Translations under genes and position numbers: made by a program
Shown here: piece after piece, positions 1 to 64,000 of the stretch
Numbering within the stretch: the first letter of the stretch is position 1
Layout: every line of letters begins with the position of its first letter
Notes under the pieces: generated by a model
The model's input: the letters and a program-made list of their open reading frames with translations, nothing else
The model's database searches: none
Told to the model about the DNA's origin: nothing
NCBI RefSeq assembly: GCF_900168115.1
Contig: NZ_FUZC01000010.1
Span: 62,001 to 126,000 of the forward strand
Direction: 5' to 3'
DNA length: 64,000 nucleotides
DNA from: Salegentibacter salinarum
GTDB taxonomy: Bacteria > Bacteroidota > Bacteroidia > Flavobacteriales > Flavobacteriaceae

Positions 1-588
1 CAAAGAACTTTCTGAAACGAGTCTCCTGGCCACAACCGAGCTTAAAGCATGTTCCACTACAATTATTCCCAGGGCTGAGGTATGAATTATTTTTTCACCT
101 TCTGAGCTTATAACATAGGAGTTATGTGAAAGGGAAGATAAATGCCGTATATTCTTGAAAAAGGTATAAACTTCTCTTACAAAGTTGTTGTTTTGGTGAT
201 CTTCAGTAAAAATAAAAACATTCCCAATATTAACCGACTGGAATATGGGAATATCATTACAATAGAGCATATCTAAAGTATGTGCTTCTTCATTTTCAAG
301 AATTTCTTTTATAACTTCCTTCGGGTCATTGGCAATTCCCAAACCTTTGGTGGTATACGTATTCTCGGGGTGAGGGAGAATTCCAACTTTTTGATTTTGC
401 TTCGCAGCTTTTGGTAAAAATTCTCTTAGGAACTCATCGCTTAAATAAGTAATTACTATATCGTTTTTTCCTGCTTCAAATTCGGTTTCGGGGTAATCTA
501 TGGTTTGTTTTTCGGTATTTTCTAATAGAGGAAAAATATCATTTTCCACAGTTTCCCTATCATCAGGATGATGTAAAATATACAGCAT
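1..588 (-). CDS. DAGK-like protein, N-terminal part (cut by the window edge)
   Basis: An open frame of 196 codons begins at the ATG at 588 and runs off the left edge, so only the N-terminal part is visible. Residues about 70-120 (GILPHPENTYTTKGLGIAND, then a helix, then LDMLYCNDIPIFQSVNIGN) resemble the part of diacylglycerol/lipid kinase catalytic domains where a glycine-rich LP-GTAND stretch is followed by D-G--N---F-N--S-G. The preceding GGDGT nucleotide-binding motif is not seen; the matching place reads ITYLSDEF. The fold may therefore be kept without kinase activity. It lies about 100 bp downstream of the S9 peptidase gene on the same strand. The family assignment is by eye, and the missing C-terminal half could carry another domain. 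Confidence 0.5.
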   Translation of the reverse strand, partial: MLYILHHPDDRETVENDIFPLLENTEKQTIDYPETEFEAGKNDIVITYLSDEFLREFLPKAAKQNQKVGILPHPENTYTTKGLGIANDPKEVIKEILENEEAHTLDMLYCNDIPIFQSVNIGNVFIFTEDHQNNNFVREVYTFFKNIRHLSSLSHNSYVISSEGEKIIHTSALGIIVVEHALSSVVARRLVSESSL

Positions 589-686
589 AGTTTTTTATTG
601 CGATTGCACCGCCAAGATAAGGCTTTTTGAAACCGGCACTAAAAGTTTAACCTGAGTTTTTGAGTTCTCCCTAAGAACAGCACGAG

Positions 687-2558
687 TTATTCTTCTTCTT
701 TTAAGTATTTATCTAAAAATTGTCTTATTTGCCTGTAGCCTTCAATTTCATTTTCTTTTTTAATAAACCCATGACCTTCATCTTCAAAAACTACATACTC
801 TACAGGAACATTATTTTCTTTTAATGCAGCAACAATTTCATCTGATTCTACCTGAAGTACCCTCGGGTCGTTAGCACCCTGTAAAACCATTACCGGATTT
901 TTAACCTGTTCAGCGTGAAAAAGCGGTGATTTATTATATAGAGCAACCGAATCTTTTACTGGATCCCCCATTTCTTCGTAAAGCGCTTCGCGGAAGGCTT
1001 CCCAGTAGGGAGGAATAGATTTTAAGGTACGCAACCAGTTGGTTACACCAAAAATGTTTACTCCGGCTTTAAATTCATCAGGGGTAAAAGTCATTGCCGC
1101 CATCGTCATATAACCGCCATAGCTGCCCCCAATAATTCCTATTTTTTCTGATTCTATGTATTCCTGCTCCTGAAGCCATTTTTTACCCCAAATACAGTCT
1201 TTTAAATCTTCCTCTCCGTGTTTTTTATCGTCCATTTTAAAGAATGTCTTTCCATAGCCGCTACTACCACGATTATTTACCGCCAATATTGCATAACCCT
1301 GATTTACTAAATATTGAATTAAAGCAGAATAACCAACCCGCGATTGGCCTCCCGGGCCGCCGTGAACCCACACCAGGGCGGGAACTTTGTTGTTTTCTGT
1401 AGCTTGATGAGGTTTATAATAAATAGCTGGAATTTCCAACCCATCAAAAGATTCGTAACGAACTATTTCAGCTGAAACCAAGTCTTCTGGATTGATTTCG
1501 GGATTTAAAGTATTGGTTAATTTTTTTAATTCTCCCGATGAAAAATTATAAACGTACAGATTGTTAGGTGCTTTTGCTGTTCCAATGGTAAGCCGCATCA
1601 GTTCTTCACTATCTGAAATATTTACGGCCACAATATCTTCATTTTCCATATCTGGAAGGTCTACTTCTTCCCCGGTGTCGTTATTTTCAATAATCAAACT
1701 GTTTTTTCCATCTTCATTAATTCCTATCACCCTGTACTTATCATTTTCACTAAGATAACTGTACATTACATCCCAGTCTGTCTCAAATAAATTGCTGCTT
1801 TCTTTAGTTTCAAGATTATATTCTATTAAACTTTTAAATTCCCGTCCCTCGTTGGTGATATAATAGAAATATCCATCATTTTTATCAAAACCGGAAGCCG
1901 AATATTCAGCAGATTTTTCTGAAAGTTCAGTCATTTCTTCGGTTTCTAAATTGTATATATAAAGTTTATTCTCACTGGTGGTAATGGCTTTGGTAAGAGC
2001 AATTAATTTCCCGTGGTGGGAGATATCTTCAAAAGAAAGGTTTTCTTCATTTTTATAAATTAACTCACTTTCCTTGTTTTCCATATCCATTTTATACAGA
2101 TCAAAAAATTGTGGATTCCTTTTATTTGAAAGATAGTAGAAGCCGGTTTTCTCCTTATCCCAGCCAGCAAATTGTGCCTTTTCATTTTCTCCCGGTGTTA
2201 AATCGGTAGAAGTTCCATTTTCCTCCAGCAGGTAAATATGACTGATTTCATTTCCGCCTTTATCTGCCGAATAAAGAATATTCTCAGAATCTGGTACATA
2301 ATCAATAGCGAAATAAGAGTCCTCTTCAGACGAAGTAATTTGTTTCATTTCTTCGGAAGAAATAACAATTTCATACAAATTAAAAATTCCGCTTTTATCT
2401 GAACTTACTAGTAATTTATCTTCGTCAGGAGAAAAGTAACCTCCGCCTATGCGGGTGTTTTCATAAAACTGTTCAATAGTATAATCTTCTGGTTGCCGGG
2501 TTTCCTGTGCAAATACTGGAAGGCTGCAAAACGCCAGTAAGTAAACAATATATTTCAT
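687..2558 (-). CDS. S9 family prolyl oligopeptidase-type serine peptidase, secreted
   Basis: The product is a 623-residue alpha/beta-hydrolase peptidase with an N-terminal signal peptide (MKYIVYLLAFCSLPVFA). Residues about 20-360 form a WD40-like/beta-propeller region of repeated beta strands, and about 380-620 the S9 catalytic domain. The triad is visible: Ser479 in GGSYGGYM, Asp564 in GANDPRV and His596 in EGHGF. The oxyanion and substrate segment WVHGGPGGQS is also present. Length and layout match dipeptidyl-peptidase/acylaminoacyl-peptidase-like S9C enzymes, which trim short peptides in the periplasm. The exact peptide specificity cannot be read from the sequence. It is divergent from the VOC gene at 2706. 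Confidence 0.93.
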   Translation of the reverse strand: MKYIVYLLAFCSLPVFAQETRQPEDYTIEQFYENTRIGGGYFSPDEDKLLVSSDKSGIFNLYEIVISSEEMKQITSSEEDSYFAIDYVPDSENILYSADKGGNEISHIYLLEENGTSTDLTPGENEKAQFAGWDKEKTGFYYLSNKRNPQFFDLYKMDMENKESELIYKNEENLSFEDISHHGKLIALTKAITTSENKLYIYNLETEEMTELSEKSAEYSASGFDKNDGYFYYITNEGREFKSLIEYNLETKESSNLFETDWDVMYSYLSENDKYRVIGINEDGKNSLIIENNDTGEEVDLPDMENEDIVAVNISDSEELMRLTIGTAKAPNNLYVYNFSSGELKKLTNTLNPEINPEDLVSAEIVRYESFDGLEIPAIYYKPHQATENNKVPALVWVHGGPGGQSRVGYSALIQYLVNQGYAILAVNNRGSSGYGKTFFKMDDKKHGEEDLKDCIWGKKWLQEQEYIESEKIGIIGGSYGGYMTMAAMTFTPDEFKAGVNIFGVTNWLRTLKSIPPYWEAFREALYEEMGDPVKDSVALYNKSPLFHAEQVKNPVMVLQGANDPRVLQVESDEIVAALKENNVPVEYVVFEDEGHGFIKKENEIEGYRQIRQFLDKYLKEEE

Positions 2559-2705
2559 AATTATAAGTTTTGGTTGGTTATGTAGTTAGATAGTCAGTAA
2601 TTTAGTTAATCTAAATTTACGTAATTTTCGCTGAAAACCTTCTGATAGCCCGTTTTTTGCAAAAAGTGGGGTTTATCACTATTTTAAAGAAAAAATCAAC
2701 TCATT

Positions 2706-3146
2706 ATGAAAAATAAAAATCTTCCAACAATAATCTTATTTTCAGCTACTACGGCTTCAAAAGATTTTAATTTTAGAAAAGATCACGATACCATTAGGGT
2801 TAAAGACTTAAAAACTTCTGTAGATTTCTATGGTAGTATTTTAGGTCTGGAACAAATTTCCAACGGCGGATTAGGAGATCACATAAAATGGCTTCAGCTA
2901 AACAACGGTGTGCAGTTGCACCTTGTAGAAAGCGAAGAAGTAGTAGAAAAAAACAAGGGTGTGCATACCGCTTTTAATACCGATAAATTATCTGAATTTA
3001 TGGAGTTCTTACGGTTTAAAAATATTCCTTTTGAAAACTGGAAAGGAGAAAAAAATACGATTACAAACCGTCCTGATGGGGTTAAGCAAATTTATTTTCA
3101 GGATCCCGATGGGTACTGGATTGAGGTGAACGACAGTAAGATTTAA
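2706..3146 (+). CDS. VOC (glyoxalase/bleomycin-resistance) family protein
   Basis: This 146-residue protein has one glyoxalase-like betaalphabetabetabeta pair. It opens with the typical DTIRVKDLKTSVDFYGSILGLEQI pattern near residues 28-52 and closes with DPDGYWIEVND near 132-142. A His (DHDTIRV/DHIKWLQL region) and the Glu of WIEV are candidate metal ligands, as in glyoxalase I. The first 25 residues (NLPTIILFSATTASKDFNF) are hydrophobic but do not look like a clean signal peptide. The gene converges on the HAD gene and overlaps it by 4 bp. The substrate is unknown; lactoylglutathione lyase is only one possibility in this family. Confidence 0.82.
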   Translation: MKNKNLPTIILFSATTASKDFNFRKDHDTIRVKDLKTSVDFYGSILGLEQISNGGLGDHIKWLQLNNGVQLHLVESEEVVEKNKGVHTAFNTDKLSEFMEFLRFKNIPFENWKGEKNTITNRPDGVKQIYFQDPDGYWIEVNDSKI

Positions 3147-3955
3147 CTTTTTACCGCATACTCCTTTTTAAGCAAGCCAAGTTCTTCTATGGTTTTTAAA
3201 ACCCCGTTTTCGTTATTATCAAAATTGGTTAAATACTTACTTGCTTTAATAATTTCGGGATGCGCGTTTTTCATCGCGTAGCTGTATTTTGCGTTTTGCA
3301 TCATTTCCAGGTCGTTGAGGTAATCTCCAAAAACCAGGGTTTCTTCAGGAGAAATATTTAACTCTTCCTGGATACCGCTAATAGCATTTCCTTTATTTGC
3401 AGTAATTGAAGTAATATCTATAAACACGTGCGCAGCAATTGCCACTTTATAATCATTTACAAATTCTTCTAAATTTGGGTAGGTGTTTTCTTCTACCCCA
3501 TTAAAATTGCAAAAAGTCACTTTTAAAAAGGTATCCTCTACTTGAGTTAGATCGTCTACTTTTTCTATCTTTTTGTAAAATTTATTGATCTCGTTAAAGA
3601 AACTATCATCTTTACTTTCTATGTACGCCGAATTTTTCCCGCAAAGTACCAAATGAGTATGGGAAAGTTCCCTGCCTTTTCTTACAAAATCCATTGCGGC
3701 TGCTTTGTCTAAAGGGTTTACGTAAAGGTCTTTTCCTTTATGAACAACGTGGGTGCCATTTTCAGCAAAAAACATCATTCGGTCTTTAATCCTGTCAAAT
3801 TTGCTCTCAAGATTGTAAAACTGCCGTCCGCTGGCCACAGCGAACATTATTCCTTTATCATTAAGTAATTCTTCTATTTCCCAAAAATCCGGATGTATCT
3901 CATGCTGATCATTCAACAAAGTTCCATCCATATCAGTCACAATCAATTTTATCAT
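3143..3955 (-). CDS. HAD superfamily hydrolase, Cof-type (IIB) phosphatase
   Basis: The 270-residue protein shows all four HAD motifs: DMDGTL near residue 8 (nucleophile Asp), AVASGRQ near 39-45, the Lys in TANKGNAI near 190, and GDYLNDLEMM near 214. The large cap between motifs II and III is of the C2 type found in Cof/YbiV/YkrA proteins. These act as cytosolic phosphatases on sugar phosphates, flavin or pyridoxal phosphate. The substrate cannot be assigned. The gene converges with the VOC gene (4 bp shared) and its start MIKLIVTDMDGTL is the only sensible one. Confidence 0.92.
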   Translation of the reverse strand: MIKLIVTDMDGTLLNDQHEIHPDFWEIEELLNDKGIMFAVASGRQFYNLESKFDRIKDRMMFFAENGTHVVHKGKDLYVNPLDKAAAMDFVRKGRELSHTHLVLCGKNSAYIESKDDSFFNEINKFYKKIEKVDDLTQVEDTFLKVTFCNFNGVEENTYPNLEEFVNDYKVAIAAHVFIDITSITANKGNAISGIQEELNISPEETLVFGDYLNDLEMMQNAKYSYAMKNAHPEIIKASKYLTNFDNNENGVLKTIEELGLLKKEYAVKS

Positions 3956-4049
3956 AGCGTAAAATTAAGCTGCAAATATAAAAGATTAGAATGGGGTAGA
4001 AGTTAAGAAAGCATCAAATGTACTTTTAACTAAATAGAATTTTTTGATG

Positions 4050-4068
4050 TATGTGTTTGACACACATA
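4050..4068. promoter_or_regulatory. 19-bp palindrome upstream of the TonB receptor gene
   Basis: TATGTGTTTGACACACATA is an interrupted palindrome: 8 of 9 base pairs match around a central G. It lies about 75 bp upstream of the probable -7 box of the receptor gene. The length is that of a Fur-type operator, although the bases do not follow the E. coli Fur consensus. The site could equally bind a GntR- or Crp-type dimer. The function is inferred from position and symmetry only. Confidence 0.4.
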
Positions 4069-4117
4069 AATCTGTAATCTCTACCATTATTTTTATTTAA
4101 AATAATTATAAATAAGC

Positions 4118-4149
4118 TTTTAAAAAAGAGATTTGGTTTTTACATTTGC
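4118..4149 (+). promoter_or_regulatory. Promoter of the TonB receptor-PepSY operon
   Basis: TACATTTGC at 4141-4149 matches the Bacteroidota -7 consensus TAnnTTTG exactly. Twenty bases upstream lies TTT at 4118-4120, a two-of-three match to the -33 TTG. The predicted leader to the ATG at 4187 is about 30 nt. Confidence 0.55.
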
Positions 4150-4186
4150 CTCATATTTAAAACCAATCTAAATAAAGATAATAGAA

Positions 4187-6667
4187 ATGAAGCTTAAAAG
4201 TAGCCTGGTTATGTTCTTCCTTTTTGCTATTCAAATTAGCATTGCCCAAAATACCGGTGCAATAGAAGGAAACGTGGTAAATAATGCAGCAAACCCGCTG
4301 TCTAATGTGAATGTTGAAGTTAAAGGTCTTCAAATTGGCGACGAAACCAATAATAGGGGAGAATTTATTTTAAGAAATATTCCGGAAGGAAATTACACCT
4401 TGCAAATTTCTTATGTAGGTTACGAAACCCAGAATTTAAAAGTTAGCGTACAATCCGGCGCTACTACTAATCTTCCTTCTATTGTTTTATTGGGAAAAGA
4501 AGAAGAATTAGGAACCGTTGTTGTAAGGGGAAATGGGAACGGGAATAAGTTTACCCGGAATACCAGCGTAAGCGTAGCAAAAATGCCACTTAAAAAGATC
4601 GAAAATCCGCAGGTTTACAATAATATCACTGCTGAACTTTTACAGGAACAGGTAATTACCAATTTTGATGATGCGATTAAAAACGCTTCAGGTCTTACCA
4701 AACTTTGGGAATCTACAGGCCGTGGAAACGACGGAGCAGGATATTTTTCCCTAAGAGGATTTCCCGTGCAACCAACCCTGGTTAACGGTTTGCCGGCCTT
4801 AACCAATGGTAGCCCCGATCCGGCAAATATGGAAAATATAGAAGTAATAAAAGGTCCATCTGGAACGCTCTACGGAAGTAGCCTTGTTTCTTACGGTGGA
4901 TTGATCAATATCACCACCAAAAAACCTTATAATTATTTTGGAGGGAATGTTTCTTACACACTTGGTAGCTTCGGACTTAACCGTGTAACTGCCGATGTAA
5001 ATACTCCGTTGGATGAAACCGGTGATGTTGCTTTAAGAGTAAACACGGCTTACCATACAGAAAACAGCTTCCAGGATGCCGGCTTTAATAAATCTTTATT
5101 TGTTGCGCCTTCGTTAAGCTATAAAGTAAATGACAAACTTTCGTTTTTTGTAAATACTGAATTTTATGATTCAGAAAGTACAAATCCTTTGATGCTGTTT
5201 GTAGATAGAGGTGCGCCGCTTAAAGCTACTAATATTGCAGAATTAGGCTATAATAACGAGCTTTCTTACACCAGTAACGATCTTACGGTAGAAAATCCCA
5301 CGTTTAGCCTGCAAGCACAAATGAATTACGAACTTTCTGATAGTTGGACTTCCCAAACCGCGGTTTCTACAGGTTCTGCAAAAGCACTAGGGAACTATTC
5401 ATATTTATATGAAACCACCCAGTTTAACCAGGGTAGAGAAGAAGTTTCGGGAGATGTAACAAACTTAGACGAAGGACTTGTTTTTACGCGATATATAAGT
5501 AATCAAAATTCTACCACGATAAGTAATGATATTCAGCAGAACTTTATCGGGGATTTCGAAATCGCAGGAATGCGAAACCGCACCGTTGTTGGTTTAGATT
5601 ACTTCAATAGAAAAGTGATAGACAACAATAGCGGATATGTAGGAAATGGCGAAGTTTATATTGGTAATGCCAGCCTTCAAAATGTAAACGAAAGTGTTTA
5701 TGATATTTACGAGCCGGAAAATTATATCACGAGTTACGATAGCGGAATTCTGAGTAAAGAAGGAGTAGCCGGTTTATTGGAAAACGTTAATAGAAATAAT
5801 AATATAGCTGAAGAAGATATTTACAGTGCCTATATTTCTAACGTGCTTAATTTTACTCCACAGCTTGCTTTAATGACGAGCTTAAGATTAGACCAGTTCG
5901 AAACTGAAACTAACAGTCAGACGGCACTTTCACCAAAATTCGGATTGGTTTATCAGCCGGTTGTAGATAAAGTGGCGCTTTTCGCAAATTATATGGACGG
6001 ATTTAGCAATGTAGGTCCACGACAGGTAGATAATCTGGAAACCGGAGAAACAAGGACTATAGTTTTTGATCCTGAAAGAGCAAAACAGTTTGAAGTGGGA
6101 ACTAAATTAAACCTGCTTAAAAATCATCTTTCTGCGACCTTAAGTTATTACGATATCCAGGTTTCTAATATGGTAATGCAGGATGTTGAAAATCCTTTTA
6201 ATCTTGTTCAGGATGGAGAGCAGTACAGCCGCGGATTTGAAGCCAGTATTACCGCCAGCCCTTTTGAAGGTTTAAATTTAATCGCAGGCTTTAGTCATAA
6301 TGACAGTGAGTTAACCGAATCTGATCAAACTGATTTTCTTGGAAGAAGACCGGAATCAGCGGGACCTGAAACCCTGGCTAATTTCTGGGCGAGCTACCGT
6401 TTTGTAGTGGGAGATCTTGAAGGTTTCGGAATTGGTTTCGGTGGAAACTATGCCAGCGAGAATATGATCTTTAACCGTCAAACCGCCGGAGTTTTTACCC
6501 TACCTTCTTACACGATTTTAAACGCTTCTTTATTTTATAATGTAGATAAATTTGGAATCAACCTGAAGTTGAATAATCTTACCAACGAAGAATATTATAC
6601 CGGGTGGTCTACGATTAACCCACAAAGACCAAGAAATTTTGCGGCGAGTTTAACTTATAATTTCTAA
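4187..6667 (+). CDS. TonB-dependent siderophore-type receptor
   Basis: The product is an 826-residue outer-membrane receptor. A signal peptide (MKLKSSLVMFFLFAIQISIAQ) is followed by a carboxypeptidase-D regulatory-like domain (about residues 23-110), typical of Bacteroidota TonB receptors. A plug (about 130-250) carries the SLRGFPVQPTLVNGLPA and IEVIKGPSGTLYGSS signatures, and a 22-strand barrel ends in FAASLTYNF with the usual terminal Phe. The plug sequence is of the ferric-siderophore (FhuA/FecA-like) type. The next gene is a PepSY-TM protein, a common partner that may reduce or handle the imported iron complex. The actual ligand cannot be read from the sequence. Confidence 0.92.
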   Translation: MKLKSSLVMFFLFAIQISIAQNTGAIEGNVVNNAANPLSNVNVEVKGLQIGDETNNRGEFILRNIPEGNYTLQISYVGYETQNLKVSVQSGATTNLPSIVLLGKEEELGTVVVRGNGNGNKFTRNTSVSVAKMPLKKIENPQVYNNITAELLQEQVITNFDDAIKNASGLTKLWESTGRGNDGAGYFSLRGFPVQPTLVNGLPALTNGSPDPANMENIEVIKGPSGTLYGSSLVSYGGLINITTKKPYNYFGGNVSYTLGSFGLNRVTADVNTPLDETGDVALRVNTAYHTENSFQDAGFNKSLFVAPSLSYKVNDKLSFFVNTEFYDSESTNPLMLFVDRGAPLKATNIAELGYNNELSYTSNDLTVENPTFSLQAQMNYELSDSWTSQTAVSTGSAKALGNYSYLYETTQFNQGREEVSGDVTNLDEGLVFTRYISNQNSTTISNDIQQNFIGDFEIAGMRNRTVVGLDYFNRKVIDNNSGYVGNGEVYIGNASLQNVNESVYDIYEPENYITSYDSGILSKEGVAGLLENVNRNNNIAEEDIYSAYISNVLNFTPQLALMTSLRLDQFETETNSQTALSPKFGLVYQPVVDKVALFANYMDGFSNVGPRQVDNLETGETRTIVFDPERAKQFEVGTKLNLLKNHLSATLSYYDIQVSNMVMQDVENPFNLVQDGEQYSRGFEASITASPFEGLNLIAGFSHNDSELTESDQTDFLGRRPESAGPETLANFWASYRFVVGDLEGFGIGFGGNYASENMIFNRQTAGVFTLPSYTILNASLFYNVDKFGINLKLNNLTNEEYYTGWSTINPQRPRNFAASLTYNF

Positions 6668-6684
6668 TAAAATTTAAATAATAT

Positions 6685-6722
6685 GGTCACCATCAAAATT
6701 GTTTTGAGTTTTGGTGGTGGCC
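6685..6722 (+). other. Stem-loop between receptor and PepSY genes
   Basis: GGTCACCATCAAAA (6685-6698) pairs with TTTTGGTGGTGGCC (6709-6722) over 14 positions, two of them G-U, around a 10-nt loop. No run of T follows directly, so it is less like a terminator than an intra-operon hairpin that could stabilise the upstream mRNA or lower read-through into the membrane protein gene. Confidence 0.45.
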
Positions 6723-6729
6723 TGTTTAT

Positions 6730-7848
6730 ATGCAGAAAAAGACAAAAAATAAAGGTATAAAAAAGTGGATTGCTAAACTTCACCTGTGGCTGGGACTTGG
6801 TTCCGGTCTTATTGTTTTTATAGTGGCTGTTACCGGCTGCATTTTTGTTTTTCACGACGAGATTAAAGACATTACCCGCGATTATCGCAAAGTTACTCCC
6901 CAGGCTTCAGCATTTGTAGCGCCCTCAAAACTTCAGAATAAAACAAAAGAGCTTTTTCCTCAAAGCCAACCGGGAATGGTTGTGTACCAGGGCAAAGAGC
7001 GCTCGGCTTTTGTTTATTCTGTGATAGATGAGGTGCCGCATCACATTTACTTCAATCCTTATTCTGCAGAATTCCTTCAGAGAGAAAACCTGGGAGATGA
7101 CTTTTTTCTTATTGTAGAAGATTTGCATATGCATCTTTGGCTTCCGGAGAAAATAGGAAAACAGGTGGTGGGGATTTCCACGCTTATCTTTGTTTTTATG
7201 CTTATTTCAGGAATAGTACTATGGTGGCCGAAAAAGCGTAAAAACCTAAAGAAACGACTCCAAATTAGATGGAATGCAAAATGGCGCCGTGTAAATTACG
7301 ACTGGCATAGCATAACCGGATTATATATTTCGCTTCTGGCTTTGTTTATAGCTATTATGGGACTTAGTTTTTCTTATGAATGGATGAACCACGGGCTTTA
7401 TGACCTTGCCAATTTATGGCAGGAAAAACCGGAGGATGAATTAAATATTCAGTTTGAAGATGCCGAGTATTCTGAAAATGCATTGGATATCGCCGTAGCT
7501 AAAACCTTAAGACAAAGGCCTGAAGATGAAATGTTCTTTGTTTGGGAGCAGGGTGGAAGAGCGCCAATAACAACAGGTTCTTATCCCGAGGCGATGGATT
7601 ATGATCATCAATCCAACTTTTACTTTCATCCTGAAACAGGCGAATTATTAAAAAATCACGAATATTCCAGCAAAAGTGCCGGGATGAAATTGCAGGAAAT
7701 GACTTTTGGGTTACATACCGGGCAGTATTTTGATTTACCCGGAAAAATTATAGCCTTCTTTTTAAGCTTGTTTGTAGCCGCACTTCCCCTAAGCGGATTT
7801 ATGATCTGGTTTGGACGAAAAAATAAAAAAAACAAGCAAAAAGCTTAA
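6730..7848 (+). CDS. PepSY-associated TM helix family protein
   Basis: This 372-residue inner-membrane protein has four hydrophobic segments, at about residues 15-40 (LHLWLGLGSGLIVFIVAVTG), 142-165, 195-215 and 342-365. Its two periplasmic PepSY-type regions resemble those of the PiuB/PepSY_TM family. The conserved H-WLGL-SGL and D-H--TGLY motifs and scattered His residues on membrane segments are typical of members thought to bind haem or reduce ferric siderophores. It begins 62 bp after the TonB receptor stop and is probably co-transcribed with it, which points to iron acquisition. It overlaps the convergent 118-residue gene by 4 bp. Confidence 0.88.
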   Translation: MQKKTKNKGIKKWIAKLHLWLGLGSGLIVFIVAVTGCIFVFHDEIKDITRDYRKVTPQASAFVAPSKLQNKTKELFPQSQPGMVVYQGKERSAFVYSVIDEVPHHIYFNPYSAEFLQRENLGDDFFLIVEDLHMHLWLPEKIGKQVVGISTLIFVFMLISGIVLWWPKKRKNLKKRLQIRWNAKWRRVNYDWHSITGLYISLLALFIAIMGLSFSYEWMNHGLYDLANLWQEKPEDELNIQFEDAEYSENALDIAVAKTLRQRPEDEMFFVWEQGGRAPITTGSYPEAMDYDHQSNFYFHPETGELLKNHEYSSKSAGMKLQEMTFGLHTGQYFDLPGKIIAFFLSLFVAALPLSGFMIWFGRKNKKNKQKA

Positions 7849-8201
7849 AAAAGTATCCAGTCTACAATACCGCCTACAATAGCAATAAAAACGGCTAGCC
7901 ATAACGAAGGAAGAAAACCTTCTGTTTTAAAATCGTCACTAAATTGGTCGGCAATTTCAATAATAATCGCGTATGCAATTACCCTTGTGATAAATCCTAA
8001 TCCCAGGAAATAAAAAAGCCCGAAGGTGGCTACGTTTAGCAATAAAGTGAGCACCCAACTTAATAAAAAACTCAGCACCCCAATAATTAAAGCTACAATA
8101 ATAGCAGTTTTGAAACCATCCAGTTTCACTTTAGGCATCATATTAGCCGCGGCGAGTAAAACCAGGGCGTCTATAACAATATGTACTATCCATTGCAGCA
8201 T
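7845..8201 (-). CDS. Phage_holin_4_2-type four-helix membrane protein
   Basis: The 118-residue protein is nearly all membrane, with four predicted helices at about residues 1-22, 32-55, 57-80 and 95-118. The pattern (LVLLAAANMMPKVKLDGFKTAIIVALIIGVL, split by polar loops) is that of the mycobacterial-phage holin IV-like family (YvlD). Despite the family name, members are chromosomal and widespread, and nothing around this gene is phage-related. It converges on the PepSY gene. The role is unknown, possibly in envelope stress. Confidence 0.8.
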   Translation of the reverse strand: MLQWIVHIVIDALVLLAAANMMPKVKLDGFKTAIIVALIIGVLSFLLSWVLTLLLNVATFGLFYFLGLGFITRVIAYAIIIEIADQFSDDFKTEGFLPSLWLAVFIAIVGGIVDWILF

Positions 8202-8266
8202 AGTCTTAAATGTTTTGGTTAGGTTATTTAAAGATAGAAAAAAATAGCCAAAAGCTGAAAGCTATT

Positions 8267-8899
8267 TTATTTAGGTTGTTTTTCCAGCGTGGTAGGTTCC
8301 TGATTGGTAATAATTTCCCAAATAGCTTTAAAATTAGCAAGTTGTTCCCGGCGCTTGATTGTTTCTGAAGAAGTATATGCAACGGGCGCGGCTTCTAGAC
8401 CTTTATATTCAGCATCCAGGTTTTTAGCAATATAAAGGCTTCTGGGTAGGTGAAATTTCTGCGTTATTACTATGGCGTCTTCAATATCAAAAACCGATTT
8501 TGCTCTAAACATACTATCGTAAGTGTCAAACCCCGAGTGATCTAAAATAATATCTTCGGGAGAAACGCCTTTTTTCACTAAATGATTTTTAATAGCATTT
8601 ACTTCATCATAATCATCAGTCCTATGATCGCCGCTTACCAGGAAATTTTCAATCTTATTAAGTTTGTAAAGTTGATAAGCAGTTTCTACCCGGTCTTCAA
8701 GAATTGGGGATAATTTTCCATCAGAATGTACACTTGCGCCAAGAATTATCCCTGTTTTAGCTGAAGGAATTTCGGTAATTTCAGAATAAATTAGGTTTGA
8801 AGTCTCTTTTTGCACATAGGCTTCTAATCCAAAAATTATTAGGATGCTTATAATAACAAAAAGTGCAAAAGCAAGAATTAATTTTCTAAACAACTTCAT
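8267..8899 (-). CDS. SanA/YdcF (DUF218) family envelope protein
   Basis: The 210-residue protein has one N-terminal membrane anchor (residues 6-28) and a DUF218 domain. The recognisable signatures are TGIILGASVHSDGKLSPILEDRVETAYQL near 50-80, VSGDH near 90 and VITQKFHLPRSLYIAK near 145. SanA is linked to vancomycin sensitivity and envelope barrier function in E. coli, and the ElyC/YdcF relatives affect peptidoglycan and lipid-carrier metabolism. The domain probably acts in the periplasm. It forms a loose minus-strand pair with the holin-like gene downstream, 65 bp away. The precise reaction is unknown. Confidence 0.88.
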   Translation of the reverse strand: MKLFRKLILAFALFVIISILIIFGLEAYVQKETSNLIYSEITEIPSAKTGIILGASVHSDGKLSPILEDRVETAYQLYKLNKIENFLVSGDHRTDDYDEVNAIKNHLVKKGVSPEDIILDHSGFDTYDSMFRAKSVFDIEDAIVITQKFHLPRSLYIAKNLDAEYKGLEAAPVAYTSSETIKRREQLANFKAIWEIITNQEPTTLEKQPK

Positions 8900-8970
8900 A
8901 GGGCGGCGCCAATTATAAAACGAAGATAAAGAATTATAGTTTACCTATGTGTTTAATTTATAGAGGAAAC

Positions 8971-9001
8971 TTTATGTATAAAAAGTGATTGATTACCTTT
9001 G
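8971..9001 (+). promoter_or_regulatory. Promoter of the nitroreductase gene
   Basis: TACCTTTG at 8994-9001 is an exact TAnnTTTG -7 box. Exactly 20 bases upstream lies TTT at 8971-8973 (-33 TTG, two of three). The ATG follows at 9028, leaving a leader of about 20 nt. Confidence 0.55.
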
Positions 9002-9027
9002 AAATTCTTAAAAAGAATACTTGAAAC

Positions 9028-9660
9028 ATGAGCAATATAAAAGCTTTACAATGGCGTTATGCTACAAAAAAGTTCGATCCTGAAAAAATACTCTCTATAG
9101 AGAAAATAAACATTCTTAAAGAAGCTTTTAATTTAACTGCCACATCTTATGGCTTACAACCTTTAAAAATGGTTGTTGTTCGCAATAAAGAATTGCAGGA
9201 ACAATTAAAAACCGCCTCCTGGGAACAGCAACAGTTAAATACTGCTTCTCATGTTTTAGTGATTTGTATTGAAAAAAAAGTAGATAAAAATTTTATTGAA
9301 AAATACTTCAAAAGGGTAAAACATATACGCGAAACTCCAGATGATATTTTAGATCCTTTTAAAAGATCTCTGGTTGAAAGTTTTGAATCTAAGGCGGAAG
9401 AAGAAGTGCACGCCTGGGCTATAAATCAGGCTTATTTAACTTTAGGAACACTTTTAACCGTTTGTGCTACCGAGGAAATAGATGCCTGCCCAATGGAGGG
9501 TTTTAAACCCGATAAATATGATGAACTCCTTAAATTAAGCGATCATAATTTAAGGTCGGTATTGGTTTTACCGGTAGGTTATCGCGCAGAAGACGATATG
9601 TTTTCTGAATTTAAAAAGGTGAGAAGACCTTTAGATGATGTAATTATTGAAGTAAATTAA
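9028..9660 (+). CDS. Nitroreductase family NAD(P)H-dependent oxidoreductase
   Basis: The 210-residue FMN flavoprotein is of the NfsB type. It opens with LQWRYATKKFDPEKIL, the usual FMN-phosphate binding RYATKKFD motif near residues 8-16. It continues with TATSYGLQPLKMVVV near 38-52 and ends with VLPVGYRAEDD. The HAWAINQAYLTLGTLLTVCATEEIDACPMEG segment (130-160) is the characteristic helix that packs on the flavin. Members reduce nitroaromatics, quinones or flavins in the cytosol. The gene stands alone with its own promoter and converges with ribBA (4 bp overlap). Confidence 0.92.
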   Translation: MSNIKALQWRYATKKFDPEKILSIEKINILKEAFNLTATSYGLQPLKMVVVRNKELQEQLKTASWEQQQLNTASHVLVICIEKKVDKNFIEKYFKRVKHIRETPDDILDPFKRSLVESFESKAEEEVHAWAINQAYLTLGTLLTVCATEEIDACPMEGFKPDKYDELLKLSDHNLRSVLVLPVGYRAEDDMFSEFKKVRRPLDDVIIEVN

Positions 9661-10805
9661 TAATTAACGTACCGGGTAATTTCAAGTCCGTAGCCAATCA
9701 TACCAACACGCTTGGTTTGTTGGGAATTAGAAAGCAACTTGATTTTATGAATTTCCAGGTCGTGCAGAATCTGGGCACCGATTCCAAAATCTTTATTATC
9801 CATATTAATTGGCGGAGCTTTAACTTCGCCTTTTTTCTGTCGTTCTTTTAGCTCTGCAAGGCGTGGCAATAAATTTAAAGATTGTAAGGCAGGATTTATA
9901 AAAACAATTGCTCCGCGGCCTTCTTCGTTAATAGCCCTGAACATATTATCCAGTTTCTTGTCGGCGTCATTGGTTAGTGTTCCTAGAATGTCGTTATTAA
10001 TCAAGGTAGAATTTACCCTAACCAGAATTTCTTCATTATTTTTCCAGCTACCTTTTGTAAGTGCCAAATGAACCTGGTTATTTGTAGTCTGGCGATAAGC
10101 TCTTAATCTAAATTTTCCAAAACGGGTATCCAGATCAAAATCTTCCTTCTTTTCAATTAAAGAATCATGTTGCATTCTATAAGCTACTAAATCTTCAATT
10201 GAAACTATTTTAAGATCGAATTTTTGCGCAACTTCCACTAACTCCGGAAGCCTGGCCATTGACCCATCTTCGTTCATTATCTCAACAATAACTCCTGCAG
10301 GTTCAAAACCGGCGAGCCTGGCAAAATCTATTGCAGCTTCGGTATGTCCTGTTCTTCGTAATACACCGCCTTCTTTCGCTTTAAGCGGAAATATATGCCC
10401 GGGACGGTTAAGGTCTATAGGTTTGGTTTCTGGATCTATTAAAGATTGAATGGTTTTAGCCCTGTCTGAAGCTGAAATTCCCGTGGTCACACCTTTTCCT
10501 CGCAAATCTACCGAAATGGTAAAACCGGTTTCCATAGGATCGGTATTGTTGCTCACCATCATTTCCAGTTTCAGGTTTTTGCAACGTTCTTCGGTAATTG
10601 GTGCGCAAATGAGTCCGCGGCCGTGAGTAGCCATAAAGTTAATCATTTCCGGAGTCACCTTTTCTGCGGCTGCAACAAAATCTCCTTCATTCTCCCTGTC
10701 TTCATCATCTACCACAATAATTACCTTCCCTTCACGAATATCGTCTATTGCTTCCTGGATGCTGTGAAGTTTAAGGGGAGTTTGGGTAGTGGTTTCCTGA
10801 GCCAT
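9657..10805 (-). CDS. ribB: 3,4-dihydroxy-2-butanone 4-phosphate synthase fused to a degenerate GTP cyclohydrolase II domain
   Basis: The RibB domain (about residues 10-210) is intact: [31 protein letters not shown] and [17 protein letters not shown] are all present. It makes the four-carbon riboflavin precursor from ribulose 5-phosphate. The C-terminal RibA-like domain keeps the fold ([27 protein letters not shown]). However, the three zinc cysteines of the C-LTGD...CDC motif are Leu, Asn and Ala, in VNSTLINND...[19 protein letters not shown] is replaced by NPALQSLNL. It should not hydrolyse GTP. I chose the MAQETT start at 10805 over 10829. It is last in the ftsK-lolA-lptF-ribBA run. Confidence 0.93.
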
Positions 10806-10835
10806 GTTGTGTGTTATTTTGGGCTGCAAAGATAT

Positions 10836-12284
10836 TTAATCTATTTTTCTTTTCGGCTTAATAATACCAGCTTTTTTAAGAGCTTTGCGGATAGGTTCAG
10901 TAATATTATCAAAAGCAAAAAGACCCTGGTCTGTAGTAGCCCTATAGGTAAGGTAAATTCCCAACGGCAGCATAATTAATGTAGAAAGCCAGGTGGCCAA
11001 GAACGGACTTACACTACCATCTTCAGCACTGTTTTTAGCAAATATGCCAATAAAGTGGTAGGTAAGAAAAAGTAAAATTGCTACAACCATAGGTAAACCC
11101 ATTCCTCCTTTTCTAATTATGGCACCTAAAGGTGCACCTACAAAAAATAAAATAATACAGGCTGCTGCCAGTACGTACTTTTCGTGTAGGGCTATTTCAA
11201 ATTTATTAAGTTGTTTGGTAGAATTCTTTAATTCAGATTTTTTAATATTTAGATGCGAAAGAGCGCCATTTATAGACCCAAGGGATAGATTAACAATTTG
11301 AACAGCCTGGTAGATATCGTATTCTTCTAGAATAGTACTTTCTATCTCTTTTATGGAATCTGACGGATTAAGATTTACTTCAATTTTATCAAAATCTGTA
11401 CGGCGGTACATATTTTCACTAAGATTTCTTTTCTTTTCGTTATGGGAAGTAGAAAATGAATCTATACTCTGCTTGAGTTCAGAAATATTAAGCATTCCCT
11501 GGGTGTTACTGTAACTTTCATCTTCCAGGTCTACGTTATTAAAATCTGAAAGATCCAGGTTTATGGTATATTCTTCAAAATAACTCTTGGCAAAGGGTTT
11601 ATTCCTTCTTTTTGAATAATCTGATGGTTGAATTTCGTCGTAATAATTACCGTCTTTTAGAATTAGGGAAAGTACATCAGAATCTGTGCTACCCATTAAT
11701 TCCCCTTCCTTAGCTTTCATCACAGTAAAGTTTCCGCTGCGGGCTGTTTTTTTATGGATAATAACATCGGTTAGATATTCACCATTATCACCACTTTTAT
11801 CATCTACTTTAATATTTATAGTTCCTAAATCGTTAAAAACACCTTCGGTAATGGCCATTGCCGGTTTTAATTTGGCAATATTCTTTCTGAGGTTTATAGA
11901 TTTATATTCAGCGGCGGGGATTACATTATTTGCAAAAAAGAAAGCGGTAACACTCACTAGTAGAATGAAGAAAGTTAAGCTACGCATCGCTCTTTGAAGT
12001 GAAATCCCGGAAGATTTCATTGCTGCAAACTCATAATTTTCAGCAAAATTACCAAAAGTCATTATGGAAGTAAGCAGAATGGTAAGAGGTAAAACCAGTG
12101 GCACCAGTTTAGGAGAAAAATAAAGAAGGAATTTGAAAATTATTTCGGTATCCAAATCTTTTCCTGCCAGTTCACCTATGTACAACCAAATGGTTTGGAG
12201 TACAAAGATGAACATTAGGATGATAAAAACTGTAAAAAACGTTTTTAGGTAACTGGTGAGTATGTACCGGTCTAATATTTTCAA
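10836..12284 (-). CDS. LptF/LptG-family permease (YjgP/YjgQ)
   Basis: The 482-residue inner-membrane protein has three N-terminal helices (about residues 12-35, 55-80, 98-120), a long periplasmic beta-jellyroll-like region (130-365) and three C-terminal helices (370-460). This is the layout of the LptF/LptG subunits of the lipopolysaccharide export ABC transporter LptB2FG. The start MKILDRYILTSYLK is the family's usual N-terminus, but the codon is TTG. An in-frame TAG three codons upstream and the absence of any nearby ATG make TTG the only option. The start sits just after the lolA stop, so translation is probably coupled. The periplasmic region is longer than in proteobacterial LptF/G. Confidence 0.9.
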   Translation of the reverse strand: MKILDRYILTSYLKTFFTVFIILMFIFVLQTIWLYIGELAGKDLDTEIIFKFLLYFSPKLVPLVLPLTILLTSIMTFGNFAENYEFAAMKSSGISLQRAMRSLTFFILLVSVTAFFFANNVIPAAEYKSINLRKNIAKLKPAMAITEGVFNDLGTINIKVDDKSGDNGEYLTDVIIHKKTARSGNFTVMKAKEGELMGSTDSDVLSLILKDGNYYDEIQPSDYSKRRNKPFAKSYFEEYTINLDLSDFNNVDLEDESYSNTQGMLNISELKQSIDSFSTSHNEKKRNLSENMYRRTDFDKIEVNLNPSDSIKEIESTILEEYDIYQAVQIVNLSLGSINGALSHLNIKKSELKNSTKQLNKFEIALHEKYVLAAACIILFFVGAPLGAIIRKGGMGLPMVVAILLFLTYHFIGIFAKNSAEDGSVSPFLATWLSTLIMLPLGIYLTYRATTDQGLFAFDNITEPIRKALKKAGIIKPKRKID

Positions 12285-12285
12285 T

Positions 12286-12927
12286 TTAGTCTAATCTATT
12301 GATGTAAAAATCTTCGTAACGATCTTCTTCAAAGGTAAAAAGGTTTTGTGCCAGTTCCTGGTCGGTTTTAAAGCTTTTTACGGTAATAGTTATCTTGGTA
12401 TTATTATCCTGGGTTTGGATAAGATTATAAATATGTTTGGTTTGGCTATCTATTCCCAATAGGATATTCTTAACCTCGGCATCACTATCTTTTGGCGTTA
12501 ATTTTACATACTGAATTTTACGACCATTTAAATTTTGAGCGGCGTCCATCTCATAGGTATAACCTTCTTCATAAAAAGTAAACATTTTTGACGGAGTAAT
12601 ATTATTTTCTTCCTCTTCAACATAGGTAGAAATATTTATCTCTTCATCTTCAGGAATAATGGTGTAAATCTTCTCTCCATCAAACATTTGGGTAGTCCCC
12701 ATTAGATTCAGTACATATTTTTCCCCTTTAATACTTACATCCCCACGCGTTTCCTGGTTTACATTCGCAGCATTATTTTGTAGGGTGTATTTAAAGTCTA
12801 TCACCATATTGTCATAGCTTTTAACCTTCGAAGAAACTTCGTTTAAAAGATTTTCGGCTTTTTGAGAATTCTGGGCATTTAAGCTAATGGTGAAAACAGC
12901 GAGCGTAATAAAAATTAAATTTTTCAT
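12286..12927 (-). CDS. lolA: Outer-membrane lipoprotein carrier LolA family protein
   Basis: The 213-residue periplasmic protein has a signal peptide (MKNLIFITLAVFTISLNAQ) and the LolA-type half-barrel pattern. The sequence NLLNEVSSKVKSYDNMVIDFKYTL is followed by strands containing GDVSIKGEKYVLNLMGTTQMFDGEKIYT (residues about 60-90) and a C-terminal NLFTFEEDRYEDFYINRLD. In Proteobacteria LolA ferries lipoproteins across the periplasm. Bacteroidota often carry several relatives with unproven partners. It sits between ftsK and lptF, 15 bp and 1 bp away, an envelope-biogenesis setting. Confidence 0.87.
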   Translation of the reverse strand: MKNLIFITLAVFTISLNAQNSQKAENLLNEVSSKVKSYDNMVIDFKYTLQNNAANVNQETRGDVSIKGEKYVLNLMGTTQMFDGEKIYTIIPEDEEINISTYVEEEENNITPSKMFTFYEEGYTYEMDAAQNLNGRKIQYVKLTPKDSDAEVKNILLGIDSQTKHIYNLIQTQDNNTKITITVKSFKTDQELAQNLFTFEEDRYEDFYINRLD

Positions 12928-12942
12928 TTTAGTAATAGGGTA

Positions 12943-15312
12943 TTATTCTTCATTTAATAATTGATCTAAGGCTGCAAGATCGGTCACTAAAACCTGTCGG
13001 GCTTTACTTCCTTCAAAAGGTCCTACAATGCCGGCTGCTTCTAATTGATCTATGATCCTGCCGGCGCGATTGTACCCTAATTTTAGTTTACGTTGCAGCA
13101 AAGAAGCGGAGCCTTGTTGAGCGGTAACGATCACCTCGGCGGCTTCCCTAAAGAGTTTATCTCTTTCGCTAACATCTATATCAACACCTGTGCCACTATC
13201 GTCGGCTTCGTAAGCCGGAAGTTGATGCGCCTCGGGATATGCTTTTTGAGAGCCGATAAATTCGGTTATTTTATCAACTTCAGGAGTATCTACAAAAGCA
13301 CACTGTAAACGCCTTAATTCATTCCCCTGGGTGAAGAGCATATCTCCACGCCCAATTAGCTGATCTGCCCCCTGGCCGTCTAAAATCGTCCTGGAATCTA
13401 TTTTTGAAGTTACCCTGAATGCGATCCTTGCCGGGAAGTTTGCTTTTATAATCCCCGTAATTACATTTACCGATGGTCTTTGTGTAGCAATTATTAAGTG
13501 TATTCCAATCGCACGGGCCAGCTGTGCTAAACGGGCAATTGGGGTTTCTACTTCTTTCCCGGCGGTCATTATTAAATCGGCAAATTCATCTACTACCAAT
13601 ACGATATATGGAAGGAATTTATGGCCGTTCTCGGGATTTAATTTTCTGGCTTTAAACTTAACGTTGTATTCTTTAATATTACGAACCATAGCGTCTTTAA
13701 GCAGCTCGTAACGATTATCCATTTCAATACATAAAGAATTTAGCGTATTGATCACCTTTGTGTTATCGGTAATAATCGCATCTCCCGAATCCGGTAATTT
13801 AGCGAGATAATGTCTTTCAATTTTATTGAAAAGCGTGAGTTCTACTTTTTTAGGATCTACCAGCACAAATTTTACTTCAGCAGGATGTTTGCTGTAGAGT
13901 AGGGAAGTAAGAATAGCATTCAAGCCAACCGATTTACCCTGGCCTGTAGCACCGGCCATAAGCATATGTGGCATTTTTGCCAGGTCTACCACAAAAGTTT
14001 CGTTAGAAATGGTTTTTCCCAGTGCCATTGGTAATTCCATTTCTGCATTCTGAAATTTTGGTGAAGCGATTACCGAACGCATAGAGACAATAGTCGCGTT
14101 TTTATTGGGAACTTCAATACCAATAGTTCCTTTACCGGGAATTGGCGCAATAATTCGAATTCCCAAGGCTGAGAGAGAAAGCGCAATATCGTCTTCCAGG
14201 TTTTTGATTTTTGAAATCCTAATTCCTGCCTCCGGCACAATTTCGTATAGTGTTACCGTTGGGCCAACCGTAGCTTTAATTTGAGCAATCTCAATTTTGT
14301 AGTTTTTAAGCGTGTCTACAATTCGGTTTTTGTGTTCTTCAAGCTCTTCCTGGTCTACCGTAATGCCGCCACCATATTCCTGAAGCAAATCCAGGGTTGG
14401 GAATTTATAATTACTCAGTTCTAAAGTGGGATCAAATTCCCCAAAATCTTTTACAATTTTATTACTGATTTTATCCTCATCCAACTCTTCTTCCTGGGCC
14501 GTTTCTACTTCCATTTCTACCTCTTCAGGCTCAACCGGTCTGGGTTTTGGAGTAGGAGCCGGTTTTTCTTCTTTTGGCGGCGTGGTATCCAGTTTTATTT
14601 CTGCTGAAGATTTTTCAGCGGGTTTTTCAGTTTTTGGGATTGATTTTTCTTTCCAGTCGGTTTCTTCTTCTGTAGCTGAAAGTTCTTCTTTATTCGATTG
14701 AAATTCTTTGTTTAGACTGTCTTTTTTAGACTTCAGAAATCCTCCTATTAATTCGGGAGTAAGATTCAGTCTTAAAGTTAAATAAGCAGTGAAGAGGAAT
14801 AGCATTAATAAAATCGTTCCGAAGAAACCTAAATAGTCCTGAAGAAAATCGTTCATTTCAAACCCAATTCTACCACCCAGAAGCGGATTTTCTGCAGCGA
14901 AAAATCCGAAGAAAATAGCCAGCCAAAGCATAATTAAAATGCCCCAAAACCAGGATTCTCTAAGTTTTGTAGATTTTACGTCAAGAAAAAGATGAAAACC
15001 GGTGTAGCTTACCAAAATTGAAAAGATAAACGCGGCAATGCCAAAACCCTGGTACATAAAAAAGTCGCTTACCGCGGCGCCAAATTTACTTAGCCAGTTT
15101 TTGGTTTCTATTTCCCGGTTTGAGAATTCACCAAGCGTACTCTGGTCTACCTGCCAGTTGAATAGAAAGGAAATGAATGCAACGCTTAGCGCTAGGCCAA
15201 ATAACATTAAGAAACTGCCTAAAACTACCTTTTGTTGCCGGTTAAGTTTAAAGGAAAATTTAGTCGACTTTTTCCCGGTGCTTGTTTTAGTCCTGGTTTT
15301 CTTTTTGGCCAT
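12943..15312 (-). CDS. ftsK: DNA translocase FtsK/SpoIIIE
   Basis: The protein is a hexameric ATP-driven DNA pump at the division septum. Four N-terminal membrane helices (about residues 25-190) are followed by an acidic, Pro/Glu-rich linker (200-300) and the motor. The motor shows Walker A GATGQGKSVGLNA, Walker B VLVVDEFADL and the IATQRPSVNVITG and RIAFRVTSKIDSRTILD motifs. A winged-helix gamma domain (LLQRKLKLGYNRAGRIIDQLE) ends the protein. I place the start at MAKKKTRTK (15312) rather than 15345, because the predicted -7 box lies between the two. First gene of the ftsK-lolA-lptF-ribBA run. Confidence 0.96.
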   Translation of the reverse strand: MAKKKTRTKTSTGKKSTKFSFKLNRQQKVVLGSFLMLFGLALSVAFISFLFNWQVDQSTLGEFSNREIETKNWLSKFGAAVSDFFMYQGFGIAAFIFSILVSYTGFHLFLDVKSTKLRESWFWGILIMLWLAIFFGFFAAENPLLGGRIGFEMNDFLQDYLGFFGTILLMLFLFTAYLTLRLNLTPELIGGFLKSKKDSLNKEFQSNKEELSATEEETDWKEKSIPKTEKPAEKSSAEIKLDTTPPKEEKPAPTPKPRPVEPEEVEMEVETAQEEELDEDKISNKIVKDFGEFDPTLELSNYKFPTLDLLQEYGGGITVDQEELEEHKNRIVDTLKNYKIEIAQIKATVGPTVTLYEIVPEAGIRISKIKNLEDDIALSLSALGIRIIAPIPGKGTIGIEVPNKNATIVSMRSVIASPKFQNAEMELPMALGKTISNETFVVDLAKMPHMLMAGATGQGKSVGLNAILTSLLYSKHPAEVKFVLVDPKKVELTLFNKIERHYLAKLPDSGDAIITDNTKVINTLNSLCIEMDNRYELLKDAMVRNIKEYNVKFKARKLNPENGHKFLPYIVLVVDEFADLIMTAGKEVETPIARLAQLARAIGIHLIIATQRPSVNVITGIIKANFPARIAFRVTSKIDSRTILDGQGADQLIGRGDMLFTQGNELRRLQCAFVDTPEVDKITEFIGSQKAYPEAHQLPAYEADDSGTGVDIDVSERDKLFREAAEVIVTAQQGSASLLQRKLKLGYNRAGRIIDQLEAAGIVGPFEGSKARQVLVTDLAALDQLLNEE

Positions 15313-15333
15313 AGATGATTTGTAGGATTTTGA

Positions 15334-15342
15334 GCAAAAATA
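15334..15342 (-). promoter_or_regulatory. Promoter -7 box of ftsK
   Basis: On the minus strand this reads TATTTTTGC, an exact TAnnTTTG box, with TTA (for TTG) 20 bases upstream at 15365-15363. It gives a leader of roughly 15 nt to the ATG at 15312 and argues against the upstream start at 15345. Confidence 0.5.
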
Positions 15343-15503
15343 CAAATTAGCCCCGTCTAAAATAAAGAAAATTGCTTTCAGTTTATCGGGCGCTGTCTTG
15401 TATGCTTAAACGTTCAAATCTAAGCAATTATTTTTTGAGAAGTAGCGCTTACAAATATGCAGAATTTAAAAGCCTAAGCTTGTGAAACCTACTGAAGATA
15501 ATT

Positions 15504-15866
15504 TCAGAAAATATAAGGGAAGTAAATAAACACGCCAATAATAACCGCGGTTACTGCGGCGATAAACACTGAACCGGCAGCAATATCTTTTATATGGCCG
15601 ATTTTACTGTGAAAGTCTGGATGCACAAAATCTGCCATTGCTTCAATTCCTGAGTTTAGACCTTCTGCAGTCATCACAAGCCCTATTGCTACAAACTGAA
15701 ACATCCATTCGGTTTTGGTAATACCAAAGAAATAACCGGTAATACACATAATAATGGCCAGCACAAATTGCACTTGTATGCTCTGCTCGTGTTTTAGTAA
15801 CAACCAGGCACCTTTAATGGCATAGCCGCCTCCTCTAATTCTTTTTCCGAGGAAACTATCCCGCAT
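15504..15866 (-). CDS. dgkA: Diacylglycerol kinase/undecaprenol kinase family (DgkA)
   Basis: The 120-residue integral membrane kinase has three helices (about residues 33-50, 53-72, 98-118). It carries the family signature EGLNSGIEAMADFV near 70-83 with the catalytic Glu, followed by KIGHIKDIAAGSVFIAA. Gram-positive relatives phosphorylate undecaprenol and proteobacterial DgkA phosphorylates diacylglycerol; which applies here is not known. The start overlaps the tpx stop by one base, so the two are translationally linked. It lies about 190 bp upstream of the ftsK start. Confidence 0.92.
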   Translation of the reverse strand: MRDSFLGKRIRGGGYAIKGAWLLLKHEQSIQVQFVLAIIMCITGYFFGITKTEWMFQFVAIGLVMTAEGLNSGIEAMADFVHPDFHSKIGHIKDIAAGSVFIAAVTAVIIGVFIYFPYIF

Positions 15867-16366
15867 TATAACAGGGTTTTAAGGGCAGCGAGATAATCTG
15901 GTTCTTCCCCAATTTCAGGAACTTGCTGGCTGTGGATTACATTTCCGTTTTCATCTAATACGATTACAACGCGGGAAAGCAAAGCCTCAAATGGACCGTC
16001 CATAATTTCCAGTCCGTAATCTTTTCCAAAGTTTCTATCTCTAAAATCTGACAGGTTAATTACATTTTCCAAACCTTCATCGTTTACAAAACGTTTTTGA
16101 GCAAATGGTAGATCACGGGAAATGCAAAGTACGACAGTATTTTCAAGCTCTGTAGCACGTTCGTTGAATTTTCTAACTGAAGTAGCACAAACCCCGGTAT
16201 CTATGCTGGGAAAAATATTAAGAATTACGCGCTTTCCTTTAAAATCGTTTAAAGTTGCGGTACTAAGATCTGATTTAATGAGAGCGAAATGGGGTGCTCT
16301 CTCTCCTTTTTCTGGAAGGTTGCCATAGGTGTTAATTTTTTCACCTTTTAATGTTATTTGCGACAT
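15866..16366 (-). CDS. tpx: Thiol peroxidase (Tpx) lacking the usual resolving cysteine
   Basis: The 166-residue atypical 2-Cys peroxiredoxin reduces alkyl and hydrogen peroxides in the cell. The peroxidatic Cys60 sits in NIFPSIDTGVCATSVRKFN. Cys81 in VVLCISRDLPFAQKRF matches the non-essential Cys82 of E. coli Tpx. The E. coli resolving Cys95 (RFCGAEG) is here RFVNDEG, a Val. The protein may thus work through Cys81 or as a 1-Cys enzyme with a thioredoxin, several of which are encoded nearby. It is the first gene of a tpx-dgkA pair, downstream of the trx/prx operon and its terminator. Confidence 0.93.
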   Translation of the reverse strand: MSQITLKGEKINTYGNLPEKGERAPHFALIKSDLSTATLNDFKGKRVILNIFPSIDTGVCATSVRKFNERATELENTVVLCISRDLPFAQKRFVNDEGLENVINLSDFRDRNFGKDYGLEIMDGPFEALLSRVVIVLDENGNVIHSQQVPEIGEEPDYLAALKTLL

Positions 16367-16444
16367 GGATGTTTTTTCTATTAAAATTGGATTGATAAAT
16401 TTAGAACATCTCTTTTAGGGATTTACTAAAATTATCATAAAAAC

Positions 16445-16478
16445 AAAGGGCTGCCTTAATATAAGACAGCCCTTTTTA
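16445..16478 (-). terminator. Terminator of the prx-trx operon
   Basis: AAAGGGCTG (16445-16453) pairs with CAGCCCTTT (16467-16475). On the minus strand, the direction of the operon ending at 16501, the stem is followed by TTTGTTTTT. It separates this operon from tpx. Confidence 0.8.
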
Positions 16479-16500
16479 AATTATAATCAAAACGCGATTC

Positions 16501-16749
16501 TTAACGGTCTATAGAACCAACTACTTTTTGCATAAAGTTATTGCAGGCATCTTTTTCAGGAGTTCCTCCATCAATAGAATGTTTTACTTCTACAGCGCCG
16601 CATAAGTTCGAGATTAATTCACCTATCACATCCATTTCCTCGTCTTTAACTGAACGGTGTTCAGTATAACTTTCAAGTACTTCTATGGTATGTTCCAGCT
16701 TTTGAACTTCGTTCTCGCGTGCTAAATGTTTAATTACTGGTAACTTCAT
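16501..16749 (-). CDS. Small conserved Bacteroidota protein (DUF6952-like)
   Basis: The 82-residue soluble, mostly helical protein has no membrane segment. It carries two cysteines (in SNLCGAVEV and KDACNNFMQKV). I recall a small Bacteroidota-only family (DUF6952) of this size beside thioredoxin genes, but the match is from memory. Its start overlaps the thioredoxin stop by about 20 bp in another frame, and a strong terminator follows. Its position as last gene of prx-trx-X suggests a role in thiol or peroxide metabolism; the function is unknown. Confidence 0.7.
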   Translation of the reverse strand: MKLPVIKHLARENEVQKLEHTIEVLESYTEHRSVKDEEMDVIGELISNLCGAVEVKHSIDGGTPEKDACNNFMQKVVGSIDR

Positions 16750-17044
16750 TTACTAGGTCTTTTAAAGGTTCAAATTTATTAGTTTGTACCTGGTTTACGA
16801 GACTTCCGTTTTTAAAAGTGGCAAAAGTTGGCAGGTTATCTACCTTAGCCAGTTTTCTGGATTCCGGATATTTTTCAGCATCTACCAACAAGAACGTAGC
16901 GTTCTCATTTTCTGAAGCCAATTTTTTGAATTTAGGCTTCATTAATCGGCAGTTACCACACCATCCGGCCATATACTGTACCACAACGGTTTCGTTTTCT
17001 GAAACTATCTCGTTTAAATTATCCTGTTCTAATTCTTTTATCAT
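16730..17044 (-). CDS. Thioredoxin-family protein with WCGNC active site
   Basis: The 104-residue single thioredoxin fold has the active site in VVQYMAGWCGNCRLMKPKF near residues 26-42. The usual CGPC is CGNC, which shifts the redox potential and is seen in specialised thioredoxins. The cis-Pro loop DNLPTFATFKNG is intact. It has no signal peptide, so it is cytosolic. It begins 21 bp after the peroxiredoxin stop and overlaps the next small gene, and is probably the dedicated reductant of that peroxiredoxin (inference from the operon). Confidence 0.9.
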   Translation of the reverse strand: MIKELEQDNLNEIVSENETVVVQYMAGWCGNCRLMKPKFKKLASENENATFLLVDAEKYPESRKLAKVDNLPTFATFKNGSLVNQVQTNKFEPLKDLVNEVTSN

Positions 17045-17065
17045 AACAATCTTTTTCCCTTTTTC

Positions 17066-17704
17066 TTAGTTTAAGCTTAGGTAAGAAGCAACCCCGTCTC
17101 TATCGGCACTCATTGCATCTTTACCTTCTTCCCAGTTTGCAGGACAAACCTCACCTTTTTCCTGTACGTGAGTATAAGCATCAACAAGTCTTAAGAATTC
17201 TGCTACATTTCTACCTAGTGGCATATCGTTTACTCCTTCGTGGAAGATTTTTCCATCTTCGTCAATAAGGTAAGTTGCACGGTAAGTAACGTTGTCTCCT
17301 TCTAAAGTAACATCTCCGGTTTCTTCGTCATAAGACTCTCCGGTAATGTCTAAAATTCCAAGACGAGAACTTAGGTTCCTGTTAGAATCTGCAAGGATTG
17401 GGTATTTAACGCCTTCAATGCCTCCATTATCTTTTGGAGTACTTAGCCAGGCGAAATGTACTTCTGGAGTATCACAAGAAGCTCCAACTACCATTACATT
17501 TCTTTTTTCAAATTCTTCTGCTGCTTTTTGGAAAGCGTGTAATTCTGTAGGGCAAACAAAGGTGAAATCTTTAGGGTACCAGAATAACAATACTTTTTTC
17601 TTGTTTTTCTGAGCTTCTTCCAAAATATTTAGTTGAAAGGTATCACCCATTTCATCCATTGCGTTTACGCTTAAATTTGGAAATTTTTTTCCTACTAATG
17701 ACAT
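17066..17704 (-). CDS. Typical 2-Cys peroxiredoxin (AhpC/Prx1 type)
   Basis: The 212-residue peroxiredoxin reduces peroxides using thioredoxin. The peroxidatic Cys is in FTFVCPTELHAF near residue 51 and the resolving Cys in KGEVCPANWEEGKDAM near residue 188. The Arg of the active site (TYRATYLID, near 137) is present. The extended C-terminus (SADRDGVASYLSLN) is longer than in AhpC. It lies upstream of the CGNC thioredoxin in a three-gene minus-strand operon with its own -7 box at 17750. Confidence 0.94.
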   Translation of the reverse strand: MSLVGKKFPNLSVNAMDEMGDTFQLNILEEAQKNKKKVLLFWYPKDFTFVCPTELHAFQKAAEEFEKRNVMVVGASCDTPEVHFAWLSTPKDNGGIEGVKYPILADSNRNLSSRLGILDITGESYDEETGDVTLEGDNVTYRATYLIDEDGKIFHEGVNDMPLGRNVAEFLRLVDAYTHVQEKGEVCPANWEEGKDAMSADRDGVASYLSLN

Positions 17705-17749
17705 ATTAATTCTGTTTTTTATTGGTTTAACTTACATTGTAATTCTGAT

Positions 17750-17758
17750 GCAAATTTA
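17750..17758 (-). promoter_or_regulatory. Promoter -7 box of the peroxiredoxin operon
   Basis: The minus strand reads TAAATTTGC, an exact TAnnTTTG match, about 45 bases before the ATG at 17704. No TTG is found 20 bases further up, so the support is one element only. Confidence 0.45.
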
Positions 17759-17890
17759 AGGAAAGTTTCCCCTTAAAAAAGTTATTGAAATTTTAAAATA
17801 CTATACAATAATAAGTTTTGCTTATTGCTTTTATGAAACTAAATAGATAAGTTTTATTTAGGAATTGTTTTATCAGTAAAAACAGGCAGT

Positions 17891-19378
17891 TTAAGCAGTT
17901 TGAGTTTTAGAAGAATCGCTTAATTCCTTGATTTTTATGCTGAAAGCTGCAAAAAGCAGGGTCATAAACGGACTCAAATAATTGAAGAAAGCATAACCGA
18001 CATAACTAAGCGTTGGAACGCCCAGAACACCACTATGATATGCCCCGCATGTATTCCACGGAATTAAAACAGAAGTCACTGTTCCGGAATCTTCCAGGGT
18101 TCTACTTAAATTTTCAGGAGCCAGGCCTTTATCGCGGTATGCTTTTGCAAACATTTTTCCAGGCACCACAATGGCTAAATACTGGTCTGATGCCGTTGCG
18201 TTTAAAGCCAAACAGCTAAATACCGTACTGGCAAATAGACCAAAGGTAGTGTGGAATAAGTTTAATAAAGCTCGGCTTATTCGGGCCAGGGCGCCAATGG
18301 CTTCCATAATTCCGCCAAAAACCATCGCACAAATAATTAACCAGATTGTTCCCAGCATTCCTGCCATTCCCCCGGCAGAAAATAAATCGTTTAAATTTTC
18401 ATTATCCGTTTCAACCGCGGTTTCCACAGTTATTGCCTGCATAACGCCCCGGTAGCCACTAACAAAATCCAGGTTTGTAGTTCCCGCAATTTGCGCTACA
18501 ATTCCGGGTTGAAAGAATAGGGCAGCGGCAGCACCAAGAAGGGTTCCCAACAATAGAGCAATTAATGGGGAAGTCTTTTTTATGATTAATGCGATTACAA
18601 TTATGGGTACTAAGAATAACCAGGGGGATATTCTAAATGAATTTTCTATGGAAGCAAGAATAGCAGAAGTATCTGTAGTTCCTGAAGTATCTAAATTCAG
18701 GCCGATAATCACAAAAATAATAAGCGTTATGGTTACCGTGGGAACCGTGGTAAGGGTCATATACCGAATATGCGTAAACAAATCGGTTCCGGCCATTGCC
18801 GGTGCAAGGTTGGTGGTATCGCTTAAAGGTGATAATTTATCTCCAAAATAAGCTCCGGAAAGAATTGCCCCCGCTGTCATACCTACCGAAATTCCTAAAG
18901 CTTCAGCAATTCCTATTAAAGCAATACCTACGGTTGCTGAAGTTGTCCAGCTACTTCCTGTAGCTACCGAAATCACCGCACAAATAATTACACAGGCCGC
19001 CAGGAAAATCGTAGGATTTAAGATTTGTAATCCGTAATATATCATTGTGGGAATAATTCCTGAAATAAGCCAGGTTCCCGCCAAAGCTCCAACCATTAAT
19101 AAAATAAGAATGGCACCTGCCGTACTTTGAATATTGCCGGCAACTTCGTCTATCATTTTATCATACTCCACATTATGGAAATATCCCACAATAGCTGCAA
19201 CAGCACCACCAAGCAATAATACAAACTGGTTAGAACCATTTAATGAATCGTCTCCAAAAACAAAAACATTAAAAGCCAGCATTGCGATTAGCGCGAAAAC
19301 AGGAATTAATGCAGGCCAGATACCAAGTTCTTTATTCGTAGGAATTTGTTCAGATTGAGACGGGTTTTGGTTTTCCAT
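17891..19378 (-). CDS. nhaC: NhaC-family Na+/H+ antiporter
   Basis: The 495-residue inner-membrane protein has about a dozen hydrophobic segments. Family landmarks include the re-entrant-like ATGSSWTTSATVGIALIGIAEALG near residues 135-160, GAILSGAYFGDKLSPLSDTTNLAPA near 166-190, and LEDSGTVTSVLIPWNTCGAYHSGVLGVPT near 420-450. It exchanges sodium for protons, fitting a marine or salt-adapted host. It appears to be a single gene, with about 140 bp to the barrel protein upstream and 185 bp to the peroxiredoxin gene downstream. Confidence 0.93.
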   Translation of the reverse strand: MENQNPSQSEQIPTNKELGIWPALIPVFALIAMLAFNVFVFGDDSLNGSNQFVLLLGGAVAAIVGYFHNVEYDKMIDEVAGNIQSTAGAILILLMVGALAGTWLISGIIPTMIYYGLQILNPTIFLAACVIICAVISVATGSSWTTSATVGIALIGIAEALGISVGMTAGAILSGAYFGDKLSPLSDTTNLAPAMAGTDLFTHIRYMTLTTVPTVTITLIIFVIIGLNLDTSGTTDTSAILASIENSFRISPWLFLVPIIVIALIIKKTSPLIALLLGTLLGAAAALFFQPGIVAQIAGTTNLDFVSGYRGVMQAITVETAVETDNENLNDLFSAGGMAGMLGTIWLIICAMVFGGIMEAIGALARISRALLNLFHTTFGLFASTVFSCLALNATASDQYLAIVVPGKMFAKAYRDKGLAPENLSRTLEDSGTVTSVLIPWNTCGAYHSGVLGVPTLSYVGYAFFNYLSPFMTLLFAAFSIKIKELSDSSKTQTA

Positions 19379-19456
19379 TCAGGCTTGGAGTATATGTTTG
19401 AAACTTTACTAAAAAGGCTTTCGGTTGAATTTATTTTAATCAAATTTTTCTATTCG

Positions 19457-19480
19457 CCTGTAATTTTACGATTTTACAGG
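19457..19480. terminator. Possible weak terminator or operator hairpin
   Basis: CCTGTAA (19457-19463) and TTACAGG (19474-19480) form a 7-bp inverted repeat just past the end of the barrel protein gene and upstream of nhaC. There is no clean T-tract directly after the stem on the minus strand. Confidence 0.3.
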
Positions 19481-19515
19481 AAAATGAGCAAGTTTTCTAT
19501 AAAACTATAAATTGA

Positions 19516-20094
19516 TTAAAATTTATATCCTACTCCAAGTTGAATTCCAAAGGTGGTAAGTTTTTGATGAAAGTTTTTCTCTTCAAACGGAATTACTGCA
19601 TACCTTCTAAAATTAGGATTTATGTAAACGTTGAAGTTATTAAACGCGTATTGAGCGCCAAGCCCAAAACCAACCCCAATTCCGGCCTGTGGATCTACAG
19701 ATTCACTTTCTGAACTCTGAAAATCCATTACAGGACCTCCATTTACAAAGAAATAGTCCAGGAAATTATAATTGGCAAAAATAGGAATAGAAGTGGTTTG
19801 CAATTCTTCAGAGCGTGTAGTTTGTTCCGGCATTGGTACCGAAGTTATCAATACATCTCCCCGCCAGTAATTCAGTCCGGTTTCCAGGGAAAGATTATCG
19901 GTCACCGCAAGTAAATATCGAAATCCCAATTCGTAGGAGTTTTCAATATCGGTACTAGCAGCGCCATCAAGGTCTTCGCCTCTCAATAAATCGCTGTTCG
20001 TAAATCCGTAATACAGCCTAACCTCATTCTGGGTTTGAGAAAAAGCGCTAAGGCTAAAAAATGTAATAAATAAGGGAAGTAATAGTTTTTTCAA
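19516..20094 (-). CDS. Outer-membrane beta-barrel protein
   Basis: The 192-residue protein has a signal peptide (MKKLLLPLFITFFSLSAFSQ) and alternating beta strands of an eight-stranded barrel of the OmpW/OmpX/PorT-like porin class. Recognisable strands are ENSYELGFRYLLAVTDNLSLETGLNYW near residues 50-76, IPIFANYNFLDYFFVNGGPVMDF, and FGLGAQYAFNNFNVYINPNFRRYAVIPF. The protein ends in GIQLGVGYKF with a terminal Phe, the outer-membrane assembly signal. There is no enzymatic motif; a structural or receptor role is likely. Monocistronic. Confidence 0.85.
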   Translation of the reverse strand: MKKLLLPLFITFFSLSAFSQTQNEVRLYYGFTNSDLLRGEDLDGAASTDIENSYELGFRYLLAVTDNLSLETGLNYWRGDVLITSVPMPEQTTRSEELQTTSIPIFANYNFLDYFFVNGGPVMDFQSSESESVDPQAGIGVGFGLGAQYAFNNFNVYINPNFRRYAVIPFEEKNFHQKLTTFGIQLGVGYKF

Positions 20095-20199
20095 AATTTT
20101 ATTTTTTGTGAATATACAAAAAATGAAAAGTCCGAAAATGTTTTCACCCTTTAACGATTTGATCTTCGGACATCCTTTTCTTCTAAACTATCTCCTCAT

Positions 20200-21405
20200 C
20201 TAATATCCCAATATCCCAACTTCTGTCATACAGGATTTCATCATTTTATAAGTTCGTTCAATATCATTATCCAAACCTATTGAGAAGCGAATTAAACCGT
20301 TACTTAAGCCCATTTCTTCCTGTTCTTCAATTGGAATTTCAGAAGAAGTGGAGCTTCCAGGAGCGCTAAACAGGGTTTTATAGAAACCTAAACTTACGGC
20401 GAGGTAACCCAGGTTTTTTTCCTGCATTAATTCCATTAGCGCATTGGCTTTATCCAGGCTCCCAACATCTACAGTTAATAAGCCGCCAAAACCATAATCT
20501 TCATTCATCATCCTTTTAAAGGTTTCGTGGCCCGAATGTTTTTTTAATCCAGGGTAAACCGTTCTTAAACCGTCTTCCTGGAATTTTTCAGCTAAAAACA
20601 TCGCATTATGGCTGTGCTGTTTTATTCTAATATGCAGCGTTCTCAAATTCTTTAAAACCGAAGCTGCCCGCATACTATCCATCGTTGGTCCCAACAGCAT
20701 ATTGGCGCCATCGTTGACGCTACGAAGTGCGTTGATGAAATCCTGGCTTCCGCAGGTAACGCCGCCGACGGTATCGCTGCTGCCATTGATGAATTTAGTT
20801 AAGCTATGAATTACCACATCTGCACCCCATTCTTTCGGACTAATTGAAAGTGGGGAAAACGTATTATCTACCACGAAAGTAAGTTGATGCTTTTTGGCGA
20901 TTTTAGCCAGCGCTTCAATATCGGCAACTTCCAACAACGGATTACTAACCGATTCACAATAAAGAACTTTGGTTTCCTTTGTGATCGCCGCTTCAACGCT
21001 TTTAAGATTAGTGATATCTACAAAAGATGTTTTAATATTGAATTTCGGAATAAAATTCTTCATAAAAGCATAGGTTCCACCATAAACTGTGCGGCTGGAA
21101 ATAATATGATCACCGGCCTTGCAAAGCTGAAGCAGGGCAGAAGTGATGGCGCCCATCCCACTGGCGGCCACATTGGCAGTTTCGGTACCTTCCATTGCGG
21201 CAAGCGCTTCGCCCAAATATAAATTTGAAGGTGAAGAATGCCTGGAGTAAAGGTAGCAACCCTCTGAATTTCCTTCAAAAGTATCGAACATGGTTTTTGC
21301 CGAAAGGAAAGTATAAGTAGAGGAATCGGAGATTGAAGGATTTACTCCCCCGAATTCACCAAAATACTGAAGGTCCTGGATATTATCTGCCGGTTTATAT
21401 TTCAT
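20200..21405 (-). CDS. Cys/Met-metabolism PLP enzyme, probably methionine gamma-lyase
   Basis: The 401-residue fold-type I PLP enzyme belongs to the trans-sulfuration family. The PLP lysine is in DVVIHSLTKFINGSSDTVGG near residue 210, and the phosphate-binding ASGMGAITSALLQLCKAGDHI lies near 83-103. The binding SRTVYGGTYAFM and the Arg-containing ending LIRFSIGLDN are also seen. It may cleave methionine to methanethiol, or act as a cystathionine gamma-lyase or synthase; the sequence alone does not separate these. The ATG at 21405 is preferred over the TTG at 21414. It is divergent from an Lrp/AsnC gene, which suggests control by an amino acid. Confidence 0.88.
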   Translation of the reverse strand: MKYKPADNIQDLQYFGEFGGVNPSISDSSTYTFLSAKTMFDTFEGNSEGCYLYSRHSSPSNLYLGEALAAMEGTETANVAASGMGAITSALLQLCKAGDHIISSRTVYGGTYAFMKNFIPKFNIKTSFVDITNLKSVEAAITKETKVLYCESVSNPLLEVADIEALAKIAKKHQLTFVVDNTFSPLSISPKEWGADVVIHSLTKFINGSSDTVGGVTCGSQDFINALRSVNDGANMLLGPTMDSMRAASVLKNLRTLHIRIKQHSHNAMFLAEKFQEDGLRTVYPGLKKHSGHETFKRMMNEDYGFGGLLTVDVGSLDKANALMELMQEKNLGYLAVSLGFYKTLFSAPGSSTSSEIPIEEQEEMGLSNGLIRFSIGLDNDIERTYKMMKSCMTEVGILGY

Positions 21406-21428
21406 CTTTATCAAATTTATAGTTCATT

Positions 21429-21459
21429 CAAACTTACATGTTAATAGAATTATAATCAA
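21429..21459 (-). promoter_or_regulatory. Promoter of the methionine gamma-lyase-like gene
   Basis: On the minus strand TTG (21459-21457) is followed after exactly 20 bases by TAAGTTTG (21436-21429). Both elements match the Bacteroidota consensus in full. The ATG is at 21405. Confidence 0.65.
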
Positions 21460-21468
21460 TGATTGATT
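21454..21468. promoter_or_regulatory. Palindrome overlapping the -33 element; candidate Lrp/AsnC operator
   Basis: AATCAATGATTGATT is a perfect 15-bp palindrome around a central G. It covers the -33 TTG of the lyase promoter in the divergent region shared with the Lrp/AsnC gene. AsnC-family proteins bind AT-rich palindromes of about 15 bp, so repression or activation from here is plausible. Confidence 0.5.
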
Positions 21469-21529
21469 CTTAATTCAGTAAATAAAACTATATAAACAGC
21501 ATATAATAGATTTATAATCTCTAAATGCT

Positions 21530-21537
21530 TATTTTCG
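21530..21537 (+). promoter_or_regulatory. Possible -7 box of the Lrp/AsnC gene
   Basis: TATTTTCG matches TAnnTTTG at seven of eight positions and lies about 25 bases before the ATG at 21564. No -33 TTG is seen. It supports the ATG at 21564 over the upstream start at 21525. Confidence 0.3.
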
Positions 21538-21563
21538 TAATTCATCCTAGAAAAATTTTCATT

Positions 21564-22022
21564 ATGAAATTAGACCAAAAAGATCTGCAAATCTTAAAAC
21601 ATCTTCAGCAGGATAGTAAAATGACGAATAAGGAGATTTCCAACAAGTTGAAACTTTCAGTTACAGCTGTTTTTGAAAGAATTAAACGCCTGGAACGAGA
21701 AAGAGTAATTTCTAGATATGTGGCACTTGTTTCTCCAGATAAAGTAGAAAAGAATTTTATGGTTTTTTGCCAGATAAAACTTATTCAGCATTCCCGGTCT
21801 TATTTAACGAAATTTGAAAGTGAAGTAACAAAACTCACTGAAGTTTTAGAATGCTATCACGTAAGTGGCGAATATGACTATATCTTAAAAGTTATTGTAA
21901 AAGATATGGAAGCTTACCGGGAATTCATGGTGACTAAACTCACTAATTTAGATCATATTGGCAGTACGCAAAGTACTTTTATTATAAGTCCGGTTAAAAG
22001 CACCACGGCCGTCCCTCTTTAA
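21564..22022 (+). CDS. Lrp/AsnC family transcriptional regulator
   Basis: The 152-residue protein opens with an N-terminal winged helix-turn-helix: LDQKDLQILKHLQQDSKMTNKEISNKLKLSVTAVFERIKRLERERVISRYVA (residues 2-53). A C-terminal RAM/AsnC ligand-binding domain follows (LTEVLECYHVSGEYDYILKVIVKDMEAYREFM, about 85-120). Such proteins form octamers, sense amino acids and usually regulate themselves and a neighbour. It is divergent from the methionine gamma-lyase-like gene and upstream of the amine/GABA cluster, so either may be its target. The start at MKLDQ is chosen because the domain begins there. Confidence 0.92.
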   Translation: MKLDQKDLQILKHLQQDSKMTNKEISNKLKLSVTAVFERIKRLERERVISRYVALVSPDKVEKNFMVFCQIKLIQHSRSYLTKFESEVTKLTEVLECYHVSGEYDYILKVIVKDMEAYREFMVTKLTNLDHIGSTQSTFIISPVKSTTAVPL

Positions 22023-22385
22023 TCATTCGGTTAAATTATTATTAAAATATTAAGAAAATCACAATTATTTTTTCATAAAGTATTTGTATTAAAATTTAAT
22101 TGAACGATTTGCATTAGCGCTTCCCGTGAATCTATAATTTATTGACTATTAATGAGATAAAAGGTTTTTAAGCTTTTGTTTTAAAGTAAGAATTCTTCAA
22201 ATTTTCTCTCCTTAAATCAGTGTCAGAAGCTCTTTCTGATTGGTTGTCAGTAAGAAAGCCGTGTGAAGTAAGAAAATATTATTGTATATTAACAAGCACC
22301 GAAAGAAGGTGGGGCTTTTTATTTATTACTTCCCGGCTTTTACAAGTTTTTAGATTAACCATTCAATTGAACAACCAGATATTTT
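22023..22385 (+). other. 363-bp non-coding region before the aminotransferase gene
   Basis: I see no convincing reading frame in this AT-rich gap. It holds a small hairpin around 22217-22240 (TCAGAA/TTCTGA) and a GC-richer hairpin followed by T-rich sequence at 22296-22322. No full TAnnTTTG box was found. The long leader could carry transcriptional control of the downstream cluster. Confidence 0.4.
22296..22322 (+). terminator. Possible attenuator in the aminotransferase leader
   Basis: CACC (22297-22300) pairs with GGTG (22308-22311) inside an imperfect longer stem (GCACC...GGTGGGGC), followed at once by CTTTTTATTTATT. It lies about 65 bases upstream of the start at 22386. The stem is short, so this is tentative. 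Confidence 0.3.
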
Positions 22386-23693
22386 ATGACTGAAGAGCAA
22401 ACTAAATCTCAGCAGCTCCTTGATAGGAGAATAAACATTGTCGCCAACGGAGTTGGTGTTTTCAATACAGCCACCGTTAAAAAAGCAAAAGGTGCAATAA
22501 TTACCGATGTAGACGGGAAAGAACATATAGATTTTGCCGGCGGGATTGGTGTGGTAAACGCAGGCCATTGTCCCGAACCTGTTGTGAAAGCTATACAGGA
22601 ACAGGCTGAAAAGTACTTACATACAAGTTTTAACGTAGTCACTTATGAACCTTATATTCAGCTCTGTGAAGAACTTGCAGAAATTCTTCCGCATGGGGAG
22701 AATACCAAAGCGATGCTTATTAGCACCGGCGCAGAAGCCGTAGAAAATGCTATTAAAATTGCCCGCCAGGCCACAAAAAGACCAGCTGTAATTTGTTTTA
22801 CCGAGGCATATCACGGTCGTACGCTTATGGGAATGAGTCTAACCAGTAAAGTTAACTACAAATTTTCTTCGGGGCCATTTGCTCCGGAAGTTTACCGAAT
22901 TCCTTTTCCGAATTTTTATAAATATCACGGTACGCAAAGTAGGGAAGAATTTGTGGAAACTGAGCTAAATAGGCTTAGGGAAAGCGCCCATAGTATGGTA
23001 GATATAAATAGCGTTGCAGCTATTATTGTTGAGCCAATTCAGGGAGAAGGTGGGTTTAACCCAATTCCTCAAAAATACCTTGAAGGACTGCGTACCTTTT
23101 GTGACGAACACGGGGTTTTATTGATTTTGGATGAAATTCAAAGTGGTTTTTGCCGTACGGGCCATTGGGCCAGCTGGCAGCATTTCGGGGTGCAACCTGA
23201 TATTAGCACTTATGCGAAATCTATGGGTTCCGGGCTTCCGATTGCCGCTGTACTTGGTAGAGGAGAAATTATGGATGCTGCCCAACCGGGCACTATTGGC
23301 GGTACTTATATAGGTAGCCCAGTTTGTTGCGCCGCGGCCCTCGCTACCATTCAACTAATGAAAGATGAAAACCTTAACGAGCGAGCAGTTTATATAGGTA
23401 AACTCATCACAGAAAGAATGGAAAACTTCAGGAAAGGATGTCCCGAAATTGGTGATGTAAGAGGATTAGGGGCTATGATTGGAATAGAGTTTATTGAGGA
23501 TAACGACCCAGGAAAACCTCATACAGAACTTTGCGCCAGGATTGTAAAAGGATGCGCAGAAGATGGTTTAATCCTTATAAGCGCCGGTACGTTTAAAAAT
23601 GTACTAAGAATATTATGCCCGCTTGTTATAACCGATGATCAACTTTATAGGGCGCTAGATATTCTGGAAAACCAAATAAGAATGCATACTTAA
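22386..23693 (+). CDS. gabT: 4-aminobutyrate/omega-amino-acid aminotransferase (class III)
   Basis: The 435-residue PLP class III aminotransferase carries the hallmark features STGAEAVENAIKIAR near residue 113 (phosphate binding), EAYHGRTLMGMSLTS near 141, ILDEIQSGFCRTG near 246 (the Asp that pairs with the PLP ring) and TYAKSMGSGLP with Lys278 as the Schiff-base lysine. The sequence is closest to GabT/DavT enzymes that convert GABA or 5-aminovalerate to the semialdehyde with 2-oxoglutarate. It heads the same-strand cluster that ends with a succinate-semialdehyde dehydrogenase, which supports a GABA or similar omega-amino-acid substrate. Confidence 0.92.
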   Translation: MTEEQTKSQQLLDRRINIVANGVGVFNTATVKKAKGAIITDVDGKEHIDFAGGIGVVNAGHCPEPVVKAIQEQAEKYLHTSFNVVTYEPYIQLCEELAEILPHGENTKAMLISTGAEAVENAIKIARQATKRPAVICFTEAYHGRTLMGMSLTSKVNYKFSSGPFAPEVYRIPFPNFYKYHGTQSREEFVETELNRLRESAHSMVDINSVAAIIVEPIQGEGGFNPIPQKYLEGLRTFCDEHGVLLILDEIQSGFCRTGHWASWQHFGVQPDISTYAKSMGSGLPIAAVLGRGEIMDAAQPGTIGGTYIGSPVCCAAALATIQLMKDENLNERAVYIGKLITERMENFRKGCPEIGDVRGLGAMIGIEFIEDNDPGKPHTELCARIVKGCAEDGLILISAGTFKNVLRILCPLVITDDQLYRALDILENQIRMHT

Positions 23694-23860
23694 ATTTTTC
23701 ACGTTGAATTTTCTATAAAGAAAATCCATTGAATAAGTGTGCTCATTTTTAACTAAAACTAATTGGCAGGTATATGATAGTAAAGTACGTAAGAGCAAGC
23801 TCACGGGTCATTCATTGAGAAGCATTGGTTAATTCCGCGGTAAGCCTCGGAGCATTTAAA

Positions 23861-23875
23861 ACTCGATTATCGAGT
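23861..23875. promoter_or_regulatory. ACTCGATTATCGAGT palindrome, copy 1 of a shared element
   Basis: A perfect 15-bp palindrome, which as RNA can form a CTCGA/TCGAG stem with a TTA loop. It lies 60 bp upstream of the amidohydrolase gene. The surrounding 24 bases (23854-23877) recur with one mismatch at 35639-35662, upstream of the NADH dehydrogenase gene. A CCG-GG/CC-CGG hairpin (about 23835-23850) precedes it. It is either a protein-binding site, a leader RNA element or the end of a short mobile repeat. Confidence 0.5.
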
Positions 23876-23934
23876 AAGTCGAATATATAAACCCGAGAAA
23901 ATATTTTCTACGGATAATAAGAAATAAAAAAAAT

Positions 23935-24867
23935 ATGAATCCATTTGCAATAGCAGGAATACAAATGAAGGTTTCCGCAGTCGCTTCGAATGTTGAAATG
24001 ATGAAGTTGAAACTTGATATCACCATGAGTCTTTACCCTTGGGTAGATATGGTGGTTTTTAGTGAATTATGCGGCTACGGCCCTTTAACCCATAATGCAC
24101 AGGAAATTCCTGGAGATTTTGAAAGGGAGATGCAGGCCGCGGCTAAGAAACATGGGGTTTGGCTATTACCGGGTTCTATTTTCGAAAAGAGCGAAGATAA
24201 AATCTATAATACCGCTACAGTAATTAATCCACAGGGAGAAATCGTAACGCGTTACAGGAAAATGTTTCCTTTTTATCCTTATGAAGTGGGAGTAACTCCT
24301 GGCTCTAATTTTTGTGTTTTCGATGTGCCGGGAATCGCAAAATTTGGAGTTTCTATTTGTTATGATATGTGGTTTCCGGAAACTGTGCGTACCCTCGCCG
24401 TTATGGGAGCAGAAGTAATTTTACACCCTACCATGACCGGTACTATAGACAGGGATATAGAATTATCCATTGTTAGAGCTATGGCCGCGGTGAATCAGTG
24501 TTACTTCTTTGATGTAAATGGTTTGGAATCTGGCGGTAATGGAAGGTCGCTGGTTTGTGGTCCCGATGGCCGCGTGATATACCAGGCCGAAGGAAATGAG
24601 GAAATTTTTCCGCTAGAGCTTAATATTAACAGGGTGAGAAGAAGTAGGGAACTCGGAGTTTTACGTTTGGGACAACCATTAAAAAGCTTTAGAGATCATA
24701 TAGGTGATTTCAATATTTATCAAAAAGATACTCAATTGCCTTACCTCAATTCGCTGGGGCCACTTATTAAGCCTACCAGGTTAGATAATCTTGCCAAGTT
24801 AAAAATGAAAGAACACGAATATGAGCCACCCGAAAATCCTACAGGATATAAAGGATTTGGAGCATAA
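23935..24867 (+). CDS. Nitrilase-superfamily carbon-nitrogen hydrolase (amidase)
   Basis: The 310-residue protein has the nitrilase catalytic triad: Glu44 (VVFSELCGYGP), Lys109 (RYRKMFPFYPYE) and Cys142 (GVSICYDMWFPE). It hydrolyses an amide or carbamoyl group. The sequence is of the aliphatic-amidase/N-carbamoylputrescine-amidase/5-aminovaleramidase sort, and the substrate cannot be decided. The catalytic domain spans about residues 3-270; the C-terminal 40 residues are extra. The neighbours (decarboxylase, aminotransferase, semialdehyde dehydrogenase) fit an amide intermediate in amine breakdown. The VOC gene starts 15 bp after its stop. Confidence 0.9.
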   Translation: MNPFAIAGIQMKVSAVASNVEMMKLKLDITMSLYPWVDMVVFSELCGYGPLTHNAQEIPGDFEREMQAAAKKHGVWLLPGSIFEKSEDKIYNTATVINPQGEIVTRYRKMFPFYPYEVGVTPGSNFCVFDVPGIAKFGVSICYDMWFPETVRTLAVMGAEVILHPTMTGTIDRDIELSIVRAMAAVNQCYFFDVNGLESGGNGRSLVCGPDGRVIYQAEGNEEIFPLELNINRVRRSRELGVLRLGQPLKSFRDHIGDFNIYQKDTQLPYLNSLGPLIKPTRLDNLAKLKMKEHEYEPPENPTGYKGFGA

Positions 24868-24882
24868 TTAAAAAACAAAACT

Positions 24883-25296
24883 ATGGGAGGAGCATCACAA
24901 AAGAAGAAAAAGGAAAAACAGGAAGAAACCGTAAAAGATTTTATTAGCTGGTTTGAAATTCCTGCAATTAATTTCCAGCAAGCGGTAGATTTTTATAACC
25001 GCATTTTTAAAATGGATATGGAAACTCAATTTGACGGGAATTATGCGATGGCATTTTTTCCCGCGGCAAAAGGTATTGGTGGCGCTATTGTTACAGGCCC
25101 AAATTCCATTCCGGGAATAATAGGTCCGTTGCTATACCTTAATGCCGGCAAAGACCTTAACCGCATTTTAAATAGAGTTGAAGGAGCCGGAGGAAGAATT
25201 GTGATGACCAAAACCCTGATTAATCCTGAATCTGGTTATTTCGCAATTTTTATTGATTCTGAAGGAAATAAACTCGCTTTACACTCAAAAGATTAA
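24883..25296 (+). CDS. VOC family protein with lysine-rich N-terminus
   Basis: The 137-residue single glyoxalase-like domain (SWFEIPAINFQQAVDFYNRIFKMDME near residues 22-47; YFAIFIDSEGNKLALHSKD at the end) follows a short basic lead containing KKKKEKQ. It resembles the CFP-30/YdhR-like VOC proteins that often have no known substrate; metal-ligand residues are not obvious. It sits between the amidohydrolase and the decarboxylase (2 bp to the latter), so it is surely co-transcribed. A role as an accessory or aldehyde-handling protein of the pathway is inference. Confidence 0.85.
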   Translation: MGGASQKKKKEKQEETVKDFISWFEIPAINFQQAVDFYNRIFKMDMETQFDGNYAMAFFPAAKGIGGAIVTGPNSIPGIIGPLLYLNAGKDLNRILNRVEGAGGRIVMTKTLINPESGYFAIFIDSEGNKLALHSKD

Positions 25297-25298
25297 TT

Positions 25299-28055
25299 AT
25301 GCCAGAAAAAAAATTAGATAGTGCACATTATTATAATATCGCTCAACTAAGAGTAGAATCCTGGAACACCTTAAAAAGTGAGTCGACTAAACTTCATTCT
25401 TCGGCCCGGGGCTCGGAAGACGAAAAAAACTACAAGAAAAATCTTCAACAGCTTTTTAAGGAATTGGAGGGTGTAGAATGCTTTTTTGCATTTCCGGGTT
25501 TGTCCTGTATTGAGAACCTAAGGGAAATGTTAAGAAGACAGGAACATACCGCTCTTTCCCATAAAATTGCAGAAATCACCAAAAACCTGGTAAGTGACCG
25601 GTATAGAAGTAATCCTGATTTTTTAGAAGATGAAGATCCCGGAGCCGAGCTGACGGATAAAGGAGAATATACAGAAGTAGCCAAAAAAAATTATTTTGAA
25701 GTGATGTTTGTAGAAGATATTTCTCAGGCAGAAGAAAATAAACTCAGGCACGATCTCAAAGAAATGCGCCTTTCTAACGAACAATTCGCTTATGGAATTG
25801 TGGTACAGCGTTCTTTTGAAGATGCTTTAATTGCGCTTCAGTTTAATTTTAATATTCAGGCGGTTGTAATTCGTTATGCGCCTCCTTACCATTCTAAAAA
25901 GATTACTCCGGTAATTAAACCATTTATTCAGAATATTTTAAAACTGAAGTTTGGTTCCAAACCACCTACCGAGTTAGGCCCGATTTTAGGAACCATGGTA
26001 AAAAAATTCAGGCCAGAACTGGATACCTATTATGTTACCGATACGGCTTTAGGTAATTTAAAGGATAGCACTTTAAAAACCTTTAGAAGGATTTTTTATA
26101 GAACTGAAGATTTACAGGAATTACACCTTACCGTAATTAGAGGAATAAGCGAACGCTATGAGACTCCATTTTTTTCGGCATTAAAAGACTATAGTAAAAA
26201 ACCAACCGGAATTTTTCACGCGATGCCAATTTCGCGAGGAAATTCGGTTTTTAAATCCAGATGGATCAACGATTTTGGTAATTTCTACGGCAGGAATATG
26301 TTCCTGGCAGAAACATCTTCTACCACCGGGGGGTTAGATTCTTTATTGCAACCAACCGGTTCATTGAAAAAAGCGCAGCAAAAGGCCAGTGATGCTTACG
26401 GCTCACGAAATACATATTTTGTAACCAATGGTACTTCTACCGCCAATAAAATAGTAGTGCAGGCTTTAGTGAAACCGGGAGATGTAATTTTAATAGACAG
26501 GGACTGCCATAAATCGCATCATTATGGTTTGGTATTGGCAGGAGCTTATCCGGTTTATCTGGATTCTTATCCTATTGAAGAATATTCTATGTATGGTGCA
26601 GTGCCGCTGGAACAGATAAAGGAAAAATTACTTCAGTTAAAAAAAGCCGGAAGGTTAAGCCTGGTTAAAATGCTTTTGTTAACCAATTGTACTTTTGACG
26701 GACTCGTGTATAACGTAGAAAAAGTAATGCAGGAAATACTGGCCATTAAACCAGATATGGTTTTTCTATGGGATGAAGCCTGGTTTGCATTTGCCGGTTT
26801 CACCTATAATTATAAACAAAGAACCGGAATGTTTGTTGCGCAGAAATTGTTTAATAAATACCAAAGCGATAGTTACCGGGAAGAATACAATGCGCATATT
26901 AAAAACCTTAAAAAGAATGAGATTCCGGGCCTCCCAAATCCGGATGAAGTGCGGATCAGGGTTTATTCTACGCAAAGTACCCATAAAACGCTAAGTAGCT
27001 TCAGGCAGGGTTCTATGATTCATATTTGGGACGAAGATTTCCGTAAAAAAAGTGAAAATACTTTTATGGAGGCTTACATGACGCATACTTCAACTTCTCC
27101 TAATTACCAAATGCTCGCTTCGCTGGATGTGGGAAGAAGACAGGTACAATTTGAAGGCTATGAGCTGGTAGAAAAGAGTATAGAGCTGGCTATGGTGTTA
27201 AGGGCCAAGGTGAACGACCATCCTAAATTGAAGAAATATTTTGATGTTCTAACTATAGGAAATTTTATTCCAAAGCAACACCGCAAATCGGGCATAAAAG
27301 AATATTACAATTCAAAGGAAGGTTGGAATAGGATGGAAACCGCCTGGGAACAGGATGAGTTTGTTTTAGATCCAACCAAAATTACCCTACACATTGGTAG
27401 AACCGGTGTAGACGGAGATACTTTTAAGAACCGTTATTTAATGGATAAATTTAATATTCAGATTAATAAAACTTCCAGAAATACGGTTTTGTTTATGACC
27501 AATATTGGAACTACAAGAGGGAGTGTAACCTATTTAACCAATGCATTATTAAAAATAGCCGATGAACTGGACCAGGAATTTAAAACCCTGAGCCAGGAAG
27601 AGGGGAATAATCGTAGAGATAGAATTAAATCTTTAACTGAAGATTTTCCGCCATTGCCAGATTTTAGTTATTTCCATCATTCTTTTCAGGCAGTTCCCGG
27701 AGTTCCAGGTGGGAATATTAGAGAGGCATTTTTCCTCGCTTACAACGAAGAGAATTATGAATATATGGCGCTTACAGGTTGCTTACCGGCGATGGAAGAA
27801 AACCGGATCCTGGTAGCTTCATCTTTTATAATACCTTATCCACCGGGATTTCCGGTGCTTGTTCCCGGACAGGTAGTAAGTAAAGAAATAATAAGATTTC
27901 TTACTGCATTAGATGTATCTGAAATTCACGGCTACCGGGCAGACCTCGGACTAAGAATTTTTAAAGATAACGTCTTGAATCGCCAGAAAACGGTGAGTTC
28001 TATGGGCTCTATGGGGAACAATTCGAAGAAAAAGATCACTAACTTAAAAAATTAA
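25299..28055 (+). CDS. Large Orn/Lys/Arg decarboxylase family PLP enzyme
   Basis: The 918-residue group III PLP decarboxylase carries FVTNGTSTANKIVVQALVKPGD near residues 368-390, the PLP-stacking His in DRDCHKSHHYG near 400, WDEAWFAFAG near 490 and the Schiff-base Lys563 in STQSTHKTLSSFRQGSM. Relatives make cadaverine, putrescine or agmatine. Bacterial family members are about 710-760 residues with the lysine near 355-390, so this one has an N-terminal part about 190 residues longer, including a receiver-like wing. The substrate is unknown. It is tightly packed between the VOC and ATP-grasp genes (2 and 4 bp). Confidence 0.9.
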   Translation: MPEKKLDSAHYYNIAQLRVESWNTLKSESTKLHSSARGSEDEKNYKKNLQQLFKELEGVECFFAFPGLSCIENLREMLRRQEHTALSHKIAEITKNLVSDRYRSNPDFLEDEDPGAELTDKGEYTEVAKKNYFEVMFVEDISQAEENKLRHDLKEMRLSNEQFAYGIVVQRSFEDALIALQFNFNIQAVVIRYAPPYHSKKITPVIKPFIQNILKLKFGSKPPTELGPILGTMVKKFRPELDTYYVTDTALGNLKDSTLKTFRRIFYRTEDLQELHLTVIRGISERYETPFFSALKDYSKKPTGIFHAMPISRGNSVFKSRWINDFGNFYGRNMFLAETSSTTGGLDSLLQPTGSLKKAQQKASDAYGSRNTYFVTNGTSTANKIVVQALVKPGDVILIDRDCHKSHHYGLVLAGAYPVYLDSYPIEEYSMYGAVPLEQIKEKLLQLKKAGRLSLVKMLLLTNCTFDGLVYNVEKVMQEILAIKPDMVFLWDEAWFAFAGFTYNYKQRTGMFVAQKLFNKYQSDSYREEYNAHIKNLKKNEIPGLPNPDEVRIRVYSTQSTHKTLSSFRQGSMIHIWDEDFRKKSENTFMEAYMTHTSTSPNYQMLASLDVGRRQVQFEGYELVEKSIELAMVLRAKVNDHPKLKKYFDVLTIGNFIPKQHRKSGIKEYYNSKEGWNRMETAWEQDEFVLDPTKITLHIGRTGVDGDTFKNRYLMDKFNIQINKTSRNTVLFMTNIGTTRGSVTYLTNALLKIADELDQEFKTLSQEEGNNRRDRIKSLTEDFPPLPDFSYFHHSFQAVPGVPGGNIREAFFLAYNEENYEYMALTGCLPAMEENRILVASSFIIPYPPGFPVLVPGQVVSKEIIRFLTALDVSEIHGYRADLGLRIFKDNVLNRQKTVSSMGSMGNNSKKKITNLKN

Positions 28056-28059
28056 AATT

Positions 28060-29847
28060 ATGGAATCTAAGAAACCAAAAGCTTCCAATAAAAAAGGAGC
28101 AACTAATACAAAAAAAACCACGCCTAAAAAAGAACCGGTATCCCCGGAACGCAGCGCTAAAAAAGACAGAAAATTAAAGGTTACCGAAGAAAAGCCCCTA
28201 AAGGGGAAGAAATCTGTGCCTTTAGATTCTACGGCGCAGCAAGGCAAAGCTCCGGCTTCTTCCACTACTAAAAAGAAAAAAGCTACTACAGCTTCCGGCG
28301 CTAAAAAGAAACCTGCAAAAAGCAAAAAAGTGGTTGGAGCCAAACAGGTGAAAGTCGATAAATCAGTAGCTAAAGTTCCCGCAAAATCGAAAAGTAAGAA
28401 TACGCTGGATGGAGTTTCAGACATTAGAAGATCTTTTCACAAGAACGAAGAACCTTTATATTTTATAAGTGCAACCAACTTCAACCTTTTAGGTGCTGAT
28501 GAGTGGATTAAAGGATTTAAATTTATTTGCCATATCGAATGTTTTGATGGTCTTCATCCCAATGTTTTTTCACCTAAAACCGAAATTCCTCACGATGATT
28601 TTGAAGGAATTGAAGACATAAATAATTATTTATTACAACATCCCGAGGTTCAGGATTATCTAAAAACAAGATCTGTAGACGGAAGGGCAGGGAAAGCGAT
28701 GTTCCTTATGTTTAATGAGAAAACCGAGGAGCTTGCAGAAAAACTCGGCCTGGAAATCATGTTTCCAAAAGCCGAAATGCGAACTTTTCTGGATAACAAA
28801 GTAAATACGAACCGAATTGCAGAAAAAGCCGGGGTGGCCTGCGTGCCTTATGTACTTACCAAAGTAAATAATTATGAGCATTTAAGGGAGGTTTCTAATC
28901 ATCTTGGAAACGAGCTGGTTATCCAAACTCCTTTTGGTGATTCTGGACATACTACTTTCTTTATTTCAAATGAGGAAGAGTATGAAAAACACTCCGAAGA
29001 GATTGAAAAAGAAGAAGAAGTTAAGGTAATGAAGCGTATTCGTTGCCGAGGCTCTGCCATAGAAGCTTGTGTGACAAGACATGGAACAATTGTGGCGCCG
29101 CTTATGACAGAATTGGTAGGTTTTAAAGAACTTACTCCTTATGAAGGTGGTTGGTGTGGTAACGAGATTTATCCCAATGCCTTTACACCCGAGTTAAGGG
29201 AGAAAGCAATAGAATATACCCAGTTATTCGGGAATCAGTTGCGGGAAGAAGGTTATAAGGGATATTTTGAACTCGATTTCTTAATAGATCAGGATAATGG
29301 TGAGATCTATTTAGGGGAATTGAATCCGAGGGTAACAGGAGCCAGTTCTATCACCAATCACGCTGTATTTGCGCTTGCAGATGCACCATTATTTGTTTTT
29401 CATATTCTGGAATGGATGGATATTGATTATGATCTTGATATTGAAGCCATAAATAATCGATGGGCCCGCCAGGAGAATATAGATGGTTGGAGCCAGCTTA
29501 TTATAAAACATACCGAAGACACCATAGAATATGTGACAAATGCACCAAACTCTGGTATTTACAGAATGTATGATACCGGCCATATTCAGTTTGACAGGAT
29601 GGATACTCACCGTAGGGCCGTTGAAAATGAAAATGAAGCCTTTTTCTTACGAATAACCAGGAAAGGAGATTATTTATATGAAGGAGCAGATATGGGAATT
29701 CTGGTAAGCCGCGGACGTATGATGACAGATGATTTTAGGCTAAATAACAGGGCTAAACATTGGATAAAAGCCATTAGGGGCCAATACACTTCTGAAATAG
29801 TTGAGGACAAGAAAAAGCCAAAATTATCAGGAACTTTAACTAAATAA
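28060..29847 (+). CDS. ATP-grasp ligase with a histone-like lysine-rich N-terminal tail
   Basis: The protein has 595 residues. The first 120 or so are disordered and very basic: runs of Lys, Ala, Ser, Thr and Pro such as TTKKKKATTASGAKKKPAKSKK, like the tails of histone H1 or AlgP. From about 125 a biotin-carboxylase/carbamoyl-phosphate-synthase-like ATP-grasp enzyme follows. It shows FLDNKVNTNRIAEKAGVACVPYVLTKV near 245-270, the Lys/Glu ATP-binding strands around 285-330, and GYFELDFLIDQDNGEIYLGELNPRVTG near 405-430 (magnesium ligands). Such enzymes join a carboxylate to an amine through an acyl phosphate. Here it may cap an amine made by the preceding decarboxylase (inference). Confidence 0.88.
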   Translation: MESKKPKASNKKGATNTKKTTPKKEPVSPERSAKKDRKLKVTEEKPLKGKKSVPLDSTAQQGKAPASSTTKKKKATTASGAKKKPAKSKKVVGAKQVKVDKSVAKVPAKSKSKNTLDGVSDIRRSFHKNEEPLYFISATNFNLLGADEWIKGFKFICHIECFDGLHPNVFSPKTEIPHDDFEGIEDINNYLLQHPEVQDYLKTRSVDGRAGKAMFLMFNEKTEELAEKLGLEIMFPKAEMRTFLDNKVNTNRIAEKAGVACVPYVLTKVNNYEHLREVSNHLGNELVIQTPFGDSGHTTFFISNEEEYEKHSEEIEKEEEVKVMKRIRCRGSAIEACVTRHGTIVAPLMTELVGFKELTPYEGGWCGNEIYPNAFTPELREKAIEYTQLFGNQLREEGYKGYFELDFLIDQDNGEIYLGELNPRVTGASSITNHAVFALADAPLFVFHILEWMDIDYDLDIEAINNRWARQENIDGWSQLIIKHTEDTIEYVTNAPNSGIYRMYDTGHIQFDRMDTHRRAVENENEAFFLRITRKGDYLYEGADMGILVSRGRMMTDDFRLNNRAKHWIKAIRGQYTSEIVEDKKKPKLSGTLTK

Positions 29848-29930
29848 TATGTTGGGATTTGTGGGAGTAATAGGAATTAAAACTATTTTGCCACATTAAT
29901 AAATCAATATTATTTTAAAAACCATTCTAA

Positions 29931-31181
29931 ATGCAGTTACACTTTAATGCTATTTCTGAACCCGGAAAACCGGGTTCCAAATGGCAAAAATTATATAATA
30001 CTCACTGGCCCGCTTATAAAAGCTGGCTTAATTCAAAAGGAACAACCAATTACCCAGATCTTAAAACATCGCAAGAAGCACTTAAAAAGTATATGCCAGA
30101 GGTTTGGCCTACCTACCAGCGTTTATGCAAACTTGCAAAAGGAGATAAGGTAGCGGCACGTTTTTTAACAGGCTTTCAGCCTCCTGCTTATATAAGTGGC
30201 TGCTCACAAGCAGTTACTACAGGAGAAGATATTCAGTTGGTTAGAAATTACGATTTCCATCCAGATTTAATGGAAGGAACGCAATTGCTAACCTCATGGA
30301 ATGGCAAAAAAGTAATTGCTACCAGCGATTGCCTTATTGGGGTTGTAGACGGAATGAACGAAGATGGCCTGGCCATTTCGCTTACTTTTGGAGGACGAAA
30401 AGAGGTAGGAGTAGGTTTTGGGATTCCATTTATTTTGCGTTATGTTTTAGAATTTTGTAGTGATGTTGAAGAAGCTGTTGCAGCTTTAATCAGGATTCCT
30501 TCGCATATGTCTTACAACGTAACCGTTGTGGATAAAACCGGAAAATTTAAAACCGTACAACTGGCACCGGATAAAACACCACTGGTTACTGATGCGGCTT
30601 TTACAACAAACCATCAGGGAACAATAGACTGGCCCGAAAATGCGGCTTTTAATAAAACCCGGGAACGCTCTTCTTTTCTGAATAAAATGTTGTCAGTCAA
30701 AGGAGTGAATTCCACTAAGGTGGCCGATGCTTTTCTAAAGGCGCCGCTTTATAATACTAAATTTAAGGAAGGTTTTGGAACTTTATTTACCTCGGTTTAT
30801 CGACCCTTAGAAGGAAAAGTAGAACTTCGCTGGCCTGAAACTTCGGTTCAACAAAGTTTTGAAAACTTTCAGGAGGTTTATAAGCTCATAAATTACGAAC
30901 CGGCTCAGGTTGCAACTGAATGGTGGAACCAGGATGCCGTAGAAGTGGCTCGAACAGTAGAAGATCCGTTTGAAGAGCAATACGCTGAAAATGTAGATTG
31001 GCAGGAAACTGTTACCGAAATTATGGTAAATGCCATGGCTCAGGCTCATCCATCCACAAATGAGCGAGAACTTGAAAAATTAAGAGGAAAAATAATTAAT
31101 AAAGGAGAAGTGTCCTGGCAGGCAGTAGCCGGTTTCTGGAGTAAAATGGGAACAGGTTATGCCGATTCCTGGAGGAGTTAG
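29931..31181 (+). CDS. C45-family self-processing Ntn hydrolase/acyltransferase
   Basis: The 416-residue protein resembles acyl-CoA:6-aminopenicillanate acyltransferase-like Ntn hydrolases. The expected Gly-Cys processing site is in ISGCSQAV with Cys91 as the future N-terminal nucleophile. It is followed by LVRNYDFHPDL and SDCLIGVVDGMNEDGLAISLTFGGR, typical of the family. The first 90 residues would be the pro-segment. No signal peptide is seen, so it is cytosolic. Members cleave or form amide bonds of small molecules. In this cluster it could remove the acyl group put on by the ATP-grasp enzyme, as PuuD does in E. coli (inference). It starts 83 bp after the ligase and is followed by a terminator. 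Confidence 0.87.
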   Translation: MQLHFNAISEPGKPGSKWQKLYNTHWPAYKSWLNSKGTTNYPDLKTSQEALKKYMPEVWPTYQRLCKLAKGDKVAARFLTGFQPPAYISGCSQAVTTGEDIQLVRNYDFHPDLMEGTQLLTSWNGKKVIATSDCLIGVVDGMNEDGLAISLTFGGRKEVGVGFGIPFILRYVLEFCSDVEEAVAALIRIPSHMSYNVTVVDKTGKFKTVQLAPDKTPLVTDAAFTTNHQGTIDWPENAAFNKTRERSSFLNKMLSVKGVNSTKVADAFLKAPLYNTKFKEGFGTLFTSVYRPLEGKVELRWPETSVQQSFENFQEVYKLINYEPAQVATEWWNQDAVEVARTVEDPFEEQYAENVDWQETVTEIMVNAMAQAHPSTNERELEKLRGKIINKGEVSWQAVAGFWSKMGTGYADSWRS

Positions 31182-31209
31182 GCATTTCTTTTAAATAATT
31201 TTCTTAAGG

Positions 31210-31262
31210 ACCTGGTGCTATAAATAATGGATTATCTCCTATTTATTTCACCAGGTTTTTTA
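31210..31262 (+). terminator. Rho-independent terminator after the C45 hydrolase gene
   Basis: ACCTGGTG (31210-31217) pairs with CACCAGGT (31249-31256), extended inside by ATAAATA/TATTTAT, and is followed by TTTTTT. It splits the dehydrogenase gene from the main operon, at least partly. Confidence 0.8.
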
Positions 31263-31317
31263 GTTAAAAATTCTTAGAAGTAATTCTAATTTAATACTCC
31301 ATAAAAAATAAAATACA

Positions 31318-32676
31318 ATGGAATTTTATAGCACAAACCCCTACAATGGGAAACAAGTTGGAAAATATACGGCTCAAACTAAAGAGGAAACCACGGTTGT
31401 ATTAAATAATTCAGGAAAAGCCTTTAGAGAATGGAAAAAAACACCACTTTCTTACCGCACTGAACTTTTGCAGAAAGCCGGGCAGGTTTTAAGGGATAAT
31501 GTAGAGGAGTATGCGAAAATGATTACTCAGGAAATGGGGAAACCAATTTCTGAATCCAGGGCTGAGGTTAATAAATGCGCCTGGGTATGTGATTATTATG
31601 CTGAGAATGCTGATGAATTTCTCGCTTCGGCAGAGATAAAAACAGATGCTACCCATAGTTATGTTAGGCACGACCCAATAGGGAGTGTTTTTGCTATTAT
31701 GCCGTGGAATTTTCCATTCTGGCAGGTTTTTAGATTTGCAGCACCGACGCTTACCGCCGGAAATACCGGGATATTAAAGCACGCCCCTAATGTATTTGGC
31801 TGTGCCTTGAAGATAGAAGAGGTTTTTGAAAAAGCAGGATATCCCAAAGGCGTTTTTCAGAATTTAATTGTGCATCACGATCAAACCGAAATGATCATTG
31901 CACACGATGCAGTCCAGGCGGTTACTTTAACCGGAAGTGAAGCTGCAGGATCGGCGGTGGCAGAACTTTCGGGAAAATATATAAAAAAGAGTCTACTGGA
32001 ATTAGGCGGTAATAATTCATTTATTGTTTGGGAAGATGCAGATATAGATCGCGCCGTTAAAACAGCAGTTTCCGCCAGGATGTTAAACTGCGGACAAAGC
32101 TGTATCGCGGCGAAGCGTTTTATTCTGCTGGAAGGAATTTACGATGAATTTATTTCAAAATTTAAGACTGCAGTGAACGAATTAAAACCCGGAGACACTA
32201 TGGACGATAGCACGCAGGTAGGAGCGCTTGCGAGAAAAGATCTGGCAGATCAACTTCAAAGGCAGGTAAAAAGATCTTTAGAACAGGGAGCTGAACTATT
32301 ACTTGGCGGCGAACAGAATAATTGTTTTCATCAGCCAACCATTCTTGGAAATGTTAAGCCGGGAATGGCCGCTTTTGACGAAGAAACCTTTGGCACTCTC
32401 GCGGCAATTATTAAAGCACAGAACATAGAGGAAGCTTTTGAGCTTTCAGAAAAATCAACATTTGGTTTGGGCACCACAGTTTTTACCAAAAATATCGAAA
32501 AAGCTATGGAAATGGCCGGTAGTGTAAGTGATGGCGCTTACTTTGTAAATGAACTGGTAAAATCTAATCCCCGACTTCCCTTTGGAGGAACCAAGCGTTC
32601 CGGCTACGGTCGGGAATTAGCAAAAGAAGGAATGATGGAGTTTGTTAATAAGAAAACAGTTTATGTTAAAGCCTAA
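31318..32676 (+). CDS. NAD(P)-dependent succinate-semialdehyde dehydrogenase
   Basis: The 452-residue aldehyde dehydrogenase oxidises a semialdehyde to the acid. The catalytic Cys262 is in CGQSCIAAKR and the general-base Glu228 in SLLELGGNN. The cofactor region MPWNFPFWQVFRFAAPTLTAGNT (residues about 123-146) and the C-terminal PFGGTKRSGYGRELAKEGMMEFVNKKTV match the short Sad/GabD-like subgroup. It would take the semialdehyde made by the aminotransferase at the head of the cluster into the TCA cycle. It has its own start region after a terminator. Confidence 0.92.
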   Translation: MEFYSTNPYNGKQVGKYTAQTKEETTVVLNNSGKAFREWKKTPLSYRTELLQKAGQVLRDNVEEYAKMITQEMGKPISESRAEVNKCAWVCDYYAENADEFLASAEIKTDATHSYVRHDPIGSVFAIMPWNFPFWQVFRFAAPTLTAGNTGILKHAPNVFGCALKIEEVFEKAGYPKGVFQNLIVHHDQTEMIIAHDAVQAVTLTGSEAAGSAVAELSGKYIKKSLLELGGNNSFIVWEDADIDRAVKTAVSARMLNCGQSCIAAKRFILLEGIYDEFISKFKTAVNELKPGDTMDDSTQVGALARKDLADQLQRQVKRSLEQGAELLLGGEQNNCFHQPTILGNVKPGMAAFDEETFGTLAAIIKAQNIEEAFELSEKSTFGLGTTVFTKNIEKAMEMAGSVSDGAYFVNELVKSNPRLPFGGTKRSGYGRELAKEGMMEFVNKKTVYVKA

Positions 32677-32694
32677 ATCATACTTTTATCAGCA

Positions 32695-32725
32695 TTGGTC
32701 ATTGCCCCGAATAGTTGTACTTTTG
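32695..32725 (+). promoter_or_regulatory. Promoter of lpdA
   Basis: TTG at 32695-32697, a 20-base spacer, then TACTTTTG at 32718-32725: both elements match the Bacteroidota consensus exactly. The ATG is at 32765. Confidence 0.7.
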
Positions 32726-32764
32726 TGTTCACTTTGTTAAAAAATCAACATAAAACATAGAATT

Positions 32765-34171
32765 ATGAGTAAATATGATGTTGCAGTTATAGGTTCTGGC
32801 CCCGGAGGATATGTGGCCGCTATACGCTGCGCGCAACTGGGAATGAAAACTGCTATCATAGAAAAATATTCAACTTTGGGAGGCACCTGCCTAAATGTAG
32901 GTTGTATCCCAAGTAAAGCTTTGTTGGATTCCACGCATCATTACCATGATGCCGTAAAACATTTTGAAGAACATGGGATTGAAATTCCAGGCGAAGTAAA
33001 AATTAATCTTGAAAAAATGATGGAACGTAAATCTTCGGTTGTAAGTCAAACTTGCGACGGGGTGAAGTTCCTGATGGATAAAAATAAAATTGATGTTTTT
33101 GAAGGGGTTGGTTCTTTTAAAGATAAAACTCACATCAATATTGAAAAGAACGATGGTGAAACTGAAACCATTGAAGCTGCGAAAACTATTATCGCTACCG
33201 GTTCAAAACCGGCTAATCTGCCGTTTATCGAACTTGATAAAGAAAGAATTATCACTTCTACCGAAGCTTTAAAACTTAAGGAAATCCCTAAGCACATGAT
33301 CGTGATTGGAGGTGGAGTAATTGGCCTGGAATTAGGTCAGGTTTATCGTCGTTTGGGAGCTGAAGTTACTGTTGTTGAATTTTTAGACCGAATTATTCCT
33401 ACTATGGATAGCGCTCTTTCTAAAGAATTACAAAAAGTACTTAAGAAACAAGGCGTTAAATTCCATACTTCTACCAAAGTGAAATCTGTAGAGCGTAAGG
33501 GAGACGAAATTATCATTAAAGCTGACGATAAAAAGGATAAGGAAGTAGAATTTAAAGGAGATTACTGCTTAGTTTCCGTAGGGCGTAAACCTTTTACTGA
33601 TGGGTTAAATGCAGATGCTGCAGGAGTTAAAGTGACCGATAAAGGAATGATTGAGGTAAACGAACATTTACAAACCAACGTAGATAATATCTACGCTATT
33701 GGGGACGTTGTTCGTGGCGCAATGCTGGCTCATAAAGCCGAAGAAGAAGGAACTTTTGTTGCTGAAACTATCTCTGGACAAAAGCCACATATAGATTATA
33801 ACCTTATTCCGGGCGTGGTTTATACCTGGCCTGAAGTTGCCGCAGTAGGTAAAACCGAAGAAGAACTTAAAGAAGAAGGTGTAAAATACAAAGAAGGGAA
33901 ATTTCCAATGCGTGCTCTTGGACGTTCCAGAGCGAGTGGAGATACAGACGGATTTGTAAAAATACTTGCCGACGAGAAAACCGATGAGGTTTTAGGTGTA
34001 CATATGATTGGCGCTCGTACTGCCGATTTAATCGCTGAAGCTGTAGTCGCAATGGAATACCGTGCTTCTGCCGAAGATATCGCCAGAATGAGCCACGCTC
34101 ACCCAACTTATGCTGAAGCCGTTAAGGAAGCTGCCCTGGCTGCAACCGATAATCGGGCGCTACACGTATAA
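32765..34171 (+). CDS. lpdA: Dihydrolipoyl dehydrogenase (E3)
   Basis: The 468-residue FAD flavoenzyme reoxidises lipoamide of 2-oxoacid dehydrogenase complexes and the glycine cleavage system. It has the FAD motif VIGSGPGGYVAA near residue 7, the redox disulfide Cys42/Cys47 in GGTCLNVGCIPSKALL, the NAD motif VIGGGVIGLELGQVYRRLG near 180, the second FAD motif YAIGDVVRG near 312 and the active-site HAHPTYAEAVKEA near 442. All are intact. It has its own promoter and a strong terminator, and no E1 or E2 genes adjoin it, so it probably serves several complexes. Confidence 0.96.
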   Translation: MSKYDVAVIGSGPGGYVAAIRCAQLGMKTAIIEKYSTLGGTCLNVGCIPSKALLDSTHHYHDAVKHFEEHGIEIPGEVKINLEKMMERKSSVVSQTCDGVKFLMDKNKIDVFEGVGSFKDKTHINIEKNDGETETIEAAKTIIATGSKPANLPFIELDKERIITSTEALKLKEIPKHMIVIGGGVIGLELGQVYRRLGAEVTVVEFLDRIIPTMDSALSKELQKVLKKQGVKFHTSTKVKSVERKGDEIIIKADDKKDKEVEFKGDYCLVSVGRKPFTDGLNADAAGVKVTDKGMIEVNEHLQTNVDNIYAIGDVVRGAMLAHKAEEEGTFVAETISGQKPHIDYNLIPGVVYTWPEVAAVGKTEEELKEEGVKYKEGKFPMRALGRSRASGDTDGFVKILADEKTDEVLGVHMIGARTADLIAEAVVAMEYRASAEDIARMSHAHPTYAEAVKEAALAATDNRALHV

Positions 34172-34192
34172 TTTTTGAATTAAGATTTTAGA

Positions 34193-34230
34193 AAAATGGC
34201 TGTTTGATTTCAATATCGAACAGCCATTTT
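34193..34230. terminator. Terminator of lpdA
   Basis: A 16-bp stem (34193-34208 with 34215-34230, one G-U pair) around a 6-base loop, with A-rich and T-rich flanks. It can act in both directions. Confidence 0.85.
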
Positions 34231-34291
34231 CTATTATAGTCTGAAGTTTAAGATCATATTATTAATTACTACTTTCTCGTGGTAAAGGGCG

Positions 34292-34351
34292 TCATTCTGA
34301 ACTGGTTTCAGAATCTAAGCTAAAATCGACCCTGACATCAGTTCAGGATGA
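34292..34351. repeat. Imperfect inverted repeat of the TCATTCTGAACTGGTTTCAG type
   Basis: Arms at 34292-34311 and 34332-34351 match at 17 of 20 positions, separated by 20 bases. Sequences of this kind (TCATTCTGAAC...TCAG) recur in intergenic regions of Flavobacteriaceae as REP-like palindromes. Here it lies between two convergent genes. Confidence 0.5.
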
Positions 34352-34356
34352 TTTAT

Positions 34357-34995
34357 TTAAATCTCCAATTTTTTCAATTCTTTGTAATTTTTATTTAAGC
34401 GTCTTAGGAGAATTCCGTAGATAACCCGGTAGAATAACCATATAAATCCGAGGAAAACTGCTAAACCACCTAAAATTATTCCGGCAAACATTAACCATTG
34501 TAGCGGTGTAAAACTATACTTTTCAACATCTTCAACCACGGTAGTAGACGCGTGATAATTCATAAAAAAGTAAGTATAAATAAGTGTAATTAGGGCTGTG
34601 GAAATTAATATATAACCTATATAGTATTTTACTGTTTTTCTTGTGCGTAAAATGTTTTTAATCAATTTCGCCACATTATCTGTAGAAGATATTCTTCGGT
34701 AATTCTTATAAAAGCAATAGATAAAGAAAAAGGAGATTCCATAATTAATCACGTAAGTTACTACAGTAAACTCTTTTAAATGAATACGCTCCATTTCTGC
34801 CCAATATTCGTGATCTGCCCAGAAAATTGTAATAAGTGCCCAGAATAGAAATTCAAGAATACTAATTACAAAAATCCATTTTACAATTGAAGATGAGCGC
34901 TTCCACAGCATCTTATAAATTTCGTCGTAGGAAAGCTGGGGAATATTACCTTCCCGTTTTTTCCAGTCTTTTTTTAATAAATCCAGTCCATCCAT
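34357..34995 (-). CDS. Four-helix membrane protein paired with an ECF sigma factor
   Basis: The 212-residue protein has a cytosolic N-terminus of about 38 residues (LDLLKKDWKKREGNIPQLSYDEIYKMLWKRSSS) and four membrane helices at about 40-62, 78-100, 125-148 and 163-190. The C-terminal tail is basic (LLRRLNKNYKELKKLEI). No zinc-binding or RskA domain is seen. It begins 6 bp after the sigma gene, which makes it the best candidate for the sigma factor's membrane-bound regulator. The family occurs with this sigma type in Flavobacteriaceae, but its biochemistry is not known to me. Confidence 0.75.
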   Translation of the reverse strand: MDGLDLLKKDWKKREGNIPQLSYDEIYKMLWKRSSSIVKWIFVISILEFLFWALITIFWADHEYWAEMERIHLKEFTVVTYVINYGISFFFIYCFYKNYRRISSTDNVAKLIKNILRTRKTVKYYIGYILISTALITLIYTYFFMNYHASTTVVEDVEKYSFTPLQWLMFAGIILGGLAVFLGFIWLFYRVIYGILLRRLNKNYKELKKLEI

Positions 34996-35001
34996 TATTC
35001 T

Positions 35002-35496
35002 CTACGGATTTAAAATATTTTTTAACTTAGTTTTCACCCTGTTCATCTTCACTCTTGCATTAACTTCAGTAATCCCAAGGGTTTCTGATATGTCCCTGTA
35101 ATTTTTATCTTCGAGATATAAAAATACGAGTGCTTTTTCAATATCGTTTAACTCCTGAATTGCAGCATACATTACTTTTAATTGTTGCTCGGTCTCATCG
35201 TCATATTCTTCGGCTTTAATTTTAAAATCTACGCTATCAAAATCCTGCGTTTTTATACTTCTTTTTTTCTTTCGGTATAAAGTGATGGCAGTATTTAAGG
35301 CAACCCTGTACATCCAGGTGCTAAATTTTGCTTCACCCCTAAACTTGGGGTAAGCTTTCCACAGTTGAATGGTAATTTCCTGAAATAGGTCGTTGTGGGA
35401 ATCCTGATCATTAGTATAAATGCGGCAAATTTTATGCGCAATATTCTGGTGTTTCTCCAGGTTTTTTACAAACTGATGTTCTAATTCCTTATCCAC
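35002..35496 (-). CDS. ECF-type RNA polymerase sigma factor
   Basis: The 164-residue protein has region 2 (HNDLFQEITIQLWKAYPKFRGEAKFSTWMYRVALNTAI, residues about 29-72) and region 4 (IEKALVFLYLEDKNYRDISETLGITEVNARVKMNRVKTKLK, about 118-160). The linker is short and no extra domain is present. The start codon is GTG. It is transcribed away from the NADH dehydrogenase gene and followed directly by a membrane protein, probably its regulator. The stress or signal it answers is unknown. Confidence 0.92.
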   Translation of the reverse strand: MDKELEHQFVKNLEKHQNIAHKICRIYTNDQDSHNDLFQEITIQLWKAYPKFRGEAKFSTWMYRVALNTAITLYRKKKRSIKTQDFDSVDFKIKAEEYDDETEQQLKVMYAAIQELNDIEKALVFLYLEDKNYRDISETLGITEVNARVKMNRVKTKLKNILNP

Positions 35497-35580
35497 AATA
35501 ATTGGTTAGCTCTTATATGTAGTATAAGAGGCTGCAATGTTACAAAAAAGTATAAAGTATAGTTAATGCAGCCGTATTTT

Positions 35581-35611
35581 TTCAGCCAAAGCAAGAGAAA
35601 ACTTAAATTTG
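35581..35611 (+). promoter_or_regulatory. Promoter of the NADH dehydrogenase gene
   Basis: TAAATTTG at 35604-35611 is an exact -7 box, with TTC at 35581-35583, 20 bases upstream, as a weak -33. It gives a leader of about 55 nt that contains an ACCTCC/GGGGGT hairpin (35620-35637) and the shared palindrome. Confidence 0.55.
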
Positions 35612-35646
35612 AGTGCACTACCTCCGTAAAAGGGGGTAATTTAAAT

Positions 35647-35659
35647 CTCGATTATCGAG
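35647..35659. promoter_or_regulatory. CTCGATTATCGAG palindrome, copy 2 of a shared element
   Basis: A perfect 13-bp palindrome 13 bases before the start codon, within the leader of the NADH dehydrogenase gene. With flanks it shares 23 of 24 bases with the copy at 23854-23877, and in both places a GC-richer hairpin stands just upstream. In RNA it could sit across the ribosome site and affect translation. Confidence 0.5.
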
Positions 35660-35672
35660 TAAAACCAACTTT

Positions 35673-36980
35673 ATGAATATTCCAAGAACAAATTTACCCA
35701 GAGTCGTTATTATTGGTGGCGGTTTTGCTGGAATGGCAATGGTAAGAAAATTAATTGGTGAAGACGTACAAACCGTGATTTTAGACCGTCATAACTATCA
35801 TACTTTTCAGCCTTTGCTATACCAGGTTTCTACTTCTGGTTTAGAGCCAGATTCTATTGCCTATCCTATGCGTAAAATTACACGAAATAGTAAGAAATGT
35901 ATTTTTAGGATGGCCGAGGTAAAATCTATAAATACCGAAAAAAGTTATATTGAAACTACTATTGGCGATTTAATTTATGATTACCTCGTGATAGCTACCG
36001 GTTCTAAAACTAATTTCTTCGGTAATGAAAGTATCGAAAAGAATGGGATGTGGATGAAAACCGTTCCGCAGGCATTGAATATTAGAAGTTTAATTCTGGA
36101 AAATTTAGAACAGGCCGTAATTACCGATGATCCTGAGAAACGAAAAGCACTGCTTAACTTCGTTTTAGTAGGAGCGGGACCCACGGGTGTAGAGCTTAGT
36201 GGCGCAATTGCTGAATTAAAGAATCATATAGTTCCCAATGATTATCCCGATATTAATCCTAACGAGATGAATATTCATCTTTTGGAAGGACTGGACAGGG
36301 TTTTACCGCCTATGAGCGAAAAAGCTTCTAGAAAAGCCCACGCATTTTTGGAAGAGCTTGGTGTAAAAGTTCATTTAAATACTATGGTAGAAGAATATGA
36401 CGGGCATTTAGTAACCACCAACACAGACCTCTCCCTTAAAACCGAAACTTTTATTTGGGCTGCCGGGGTAACCGGTGCGCCGGTTAAAGGCTTAAAAGCC
36501 GAAGCCATGGTAGAAAAAGCGAATAGATATGAAGTGAATGCCTTTAACCAGGTTAAAGGATATGAAAATATTTTTGCAATAGGAGATATCGCTTTAATGC
36601 AAACTGAAGCTTATCCAAAAGGACATCCTATGGTAGCTCAACCGGCTATTCAGCAGGGGAAACATTTGGCTAAAAATATTATGAATATTCTGGATGGTAA
36701 AAAACTGGAAGCCTTTAAATATAAAGATAAAGGTACTATGGCCACTGTGGGTAGAAACCGTGCGGTTGTAGATTTGGAACAAGGCTCCTTCGGCGGATTT
36801 TTCGCCTGGTTTATCTGGATGTTTGTTCATCTTTGGTTTCTTATTGGCTTCAGAAACCGACTGGTAACTTTCTTTAACTGGCTTTATAACTATTGGAATT
36901 ATGATAAAGCCGCACGGTTAATTATCAGGCCATTTAAAGGTTATGAAAAACAAATGAAAGTAGACAAAGAAGAAATATAA
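35673..36980 (+). CDS. ndh: Type II NADH dehydrogenase (NDH-2)
   Basis: The 435-residue FAD flavoprotein oxidises NADH and reduces membrane quinone without pumping protons. It has the FAD motif VVIIGGGFAGMAMVRKL near residue 11, the NADH motif FVLVGAGPTGVELSGAIAEL near 167 and the second FAD segment NIFAIGDIALM near 300 with VAQPAIQQGKHLAKNI. The C-terminal region (GGFFAWFIWMFVHLWFLIGFRNRLVTFFNW, about 370-400) is the amphipathic membrane anchor. It is a single gene with a strong terminator. Confidence 0.93.
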   Translation: MNIPRTNLPRVVIIGGGFAGMAMVRKLIGEDVQTVILDRHNYHTFQPLLYQVSTSGLEPDSIAYPMRKITRNSKKCIFRMAEVKSINTEKSYIETTIGDLIYDYLVIATGSKTNFFGNESIEKNGMWMKTVPQALNIRSLILENLEQAVITDDPEKRKALLNFVLVGAGPTGVELSGAIAELKNHIVPNDYPDINPNEMNIHLLEGLDRVLPPMSEKASRKAHAFLEELGVKVHLNTMVEEYDGHLVTTNTDLSLKTETFIWAAGVTGAPVKGLKAEAMVEKANRYEVNAFNQVKGYENIFAIGDIALMQTEAYPKGHPMVAQPAIQQGKHLAKNIMNILDGKKLEAFKYKDKGTMATVGRNRAVVDLEQGSFGGFFAWFIWMFVHLWFLIGFRNRLVTFFNWLYNYWNYDKAARLIIRPFKGYEKQMKVDKEEI

Positions 36981-37028
36981 ATTTAAAATGCAGTTAAGTG
37001 AAAATTGTCACTTAACTGCATTTTAAAT
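36981..37028. terminator. Perfect 21-bp stem terminator after ndh
   Basis: Bases 36981-37001 and 37008-37028 are exact reverse complements around a 6-base loop. AT-rich ends on both sides suit a bidirectional terminator between the converging ndh and hemerythrin genes. Confidence 0.88.
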
Positions 37029-37071
37029 TAGAATTGTCAACTTGAACCTGCCCGTCCCTTCAGGCAGGTCA

Positions 37072-37506
37072 TTACCTCATTTTCTTTATTGCTTTATTAT
37101 AATCTTCTCCAAGGCTCGTTTTCTGATTCTCGGTTAGAGCTTTTCCTGCCATTTGAAAAACTTCCTGCTCTTCTTCATCTAAATGATGAGTCACCTTATG
37201 CTCGAGCTCTTTGGCTATTTTTAGCCAATTAGAAGCGTCCATTTCTGTATCTTCTAATTCTTCTATAAGTTCATCCATTTCGTGATGTTCAGCTACACTG
37301 TGCCTGGCTTTTTCCTGGGTAAGATCTTTCTTGATTAATGGAATATAAAAATGCCTTTCTTCGGCATCAGCGTGAATTTTTAATTCGTGTTTTAACTGTT
37401 CAAAGATCTTTTTTCTTTCTTCGGTATCGCCGTGGGTTTCTACCAATTTTGCAACGAGATCACGTTGTATTTCGTGTTCCTGGCGTAATGCTTCAAAAAT
37501 ATTCAT
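37072..37506 (-). CDS. Hemerythrin domain-containing protein
   Basis: The 144-residue four-helix bundle has the di-iron ligand pattern: His in RQEHEIQR (near 11), HGDTEERKKIFEQLKHELKIHADAEERHFY (near 25-57, with the HxxxE-type ligands), SVAEHHEMDELI (near 82) and THHLDEEEQEVF (near 112). Such small proteins bind oxygen, nitric oxide or iron, or repair iron-sulfur clusters. There is no transmembrane segment. It is monocistronic and convergent with ndh, a setting in line with respiration or nitrosative stress but not proof of it. Confidence 0.9.
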   Translation of the reverse strand: MNIFEALRQEHEIQRDLVAKLVETHGDTEERKKIFEQLKHELKIHADAEERHFYIPLIKKDLTQEKARHSVAEHHEMDELIEELEDTEMDASNWLKIAKELEHKVTHHLDEEEQEVFQMAGKALTENQKTSLGEDYNKAIKKMR

Positions 37507-37696
37507 AATTTAGTATCGGTTTTGTATCGAAATTATAGATTTATAAGTTAACGAAAATAAAATCGTGCGTTTTCTTTATAGTTTAAATCGGTTCTAAAGA
37601 AAAAATTACAATTCAGTTTAAGTTTTCTACAATTCAGAAATTATAATTAGTAAAAAAAATGACTTTCTCGCATCTTCGTCCTGTAAATAAAAATTG

Positions 37697-39022
37697 ATGA
37701 AACTATTCCTGAAAATATTAAAGATTAGTTTGGTGATAACCGCCATGGTGGTTTTTCTTGAAATACTTTTTAGCGAATTTAATCTTGAAATTTTCCTGGA
37801 GCTGGAAACCTGGCTGCTATATTTTTCCTACAGTTTTATTCTCACCTTTATAAATGCAAGTTATTTCTGGTGGTTTGGAGCGAAAATTAGCTGGGAAAAT
37901 GCAACCTTAAAAAAAGTACTTTTAGGCTCTTTTGGCTCTGTGGTTCTAACCTTAATAGGTTTCTTTTTTTGTCGCTTATTGCATCACGTAGTTTATGATG
38001 GAGTCCCATTTCAGGAATTTTTGAGCAACGAAAGAATGTCTTTTTATCTTTTTCCTTTGCTTTTTACCACTATTATTTCCCTGTTTTTTCATCTTATTTA
38101 TTTCTACAAAGCTTTACAGGAAAAGAAAGTAAAGGAGCAAAAGATAATCGCCGGTACAGCTTCGGCTAAATTTGATGCGCTTAAAAATCAGTTAGATCCG
38201 CATTTCTTATTTAATAGTTTAAATGTTTTAAGTGCTTTAATTGATGAAAACCCGGAACAGGCACAAAAGTTTACCAGTGCGCTTTCTAAGGTTTACCGCT
38301 ATGTTTTAGAACAAAAAAACAAAGAACTGGTTGATCTAGAGGAAGAATTAAAATTCGCTAAAACCTATATGGATTTGTTGAAAATGCGTTTTGAAGATGC
38401 CATTGTTTTCAATTTTCCTTCAGCTTTAAAAAACCCCGAATCTAAAGTTGTCCCGCTTTCGCTTCAGTTGCTGTTAGAAAACACTATAAAACACAACACG
38501 GTAAATTCTGAAAATCCATTAGAGATTAGCATTGTAGAAGAAGATAGAAATTTGGTGGTAAAAAATAATCTTCAGCCCAAAGCAATTCTTAAGCGGGGCA
38601 GTGGAGTAGGGCTTTCAAATATTAAACAGCGCTATAATTTACTAACCGACAGGAAAGTTCAAATAGATAATTCAAATAACATTTTCAGCGTAAAATTACC
38701 GCTATTAACCAAGATTGTAAAAATGGAAGAGAAACCACCGGTGTATGCCGAACAGGACGCTTATTTGCGCGCAAAAAAACAAGTAAAAGCAGAACGCGAG
38801 TTCTATGCAAATTTAACTTCTTACTTAATTATAATTCCTGTGCTGGCCTTGTTTAATTATCTCACCTACCGCGGTTTTGTTTGGGCTATTTTTCCGGCGA
38901 TTGGCTGGGGAATAGGCGTGTTTTTTCACGGCCTATCCGTTTTCAATTATAATCTCTTGCTGGGTAAGAATTGGGAAGAGCGAAAAATTAAAGAATTAAT
39001 GCAAAAAGATAAAATCAACTAA
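37697..39022 (+). CDS. LytS-type sensor histidine kinase fused to a 2TM domain
   Basis: The 441-residue protein has four N-terminal helices (about residues 8-28, 42-62, 78-100, 118-138). The His_kinase domain carries the phospho-acceptor His169 in QLDPHFLFNSLNVLSALI, and a HATPase part follows (LLLENTIKHN near 265; GSGVGLSNIKQRY near 305). The last 90 residues (DAYLRAKKQVKAEREFYANLTSYLI..., ending NWEERKIKELMQ) are a separate 2TM domain that also forms the whole of the next protein. The ATG at 37697 is chosen over the TTG at 37694. It forms an operon with the 2TM gene and a LytTR regulator, 2 bp apart or overlapping. Confidence 0.9.
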   Translation: MKLFLKILKISLVITAMVVFLEILFSEFNLEIFLELETWLLYFSYSFILTFINASYFWWFGAKISWENATLKKVLLGSFGSVVLTLIGFFFCRLLHHVVYDGVPFQEFLSNERMSFYLFPLLFTTIISLFFHLIYFYKALQEKKVKEQKIIAGTASAKFDALKNQLDPHFLFNSLNVLSALIDENPEQAQKFTSALSKVYRYVLEQKNKELVDLEEELKFAKTYMDLLKMRFEDAIVFNFPSALKNPESKVVPLSLQLLLENTIKHNTVNSENPLEISIVEEDRNLVVKNNLQPKAILKRGSGVGLSNIKQRYNLLTDRKVQIDNSNNIFSVKLPLLTKIVKMEEKPPVYAEQDAYLRAKKQVKAEREFYANLTSYLIIIPVLALFNYLTYRGFVWAIFPAIGWGIGVFFHGLSVFNYNLLLGKNWEERKIKELMQKDKIN

Positions 39023-39024
39023 TT

Positions 39025-39318
39025 ATGGAAACTTCAGAAGATAAATATTTAAAAGCCCGGGAACGGGTTAAAGAATTACGTGAATTCTACAATCATTTAT
39101 TCTCCTATATTTTAGTGAATTTGTTTTTAGCCGGAATCAATTACTATTCAAATCAATGGGAATATCCCTGGTTTTTATGGGTTGTAGGCGGTTGGGGAAT
39201 AGGTTTGGCATTTGATGCTTTAAAAGCTTTTAGATTGAACCCAATGTTCGATAAGCGCTGGGAAGAGCGAAAAATTAGAGAGTATATGGAAAAAGAAGAA
39301 AAACAACGCTGGGAATAA
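39025..39318 (+). CDS. Stand-alone 2TM domain protein
   Basis: The 97-residue protein consists of one 2TM domain: KYLKARERVKELREFYNHLFSYILVNLFLAGINYY, a turn, then WFLWVVGGWGIGLAFDALKAF and a charged end with WEERKIREYM. The same W-EERKI--(L/Y)M ending closes the upstream kinase. The stop overlaps the response-regulator start by one base. It probably joins the kinase in the membrane as a partner or sensor subunit; this is inferred from the shared domain. Confidence 0.88.
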   Translation: METSEDKYLKARERVKELREFYNHLFSYILVNLFLAGINYYSNQWEYPWFLWVVGGWGIGLAFDALKAFRLNPMFDKRWEERKIREYMEKEEKQRWE

Positions 39319-40070
39319 TGGAAATAGTAATTGTTGAAGACGAAAAGCCTGCCGCCCGCCGTTTGCAAAGAATGCTGAAAAAGCTCGATTTAGAAGTGAA
39401 TACCATGTTGCATTCAGTAAAAGAAGGGATCGCCTGGTTTAAAGAAAACCCTGAACCCAATCTTGTTTTTCTTGATATTCAACTTAGTGACGGCATTTCT
39501 TTTGAAATATTTGAAAAGGTGAAAATTAACAGCGCAGTTATTTTTACCACGGCTTACGATGAATATGCCCTTAAAGCTTTTAAACTGAATAGTGTAGATT
39601 ACCTGCTGAAGCCAATAGATGTAGAAGAATTGGAAAATGCCGTAAATAAATTCAGGGAAAATTACCAGAAGAACAATCCGCAGATTGATTTTAATGCTTT
39701 TAGAAGAATTCTTGAAACCGGCAGTAAGCCAGAATATAAAACCCGTTTTACCATTCAGGTTGGGCAGCATTTAAAAATTATTTCAACGAACGAAATTTGC
39801 TGTTTTTATTCTGAAAATAAAGCTACTTATCTCACAACAACTTCCGGAAGAAATTATCCTGTAGATGTTTCCCTTGAAAATCTGGAAAAAGACCTGGATC
39901 CTGGAAAATTCTTCAGAATTAACAGAAAATCAATTCTGAATATCGATTGTATAGAAGATATTATTAGCTACACCAACAGTCGTTTAGAAGTGAAGCTAAA
40001 GGCCTTTACTGAATTTCAATTAATTGTAAGTCGGGAAAGGGTTAAAGACTTTAAAAACTGGATCTCTTAG
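39318..40070 (+). CDS. LytTR-family response regulator
   Basis: The 250-residue protein has an N-terminal receiver (MEIVIVEDEKPAARRL; phospho-acceptor Asp53 in LVFLDIQLSDG; Lys in DYLLKPID near 100) and a C-terminal LytTR DNA-binding domain (about 150-248). The latter shows RFTIQVGQHLKIISTNEICCFYSENKATYLTT and FFRINRKSILNIDCIEDIISYTNSRLEVKL. It is the cognate partner of the LytS-2TM kinase, with which it shares an operon. Such systems often control envelope or extracellular polymer genes; targets are not visible here. Confidence 0.94.
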   Translation: MEIVIVEDEKPAARRLQRMLKKLDLEVNTMLHSVKEGIAWFKENPEPNLVFLDIQLSDGISFEIFEKVKINSAVIFTTAYDEYALKAFKLNSVDYLLKPIDVEELENAVNKFRENYQKNNPQIDFNAFRRILETGSKPEYKTRFTIQVGQHLKIISTNEICCFYSENKATYLTTTSGRNYPVDVSLENLEKDLDPGKFFRINRKSILNIDCIEDIISYTNSRLEVKLKAFTEFQLIVSRERVKDFKNWIS

Positions 40071-40282
40071 CCTTAAAATGTTAAAATTCACGAAATTAAA
40101 ACTTTACCAACTATTTCTACGTAAATATTTATGAAGACTGGATTTTAAAAACAACTTTGTTTTCTTCCGGTTTTCTATTTCTATTTTTTTGGTTGGTTAT
40201 GTGAATGTTTGCTTTATAAAATATGGGAGACCTTCATTTTTTGTAATAATTCAGACCCAATTAAAATATTTTATTCTGAAAA

Positions 40283-41086
40283 TTAAGGTGCGGCTACAGT
40301 GCCCAGAACATAAAGTTGTTCCATGGTTGGAGTTTCGCTACCACCTTCAGGTTCTAAAGTGATTCCAAAAGCTTCAGATTGGTTTGGGTTTTCAAGGCTG
40401 AAAACTTTATTATCATCAGTTTCAAAATCATCCAGCAGGCCTAAACTGGTTGGGGTTAGTGGTTGCATGGTAAGTGACCAAACCTGGTAAACTTTTCCAC
40501 GGGGTGGTTCGGGTAATTCTTTTGCATCAATATAAGCGGTGTTTTCCTGCGTGTTCCAGTAAACAGAAGCAAAGGCTTCAGGAGCTGCGTCCTGGCCCTT
40601 TAAAGGCACTCGTTCTACGTTTCTATCTCTAATAACGGCTAGAAGTTCTTCAGCTTTTTCAGCATCATTACGTGCGTTGGCAATCTGTTCTTCCATTTGG
40701 ACATTTCTGGCGCGTTCTGCACTTAATTGTTCTCTTAACTCGTTGGTTCGGTTAAAGAACACAAATAGGCCAATAAGTAATAATAAACTTGCTGCCCAAC
40801 CGGAATAGGTAATCCAATTAATAGATCTAACCGGAGTTGCTACAGGCGTTGGCGCTGAGGAAGATTTGGTTAACTTCTCTTTAATAGAGGAAATTAAATA
40901 TTCAGCATTATTAGGAGCCGCTGCAGAAGAAAGACTTAGTAAAGCTTTTTCTATTTCTTCAACTTCCGTTCTAACTTCAGGATATTCTTTTAGGACACGA
41001 CTAACCTCCCGACTTTCTTTTTCAGAAAGAGCGCCGTAAACATACAGTTCCAGAATTCCAGACGATATGTATTTTTGAATATCCAT
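40283..41086 (-). CDS. RskA-like anti-sigma factor
   Basis: The 267-residue protein has an N-terminal cytosolic anti-sigma region (IQKYISSGILELYVYGALSEKESREVSRVLKEYPEVRTEVEEIE, residues 3-46) and one membrane helix (SGWAASLLLLIGLFVFF, about 92-110). A coiled coil (about 112-150) and the periplasmic RskA domain follow (AFASVYWNTQENTAYIDAKELPEPPRGKVYQVWSL near 168-205). It should hold the sigma factor encoded just upstream, one base of overlap, until a signal triggers its cleavage. No zinc-binding HxxxCxxC is present. Confidence 0.9.
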   Translation of the reverse strand: MDIQKYISSGILELYVYGALSEKESREVSRVLKEYPEVRTEVEEIEKALLSLSSAAAPNNAEYLISSIKEKLTKSSSAPTPVATPVRSINWITYSGWAASLLLLIGLFVFFNRTNELREQLSAERARNVQMEEQIANARNDAEKAEELLAVIRDRNVERVPLKGQDAAPEAFASVYWNTQENTAYIDAKELPEPPRGKVYQVWSLTMQPLTPTSLGLLDDFETDDNKVFSLENPNQSEAFGITLEPEGGSETPTMEQLYVLGTVAAP

Positions 41087-41616
41087 TATGTAACAACCAT
41101 TGCTCTAAGTTTATCTATACAAACGCGGTTTCGGGTTTTAACCGTTCCCAGTGGCATATCTAATTCTTCTGAAGTTTCTTTTTGAGTGTAGCCTTTAAAA
41201 AATAAATAATCTATTAATTTTTTACAAACCGGTTTTAATGCGTCTATGTACTTTTTAAGTCCAATAGAGTCTACAGCTTCAGAGAAATTAGTTTTTGCTT
41301 CTAATATATCTACGAAGTTATCAGTCTTAAGGTTTTGTTGATCGTTTTTAAAATCTTTAGAGCGTATTTTGTCTATAGAGGCATTTCTGGCAATGTTAAG
41401 GATCCATGTGAAAAACCGGCCTTTATCTGAATTATAACTGGGAGCTTTTTCCCAGATTTTTAAAAACACATCTTGCAAGACTTCTTCAGCAACTTTTTCG
41501 TCCCTAATTATGGTGAAAATAATTCCGTAAGTACTTTCAGAATACAAATGGTAAATACGCTCAAAGGCACGTTCGTTACCCTTTTGGAGTTCTAAAATTA
41601 AAGCATCTTGTTGCAT
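41086..41616 (-). CDS. ECF-type sigma factor (SigK-like)
   Basis: The 176-residue protein has region 2 (FERIYHLYSESTYGIIFTIIRDEKVAEEVLQDVFLKIWEKAPSYNSDKGRFFTWILNIARNASIDKIRS, residues about 17-85) and region 4 (LKPVCKKLIDYLFFKGYTQKETSEELDMPLGTVKTRNRVCIDKLR, about 127-172). Its pairing with an RskA anti-sigma places it near the SigK/RskA type, which often controls oxidative-stress genes. It lies next to a superoxide dismutase gene, separated by a terminator. Confidence 0.93.
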   Translation of the reverse strand: MQQDALILELQKGNERAFERIYHLYSESTYGIIFTIIRDEKVAEEVLQDVFLKIWEKAPSYNSDKGRFFTWILNIARNASIDKIRSKDFKNDQQNLKTDNFVDILEAKTNFSEAVDSIGLKKYIDALKPVCKKLIDYLFFKGYTQKETSEELDMPLGTVKTRNRVCIDKLRAMVVT

Positions 41617-41667
41617 AAATAGATAATGACTTGCAGGGTAAAAATATGATAAACTCCCGTGTAAAAA

Positions 41668-41698
41668 AATAAAAAGCGGCCAATTGCCGCTTTTTATT
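41668..41698. terminator. Terminator of the superoxide dismutase gene
   Basis: AATAAAAAGCGGC (41668-41680) pairs perfectly with GCCGCTTTTTATT (41686-41698) around a 5-base loop; the T-run suits termination on either strand. Confidence 0.85.
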
Positions 41699-41717
41699 AA
41701 TTCTTATGTGAAAAGAC

Positions 41718-42314
41718 TTACATTTTTATCACTCCACATCCAACTCTGGTGCCTGCAGCTCCAGAAGGTTGAGAGGTGAAATCATCAACTCCGTCGTGTA
41801 CTATGATTGCTTTTCCAACAATATTCTTATTATCGTCATCACAATCAATACACCATTCATCTGTGGTCATACTAACCGTTCCTTCTCCGTTGGCATCAAC
41901 TTCAAAGTTTCCGATATCTCCTTTGTGGTAACCTTCAGCATCGCCCCATTTCCCGTGTTGTTCGTTAGTTGGGTTCCAGTGGCCACCGGCAGAAGTTCCA
42001 TCTTCAGCAGAGCAGTCTGCTTCCTGATGTATATGGATTGCGTGTTGGCCTTCAGCTAAACCTGTTATGGTAGCTTCCATAGTCACTTCTCCATTTTCCT
42101 GGGTAAAAGTTACTTCACCACCTAACTCGCTTCCGCTTTTAGGCTCCAGAGGTACAGTTATTTCTTTAACTTCTTCCTCTTCTTGCTGTGCTTCCATTTC
42201 AGAATTCATTTCTGTTTCGGCAGCGTTTTCAGCGTCATTGTCTTTTTTGTCGTTTTTACAGCCAATTATAAATAAAGAGGCGCAAAATACTAATGATAAA
42301 CTTATTCTTTTCAT
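41718..42314 (-). CDS. sodC: Cu/Zn superoxide dismutase, lipoprotein
   Basis: The 198-residue protein is exported and lipidated at Cys19 (ASLFIIGCKND). A Glu/Asn-rich linker of about 40 residues precedes the SodC domain. Copper and zinc ligands are visible: HIHQEADC near 92-99, GGHWNPTNEQHGKWGDAEGYHKGDIGN near 107-133 and IIVHDGVDDF near 170. The Cys pair of the domain disulfide (ADCS and VGCGVI) is present. It removes superoxide at the cell surface or in the periplasm. It is monocistronic with a clear terminator. Confidence 0.94.
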   Translation of the reverse strand: MKRISLSLVFCASLFIIGCKNDKKDNDAENAAETEMNSEMEAQQEEEEVKEITVPLEPKSGSELGGEVTFTQENGEVTMEATITGLAEGQHAIHIHQEADCSAEDGTSAGGHWNPTNEQHGKWGDAEGYHKGDIGNFEVDANGEGTVSMTTDEWCIDCDDDNKNIVGKAIIVHDGVDDFTSQPSGAAGTRVGCGVIKM

Positions 42315-42416
42315 AATCTATCGATTGGTTTTTAGATTAAACAGTACTAAATTAAGCCTATCCCAAGGCTTAGCCAAAGTTTTAAGGATAGGTTAACAAA
42401 CTCATTTACCAATTTT

Positions 42417-43628
42417 TTAAATAAGTTTGGTAGTAATATTGGTTTCTGAAGTTAAACTTCGGTGCACCGGGCAACGGTCAGCTATTTCTAAAAGTCGCTG
42501 TTTTTGTTTTTCATCTAAATCGCCAATTAGTTTAATTTCCCTTCTAAAAGTATCTATTTTTGAAGTTTTCTCTTCGCAATTTTTGCAATCTGTACTATGT
42601 TCCCGGGAATAAAATACGTGGGTTTCTACGTCTTCTAAAGGCCATTTTTTTCGTTTGGCATACATTTGAAGCGTCATAGAAGTACAGGAAGCCAATCCCG
42701 AAGATAGAAATTGATAAGGCGTGGGGCCATAATCTTTACCACCGGCTTTTATGGGTTCATCGGCCAGGAAAGTATGGTTTCCAGCTTTCATTTGGGTGGT
42801 AAAAGCATCTTCTTTCTCTAATCCTGCCACAACATCGGCTTCAGATTCGGGAATTTCTTTCTTCGGCATTTCTAAATATCTGGAGGCCCAGGAAGCAATT
42901 ACATTTCCGGCGTAAAATGCATCTTCTTTACTGGAAAGTAAATGTTCAGATCCGTCCAGGGATATAAAACTTTTAGGATGCCTTGCAGCAATATAAAGTT
43001 CTTCTGCATTTTTAATACTCACAATTGTATCCTGGGGAGAATGCATTATTAGAATTGATTTTTTAAGATCTGCCAGGTAAGGTTTTAATTCGTGTTTTGC
43101 GATATCGTCAAGGAACTGTTTTTTAATCTTAAAAGGCCTTCCGCCAATATTTACCTGTGCTTCGCCGTTTTTCTCAATTTCTTCTACATTATTTTGAATT
43201 AAATGCTGAACGTGGGCGGTGGTTGAAGGTGCTGCTATGGTGGTAACCGCTTTAACCGATTTCAATTGCTTTGCTGCAAATAAAACGGCCGCACCGCCCA
43301 ACGAATGTCCAATTAAAAGGCTGGGTACTTTAAATTCCTGCTCTAAATAAGTTGCAGCAGCCAGAAGATCCTGAATATTCCCTGAAAAATTACTTTCTGA
43401 GAATTCTCCTTCGCTTTCTCCCAGTCCTGTAAAATCGAAACGTAAAACCCCATAACCGTTTTGCGCCAGAGTTCGACTGATATTTTTTGCAGCAAAAAAA
43501 TTTTTATTACAGGTGAAGCAATGGGCGAAAAGCACAAAATTATGAGGATCCTGGTTAAACGGCAGTTCTAAATAACCGGATAAATCGTCTCCATTTTTAT
43601 TCTTAAAGTTCACTTTTTCAGTTTTCAT
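42417..43628 (-). CDS. Alpha/beta hydrolase fused to an OsmC-family domain
   Basis: The 403-residue protein has two domains. Residues about 1-260 are an alpha/beta hydrolase (nucleophile Ser in LIGHSLGGAAVLFAA near 111; HSPQDTIVSIKNAEELY near 195-212; the last His in DGSEHLLSS near 230). Residues 265-403 are an OsmC domain (LASCTSMTLQMYAKRKKWP with a redox Cys; second Cys region TDCKNCEEK; RCPVHRSLTSE near the end). OsmC proteins detoxify organic peroxides, so the enzyme may couple ester or lipid hydroperoxide cleavage to reduction. This fusion is known in many bacteria. Confidence 0.92.
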   Translation of the reverse strand: MKTEKVNFKNKNGDDLSGYLELPFNQDPHNFVLFAHCFTCNKNFFAAKNISRTLAQNGYGVLRFDFTGLGESEGEFSESNFSGNIQDLLAAATYLEQEFKVPSLLIGHSLGGAAVLFAAKQLKSVKAVTTIAAPSTTAHVQHLIQNNVEEIEKNGEAQVNIGGRPFKIKKQFLDDIAKHELKPYLADLKKSILIMHSPQDTIVSIKNAEELYIAARHPKSFISLDGSEHLLSSKEDAFYAGNVIASWASRYLEMPKKEIPESEADVVAGLEKEDAFTTQMKAGNHTFLADEPIKAGGKDYGPTPYQFLSSGLASCTSMTLQMYAKRKKWPLEDVETHVFYSREHSTDCKNCEEKTSKIDTFRREIKLIGDLDEKQKQRLLEIADRCPVHRSLTSETNITTKLI

Positions 43629-43676
43629 CTATAAGTTTTTATTCAAGGTACAAATTGTTTGGCAACGGCTGAAACA

Positions 43677-43730
43677 AAAAAGCTGATTGAAATTCAAAAA
43701 TCAATTCTTTGAAAATTCAATCAGCTTTTT
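43677..43730 (-). terminator. Terminator of the DUF1080 operon
   Basis: A 15-bp perfect stem (43677-43691 with 43716-43730) with A/T runs at both ends. It lies 20 bp past the DUF1080 stop and before the next minus-strand gene, so it ends the 48010-43750 operon. Confidence 0.8.
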
Positions 43731-43749
43731 AATAAAGAGAGATTACTGC

Positions 43750-44529
43750 TTATTCCAGTTCCCTTATTTTTATGTTTCTAAACCACACTTTATCACCGTG
43801 GTCCTGCAAAGCAATATGGCCTTCTCTATCTTTTCCAAAATTCTCCCAGTCTTTAAATTTTGAATTTTCTACCATTTTACTCCATTCTTCGCCGTGAACC
43901 GGGAATTCATTGACCAAAGTTTCGTTTAATCTAACTGAGCCTTTGTTGGTTTTGTGATTAATTCTAAGAACGGTTTTGTTCCATTCCCCTGCATTTTTGG
44001 TTTTGTCTTCGCTAGGGGGCATCATATCGTAAAGAGCACCTGCCTGTCTAACTTCACCATTCTTGGCATCAGGGTGCAAGTCATTATCCAAAACCTGAAT
44101 TTCAGGACCGGTTAAATAAGGTTCAGAAAATTCTTCACTTTCCTGAACGCCCCACATAACTCCGCTATTTCCTCCTTCTGAAATTTTCCATTCCAGGGAA
44201 AGTTCAAAATTAGTATAGGTTTTTTCTGAAATTAGATTCTCAGAACCTTCACGTTCTCCTTCAGCAGGAGTAAAAGCAAGTACACCATCTTCTACCTGCC
44301 ACTGGTTTGAAATTGAATCGGCGTTAAAGGCTTTCCAACCATCAAGATTGTGCCCATTAAACAGTTCGGTATAATTTTCATCGTTATTAGGCATTGCTGT
44401 AGTGTCATTTGCTGCATCAGCTTCATAGGCCTCTTTTGCCTCCTGAGCTTCTCTATCAGACTTATTATCAGATTTACAGGCGCTGGCCATAACTGCAGCC
44501 GATACTAAAATTAAACTTATTTTCTTCAT
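43750..44529 (-). CDS. DUF1080 (3-keto-disaccharide hydrolase-type) lipoprotein
   Basis: The 259-residue protein has a lipoprotein signal (VSAAVMASACKSDNK), an acidic linker and a concanavalin-like DUF1080 domain. The domain opens with ENYTELFNGHNLDGWKAF near residue 51 and closes with HGDKVWFRNIKIREL. The sequence NFELSLEWKISEGGNSGVMWGVQE near 105-128 and PSEDKTKNAGEWNKTVLRIN are typical. The family is known to hydrolyse or eliminate 3-keto-glycosides. The neighbours are two TIM-barrel isomerases, a Gfo/Idh oxidoreductase and a GMC dehydrogenase, all fitting that route. It is the last gene of the operon. Confidence 0.9.
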   Translation of the reverse strand: MKKISLILVSAAVMASACKSDNKSDREAQEAKEAYEADAANDTTAMPNNDENYTELFNGHNLDGWKAFNADSISNQWQVEDGVLAFTPAEGEREGSENLISEKTYTNFELSLEWKISEGGNSGVMWGVQESEEFSEPYLTGPEIQVLDNDLHPDAKNGEVRQAGALYDMMPPSEDKTKNAGEWNKTVLRINHKTNKGSVRLNETLVNEFPVHGEEWSKMVENSKFKDWENFGKDREGHIALQDHGDKVWFRNIKIRELE

Positions 44530-44544
44530 TCTATATCTATATGA

Positions 44545-45600
44545 TTAATTAATTCCTAAGATTCGTTTTAATTTCTGTTGGTCAATTTCGCTTCCCGCGA
44601 AATCGTCAAATTTCTTTTGGGTAGCTTCAATAATATGACTTTGAATAAAGGGAGCTCCCTCTCGAGCGCCCTGATCTGGCGATTTAATACAGCATTCCCA
44701 TTCCAGAACCGCCCAAACATCACAACCATATTCGGTTAATTTAGAAAAAATGGTTTTAAAATCTACCTGGCCATCTCCGGGATGTCTATATCTGCCCGCT
44801 CTATCTATCCAATCACCATAACCACCAAAAGAACCTTTTTTTCCGGTAGGATTAAATTCGGCATCTTTTACGTGGAACATTTTAATAAATTCATGATAAT
44901 GATCTATATATGAAATATAATCTAATTGCTGCAGCACAAAATGGCTGGGATCGTACAATAAATTAACCCGCTTGTGATTATTGGTCGCTTCCAGGAATCG
45001 TTCAAAAGTAATTCCGTCATGAAGGTCTTCTCCGGGATGAACTTCGTAACAAACATCTACGTTTTGTTCATCAAATTCATTTAGAATAGGCATCCAGCGT
45101 TTTGCAAGCTCCTGGAATCCCATTTCAACCAAACCTTCCGGTCTTTGCGGCCAGGGGTGAGCGGTATGCCACAACAGAGAACCGCTAAATGTACCATGCA
45201 CATCAAGTCCGAAATTACGGCTTGCACGGGCGGCACTCTTCATTTGTTCTACGGCCCATTCGGTCCTGGCTTTTGGATTGCCTTTAACTTCATCTGGCGC
45301 AAAATTATCGAACATGGTATCGTAAGCCGAATGAACCGCCACAAGTTGTCCCTGTAAATGGGTACAAAGCTCGGTGATTTCCAGACCGTAGGATTCTACT
45401 TTACCTTTAATTTCGTCACAATAATCTTTGCTTTCCCCGGCTTTGGTTAAATCTATTAAGGCCGTTTCCCAGGTTGGGATTTGAATTCCTTTATATCCTA
45501 AATCTGCCGCCCATTTGCATAATCCATCTAAACTGTTGAATGGTGCTTTGGTGTCCATAAATTGAGCTAAATAAACCGCAGGTCCTTTTACTGTTTTCAT
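44545..45600 (-). CDS. Sugar phosphate isomerase/epimerase (AP-endonuclease-2 TIM barrel)
   Basis: The 351-residue cytosolic TIM barrel has metal-ligand positions of the xylose-isomerase-like family: Glu/His in CYEVHPGEDLHDGITFERFLE near 177-196, DPSHFVLQQLD near 213, FHVKDAEFN near 236 and a late WAVLEWECCIKSPDQG near 305. It probably isomerises or cleaves a keto-sugar. It lies 12 bp from the Gfo/Idh gene and 15 bp from the DUF1080 gene. The substrate is unknown; pairing with Gfo/Idh and DUF1080 proteins is typical of 3-keto-sugar metabolism. Confidence 0.9.
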   Translation of the reverse strand: MKTVKGPAVYLAQFMDTKAPFNSLDGLCKWAADLGYKGIQIPTWETALIDLTKAGESKDYCDEIKGKVESYGLEITELCTHLQGQLVAVHSAYDTMFDNFAPDEVKGNPKARTEWAVEQMKSAARASRNFGLDVHGTFSGSLLWHTAHPWPQRPEGLVEMGFQELAKRWMPILNEFDEQNVDVCYEVHPGEDLHDGITFERFLEATNNHKRVNLLYDPSHFVLQQLDYISYIDHYHEFIKMFHVKDAEFNPTGKKGSFGGYGDWIDRAGRYRHPGDGQVDFKTIFSKLTEYGCDVWAVLEWECCIKSPDQGAREGAPFIQSHIIEATQKKFDDFAGSEIDQQKLKRILGIN

Positions 45601-45612
45601 CTTGTTAAATTT

Positions 45613-46752
45613 TTATGCGTCTATTTTTATCCAAACATTTCCTTTAGCGTGAGACTCTACTACTTTTTCTATAAAGTTCATTCCGCGTATACCGTCTTTC
45701 ATTGTAGGGAATTCCGCGGGATGATATTTTTCACCATTAATTGCGCGAGCAACTCCTTTGTAAATGTTTCCCATGGAATCAAAGATTCCTTCAGGATGTC
45801 CCGGAGGCAGTTTAGTACCGTCCAAAGACAGCGCCGAATTATAATCGTGACCGGGTTTTAAAACCTTCATAGGTTGCCCGTCTTCTAATTTATAAAGATA
45901 ATTTGGGTTTTCCTGTTCCCATTTTAAGCCGGCTTTCTTTCCGTAGATCTTTACGGCAAAGTTATTTTCCTCCCCGGTAGCGATCTGGCTTGATCTAAGC
46001 ACTCCTTTTACAAATTCTGAAAAACGTAGAAGCACGGTACCGTCCACATCCAGTTTATTATCTGAATATACATAATTCAAGTCGGCTAAAAGTTCTTTTA
46101 ACTCCAGGCCGGTTACATATTCAATCATATCAAAAGCGTGAGTGCCAATATCTCCAATACAACAACTTATACCAGCTTTCTCGGGATCAAGACGCCAAAT
46201 ACTGTTTCTTTCTTCCTTATTGTGAATTATTGGATTTATCCAGCCTTGGTAATATTGAACGTCTATCTTTTGAATTTCGCCAAGCTCCCCGGCAGCGATC
46301 ATTTCTTTCATTTGCCGAATCATGGGGTAACCGGTATAGGTGTAGGTTACCGCAAAAACCGTTTTAGATTTTGTGAGGGTCTCTTCAAGGATTTTGGCTT
46401 CTTCGTAAGTAGTGGTCATTGGCTTTTCACAGATTACGTGAAAACCGTTCTCCAAAAGTTGTTTTGCCATTGGAAAATGCAAGAAGTTCGGAGTAAGAAT
46501 AGAAACTGCTTTTATACGGTCCTCTTCCGGCAATTTTGCCTCTTCCGCAATTAAATGGTCCAGGTCTTTATAAACCCTATCGGTTCCAATGCCAAGTTCT
46601 TCGGCAAACTCCTGACTTTCTTTTAATTCTGCATTAAAAACTCCGCCTACAAATTCAAATTTATCATACATAGAAGATGCTACACGATGTAGCACCCCGA
46701 TAAGGGAATCTCCACCGCCGCCTAATACTCCTAATTTTATTTTTTTACCCAT
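45613..46752 (-). CDS. Gfo/Idh/MocA family NAD(P)-dependent oxidoreductase
   Basis: The 379-residue protein has an N-terminal Rossmann domain (LGVLGGGGDSLIGVLHRVASSMYDKFEFVGGVF, residues about 7-38) and the C-terminal Gfo/Idh domain. The conserved CEKPMTTTYEEAKILE near 112 holds the catalytic Lys, and GISCCIGDIGTHAFDMIEYVTG near 200 holds the H/D pair. It oxidises or reduces a sugar hydroxyl or keto group. The start MGKKIKLG at 46752 is preferred to 46785, which would overlap the permease gene. It is in an operon between the MFS permease and the isomerase. Confidence 0.92.
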   Translation of the reverse strand: MGKKIKLGVLGGGGDSLIGVLHRVASSMYDKFEFVGGVFNAELKESQEFAEELGIGTDRVYKDLDHLIAEEAKLPEEDRIKAVSILTPNFLHFPMAKQLLENGFHVICEKPMTTTYEEAKILEETLTKSKTVFAVTYTYTGYPMIRQMKEMIAAGELGEIQKIDVQYYQGWINPIIHNKEERNSIWRLDPEKAGISCCIGDIGTHAFDMIEYVTGLELKELLADLNYVYSDNKLDVDGTVLLRFSEFVKGVLRSSQIATGEENNFAVKIYGKKAGLKWEQENPNYLYKLEDGQPMKVLKPGHDYNSALSLDGTKLPPGHPEGIFDSMGNIYKGVARAINGEKYHPAEFPTMKDGIRGMNFIEKVVESHAKGNVWIKIDA

Positions 46753-46774
46753 ATTTAAGTAATTTTTTGATTGG

Positions 46775-48010
46775 TTATATTTCAATATCTTTTTTGGCTA
46801 TTTTTTCATCTTTAAAGAAAATAGCAAATAATATAAGAACTACAAATGCAAATGCTGCCGGGAAAATCCAAATTTCTTCCCAACTATGGCTGCCATCGGC
46901 GTTTAAGTACATATCGCTTACCTGCCCGGCTACCCAGAAACCAATAAGCATCCCCACACCATAAGTGGCCAAAGTAATTAAGCCCTGTGCCGCACTTTTA
47001 ATTTTTGGCCCCGCTTTGGAATCGGTATAAATTTGTCCGGAAACAAAGAAAAAGTCATAGCAAATTCCGTGAAGTGCAATTCCTATTATTAACATAAAAG
47101 CAAGCTCCCCGGTATCACCGTAGGCAAAGAGCAAATATCTAACCGTCCAGGCCAGCATTCCCGCGAGTATTGTTATTTTAAATCCGAATTTTTTAAAGAA
47201 GTAAGGAATAAGCAATAGGAATAAAGCTTCAGATACCTGGCCAATAGTCATTTTTCCAGTAGGATCTTCCATTCCTATTTCAGAAAGGAACGGGTTCGCG
47301 TTTTGATAATAAAATGCCAACGGAATGGATATTAAAATGGAAGAAATAAAGAAAATCAAGAAGTTTTTTCCTTTAAGTAAACTAATAGCTTCCAGTCCTA
47401 AGATATCTGAAATAGAAACTTTTTCACCTTTGCTGCTTGGTGGGGTTTTAGGTAAGCTAAAGCTAAATAAACCCAAGACAGCAGATGCTACTGCAGCCAT
47501 TAAAAATGTGTAACGTAGCATTCCCTCAGAACGACCTTCAGCTGAATCCCAGGCAAAAACAAAACTTATTATTAGTCCTGAGATAATCCAACCCATGGTT
47601 CCAAATACACGAATACTGGAAAATTGTTTGGATGGATCTGACATTTGAAAAAATGAAATAGAATTTACCAAAGCAAGGGTTGGCATATAGATAATCATAT
47701 ACCCTAAAACATAAGGATAAAAATTGCTGAAATCTTCTGCCTGAAACATCATATAGAGCAACAAGGCACCAATTAGGTGTAGCACTCCAAGGATTCGTTC
47801 GGCATTAAAAAACCGGTCGGCAATTAGCCCAATAATAAAGGGAGCTACAATTGCTCCCCAGGATTGAGTAGAAAAAGCCATAGCCGTTTGTGCGCCCGAG
47901 GCATCTAAATTTTGTGGTAAAAATGTACCTAAAGTTACAAACCACCCACCCCAAATAAAGAATTCGAGGAACATCATGGTTGATAGCTGAAATCTGGTTA
48001 AACTTTTCAT
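46775..48010 (-). CDS. MFS permease, nucleoside:H+ symporter (NupG-like) family
   Basis: The 411-residue inner-membrane protein has 12 predicted helices. The N-terminus RFQLSTMMFLEFFIWGGWFVTLGTFLPQNL and the conserved IRVFGTMGWIISGLIISFVF near 132-152 are signatures of the nucleoside/xanthosine permease-like group. In Bacteroidota such permeases commonly sit beside Gfo/Idh and isomerase genes and are thought to import sugars or their derivatives rather than nucleosides. It lies 18 bp after the lipoprotein isomerase gene and 22 bp before the Gfo/Idh start. Confidence 0.88.
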   Translation of the reverse strand: MKSLTRFQLSTMMFLEFFIWGGWFVTLGTFLPQNLDASGAQTAMAFSTQSWGAIVAPFIIGLIADRFFNAERILGVLHLIGALLLYMMFQAEDFSNFYPYVLGYMIIYMPTLALVNSISFFQMSDPSKQFSSIRVFGTMGWIISGLIISFVFAWDSAEGRSEGMLRYTFLMAAVASAVLGLFSFSLPKTPPSSKGEKVSISDILGLEAISLLKGKNFLIFFISSILISIPLAFYYQNANPFLSEIGMEDPTGKMTIGQVSEALFLLLIPYFFKKFGFKITILAGMLAWTVRYLLFAYGDTGELAFMLIIGIALHGICYDFFFVSGQIYTDSKAGPKIKSAAQGLITLATYGVGMLIGFWVAGQVSDMYLNADGSHSWEEIWIFPAAFAFVVLILFAIFFKDEKIAKKDIEI

Positions 48011-48028
48011 TATCTTCTGTAGCTTCTC

Positions 48029-49042
48029 TTAATTATTGTTGCTGTTTAATTTGCGGCCGACTTCTATTAAAAGTTCTTTAGTGGCTTTAATACCTTCTTC
48101 TGGTGATAAATTTTCGCCTTCATATTCTACCCCAATAAAACCGGTGTAACCCGCATCCTGAACAATTTTTAATATTCTTTCATAATCAAGGCTGGTTTCT
48201 TCACCTTCTTCATTAAAGTCATAAGATTTTGCGCTAACCGCTTTTGCATGGGGCATCATTTCTTCTATCCCCTGGTATTTTGGGTATTCTTCTACACATT
48301 TTGCTTCCCAGCGTTCTCCGCCTTCTCTTTTAAGGCAAAAATTACCAAAATCGGGTAGGGTACCGCAATTTTCCATATTTACATCTTCAATTACTTCTAC
48401 AAGTAGCGCAGCGTCAGAAGAAAGATAACCGTGATTTTCCACTAAAACATTTATATTTTTTTCAGCAGCATATTCGCTAAGTTCTTTTAAACCTTTGGCA
48501 GCTGAAGCTTTCCATTCATCAGGTTCTTCACTTCCAAAAAGATTAACTCTTATAGAGTGGGCGCCTAAAAAGTTAGCAGCATCTACCCATTTTTTATGAT
48601 TTTCAACGGCTTTTTTTCGTTCTGCCTGGTTTGGACTGGCTAATTCGCCTTCACCATCAACCATAATGAGAACATTCTCTACATTAAATTCTTCGCTTTT
48701 TGCTTTTAAAGTATCCAGCATTTTTTTCATTGCTTCTTCAGGATTATTGGCTTCGCTTATGCGTTGGCCATAAAAACTGCTAACATATTCGATACCCTCA
48801 AAACCCATTTGGTTTGCTTTTTCAGCAAAATCCATTGGATCTAATTCACCGGCAAAAATGGGTTCATTAAGAGACCATTGTGCGAGAGAAAGTTTAAAAA
48901 ATGGCTCAGCATTTTTTTCGATTTTAACTTCAGCAGTTGTTGCGTTGTCTTTTTCAGCTTTTTGATCTTTACAGGAAAAAAATCCGAAGGAGATAAAAAG
49001 GAATAAAAAATAGTAAGAAAGTTTGGTTGGTCTTAGGTTCAT
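48029..49042 (-). CDS. Secreted/lipoprotein TIM-barrel sugar isomerase/epimerase
   Basis: The 337-residue protein has a lipoprotein signal (YYFLFLFISFGFFSCKDQK) followed by an AP-endonuclease-2-like barrel. The landmarks are LAQWSLNEPIFAGELDPMDFAEKANQMGFEGIEYV near 53-88, VLVENHGYLSSDAALLVEVIE near 203, GTLPDFGNFCL near 232, VSAKSYDF near 265 and FIGVEYEGENLSPEEGI near 302. It is unusual in being exported, which suggests that the keto-sugar step takes place in the periplasm, together with the exported GMC/subunit-3 pair. First gene of the minus-strand operon. Confidence 0.9.
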   Translation of the reverse strand: MNLRPTKLSYYFLFLFISFGFFSCKDQKAEKDNATTAEVKIEKNAEPFFKLSLAQWSLNEPIFAGELDPMDFAEKANQMGFEGIEYVSSFYGQRISEANNPEEAMKKMLDTLKAKSEEFNVENVLIMVDGEGELASPNQAERKKAVENHKKWVDAANFLGAHSIRVNLFGSEEPDEWKASAAKGLKELSEYAAEKNINVLVENHGYLSSDAALLVEVIEDVNMENCGTLPDFGNFCLKREGGERWEAKCVEEYPKYQGIEEMMPHAKAVSAKSYDFNEEGEETSLDYERILKIVQDAGYTGFIGVEYEGENLSPEEGIKATKELLIEVGRKLNSNNN

Positions 49043-49119
49043 AAAATACGTTTAAGAGTTACTGGAATGTGATTTTACTGATAGTTTAAGATCTTAAAAG
49101 TATACTTTTTTTTAAAGAA

Positions 49120-49150
49120 GCAAAATTATAACCATAAATTTATATATTTG
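49120..49150. promoter_or_regulatory. Divergent promoter region of the sugar locus
   Basis: Two exact -7 boxes point away from each other: TAATTTTGC on the minus strand (49128-49120) for the isomerase operon and TATATTTG on the plus strand (49143-49150) for the GMC gene. Neither has a clear -33 TTG, which may mean an activator is needed. Confidence 0.4.
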
Positions 49151-49191
49151 GAGGCATTCGATTAACTAAATTATTAATTAATTATAGTACA

Positions 49192-50895
49192 GTGAGCAAT
49201 TATTATGAAAAAGACACTTATGATGCAATAGTCGTAGGTACAGGAATTAGCGGTGGTTGGGCTGCAAAAGAGCTTAGTGAAAAAGGATTTAAAACCCTTG
49301 TGCTTGAACGTGGACGTATGGTAAAACATATTGAAGATTATCCAACGATGAATGATGATCCCTGGGATTATAAATATAAAGGACAATTAACCCGGAAAGA
49401 AGAAAAACGCCAGCAAAAACAAGCACGTACCGGTTATACCACTAATAAAGCAAGCGCACATTGGTTTGTAGACGATGTTAAGCATCCTTATAATGAAGTA
49501 AAAAGATTTGACTGGATGCGTGGTTATCACGTTGGTGGTAGATCTATTATGTGGGGACGTCACAGCTACCGTTTAAGTGATTTAGATTTTACTGCAAATA
49601 AAGAAGATGGGTACGGTGTAGACTGGCCAATTCGTTATAAAGATATTGCACCCTGGTATGATTATGTTGAATCGTATATTGGTGTTAGTGGTGAAAACCT
49701 AGGATTAAGTCAATTACCTGATGGAAAGTTTCTTCCCCAAATGCCGCTAAATTGCGTTGAAGATCACCTTAAAAAAAGCATGGCCGAGAATTTTAGTGAC
49801 GGCCGGGTGTTAACTGCAGGTAGGGTTGCGCATATTACGGGTGATAAAGAATTTGAAGGTCGTTCCAGTTGTCAGTTTAGAAACCGTTGTATTAGGGGTT
49901 GTCCTTACGGAGCTTATTTTAGCAGTAACTCTTCTACATTACCGGCGGCAGAGCGAACCGGCAATATGACTTTAAGGCCTAATTCTGTGGTAAATCAGGT
50001 AATCTACGATCCTGAAACCAAATTGGCTACAGGCGTAAAAGTTATAGATACCGAAACTAAAGAGGAAATAGAATTTAAAGCCAACGTTATTTTTCTTTGC
50101 GCTTCTGCAATTGCTTCTACAAGCATCCTGATGCAATCAAAATCTGATAGATTTGAGGAAGGTTTGGGGAACGATAGTGGAGAACTTGGCCATAATGTAA
50201 TGGATCACCATTTTAAAGCCGGAGCATCAGGAAAATATGATGGTTTTGAAGATCAATATTATAAAGGAAGAAAGCCTAACGGAATCTATTTACCACGTTT
50301 TAGGAATATAAATGGAAGCGATAATTTAGGATTTACCCGTGGTTATGGCTACCAGGGTGGTGCGAGCCGTGGAGACTGGAGCGAAGGCATTGCTGAAGCT
50401 TCCTATGGGAAAGAATTAAAAGAAGCAATCGTAAAGCCGGGAGGCTGGACTATGGGCTTGATGGGCTTTGGTGAAACTCTGCCTTACCACGAGAATAAAA
50501 TGACCCTTGATTACGATAAAACCGATGAATGGGGCTTGCCAACAATAACTTTTGATGCAGAGTTTAAGGAAAATGAACTTCAAATGAGAAAGGATATGGT
50601 AGACCAGGCGGTAGAAATGTTGGAAAAAGGCGGATTTAAAGATGTGCAAGGTTATGATGATATTGGCGCACCGGGACTTGGAATTCACGAAATGGGAACT
50701 GCCAGAATGGGTAGGGATCCTAAAACTTCGGTTTTAAACGGAAACAACCAGGTGCACGCTGTTCCTAATGTATATGTTACCGATGGTTCTTTTATGACCT
50801 CTGCAGGGTGCCAGAACCCGTCTTTAACTTATATGGCAATGACTGCGAGGGCAGCGGACCACGCTTCTAAAAACTTTAAAAAATCTAACGCTTAA
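49192..50895 (+). CDS. GMC-family FAD dehydrogenase with a Cys cluster motif (glucoside 3-dehydrogenase-like)
   Basis: The 567-residue flavoprotein has the FAD motif DAIVVGTGISGGWAAKELSEKG near residue 10. The C-terminal GMC part carries GIHEMGTARMG near 500 with the catalytic His, and SAGCQNPSLTYMAMTARAADH near 540 with the conserved Asn. Cys227, Cys233 and Cys237 form C-x5-C-x3-C (SSCQFRNRCIRGCPYGA), the spacing of the 3Fe-4S ligands in FAD glucose dehydrogenase. The start is GTG. It is followed 11 bp later by the subunit-3 gene, the usual Tat partner. It likely oxidises C3 of sugars and passes electrons to the respiratory chain. Confidence 0.92.
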   Translation: MSNYYEKDTYDAIVVGTGISGGWAAKELSEKGFKTLVLERGRMVKHIEDYPTMNDDPWDYKYKGQLTRKEEKRQQKQARTGYTTNKASAHWFVDDVKHPYNEVKRFDWMRGYHVGGRSIMWGRHSYRLSDLDFTANKEDGYGVDWPIRYKDIAPWYDYVESYIGVSGENLGLSQLPDGKFLPQMPLNCVEDHLKKSMAENFSDGRVLTAGRVAHITGDKEFEGRSSCQFRNRCIRGCPYGAYFSSNSSTLPAAERTGNMTLRPNSVVNQVIYDPETKLATGVKVIDTETKEEIEFKANVIFLCASAIASTSILMQSKSDRFEEGLGNDSGELGHNVMDHHFKAGASGKYDGFEDQYYKGRKPNGIYLPRFRNINGSDNLGFTRGYGYQGGASRGDWSEGIAEASYGKELKEAIVKPGGWTMGLMGFGETLPYHENKMTLDYDKTDEWGLPTITFDAEFKENELQMRKDMVDQAVEMLEKGGFKDVQGYDDIGAPGLGIHEMGTARMGRDPKTSVLNGNNQVHAVPNVYVTDGSFMTSAGCQNPSLTYMAMTARAADHASKNFKKSNA

Positions 50896-50906
50896 TTATC
50901 AGGATT

Positions 50907-51551
50907 ATGAATAGAAGACAGGCATTAAGAAACATAGGACTTGGAGCGGGGGCTATTATTGTAGGTCCCAGTACATTAAGCCTTTTGCAAAGCTGTAAAA
51001 ATGATCCTTCTTATAACTGGGAACCCACTTTTTTAAGCGCTTCTAACGGATTTGCGTTAAAACAGGTTTTAGAAGTTATTATTCCAACAACTGATACTCC
51101 GGGTGCAGAGGATTTAAATATAGCCGAATTTATAGATTCTTATATGGAAGAGGTTGCTCCTGAAGACAGACAGGAGAAATTCAAACAATCGGCCGATGCT
51201 TTTTCCAGGGCTTTCAAAAATGAATTTGATAAAGACGAAGGTGAAGGTAGTGCGGAAGAATATGAGCAAATTGTAGCAAAATACCTTAGAGCAACACCTT
51301 CAGAAAGAGATGAAATAGCTAAACGAAATACAGAAACCCAGGATCCGCAGGATAAAGATCAGGAAGTGACTTTAGATGCTGATGCAGGTACTTTAGCTTA
51401 TTTAGAAGAAGTGAGAAGTATGGGAATTTGGGCTTACAAAACCAGTGAACAAATAGGGGAAGAAGTAATGTGGTACGATCCAATTCCAGGGGAGTACATT
51501 CCTTGTGGCCCCTTAGACGAACTGGGCGGCGGCAAGGCTATGTCGCTTTAA
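50907..51551 (+). CDS. Gluconate 2-dehydrogenase subunit 3 family protein (Tat-exported small subunit)
   Basis: The 214-residue protein starts MNRRQALRNIGLGAGAIIVGPSTLSLLQSC, a twin-arginine signal ending in a lipobox-like Cys. The rest is a helical subunit-3 domain (NGFALKQVLEVIIPTTDTPGAEDLNIAEFIDSYMEEV near 45-82; GIWAYKTSEQIGEEVMWYDPIPGEYIPCGPL near 172-202). In relatives this subunit carries the flavoprotein through the Tat pore and is needed for its activity. No cytochrome subunit follows within the window, so the electron acceptor must be encoded elsewhere. Confidence 0.92.
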   Translation: MNRRQALRNIGLGAGAIIVGPSTLSLLQSCKNDPSYNWEPTFLSASNGFALKQVLEVIIPTTDTPGAEDLNIAEFIDSYMEEVAPEDRQEKFKQSADAFSRAFKNEFDKDEGEGSAEEYEQIVAKYLRATPSERDEIAKRNTETQDPQDKDQEVTLDADAGTLAYLEEVRSMGIWAYKTSEQIGEEVMWYDPIPGEYIPCGPLDELGGGKAMSL

Positions 51552-51572
51552 GTTTTAGGTAGTATTAGGATA

Positions 51573-51617
51573 ATTATAAAACCTCACAGGTTTTTAAAAC
51601 CTGTGAGGTTTTATAAT
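51573..51617. terminator. Perfect 22-bp stem terminator after the GMC operon
   Basis: Bases 51573-51594 and 51596-51617 are exact reverse complements separated by one base, rich in A and T at the ends. It lies between two convergent operons and can stop both. Confidence 0.88.
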
Positions 51618-51644
51618 TTTAAATTTTTAAAAATAATCTGGAGT

Positions 51645-52547
51645 TTATTCTACTATAGGCAAATATATTTCAGCTTCCCATAGAGATTCATCACCCCCCA
51701 TTTGGGGATTATTTTTGAAGACCTCCAGCATATTTTCAGATTTTACCTCAATATTATTCTTTTCGGCATAATCCAGTAAATGAAACCACGCATTATGTGA
51801 AAACATATAGTTGCCGTGGAAACTTGCTTTTAAAGCTTTTTCTGAAGGAATTGTTTGAATATTAATTAATAAATCCTTCGGGTAGGTTTTCGTTTCTGCA
51901 ATAGGAAAACAAAAACTGAAGTTGATATTTTTAGTGGTTTTATCCCAGGAATTAATAAGGATTCTAGGCCTGCCCAGGGTCTCTAAACTGTTCTCCAGGA
52001 TATAATTTGAAAGTATATCTATGGTCTTCATCATTTCAAAAGCTTTTTGATCTACTTTACTATCGGTTGTAATACAGGCACAGGTATTTTCAGGAGATAC
52101 AGTTTCCCCTTCAATTTTTAGTGTGTATAATTCGCGATTGGTGGTTAAAGCTTTTTTAAAATAGGCGATTTCAGCTTTCATTTCTTTCTGAAAATCGTTT
52201 TGGCCTATCAGTAACAAGAAACGGTCTTCAAAAGAATTATTTTTATTAGTAATTTCTACATTTACATGTGTGACAGAATCATTCTGTGGTTTAATAATCC
52301 AATTGAGTTCATAGTTTTCTGAATTTAACTCTGCTTCCTGTATGACCTGCGATAAATCAGATTTAATTTCAGAATTTTTCACCTCCATTTGATCGAAAAT
52401 AGGAGCATCTATCCTGTAAACTATTTCCCCGGGAAGCGCCTTCGCCTCGAACTTAATAGAGTAATCATCATTTTTAATTACGAAATACCATAGCAGAAAG
52501 AGCACAGGTAAGCCAGTAACAAGCAGTAGCCAGAATTTTTTGAACAT
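51645..52547 (-). CDS. Membrane-anchored GyrI-like (effector-binding domain) protein
   Basis: The 300-residue protein has an N-terminal anchor (FWLLLVTGLPVLFLLWYFVI, residues 4-24) and an SRBCC-like region (about 30-150). The C-terminal GyrI/AraC effector-binding domain (about 155-298) contains RPRILINSWDKTTKNINFSFCFPI, ALKASFHGNYMFSHNAWFHLLDYAEKNN and the ending EAEIYLPI. Such domains bind small molecules. There is no DNA-binding part. It follows the haloperoxidase-like gene after 4 bp and may share its transcript; the role is unknown. Confidence 0.82.
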   Translation of the reverse strand: MFKKFWLLLVTGLPVLFLLWYFVIKNDDYSIKFEAKALPGEIVYRIDAPIFDQMEVKNSEIKSDLSQVIQEAELNSENYELNWIIKPQNDSVTHVNVEITNKNNSFEDRFLLLIGQNDFQKEMKAEIAYFKKALTTNRELYTLKIEGETVSPENTCACITTDSKVDQKAFEMMKTIDILSNYILENSLETLGRPRILINSWDKTTKNINFSFCFPIAETKTYPKDLLINIQTIPSEKALKASFHGNYMFSHNAWFHLLDYAEKNNIEVKSENMLEVFKNNPQMGGDESLWEAEIYLPIVE

Positions 52548-52551
52548 TAAA

Positions 52552-53886
52552 TTAGTAGGTGAGGGGTTTAATGTTGAGGTTTTCTACCACGTGGTTGCCA
52601 AGATTTCTTCCCTGAATAATACCATTTTCTACGGCTGAACGGTAATGAATTCCACCATATAATCTACTTATTGCAGCCTCATTGGCAGCGTGGGAAAAGG
52701 ATGTGAAGGTTCTTACGGGTAATCCGTATTTTACTTCGGTGTCATCTTCAAAATGAAAGTCATCACCAAAGATTCTTGTAAGTACGATAGAAGCTGCACC
52801 CGAAACAACAGAATGTCCACTGGAATACTCGGGAAAGGGTGGTGTTTGAAGCACAGGCTTCCAATTGTCATCTATTAATTTATTTATTAAAGTTTCCGGG
52901 CGCACAAGGTTACTTCTGTATTTTTCGTCCCAACAGCTAATAAATCCATCGGCCAGGGCTATAGCAGTTGTGGTATAGGCGTAAGAACTTTGTGCGAAAT
53001 CCAATCCGGCTTTTTTAGAAGCAATTTTGCAAATTCCCATCCAATGCCCCCCTGGAGTAATTTTTTTAGTTGCAAACATAAGGTGGCCGCGTTGGGTTGA
53101 AACATAAGGATTGCAATCCCAGAATTGGGCGATTTTCATTTCCTCAGATTCATCACCTTTTCTCTCCATTTCATTTTTTATCTCATAAACTTCAATGAGT
53201 TCGTCGTAGAATGCAGTACCTTTTTTAAGTGAAAATTCCGGATGCGGTGCAGGCTTAAACTGGGACGCAGAATCTAATGTAAAAGGACGTATTTTTGGCC
53301 AGTGTGGTTCGATACCGTCCATATAAGAAGGTGGTGTTGGTTGCCAGCGGGCGGGATCGTCACTATACACCGAATATTTCGGCATTGTGCGGGTTTCTTT
53401 GTAATTATCCTTATCAATCCAGGCAGAAAGATGCCGGGCAACTGCTAAGCCATAATCTTTGGAAGAATTAAACTCCACTTCATTCGTTTTTTTCCACTTT
53501 GTGTAAAGGCTATCACGGTAAGTGGTGAGCACATTTTCAGAAAATATTAATTTTTTTCCAATCTCCATTTTAGCCACCAGCGCTGCAAGTTTAAAATTGA
53601 TATTGGCCGTAGTATCGGCTTCAGGAATAGGTTTAAGTTCTTCAAATTTTGAAGTAAAATCTATTAAATCTTTATTTTCCTGCCTCATAATTTGATAAGC
53701 GGCCAGGTTGGAATAAGCGTAAATGCGACTTGCCACCGGTGGTGAGAAAATATCGTGCACCATAATATCGGTGATCTTATCTACCGTTTGATGATAATTT
53801 TCAGCCGTAACCACAATGGGTTTTTCTTCTTTAGAACAAGAAGTTAAAACCAGTGTAGCTATAACGAAATAAAGATATTTTTTCAT
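52552..53886 (-). CDS. Vanadium-dependent haloperoxidase-family (PAP2) lipoprotein
   Basis: The 444-residue protein has a lipoprotein signal (YFVIATLVLTSCSKEEK) and an all-helical PAP2-type domain. The three vanadate/phosphate-binding motifs are complete: K-x6-RP in EKYRSNLVRPETL near 320, SGH in PFPEYSSGHSVVSGA near 350, and SR-x5-H in ISRLYGGIHYRSA near 412. It could be a true haloperoxidase or a related phosphatase; the sequence fits the non-marine-algal VCPO-like class common in Bacteroidota. It begins directly after the VCBS gene, in the SusD-VCBS-VCBS-VHPO series. Confidence 0.88.
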   Translation of the reverse strand: MKKYLYFVIATLVLTSCSKEEKPIVVTAENYHQTVDKITDIMVHDIFSPPVASRIYAYSNLAAYQIMRQENKDLIDFTSKFEELKPIPEADTTANINFKLAALVAKMEIGKKLIFSENVLTTYRDSLYTKWKKTNEVEFNSSKDYGLAVARHLSAWIDKDNYKETRTMPKYSVYSDDPARWQPTPPSYMDGIEPHWPKIRPFTLDSASQFKPAPHPEFSLKKGTAFYDELIEVYEIKNEMERKGDESEEMKIAQFWDCNPYVSTQRGHLMFATKKITPGGHWMGICKIASKKAGLDFAQSSYAYTTTAIALADGFISCWDEKYRSNLVRPETLINKLIDDNWKPVLQTPPFPEYSSGHSVVSGAASIVLTRIFGDDFHFEDDTEVKYGLPVRTFTSFSHAANEAAISRLYGGIHYRSAVENGIIQGRNLGNHVVENLNIKPLTY

Positions 53887-56800
53887 CTAATTCTTCAATT
53901 TGTAAAATTTTGGCTTGCTGTTATTTAGGCTCACCATTAAGTAAACAACCCCTTTAAAATTAATTAAATCAAGACTTCTCACACTTTTCTTTGTAAAATT
54001 TAATCCAAGTTCGAAGCCTTCCAGAATTTTTCCATTCTGCGTGATCATGTTTCCGGCCAAGGCATCAAACCTCCCGTGATATGGTGTTACGCCAAAATAA
54101 TTTCCACCGACCAATACTTCTTCCTTCTTATCTTTATTAAAATCGGCTTTTAAAAAAGTCAAAATAGGTGCTTTTTGCAATGCATTTTCAAAGTGCTTAA
54201 AAATAAACTTTCCATCCTGATTTAACAAATATCCCGAAGCCATTGTGTGCACTTTCAGCAATTTAGCTTTTTCTAAAGCTTCTTTGTCGAAAACTTCTTC
54301 AATAGTTTTTCCAGCAAAATCTTTATACTGTGGGAACTTTTTTCGCAAATAAGAAAGTTGACTTACCAGTTCATCGAGGCCGTTTGAAGGATAATATTTC
54401 TGGTTTTTAGCATAGGCTATAATTGTCTCTGTATTTCCGTTTTGATCGAAATCTGAATAATACATTTTTAGCGGAAATTCTGCAGAAGCCGGAAATTTGG
54501 TATTCAAGCCCCAGTTTCCGAGCAAATAATCCATTTTCCCATCGTTATTTATATCAAACGGAATAATACTTTGCCAAAGTCCGTTTAGCTTTTCCTCAAG
54601 AATTTCTTCTGAAACATTTTCTAAATCTCCTTTATTATTCCTGAAAAATTGCGGAGACATCCATTCTCCAACTACAATCAAATCTTCCTGACCATCTTCG
54701 TCAAAATCTGTCCAGATCGCATCGGTTGTCATTCCCACTTTTTCAAGCCCAGAATTTTTCTGAAGCCTGAATTTTCCATTCTCATTAATGAGCAAGTAGG
54801 AGGAAGGAATCTTGCCGAAATCGTTCGAGACTGCAGCGCCACCAACGAAAATATCCAGGTCGCCATCGCCGTCCAGATCGCCTAATTTCGCAACTGAAGT
54901 ATTTTCAAAATATTGCGGTAAATCTTTCGCCTTTAATTCGCCGTTTTCGAACTTAAATAGCTTATCCAGTAAGGCATCTGCCTCACCATAAAATTCTCCG
55001 CCACCGGAAGTGACAAAAAGCCCATTTTTATTATCCCGGTTTAAATCGGCAATAACTGCTGATGTATTTTCAGTTTTTTCATCATTTTTCAACAGCTCAA
55101 AATCCTGCTTTTCAAATGTATTTTCCCGCTGAAAATAGATTTCTGCAGGTTCAAACTTTGAATTGCCGAAGTAAATGTCGTCCAATCCATTTCCGTTTAG
55201 ATCTCCAACGGCGACCGCAGGCCCACGGTCGGAAATTTGATACGGGATCAGTTTTTGCCGGTCAAAATCGGTATACCTGTTTTCTTTATGGTTAAAAGTA
55301 ATTCCAGGGAGAGAATCGATCTTTTCAAACCAGGGCTTTGGCGAAGAATACAACTTTTTATAATTAATACTATCTCGGCTTTGATCTGGCCTTATTACTA
55401 AATGCTGATCTAAATCTAAATTTTCTTGTTTTTGGTAGGTATTATCTGGCCAAATGATCAATAGGGAATCTAATTTTTCTTTCTTCGGAAATCCAAAATG
55501 AATAATTGGCTCTGAAGAAGACTGGAAGCCCCTTGAATTATAAAGCTGGCGGGTTTGCATTTTTTCATCCTGCCAGGCTATTGCTTTCGTCCCAATTCCA
55601 AAGGTATTTTGAGAATCCAGCTTAAATGATAACTTTAAATAAGCTGAAAGTGAGTCTGACTGGTTTTCATAAATATTTGCATTTGAATTAATATTATTGC
55701 TAACGACATCTAAATCCCCATCATTGTCTAAGTCGGCATACGCGATGCCTGTAGAAATCACAGAATCTCGCGCCATCCATTTCCCGGACTGATCTTTAAA
55801 ATCAAGGTTTGCAGAACCTTTAAAAACGTAATTATGCACCTTGCCGGAAGGCATCATATCTAAGGCTTCATTGTCGACCAAACGGGTATTATTTATTTTT
55901 TTCTGAATCTGGTTACTTGAAACGTATTTTATATAATCCAGATCATTGGGGCGTTTCGGAATTCCTGTAGCGATAAACAGGTCCTGGAAGCCATCTTGGT
56001 CAAAATCTGCAAACAGGGGAGCCCAGCTCCAATCGGTGGCCGCCACGCCGTTCAAAAGTCCGGTTTCCTGAAAATATTCACCCCGCTGATTTATTTGTAG
56101 CATATTTCTGGCATATTGGTAGTGGTAGCCTAATTCTTCCGTCTTTAGTTTATCCAGGTCACGGGGATCGTCGCTAACAGAGGCTTTTAAAACCTTCTCA
56201 TCCTGTGGAAGCATATCCAGCGTGAGAATATCAATAAAACCATCATTATTAACATCTGCGGCGTCATTTCCCATAGAAAACCGACTTACATGGCCGAATT
56301 TTGACTTTAGGGTTTCGGTAAAAGTACCATCTCCGTTATTTAAATAATAAAAATCATCTTCGTGAAAATCATTACTCACGTAAATATCGGTAAATCCGTC
56401 GTTATTAAAATCGGCGGTAGCCAGGCCTAGTCCGTAACCATTAGCACCTCCGTAGATTCCCGCTTCCTCGCTTACATCAACAAATTTCCCGTCATCATTT
56501 CTTAAAAGTTTATCTCCACTTTCCGCGATACGTTTATTTCGAATACCTGCCGGGCCGTAAGTGTTTACCGTGTGTACGGCGTGATTTAGAAGGTACATAT
56601 CCAAATCGCCGTCATTATCAAAATCGAAAAAAGCTGCGGTGGAAGAATAATTCTGAAAATCAAGTCCGAATTCTTCAGCTTTTTCAGTAAAGGTACCATC
56701 GCCGTTATTGATGAATAATTCATTTTTTCCGTTTAAACCGTTAATTCCCGAAACGGCGCAAACATAAATATCCAGGAAACCATCGCCGTTAACATCAGCC

Positions 56801-57153
56801 ATAACCACCCCTGTATTCCAATCGGAAGAGCCTGAAACCCCTGCCTTTTCGGAAATATCTTCAAACTGCATATTTCCTTTATTGAGGAAAAGTATGTTTT
56901 TCACCTGGTTTCCGGTAAGGTAAATATCGGGTAAGCTATCGTTGTTGATATCACCAACAGCAACGCCGCCGCCATTATAGAAATACAAATAATCTAAGAT
57001 ATTTAGCGCATTGGTTTCGGTAAGGTCATTACTAAAGTTTAAACCCGTAGTTTCTGCCGGGAGGTTTTCAAAGAGAAAATCTTCCGATGTTTTTTCCTTT
57101 TCACACGAGGTGAGAAAGATGAATAAAAATATCAGGCTAAAGGGCTTTCTCAT
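53887..57153 (-). CDS. VCBS/FG-GAP repeat ASPIC/UnbV lipoprotein, copy B
   Basis: The 1088-residue surface lipoprotein has a lipobox in LIFLFIFLTSCEKEK. It carries many calcium-binding FG-GAP/VCBS repeats of the type D-N-DG--D-Y-, for example DINNDSLPDIYLTGNQ near 72 and DFDNDGDLDMYLLNH near 175. The ASPIC/UnbV domain (FGIGTKAIAWQDEKMQTRQL...IIHFGFPKKEKLDSLLIIWPDN, about 520-575) is followed by a second propeller (640-1088). It is paralogous along its whole length to the gene just upstream. The ATG at 57153 follows a TTG at 57156, and overlaps the upstream stop by 17 bp. It probably binds ligand outside the cell for the SusC/D system. Confidence 0.9.
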   Translation of the reverse strand: MRKPFSLIFLFIFLTSCEKEKTSEDFLFENLPAETTGLNFSNDLTETNALNILDYLYFYNGGGVAVGDINNDSLPDIYLTGNQVKNILFLNKGNMQFEDISEKAGVSGSSDWNTGVVMADVNGDGFLDIYVCAVSGINGLNGKNELFINNGDGTFTEKAEEFGLDFQNYSSTAAFFDFDNDGDLDMYLLNHAVHTVNTYGPAGIRNKRIAESGDKLLRNDDGKFVDVSEEAGIYGGANGYGLGLATADFNNDGFTDIYVSNDFHEDDFYYLNNGDGTFTETLKSKFGHVSRFSMGNDAADVNNDGFIDILTLDMLPQDEKVLKASVSDDPRDLDKLKTEELGYHYQYARNMLQINQRGEYFQETGLLNGVAATDWSWAPLFADFDQDGFQDLFIATGIPKRPNDLDYIKYVSSNQIQKKINNTRLVDNEALDMMPSGKVHNYVFKGSANLDFKDQSGKWMARDSVISTGIAYADLDNDGDLDVVSNNINSNANIYENQSDSLSAYLKLSFKLDSQNTFGIGTKAIAWQDEKMQTRQLYNSRGFQSSSEPIIHFGFPKKEKLDSLLIIWPDNTYQKQENLDLDQHLVIRPDQSRDSINYKKLYSSPKPWFEKIDSLPGITFNHKENRYTDFDRQKLIPYQISDRGPAVAVGDLNGNGLDDIYFGNSKFEPAEIYFQRENTFEKQDFELLKNDEKTENTSAVIADLNRDNKNGLFVTSGGGEFYGEADALLDKLFKFENGELKAKDLPQYFENTSVAKLGDLDGDGDLDIFVGGAAVSNDFGKIPSSYLLINENGKFRLQKNSGLEKVGMTTDAIWTDFDEDGQEDLIVVGEWMSPQFFRNNKGDLENVSEEILEEKLNGLWQSIIPFDINNDGKMDYLLGNWGLNTKFPASAEFPLKMYYSDFDQNGNTETIIAYAKNQKYYPSNGLDELVSQLSYLRKKFPQYKDFAGKTIEEVFDKEALEKAKLLKVHTMASGYLLNQDGKFIFKHFENALQKAPILTFLKADFNKDKKEEVLVGGNYFGVTPYHGRFDALAGNMITQNGKILEGFELGLNFTKKSVRSLDLINFKGVVYLMVSLNNSKPKFYKLKN

Positions 57154-60100
57154 CAAATTTAAAGATTTTAGGTTCCTGATTATTTATGGCTACCAGAATA
57201 AATATTTCTCCATTTTTATTTGATATTTTCCTGATGTGCTTTACTTCACCATCAACTAAAAATCCCGATTTTTCTGAAGATATTATTTCCATTTCTCCAT
57301 TTCCATTCACTTTTAAGAGAAGACCTTTACTGGCATCCAGGCGACCGAATTGAGGTTTTAAATTGAAATCGTTTCCGGCGAGTAAAAAATATTTGTTACC
57401 ATCTTTCGTGATTAAATGTTCAATCGCGTGAATGCTAGATAGCTGTGCCTCCGTTGGAAGTTCCTTAAAATGATAATTTCCATTGGAACCACTTAAAGCA
57501 AGAAGACTTTTAAAAGTTGTTATTTCTTTTACGATGGAATTCTTAACAATTTTTTCCGGGAAAAGTTCCTGTATGGATTTTGTAGCATATTCTGAAAATT
57601 TGAGATTCTGTTTTTTAATTGCTGAAATCTGGCCGGCCAGTTCCCTTCTTAAATGGATTGGAACATCTCTACCATCAATATTTCGCGTAAAAATTTGTTC
57701 TATGGTACCGTTATTATCAAAGTCGTTGATATAAACCTTAACCGGATGTTCAGTTGAAGTTTGGTAAAATGAATTGGTGCCCCGGTTTCCTAATATAAAA
57801 TCAGGATTTTCATCTTCATTTATATCTAAAACAGAAAGACTTGTCCAGGCCCCGGAAATTTCTTCGAGCTTAGTTTCTTTTAATTTTAAAGAACCTCCAT
57901 TGTTCTCAAGGATTTTTGGCGCCATCCAATCCCCGGTTAGGACCAGGTCTTTTTTACCGTCACCGTTCGTATCCTCCCAGGAGGCATCGGTAATCATTCC
58001 AAGGTCATTAAGAATATAAGCTTTAGCATCGGATACATCTTTAAAATACCCTTTTCCATCGTTCTCTAACAATTGATGATTTGGATTAATACCAAAAATC
58101 GCCGGTACACTTCTGCTTCCTATAAACAGATCTATGTCACCATCATTATCAAAATCAAAAGGCGCTATTACTGCAGTATTATGCCCTGTATTTGGTAAGT
58201 TTGAATTTGAAAGTTTGAAATCGGCATTTCCCTGGTTCAGGTAAATTCTATTGCGAAAAACTTCTTTGTCAACATTTGCCTCATTTCCACCTGAACCTAC
58301 GATAAGATCTGGTTTGTTATCTCCATTTACATCGGAAAAAACAGCGTAGGTGTCTTCAAAACCTGCAGCAGTAATAAAAATTTCAAGCTTATTTTCTGTG
58401 AAATTCCCTGAATTATTTTGCAGATAAAGCACACCGGACTGGCCTTTAGAGCCGCCTAAATAGAAATCCTCATTTCCGTCTCCATTTACATCGGCTACAG
58501 CCAATGCGGGGCCTTCACGAGATAACATTTTTGGTATTAAACCTTCGTAATCGTAATCTATATAGTTGTTTTCTGTATGTTCTTGAAAATCTGTTTCTAT
58601 TTCAGTAAGAATAGGTTGAGATTTTGGTTGTTTCAGATTGTAATTTGAACTTGTCTCAGTTTGATTTAATTCCAGAGTAGTATTAATTTGCGGATTTTCA
58701 ACGAGCTGCGTAGTTTTATCGGGCCAGATAATTCGAAGTGAATCTATTTTCTCAGCTTTTCCCAGTCCGAAAGTAAGGCTGTAATCTATGGAAGATTGAA
58801 ATCCCCGGGTAGGAATTAATTCCTGAGAAAGCACCTGATTATCGAGATAGAGTAAAGCCTTGCTGCCTATGGCAAAAGTGTTTTTTCCCTGGCCGTTCAG
58901 GTTTAATTTTAGGTAATTATTTTCTAATTTTTCTGAAGATCTATTTTTATAAATAAATACTTCCTGATTTACATTATTGACTACCAGGTCAAGGTCGCCA
59001 TCGTTGTCCAGATCGGCATAAGCAGAGCCGTTGGAAAAGCTGGGTTCATCTAAACCCCAATCCTGGGTTTTATTATCAAATGTAAGATCGGCATTATTTT
59101 GAAATGCGTAATTGGGAATGGGATTGCTGGGCATTTCATTCAGGATGGAATCAAATTCTTTTTTCTTACCGGTAATCACCATTTCCTGAAGAATATCGTT
59201 AGCAAAGAAATCCATAAAATCCTGGTTGGTGAGATCGTGGTAAATTCCGTTGCTTACATAAATATCTTTAAGTCCGTCGTTATCCATATCAAAAATGAGT
59301 GCACCCCAACTCCAGTCGGTTTGGGCAACATCACTATGAAATGCAATTTCCTGAAAATTGTCGTTCCCTGTATTTAGCTGCAGGGTATTCTGCATAAATT
59401 GATGATAAAAATCACTGCTTTCTTTGAGTTTATAAATATCATATCGCTCAAAATCTGAGGTTTCTTTTAGGCGTTTATCGCTTTCAGGAAGCATATCGGT
59501 CACAAAGATTTCAGGGCGGGCATCGTTATTTATATCGGCCATATCTGCACCCATTGAAGAGAGGCTTAAATGAGAAACCCGGTTTTTAATATCTTCCGTA
59601 AATGTGCCATCACCATTGTTAATATAAAGATAGTCACGTTCATAAAAATCGTTAGAAATGTAGAGATCGGGAAGTTGATCGTTATTCACATCCCCAACGG
59701 TAACGCCCAGTCCAAAACCAATTAAACTTCCGTAGATTCCAGCTTCTTCGCTTACATCAGTGAATTTTCCGTTGTCGTTACGTAATAATTTGTCACCTCC
59801 ACCTTTAAAAATTTCAGGCAGATCCCAGTCTTTACTTCTAAGATCTCTTTTATTATTAAAACTTAAGCTTGAAACGGGAATAAAGCTATTATTAAGGATA
59901 TACACATCAAGGTCACTATCGCCATCATAGTCAAAGAATGCAGCGTGGGTGGTAAACCCGTTTTCATCTAAATTATAAGAAGCAGCATCTTCTGTAAAGG
60001 TATTATCTCCATTATTGATAAAAAGTTCATTCTTACGATCGGCGCCTTCAATATTTCCCGCATTACTCACATAAATATCAAGGAGTCCGTCGTGATTAAT

Positions 60101-60511
60101 GTCTACCATACTTACGCCTGTACTCCAGTTTTTTGTTCCTGCCGTTCCGGAGCTTTCGGTAATATCTTCAAATTTAAAATCACCTTTATTTAAATAGAGT
60201 TTATTTTTCCCGAGGTTAGAGGTTAAATAAATATCTGGCAAACCATCGTTATTAATATCACCAATACCTACACCCGCACCATTGTAAAAATTTCTATAGC
60301 GAAAAATGTTGAAATCTTTAGTATTTGTAATTTTATTTTCAAAATAGATTCCTGTTTCCGCGGCTGGCATCTTAGAGAATAAGGCTTCCTGATTTTCTTT
60401 TTCCGCAGGTAAGTCATTTTCCGTCTTATCATCAGCACACGCAATGAAAAATAGCATAATAAAAATTAAACTAAAAATTGAAAGAGAAGATAAATAGGAA
60501 TTGATTTTCAT
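57137..60511 (-). CDS. VCBS/FG-GAP repeat ASPIC/UnbV lipoprotein, copy A
   Basis: The protein of about 1124 residues has a lipoprotein signal (IFSLIFIMLFFIACADDK) and two seven-bladed-type FG-GAP regions with repeated DINNDGLPDIYLTSN-like calcium loops (about 70-480 and 650-900). Between them lies an ASPIC/UnbV domain (FAIGSKALLYLDNQVLSQELIPTRGFQSSIDY, then RIIWPDKTTQLV; about 545-620). An ATG at 60523 is an alternative start, four codons earlier. It follows the SusD gene and terminator, and its stop overlaps copy B. Tandem copies beside SusC/D genes are frequent in Flavobacteriaceae, and the ligand is not known. Confidence 0.9.
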   Translation of the reverse strand: MKINSYLSSLSIFSLIFIMLFFIACADDKTENDLPAEKENQEALFSKMPAAETGIYFENKITNTKDFNIFRYRNFYNGAGVGIGDINNDGLPDIYLTSNLGKNKLYLNKGDFKFEDITESSGTAGTKNWSTGVSMVDINHDGLLDIYVSNAGNIEGADRKNELFINNGDNTFTEDAASYNLDENGFTTHAAFFDYDGDSDLDVYILNNSFIPVSSLSFNNKRDLRSKDWDLPEIFKGGGDKLLRNDNGKFTDVSEEAGIYGSLIGFGLGVTVGDVNNDQLPDLYISNDFYERDYLYINNGDGTFTEDIKNRVSHLSLSSMGADMADINNDARPEIFVTDMLPESDKRLKETSDFERYDIYKLKESSDFYHQFMQNTLQLNTGNDNFQEIAFHSDVAQTDWSWGALIFDMDNDGLKDIYVSNGIYHDLTNQDFMDFFANDILQEMVITGKKKEFDSILNEMPSNPIPNYAFQNNADLTFDNKTQDWGLDEPSFSNGSAYADLDNDGDLDLVVNNVNQEVFIYKNRSSEKLENNYLKLNLNGQGKNTFAIGSKALLYLDNQVLSQELIPTRGFQSSIDYSLTFGLGKAEKIDSLRIIWPDKTTQLVENPQINTTLELNQTETSSNYNLKQPKSQPILTEIETDFQEHTENNYIDYDYEGLIPKMLSREGPALAVADVNGDGNEDFYLGGSKGQSGVLYLQNNSGNFTENKLEIFITAAGFEDTYAVFSDVNGDNKPDLIVGSGGNEANVDKEVFRNRIYLNQGNADFKLSNSNLPNTGHNTAVIAPFDFDNDGDIDLFIGSRSVPAIFGINPNHQLLENDGKGYFKDVSDAKAYILNDLGMITDASWEDTNGDGKKDLVLTGDWMAPKILENNGGSLKLKETKLEEISGAWTSLSVLDINEDENPDFILGNRGTNSFYQTSTEHPVKVYINDFDNNGTIEQIFTRNIDGRDVPIHLRRELAGQISAIKKQNLKFSEYATKSIQELFPEKIVKNSIVKEITTFKSLLALSGSNGNYHFKELPTEAQLSSIHAIEHLITKDGNKYFLLAGNDFNLKPQFGRLDASKGLLLKVNGNGEMEIISSEKSGFLVDGEVKHIRKISNKNGEIFILVAINNQEPKIFKFDEKAL

Positions 60512-60590
60512 TGAGAAAAACATGTTTGAAGGGAGGCTATTTTAACTGGCAATTTAAACAAATTTCAAGAAGAATTTAGGAGTCTAAAAG

Positions 60591-60629
60591 AAAAGAGACT
60601 AAAAATGCAATGCATTGATAGCCTCTTTT
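60591..60629 (-). terminator. Terminator after susD
   Basis: AAAAGAGACTA (60591-60601) pairs with TAGCCTCTTTT (60619-60629) with one mismatch. On the minus strand the stem ends in a T-rich stretch. It separates susCD from the VCBS genes, perhaps lowering but not ending their transcription. Confidence 0.65.
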
Positions 60630-60651
60630 TTAATAAGCCTAATTTAAGTAA

Positions 60652-62241
60652 TTAGTAACCTTCGTTTTGTTCTAAATTAGGATTAGAAGTTAGGGCTGTT
60701 GAAGGTATTGGGAACAATACCCTAAAGGCTTCTGTGTTATCTTTAAATTCCCATGTATCGGTATAAGTACCAAATCTAATTTGATCCTGTCTCCTGGTAA
60801 ATTCCATGTAAAGTTCACGACCTCTTTCCTCAAGTAAATCCTGATCTGTAAGACTTTCAAGCGGAGTTGCCTCTCTTAGCTCACGCAATTCGTTTACAAG
60901 GCCTATAGCTGATTCGTCTGAAGTTCCACCGCGGTGAATAGCTTCAGCCTTCATAAGGTGAGCATCTGCATAACGGAATACTATTAAATTCCCTGGATAA
61001 GCTCCATCTGATGGGTGGTATTTTAATAATCTAATACCGGTTCTTTCGTTGTTACCTACCAGACCGGGTAATTCTTTAGTATACACCAAAGGATTTCCGG
61101 TTCTGTCAGTTAATTCAGATCCATCCAAAGCATATTGCTGATTTATAAGAAATCCATATCCAATATAAGAACCATCTTCCATTCCGTCGTCGTCATCATC
61201 TAAATCACCTTCTCCAGCGGTATTTCCTGAAGTAGGTACAAAACCTCTACGTTCTTCCTGGCCTGAACCCGGCACGTTAACCTCTGGATCCCCTTCAAAA
61301 AGGTCATAAAATTCAGCTAAAGTTGAAAAACCATTCCATCCTCCTGCTTGTTGTCCGGGTGTTCCCTGGTTATAGTGTAATGTACTCCACATACGTGCAT
61401 CTGCACCGTAATTAGTTCTAAAAATTATTTCAGTATCAGAGACATCTACATCAGGTTCAAAAATTTCGAAGAATCCACTTTGAAGTGCAAATCCATCTTC
61501 AGCAATAGCATCAACGTGATTAACCACTTCAGTCATATCCTCAGCAGCTGGTGTACCTGTACCTAAATAAATATGTTTATTTAAGTGCATTTTGGCCAGT
61601 AGAAAGTTTGCAAGGGCTTTAGAAGCTCTATTGGTATCCGCTCCCGGTCCATTGGCTGGTAATTCCGGCAATGCTTCTTGAAGATCGTTCATGGCAAAGT
61701 CAAAAGCTTCAGCCCGTGACATTACCATTGGGCTTACATCGGGACCTTCATCTACACCTCTAAATGGAACCTGACCGAATAAATCTATTATCCAGTACAT
61801 ACTGAACGCCCTTAAAACTTTGGCTTCTGCAACCTGGGCTGCACTTGCTTCGGGGGTTTCCATAATTTCACTTAGTGAAAATACACTGGAATTAAAGTTA
61901 TTCCAGGTATTTAAAAGATAAGGGTGAGTAGCATCCCAGGTGTGCTGGTGCAAAGTTCTCCAAACCCCATTATCTCCCCAGTCGGTTCCCCTGGTTGGAA
62001 TTAATAACTCATCTGATGTAGCTTCCTGTAAAGCATATAAATTTTCCTGGGTTTGTAAATGCCCCTGGATGGTATTATATGCGTTATTTATTGAGCCTTC
62101 TACGTTACTTACTCCGTCAAATCCGCCATCTGAAGATTCACGGGATACCGAGTCGGTATCTTCAAGTTCCAGATCGGTACAGGACACGATACTTAGAACT
62201 CCTAAAGTAGCTAGTGTTATTTTTAAAATACTCCTTTTCAT
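60652..62241 (-). CDS. susD: RagB/SusD family outer-membrane nutrient-binding lipoprotein
   Basis: The 529-residue protein has a lipobox in TLGVLSIVSCTDLELED and a TPR-rich SusD fold. The family marks are seen: AEAKVLRAFSMYWIIDLFGQVPFRGVDEG near 143-172, ASKALANFLLAKMHLNKHIYL near 208, FRYADAHLMKAEAIHRGGT near 424 and the closing ELYMEFTRRQDQIRFGTYTDTW...LFPIPSTALTSNPNLEQNEGY. A DDDDDG-rich insert near 340-350 may bind calcium. It acts as a lid over the adjacent SusC channel. The gene begins 9 bp after the susC stop. Confidence 0.95.
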   Translation of the reverse strand: MKRSILKITLATLGVLSIVSCTDLELEDTDSVSRESSDGGFDGVSNVEGSINNAYNTIQGHLQTQENLYALQEATSDELLIPTRGTDWGDNGVWRTLHQHTWDATHPYLLNTWNNFNSSVFSLSEIMETPEASAAQVAEAKVLRAFSMYWIIDLFGQVPFRGVDEGPDVSPMVMSRAEAFDFAMNDLQEALPELPANGPGADTNRASKALANFLLAKMHLNKHIYLGTGTPAAEDMTEVVNHVDAIAEDGFALQSGFFEIFEPDVDVSDTEIIFRTNYGADARMWSTLHYNQGTPGQQAGGWNGFSTLAEFYDLFEGDPEVNVPGSGQEERRGFVPTSGNTAGEGDLDDDDDGMEDGSYIGYGFLINQQYALDGSELTDRTGNPLVYTKELPGLVGNNERTGIRLLKYHPSDGAYPGNLIVFRYADAHLMKAEAIHRGGTSDESAIGLVNELRELREATPLESLTDQDLLEERGRELYMEFTRRQDQIRFGTYTDTWEFKDNTEAFRVLFPIPSTALTSNPNLEQNEGY

Positions 62242-62250
62242 AATACTTTT

Positions 62251-64000
62251 TTAAAATGATGCATTTAAACCAAAAGTCACTGTTGTAGGTCTTGGGTATG
62301 CGGTATAATCTATACCTGCCGAAGGAACATTATTAAGTGCTTTATTAGTATCTACCTCTGGATCAAGACCTGTGTAATCTGTAATTACAAAAAGGTTTTG
62401 TCCCGTTAACGATAATCTCAATGAATTGAATAAACTTTCTTCTGCGATATCAAAATTATATCCTAAAGTAAGGTTTTGCATTCTTAGGAAATCTCCTTTT
62501 TCAAGGAACCTTGTAGACACATCTGGTGCATTAAGGTTAGATTCTCCATTTCCAATTACATTTTGAGTAACATTTCTCCCATTACCAATTGCTCCTGCTG
62601 TAAAGAAGGCATTCTCGGTATTGTTGTAAATATAATGTCCAAACTGTCCTGTTAGAAAAGCAGATAAATCCCAGTTTAAATATTCTACACTCGTAGATAT
62701 ACCTAAATTGGTGGTTGGTAAGGCGCTTTTTCCTACAAACTGTTGTACATCTCCATTAGGATAAATAGACTGCCCCGTTTCATCAAAGCCTGCGAACTCT
62801 CTTAAATAATAGGAAAATAACGGCTGACCACCAACTAAACGTTGAGCAAAGGCTCCCGTTAATCCCTGTCCGCTTATTTCACCGGTATCAATAACTCCAT
62901 CAAAATCTTCAACCATATTATCGTTGTACGCAATGTTGAAGCCGAAATTCCAGAATAAATCTTCCTGCTGAATTATATTATAATCTATTGCAAATTCAAC
63001 CCCTTTGTTAATCACATTAGCATCCAGGTTCTGGAATACGAATGGTTGAGGAGAAGGTTGAGCAGAAAACACCTGGATTAAAAGATCTGTAGTGTTTTTG
63101 TAATAGAAATCTAATGATCCGCTTAACCTATCATTCATAAAACCATAGTCAAGTCCAATATTCGATTGACTGGTTTCTTCCCATTGTAAGTTTGGATTAG
63201 CAAAAGATACCAGGGTAGTACCCGGAGCATCAATGCCGCCTCCATTGTTAATTCCAAAACCAGCCCATCTTTCACGTTGCTCGTATTGGTTATAAGGAAT
63301 TTCCTGGTTACCGGTTACCCCGTAACCCAATCTAAGTTTTAAAGTAGAAATTGCATCGGGAATAAAATCTTCATCACCCATTTGCCAGGCAAAAGCTCCA
63401 GAAGGGAAGTATCCGTATTTGTTATTTCCTCCAAAACGTGTAGAACCATCAGCTCTTAAAGTCGCGGTGAATAAATATTTACCTGCCAATTCATAGTTTA
63501 ATCTGGTAAAGAAAGACTGCAACTCATCGGTTACATCAAATTTATCACCGGCGATAGCACTTGCAATTATATTACCCGGATTGGACACATTATCTGTAGC
63601 AATTTCCGGGAAAAGACGGTTTACAAAAATATCTTCCCCGGTGTAACCATATTGTTGGTAAGAACCATCTATAGTACCTTCAATAGCATCTCTACCAGCT
63701 TGAAGTTCATCTATCATTGCATCCATATCCCCGGTTGAAAAACCATAGCCTGAAACCGTAATTCCAGAACGACTAAAATCCTGGAACGAATAACCGGCTA
63801 ATGCCGTGAACTTAGAATTCTCAAATTGCTTTTCGTAATTCATGGTAAGTTCCATTAATCGGTTGGTAGAATTGATCTCGTTGATATAACCTCTACCATT
63901 CCCTGGAACACCAGATCCTACACCAGCGATGTCTCCAGAAAGAGCAGCACCACGGTAAGAATTAGATTCGTCATAACCCAAGGCAACTTTTGCACTTAGT
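62251..64000 (-). CDS. susC: SusC/RagA family TonB-linked outer-membrane protein, C-terminal part
   Basis: The frame runs in from the right edge without a start, so the visible 582 or so residues are the C-terminal barrel. TTG at 63981 is an internal Leu codon, not a start: the frame stays open upstream (LSAKVALGYDESN). Family features are NYELAGKYLFTATLRADGSTRFGGNNKYGYFPSGAFAW, LKLRLGYGVTGNQEIP, ETSQSNIGLDYGFMNDRLSGSLDFYYKNTTDLL and FLEKGDFLRMQNLTLGYNF. The last residues PTTVTFGLNASF end in Phe. It transports the ligand captured by SusD. The N-terminal plug and signal lie outside the window. Confidence 0.95.
   Translation of the reverse strand, partial: LSAKVALGYDESNSYRGAALSGDIAGVGSGVPGNGRGYINEINSTNRLMELTMNYEKQFENSKFTALAGYSFQDFSRSGITVSGYGFSTGDMDAMIDELQAGRDAIEGTIDGSYQQYGYTGEDIFVNRLFPEIATDNVSNPGNIIASAIAGDKFDVTDELQSFFTRLNYELAGKYLFTATLRADGSTRFGGNNKYGYFPSGAFAWQMGDEDFIPDAISTLKLRLGYGVTGNQEIPYNQYEQRERWAGFGINNGGGIDAPGTTLVSFANPNLQWEETSQSNIGLDYGFMNDRLSGSLDFYYKNTTDLLIQVFSAQPSPQPFVFQNLDANVINKGVEFAIDYNIIQQEDLFWNFGFNIAYNDNMVEDFDGVIDTGEISGQGLTGAFAQRLVGGQPLFSYYLREFAGFDETGQSIYPNGDVQQFVGKSALPTTNLGISTSVEYLNWDLSAFLTGQFGHYIYNNTENAFFTAGAIGNGRNVTQNVIGNGESNLNAPDVSTRFLEKGDFLRMQNLTLGYNFDIAEESLFNSLRLSLTGQNLFVITDYTGLDPEVDTNKALNNVPSAGIDYTAYPRPTTVTFGLNASF

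What the first reader, a model, noticed from the sequence alone, without database searches (positions are those of the whole stretch)
22386..32676. A possible new amine-to-GABA pathway: decarboxylase, ATP-grasp capping ligase, Ntn uncapping hydrolase, aminotransferase and semialdehyde dehydrogenase in one cluster
Seen: seven same-strand genes (GabT-like aminotransferase, nitrilase, VOC, Orn/Lys/Arg decarboxylase, ATP-grasp, C45 Ntn hydrolase, SSADH-like), five of them 2-83 bp apart. Known: in E. coli putrescine is capped with glutamate (PuuA), oxidised (PuuB, PuuC), uncapped (PuuD) and finished by PuuE/GabD. Inference: here the ATP-grasp enzyme and C45 hydrolase may take the places of PuuA and PuuD with unrelated folds, and the decarboxylase makes the amine in situ. 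The nitrilase could instead point to a DavA-like 5-aminovaleramide step from lysine. No amine oxidase of the PuuB kind is in the cluster, which is the weak point.
Basis: partly seen in the sequence, partly recalled or inferred. Interest (0 to 1): 0.78.

Follow-up and report, generated by a model that had tools for sequence, protein, structure and literature searches.

The report
Conserved amide-linked route to GABA
A set of five enzymes, kept together in very distant bacteria and not described in the papers searched, appears to make the small molecule GABA through an amide-bound intermediate and to burn it to succinate, using a decarboxylase whose substrate pocket is not that of the lysine or arginine enzymes it resembles.

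Summary
The seven genes are real and strongly conserved. In 56 of 56 homologous loci with enough flank, aminotransferase (GabT), nitrilase (Nit), decarboxylase (DC) and ATP-grasp (GRASP) lie in the same order; ALDH is in 49, VOC in 48, C45 in 41. GRASP, DC and GabT occur in the same 11 of 60 relatives. A remote locus keeps GabT-ALDH-Nit-DC-GRASP reordered, without C45. The core is five enzymes; C45 is optional (0 of 18 carrier genomes lacking it in the cluster hold a full-length copy).

GabT and ALDH resemble GABA transaminase and succinate-semialdehyde dehydrogenase. DC keeps its PLP residues, but lysine decarboxylase's Glu526 is Asn in 88 of 88 homologues and a second Glu is Gln: probably no diamine is made. 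Proposal: GRASP makes an amide, DC decarboxylates it, Nit hydrolyses it to GABA, GabT/ALDH finish (confidence 0.3). Capped-ornithine and plain GABA-shunt readings remain open.

The parts
22386..23693 (+). GabT: class III aminotransferase of the GABA transaminase type (core)
   Evidence: TIGR00700 496.4 bits, just under cut-off 506.65; NF005376 516 under 676. Keeps residues aligned to E. coli GabT Ile50, Arg141 and Glu211. At E 1e-120 found in 11 of 60 relatives, the same 11 as the ATP-grasp.
23935..24867 (+). Nit: carbon-nitrogen hydrolase (nitrilase superfamily amidase), core; Glu44, Lys109 and Cys142 conserved in at least 96% of 77 rows
   Evidence: PF00795; conservation; present in 56 of 56 loci.
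24883..25296 (+). VOC-fold protein (accessory)
   Evidence: PF00903; 48 of 56 loci.
25299..28055 (+). DC: 918-aa PLP decarboxylase of the Orn/Lys/Arg decarboxylase fold, relative of M. tuberculosis Rv2531c (core)
   Evidence: PF01276; best PDB match 9n0n, 776 bits. PLP Lys563 conserved; Asn723, Gln721, Arg727 and Gln858 in place of the residues of two basic amino acid decarboxylases.
26985..26987 (+). codon of PLP lysine Lys563 (LdcI Lys367)
   Evidence: alignment
27465..27467 (+). codon of Asn723, aligned to the proposed substrate-binding Glu526 of lysine decarboxylase
   Evidence: Asn in 88 of 88 homologues; role of Glu526 from docking and a cited proposal in PMC5607190 (passage)
28060..29847 (+). 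GRASP: ATP-grasp ligase, PRK06524 family, named 'biotin carboxylase' in NCBIfam (core); residues 1-108 are a low-complexity extension
29931..31181 (+). C45 autoproteolytic Ntn amidohydrolase/acyltransferase (optional)
30201..30203 (+). codon of Cys91, predicted nucleophile and new N-terminus of the mature C45 chain
   Evidence: Invariant in 37 of 37 aligned; model residue 91 aligns with the start of penicillin acylase and bile salt hydrolase chains.
31318..32676 (+). ALDH: succinate-semialdehyde dehydrogenase type (core)
   Evidence: Best PDB matches are SSADH 4it9 (417 bits) and Sad (406 bits); replaced in L138 by a GabD-type SSADH over its cut-off.
21525..22022 (+). Lrp/AsnC regulator next to the cluster, possible local regulator
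   Evidence: PF01037; in 9 of 56 loci only.

Best explanation
A five-enzyme pathway that forms GABA through an amide intermediate and oxidises it to succinate. Proposed order: (1) GRASP uses ATP to join a carboxylate to an amine, most likely the gamma-carboxyl of glutamate to an unidentified amine X. (2) DC decarboxylates the amino acid part of this neutral conjugate, giving 4-aminobutanoyl-X. (3) Nit hydrolyses the amide to GABA and releases X for reuse; C45, where present, does the same hydrolysis or passes the acyl group on. (4) GabT makes succinate semialdehyde. (5) ALDH makes succinate. Shown by computation: the conserved core, the family of each enzyme, the GABA and SSA character of steps 4 and 5, the changed DC pocket, the optional C45. 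Inferred: the order of steps 1 to 3, glutamate as acyl donor, and X.
For: GabT, Nit, DC and GRASP in 56 of 56 loci with enough flank, same order. Same 11 of 60 relatives for GRASP, GabT and DC. Remote locus L166 with GabT-ALDH-Nit-DC-GRASP in a new order. Steps 4 and 5; in L138 the ALDH is replaced by a GabD-type SSADH, 717 bits against cut-off 646. The DC pocket has lost both conserved Glu (Asn723 in 88 of 88, Gln858 in 87 of 87 rows with a residue) and gained Gln721 (88 of 88) and Arg727 (86 of 88), while the PLP residues stay; Glu526 is a proposed substrate-binding residue of lysine decarboxylase (PMC5607190, passage). No glutamate decarboxylase of family TIGR01788 over cut-off in 60 relatives; the window genome has no match. 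Each of the five core enzymes is used once and no amine oxidase is needed. Recalled precedent, not from a call: butirosin BtrJ (ATP-grasp) loads glutamate by its gamma-carboxyl and BtrK decarboxylates it in bound form.
Against: It costs ATP to make GABA from glutamate, and X would only be a carrier; no metabolic reason is known. In three Pseudomonadota plasmid records (L141, L146, L155) GRASP, C45 and a nitrilase sit in an arginine catabolic cluster without DC, though one of these plasmids carries DC elsewhere. Cupriavidus necator has Nit-GRASP-C45 with no DC beside them, and the rhizobial clusters have DC-GRASP-C45 without the nitrilase. DC relatives with the same pocket residues sit beside antiporters without GRASP. 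The GRASP model cannot tell ligase from carboxylase relatives. No substrate was tested.
Confidence: 0.3

Rival explanations
1. Capped basic amino acid route, close to the reader's Puu analogy: GRASP caps the side-chain amine of ornithine (or lysine) before decarboxylation; DC makes a mono-capped diamine; GabT and ALDH act on the capped amine and aldehyde; Nit (with C45) uncaps to GABA, which the same GabT and ALDH finish.
For: The neutral DC pocket also suits a capped side chain. Arginine/ornithine genes lie beside GRASP-C45 in Pseudomonadota plasmids: racemase-arginase fusion, 5-guanidino-2-oxopentanoate decarboxylase and agmatinase, AstA twice near the C. necator cluster. The ATP-grasp PylC, among the nearly tied fold matches, was solved with L-lysine. 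C45's best fold match is isopenicillin N acyltransferase, which by recall removes an aminoadipyl side chain, a homologue of gamma-glutamyl.
Against: No further family, hence no oxidase, recurs with the cluster in more than 10 of 80 loci. GabT and ALDH keep GABA and SSA features and would have to serve twice. The window genome has an ornithine aminotransferase far over its cut-off, so ornithine has another outlet. C45 is dispensable.
Confidence: 0.25
2. A GABA shunt in one operon: DC is a new kind of glutamate decarboxylase acting on free glutamate, GabT and ALDH finish to succinate, and GRASP, Nit and C45 make and break a GABA conjugate (a homocarnosine-like dipeptide or amide).
For: No TIGR01788 glutamate decarboxylase over cut-off in 60 relatives; 1 of 60 (G052) has a match under it. 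DC relatives with the same pocket residues lie beside aspartate-alanine antiporters, one also beside aspartate 4-decarboxylase and an HdeA-family chaperone, which suggests an acidic substrate.
Against: Making and hydrolysing a conjugate in one operon would be a futile cycle. The antiporter-linked DCs form their own clade on a long branch and differ at further positions, so their substrate may differ. Nit is as strictly conserved as DC in the 56 loci.
Confidence: 0.2
3. Ordinary basic amino acid catabolism: DC is a lysine, ornithine or arginine decarboxylase and the other genes are loosely associated.
For: Fold and family of DC.
Against: The position of Glu526 is Asn in 88 of 88; the cluster is too strictly conserved; the homologous gene of M. 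tuberculosis was not crucial for growth on arginine (PMC4569260, passage with that section heading).
Confidence: 0.08
4. Dav-like route with a PLP oxygenase: DC uses O2 to turn a (capped) amino acid into the carboxamide one carbon shorter, Nit hydrolyses the amide, C45 removes the cap.
For: Nit is of the amidase kind and near DC in 56 of 56 loci. Cap15 is a PLP carboxamide-forming monooxygenase-decarboxylase (PMC7497351, passages), and arginine to 4-guanidinobutyramide to acid is a known sequence (PMC5082578, passages).
Against: Cap15 is not of the Orn/Lys/Arg decarboxylase family as far as I recall. Nit also goes with GRASP-C45 where DC is not adjacent.
Confidence: 0.07

Closest known systems
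E. coli Puu pathway (putrescine to GABA through gamma-glutamylated intermediates; recalled)
   Same: ATP-made amide early, amide hydrolysis later, then GABA transaminase and SSADH.
   Different: ATP-grasp in place of a glutamine synthetase fold; nitrilase and optional C45 in place of a glutamine amidotransferase fold; no amine oxidase in the cluster; a decarboxylase with a non-basic pocket.
Pseudomonas DavBATD lysine pathway (recalled)
   Same: Nitrilase-fold amidase, then GABA-type transaminase and semialdehyde dehydrogenase.
   Different: No flavin lysine 2-monooxygenase; PLP decarboxylase and ATP-grasp instead.
Classical GABA shunt (GAD, GabT, GabD; recalled)
   Same: GabT and SSADH type enzymes.
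   Different: No TIGR01788 glutamate decarboxylase in the window genome; extra ATP-grasp and amidase.
M. tuberculosis Rv2531c (PDB 9n0n, 9n0o)
   Same: Same decarboxylase subfamily, 776 bits over 887 residues; same Asn and Gln changes.
   Different: Ile in place of Arg727; its activity is unknown (PMC12910592, passages); its gene surroundings were not examined here.
Butirosin BtrJ/BtrK (recalled)
   Same: ATP-grasp ligase and PLP decarboxylase acting on glutamate bound through its gamma-carboxyl.
   Different: Carrier-protein thioester and antibiotic biosynthesis, other decarboxylase fold.
Isopenicillin N acyltransferase (peptidase family C45)
   Different: 14% identity; substrate unknown here.

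Membership tests
Puu-type gamma-glutamylated putrescine pathway | glutamine-synthetase-fold ligase (PuuA) | tested here: not met
   The ligase of the cluster is an ATP-grasp protein.
Puu-type gamma-glutamylated putrescine pathway | FAD amine oxidase (PuuB) in the cluster | tested here: not met
   None among the 10 window proteins scanned from 17891 to 32673; beyond the seven no family recurs in more than 10 of 80 loci. An oxidase elsewhere in the genome was not sought.
Puu-type gamma-glutamylated putrescine pathway | PuuD-type glutamine amidotransferase-fold hydrolase in the cluster | tested here: not met
   Hydrolases are nitrilase and C45.
Puu-type gamma-glutamylated putrescine pathway | GABA transaminase (PuuE/GabT) at the end | tested here: met
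   Best PDB matches E. coli GabT, then PuuE, with substrate residues kept; the curated cut-off is missed narrowly.
DavBATD lysine pathway | flavin lysine 2-monooxygenase DavB in the cluster | tested here: not met
   No such gene among the 10 proteins scanned.
DavBATD lysine pathway | 5-aminovaleramide amidase activity of the nitrilase | not testable with these tools
   Only the fold and catalytic triad are seen.
Orn/Lys/Arg decarboxylases acting on basic amino acids | PLP-binding residues and lysine | tested here: met
   LdcI positions 220, 221, 245, 330, 333, 364, 366 and 367 conserved.
Orn/Lys/Arg decarboxylases acting on basic amino acids | acidic residue for the distal amine (LdcI Glu526) | tested here: not met
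   Asn in 88 of 88.
Biotin carboxylase (the NCBIfam name of NF005096) | score over the family cut-off | tested here: met
   823.4 over 684 bits.
Biotin carboxylase (the NCBIfam name of NF005096) | Gln-Val-Glu after the E-x-N-x-R motif, taken by recall as the bicarbonate site | tested here: not met
   4mv1 reads EMNTRIQVEH where GRASP reads ELNPRVTGAS (a weak alignment).
Succinate-semialdehyde dehydrogenase | curated family cut-offs | tested here: inconclusive
   TIGR01780 333 under 646, NF006915 496 under 730, though the top PDB matches are SSADH.
C45 peptidases | family cut-off and Cys nucleophile | tested here: met
   NF040521 167.4 over 85; Cys91 in 37 of 37.
Classical GABA shunt | canonical glutamate decarboxylase (TIGR01788) | tested here: not met
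   0 of 60 relatives over cut-off, no match in the window genome; 1 of 60 under the cut-off. Other decarboxylase families were not sought.

The most novel reading that the evidence does not exclude
An undescribed branch of central amino acid metabolism in which decarboxylation takes place on an amide conjugate built by an ATP-grasp ligase, by a subfamily of the Orn/Lys/Arg decarboxylase fold that has given up basic substrates. This would give GABA in bacteria without a canonical glutamate decarboxylase and a first lead to the unknown activity of the Rv2531c subfamily. In its boldest form DC is a PLP oxygenase that makes a carboxamide for the nitrilase.
Probability: 0.45. Interest if true: 0.8.

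Novelty: new variant of a known kind. Interest (0 to 1): 0.62.

Why it matters
In the genomes compared, the genes come and go as one unit. If the reading is right, this is a route to GABA without glutamate decarboxylase and without amine oxidase, it gives a function to an ATP-grasp family now labelled biotin carboxylase, and it makes the unsolved specificity of the Rv2531c-type decarboxylases testable in a marine bacterium not known (by recall) as a pathogen.

Tried and rejected
Puu-like uncapping by C45: rejected as a core step, because 15 of 56 clusters lack it and 0 of 18 genomes behind 19 loci without it carry a full-length C45; 2 of 18 have weak partial matches, E 9.5e-7 and 1.2e-5 (completeness of these genomes is not told, several are MAGs). 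On the GRASP tree C45 presence changes 11 times by parsimony, 4 of them forced by starred branches; shuffled labels need 13.3 on average, so it is hardly clustered (54 of the 56 loci, L063 and L088, both with C45, missing from my hand-typed list).

A PuuD-like protein in the C45 slot: looked for; the family found there (c15; 7 of 80 loci) was judged by eye not to be an amidase and was not scanned.

My earlier idea that the D-amino acid route of Shinella replaces DC: weakened, since the like plasmid of 'Roseateles' XES5 carries a DC of the GRASP-linked clade elsewhere.

The fold search for GRASP gave BC first by Foldseek and PurK, CPS, BC, PylC and amino acid ligases within about 1.5 Z by VIA-align, so it says nothing on the reaction. 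Mirror-tree correlations run from 0.41 to 0.80 (Spearman) and were not used further. In the DC tree Rv2531c joined the antiporter clade with a long-branch warning. Two other phyla are nearly empty: 2 of 297 genomes at E 1e-100, 1 over the cut-off, and 1 of 132. A strict motif search for the C45 nucleophile matched only 32 of 60; the alignment shows the Cys in 37 of 37. Paper searches for the cluster and for butirosin gave no description; the library is open-licence PMC only.
Full report
Observation. The seven ORFs exist at the stated coordinates on one strand, with gaps of 241, 15, 2, 4, 83 and 136 bases. Pfam and NCBIfam confirm class III aminotransferase, CN hydrolase, VOC, Orn/Lys/Arg decarboxylase, ATP-grasp, C45 and aldehyde dehydrogenase. 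The genus is Salegentibacter by inference: G004, 'same genus', has the cluster on a contig of 117,892 bases, the length of the Salegentibacter agarivorans contig of L060.

Conservation. Of these, 56 have at least 6.5 kb before and 3.5 kb after the ATP-grasp gene. In those 56: GabT 56, Nit 56, DC 56, GRASP 56 (by construction), ALDH 49, VOC 48, C45 41, Lrp 9, and the order GabT-Nit-DC-GRASP on one strand holds in 56 of 56. Record titles name Bacteroidota, Ignavibacteria, Balneolia, a Calditrichaeota and an Acidobacteria bin (several are MAGs). In 60 relatives, GRASP over its cut-off, GabT at E 1e-120 and DC at E 1e-40 are in the same 11 genomes and in no other. In 296 Bacteroidota genomes GRASP is over cut-off in 4 and DC is present in 5; the fifth DC touches a contig end with Nit and GabT beside it. 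A remote locus (L166; GRASP 47%, DC 47%, Nit 55% identical; GRASP under the family cut-off, 587 of 684 bits, and flagged with one TAG in the match) has GabT-ALDH-Nit-DC-GRASP in another order and no C45. The cassette therefore has a core of five enzymes, though ALDH is missing from 7 of 56 loci.

The end of the pathway. GabT is nearest E. coli GabT, then PuuE, in the PDB and keeps the residues aligned to GabT Ile50, Arg141 and Glu211 (the roles of these positions are recalled). It scores 496.4 against a cut-off of 506.65. ALDH is nearest SSADH 4it9 and Sad but under the curated cut-offs. In L138 the slot holds a GabD-type SSADH over its cut-off, the one match at E 1e-150 in that genome; the other 14 of 15 genomes searched there have none. 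In three other remote loci (L130, L135, L139) the ALDH is of a less certain type. The window genome has six class III aminotransferases at E 1e-20; the five others are ornithine aminotransferase, BioA and HemL, each over its cut-off, and two ArgD-like proteins under theirs.

The decarboxylase. DC's nearest solved relative is M. tuberculosis Rv2531c, whose activity is unknown (PMC12910592, passages seen). I aligned 73 cluster DCs of over 700 aa (78 of the 80 loci have a DC hit; shorter ones were dropped) plus the window's, 7 plasmid DCs next to GRASP, 2 other plasmid DCs, 4 plasmid DCs next to AspT antiporters, Rv2531c, and two basic amino acid decarboxylases as printed: 9e0m (inducible lysine decarboxylase, taken as LdcI) and 6q6i (biodegradative arginine decarboxylase). 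PLP residues are kept. LdcI Glu526, a proposed substrate site (PMC5607190, passage), is Asn723 in 88 of 88; LdcI position 524 is Gln721 in 88 of 88; position 530 is Arg727 in 86 of 88 (Ile in Rv2531c); the Glu of the PGE motif is Gln858 in 87 of 87 rows with a residue there. Both basic enzymes have Glu at both sites; no ornithine enzyme was aligned. A free diamine product is therefore doubtful for the whole subfamily. The AspT-linked DCs form their own clade (100/100 support).

GRASP and Nit. The ATP-grasp family is labelled biotin carboxylase, but where carboxylases read Gln-Val-Glu after the E-x-N-x-R motif it reads Thr-Gly-Ala. Its model is moderate (pLDDT 69.2), and PurK, CPS, BC, PylC and amino acid ligases nearly tie as fold matches, so the reaction is not settled by fold. 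Nit keeps Glu44, Lys109 and Cys142.

Other contexts. In plasmids GRASP was found in 32 records, 24 with at least 80% of the query. Regions read: Roseobacter ponti gabT, nitrilase, DC, GRASP, C45, peptide ABC importer; Shinella, 'Roseateles' XES5 and Sinorhizobium RAC02 with GRASP-C45 inside an arginine set: permease, an agmatinase over TIGR01230, a 5-guanidino-2-oxopentanoate decarboxylase over its cut-off, D-amino acid dehydrogenase, and a fusion of an ornithine racemase-like domain (393 bits under cut-off 480) with a partial arginase match; Rhizobium DC-GRASP-C45 with peptide importer, amidase and beta-lactamase-fold hydrolase; C. necator Nit-GRASP-C45 near two AstA genes.

Reading. With GabT and ALDH taken as GABA and SSA enzymes, the other three core enzymes should lead to GABA. 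The series ligase, decarboxylase, amidase does this with each enzyme used once and no oxidation step: amide of glutamate, decarboxylated amide, GABA. This is my choice at 0.3. Capping of ornithine or lysine before decarboxylation (0.25) explains the arginine contexts better but needs GabT and ALDH twice. A plain GABA shunt with a new glutamate decarboxylase and a side role for GRASP and Nit (0.2) also fits. None of these was tested by experiment, and the amine X is unknown.

Known or new. Searches of the open-licence library found no description of the cluster or of PRK06524; subscription papers were not searched. The logic (make an amide, process, hydrolyse, finish as GABA) is that recalled for the Puu pathway; the enzymes, the place of the decarboxylation and the absence of an oxidase differ. 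I file it as a new variant of a known kind, not as a member of the Puu, Dav or GAD pathways, each of which fails a tested defining feature.

Noticed in passing
28060-28383: The first 108 codons of GRASP encode a lysine-rich low-complexity extension present in Salegentibacter and near kin but absent from L011, L032 and L033, which start at the conserved core.
   Followed up: partly
L150, L151, L152, L147: DC relatives beside aspartate-alanine antiporters (L151 also aspartate 4-decarboxylase and an HdeA-family chaperone; L147 SSADH and aminotransferase) look like an acid-resistance decarboxylase system.
   Followed up: partly
L146:15782-17569: A 595-aa fusion of an ornithine racemase-like domain with a partial arginase match, in an arginine catabolic cluster.
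   Followed up: no
L084, L092, L096, L099, L127 (and L101, L105 further downstream): A recurring protein of about 240 aa, not scanned against any library, lies between GRASP and ALDH, or near, where C45 is missing.
   Followed up: no
L083, L096, L099, L101, L105, L109, L115: A Crp/Fnr-like regulator (by eye) and a small protein precede the cluster in these seven loci, in place of the Lrp gene of the window.
   Followed up: no
L087 and L100: Two C45 genes in tandem in both Brumimicrobium clusters.
   Followed up: no
G012:C10:88213-90963 and G578:C6:144877-146268: The DC match in one congener contains a TAA and the remote GRASP match a TAG; only noted.
   Followed up: no
20200-21414 and 17891-19378: A methionine gamma-lyase-like gene divergent from the Lrp gene (in 10 of 80 loci), and an NhaC antiporter over its cut-off that also scores as ArcD-like under its cut-off, stay with the cluster only in Salegentibacter and near kin.
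   Followed up: partly
44548-50892: Two xylose-isomerase-like TIM barrel proteins, a nucleoside symporter-family protein and a GMC oxidoreductase in one stretch.
   Followed up: no
53890-62241: Two long FG-GAP/ASPIC-UnbV proteins next to a SusD-family gene, likely a polysaccharide uptake locus.
   Followed up: no
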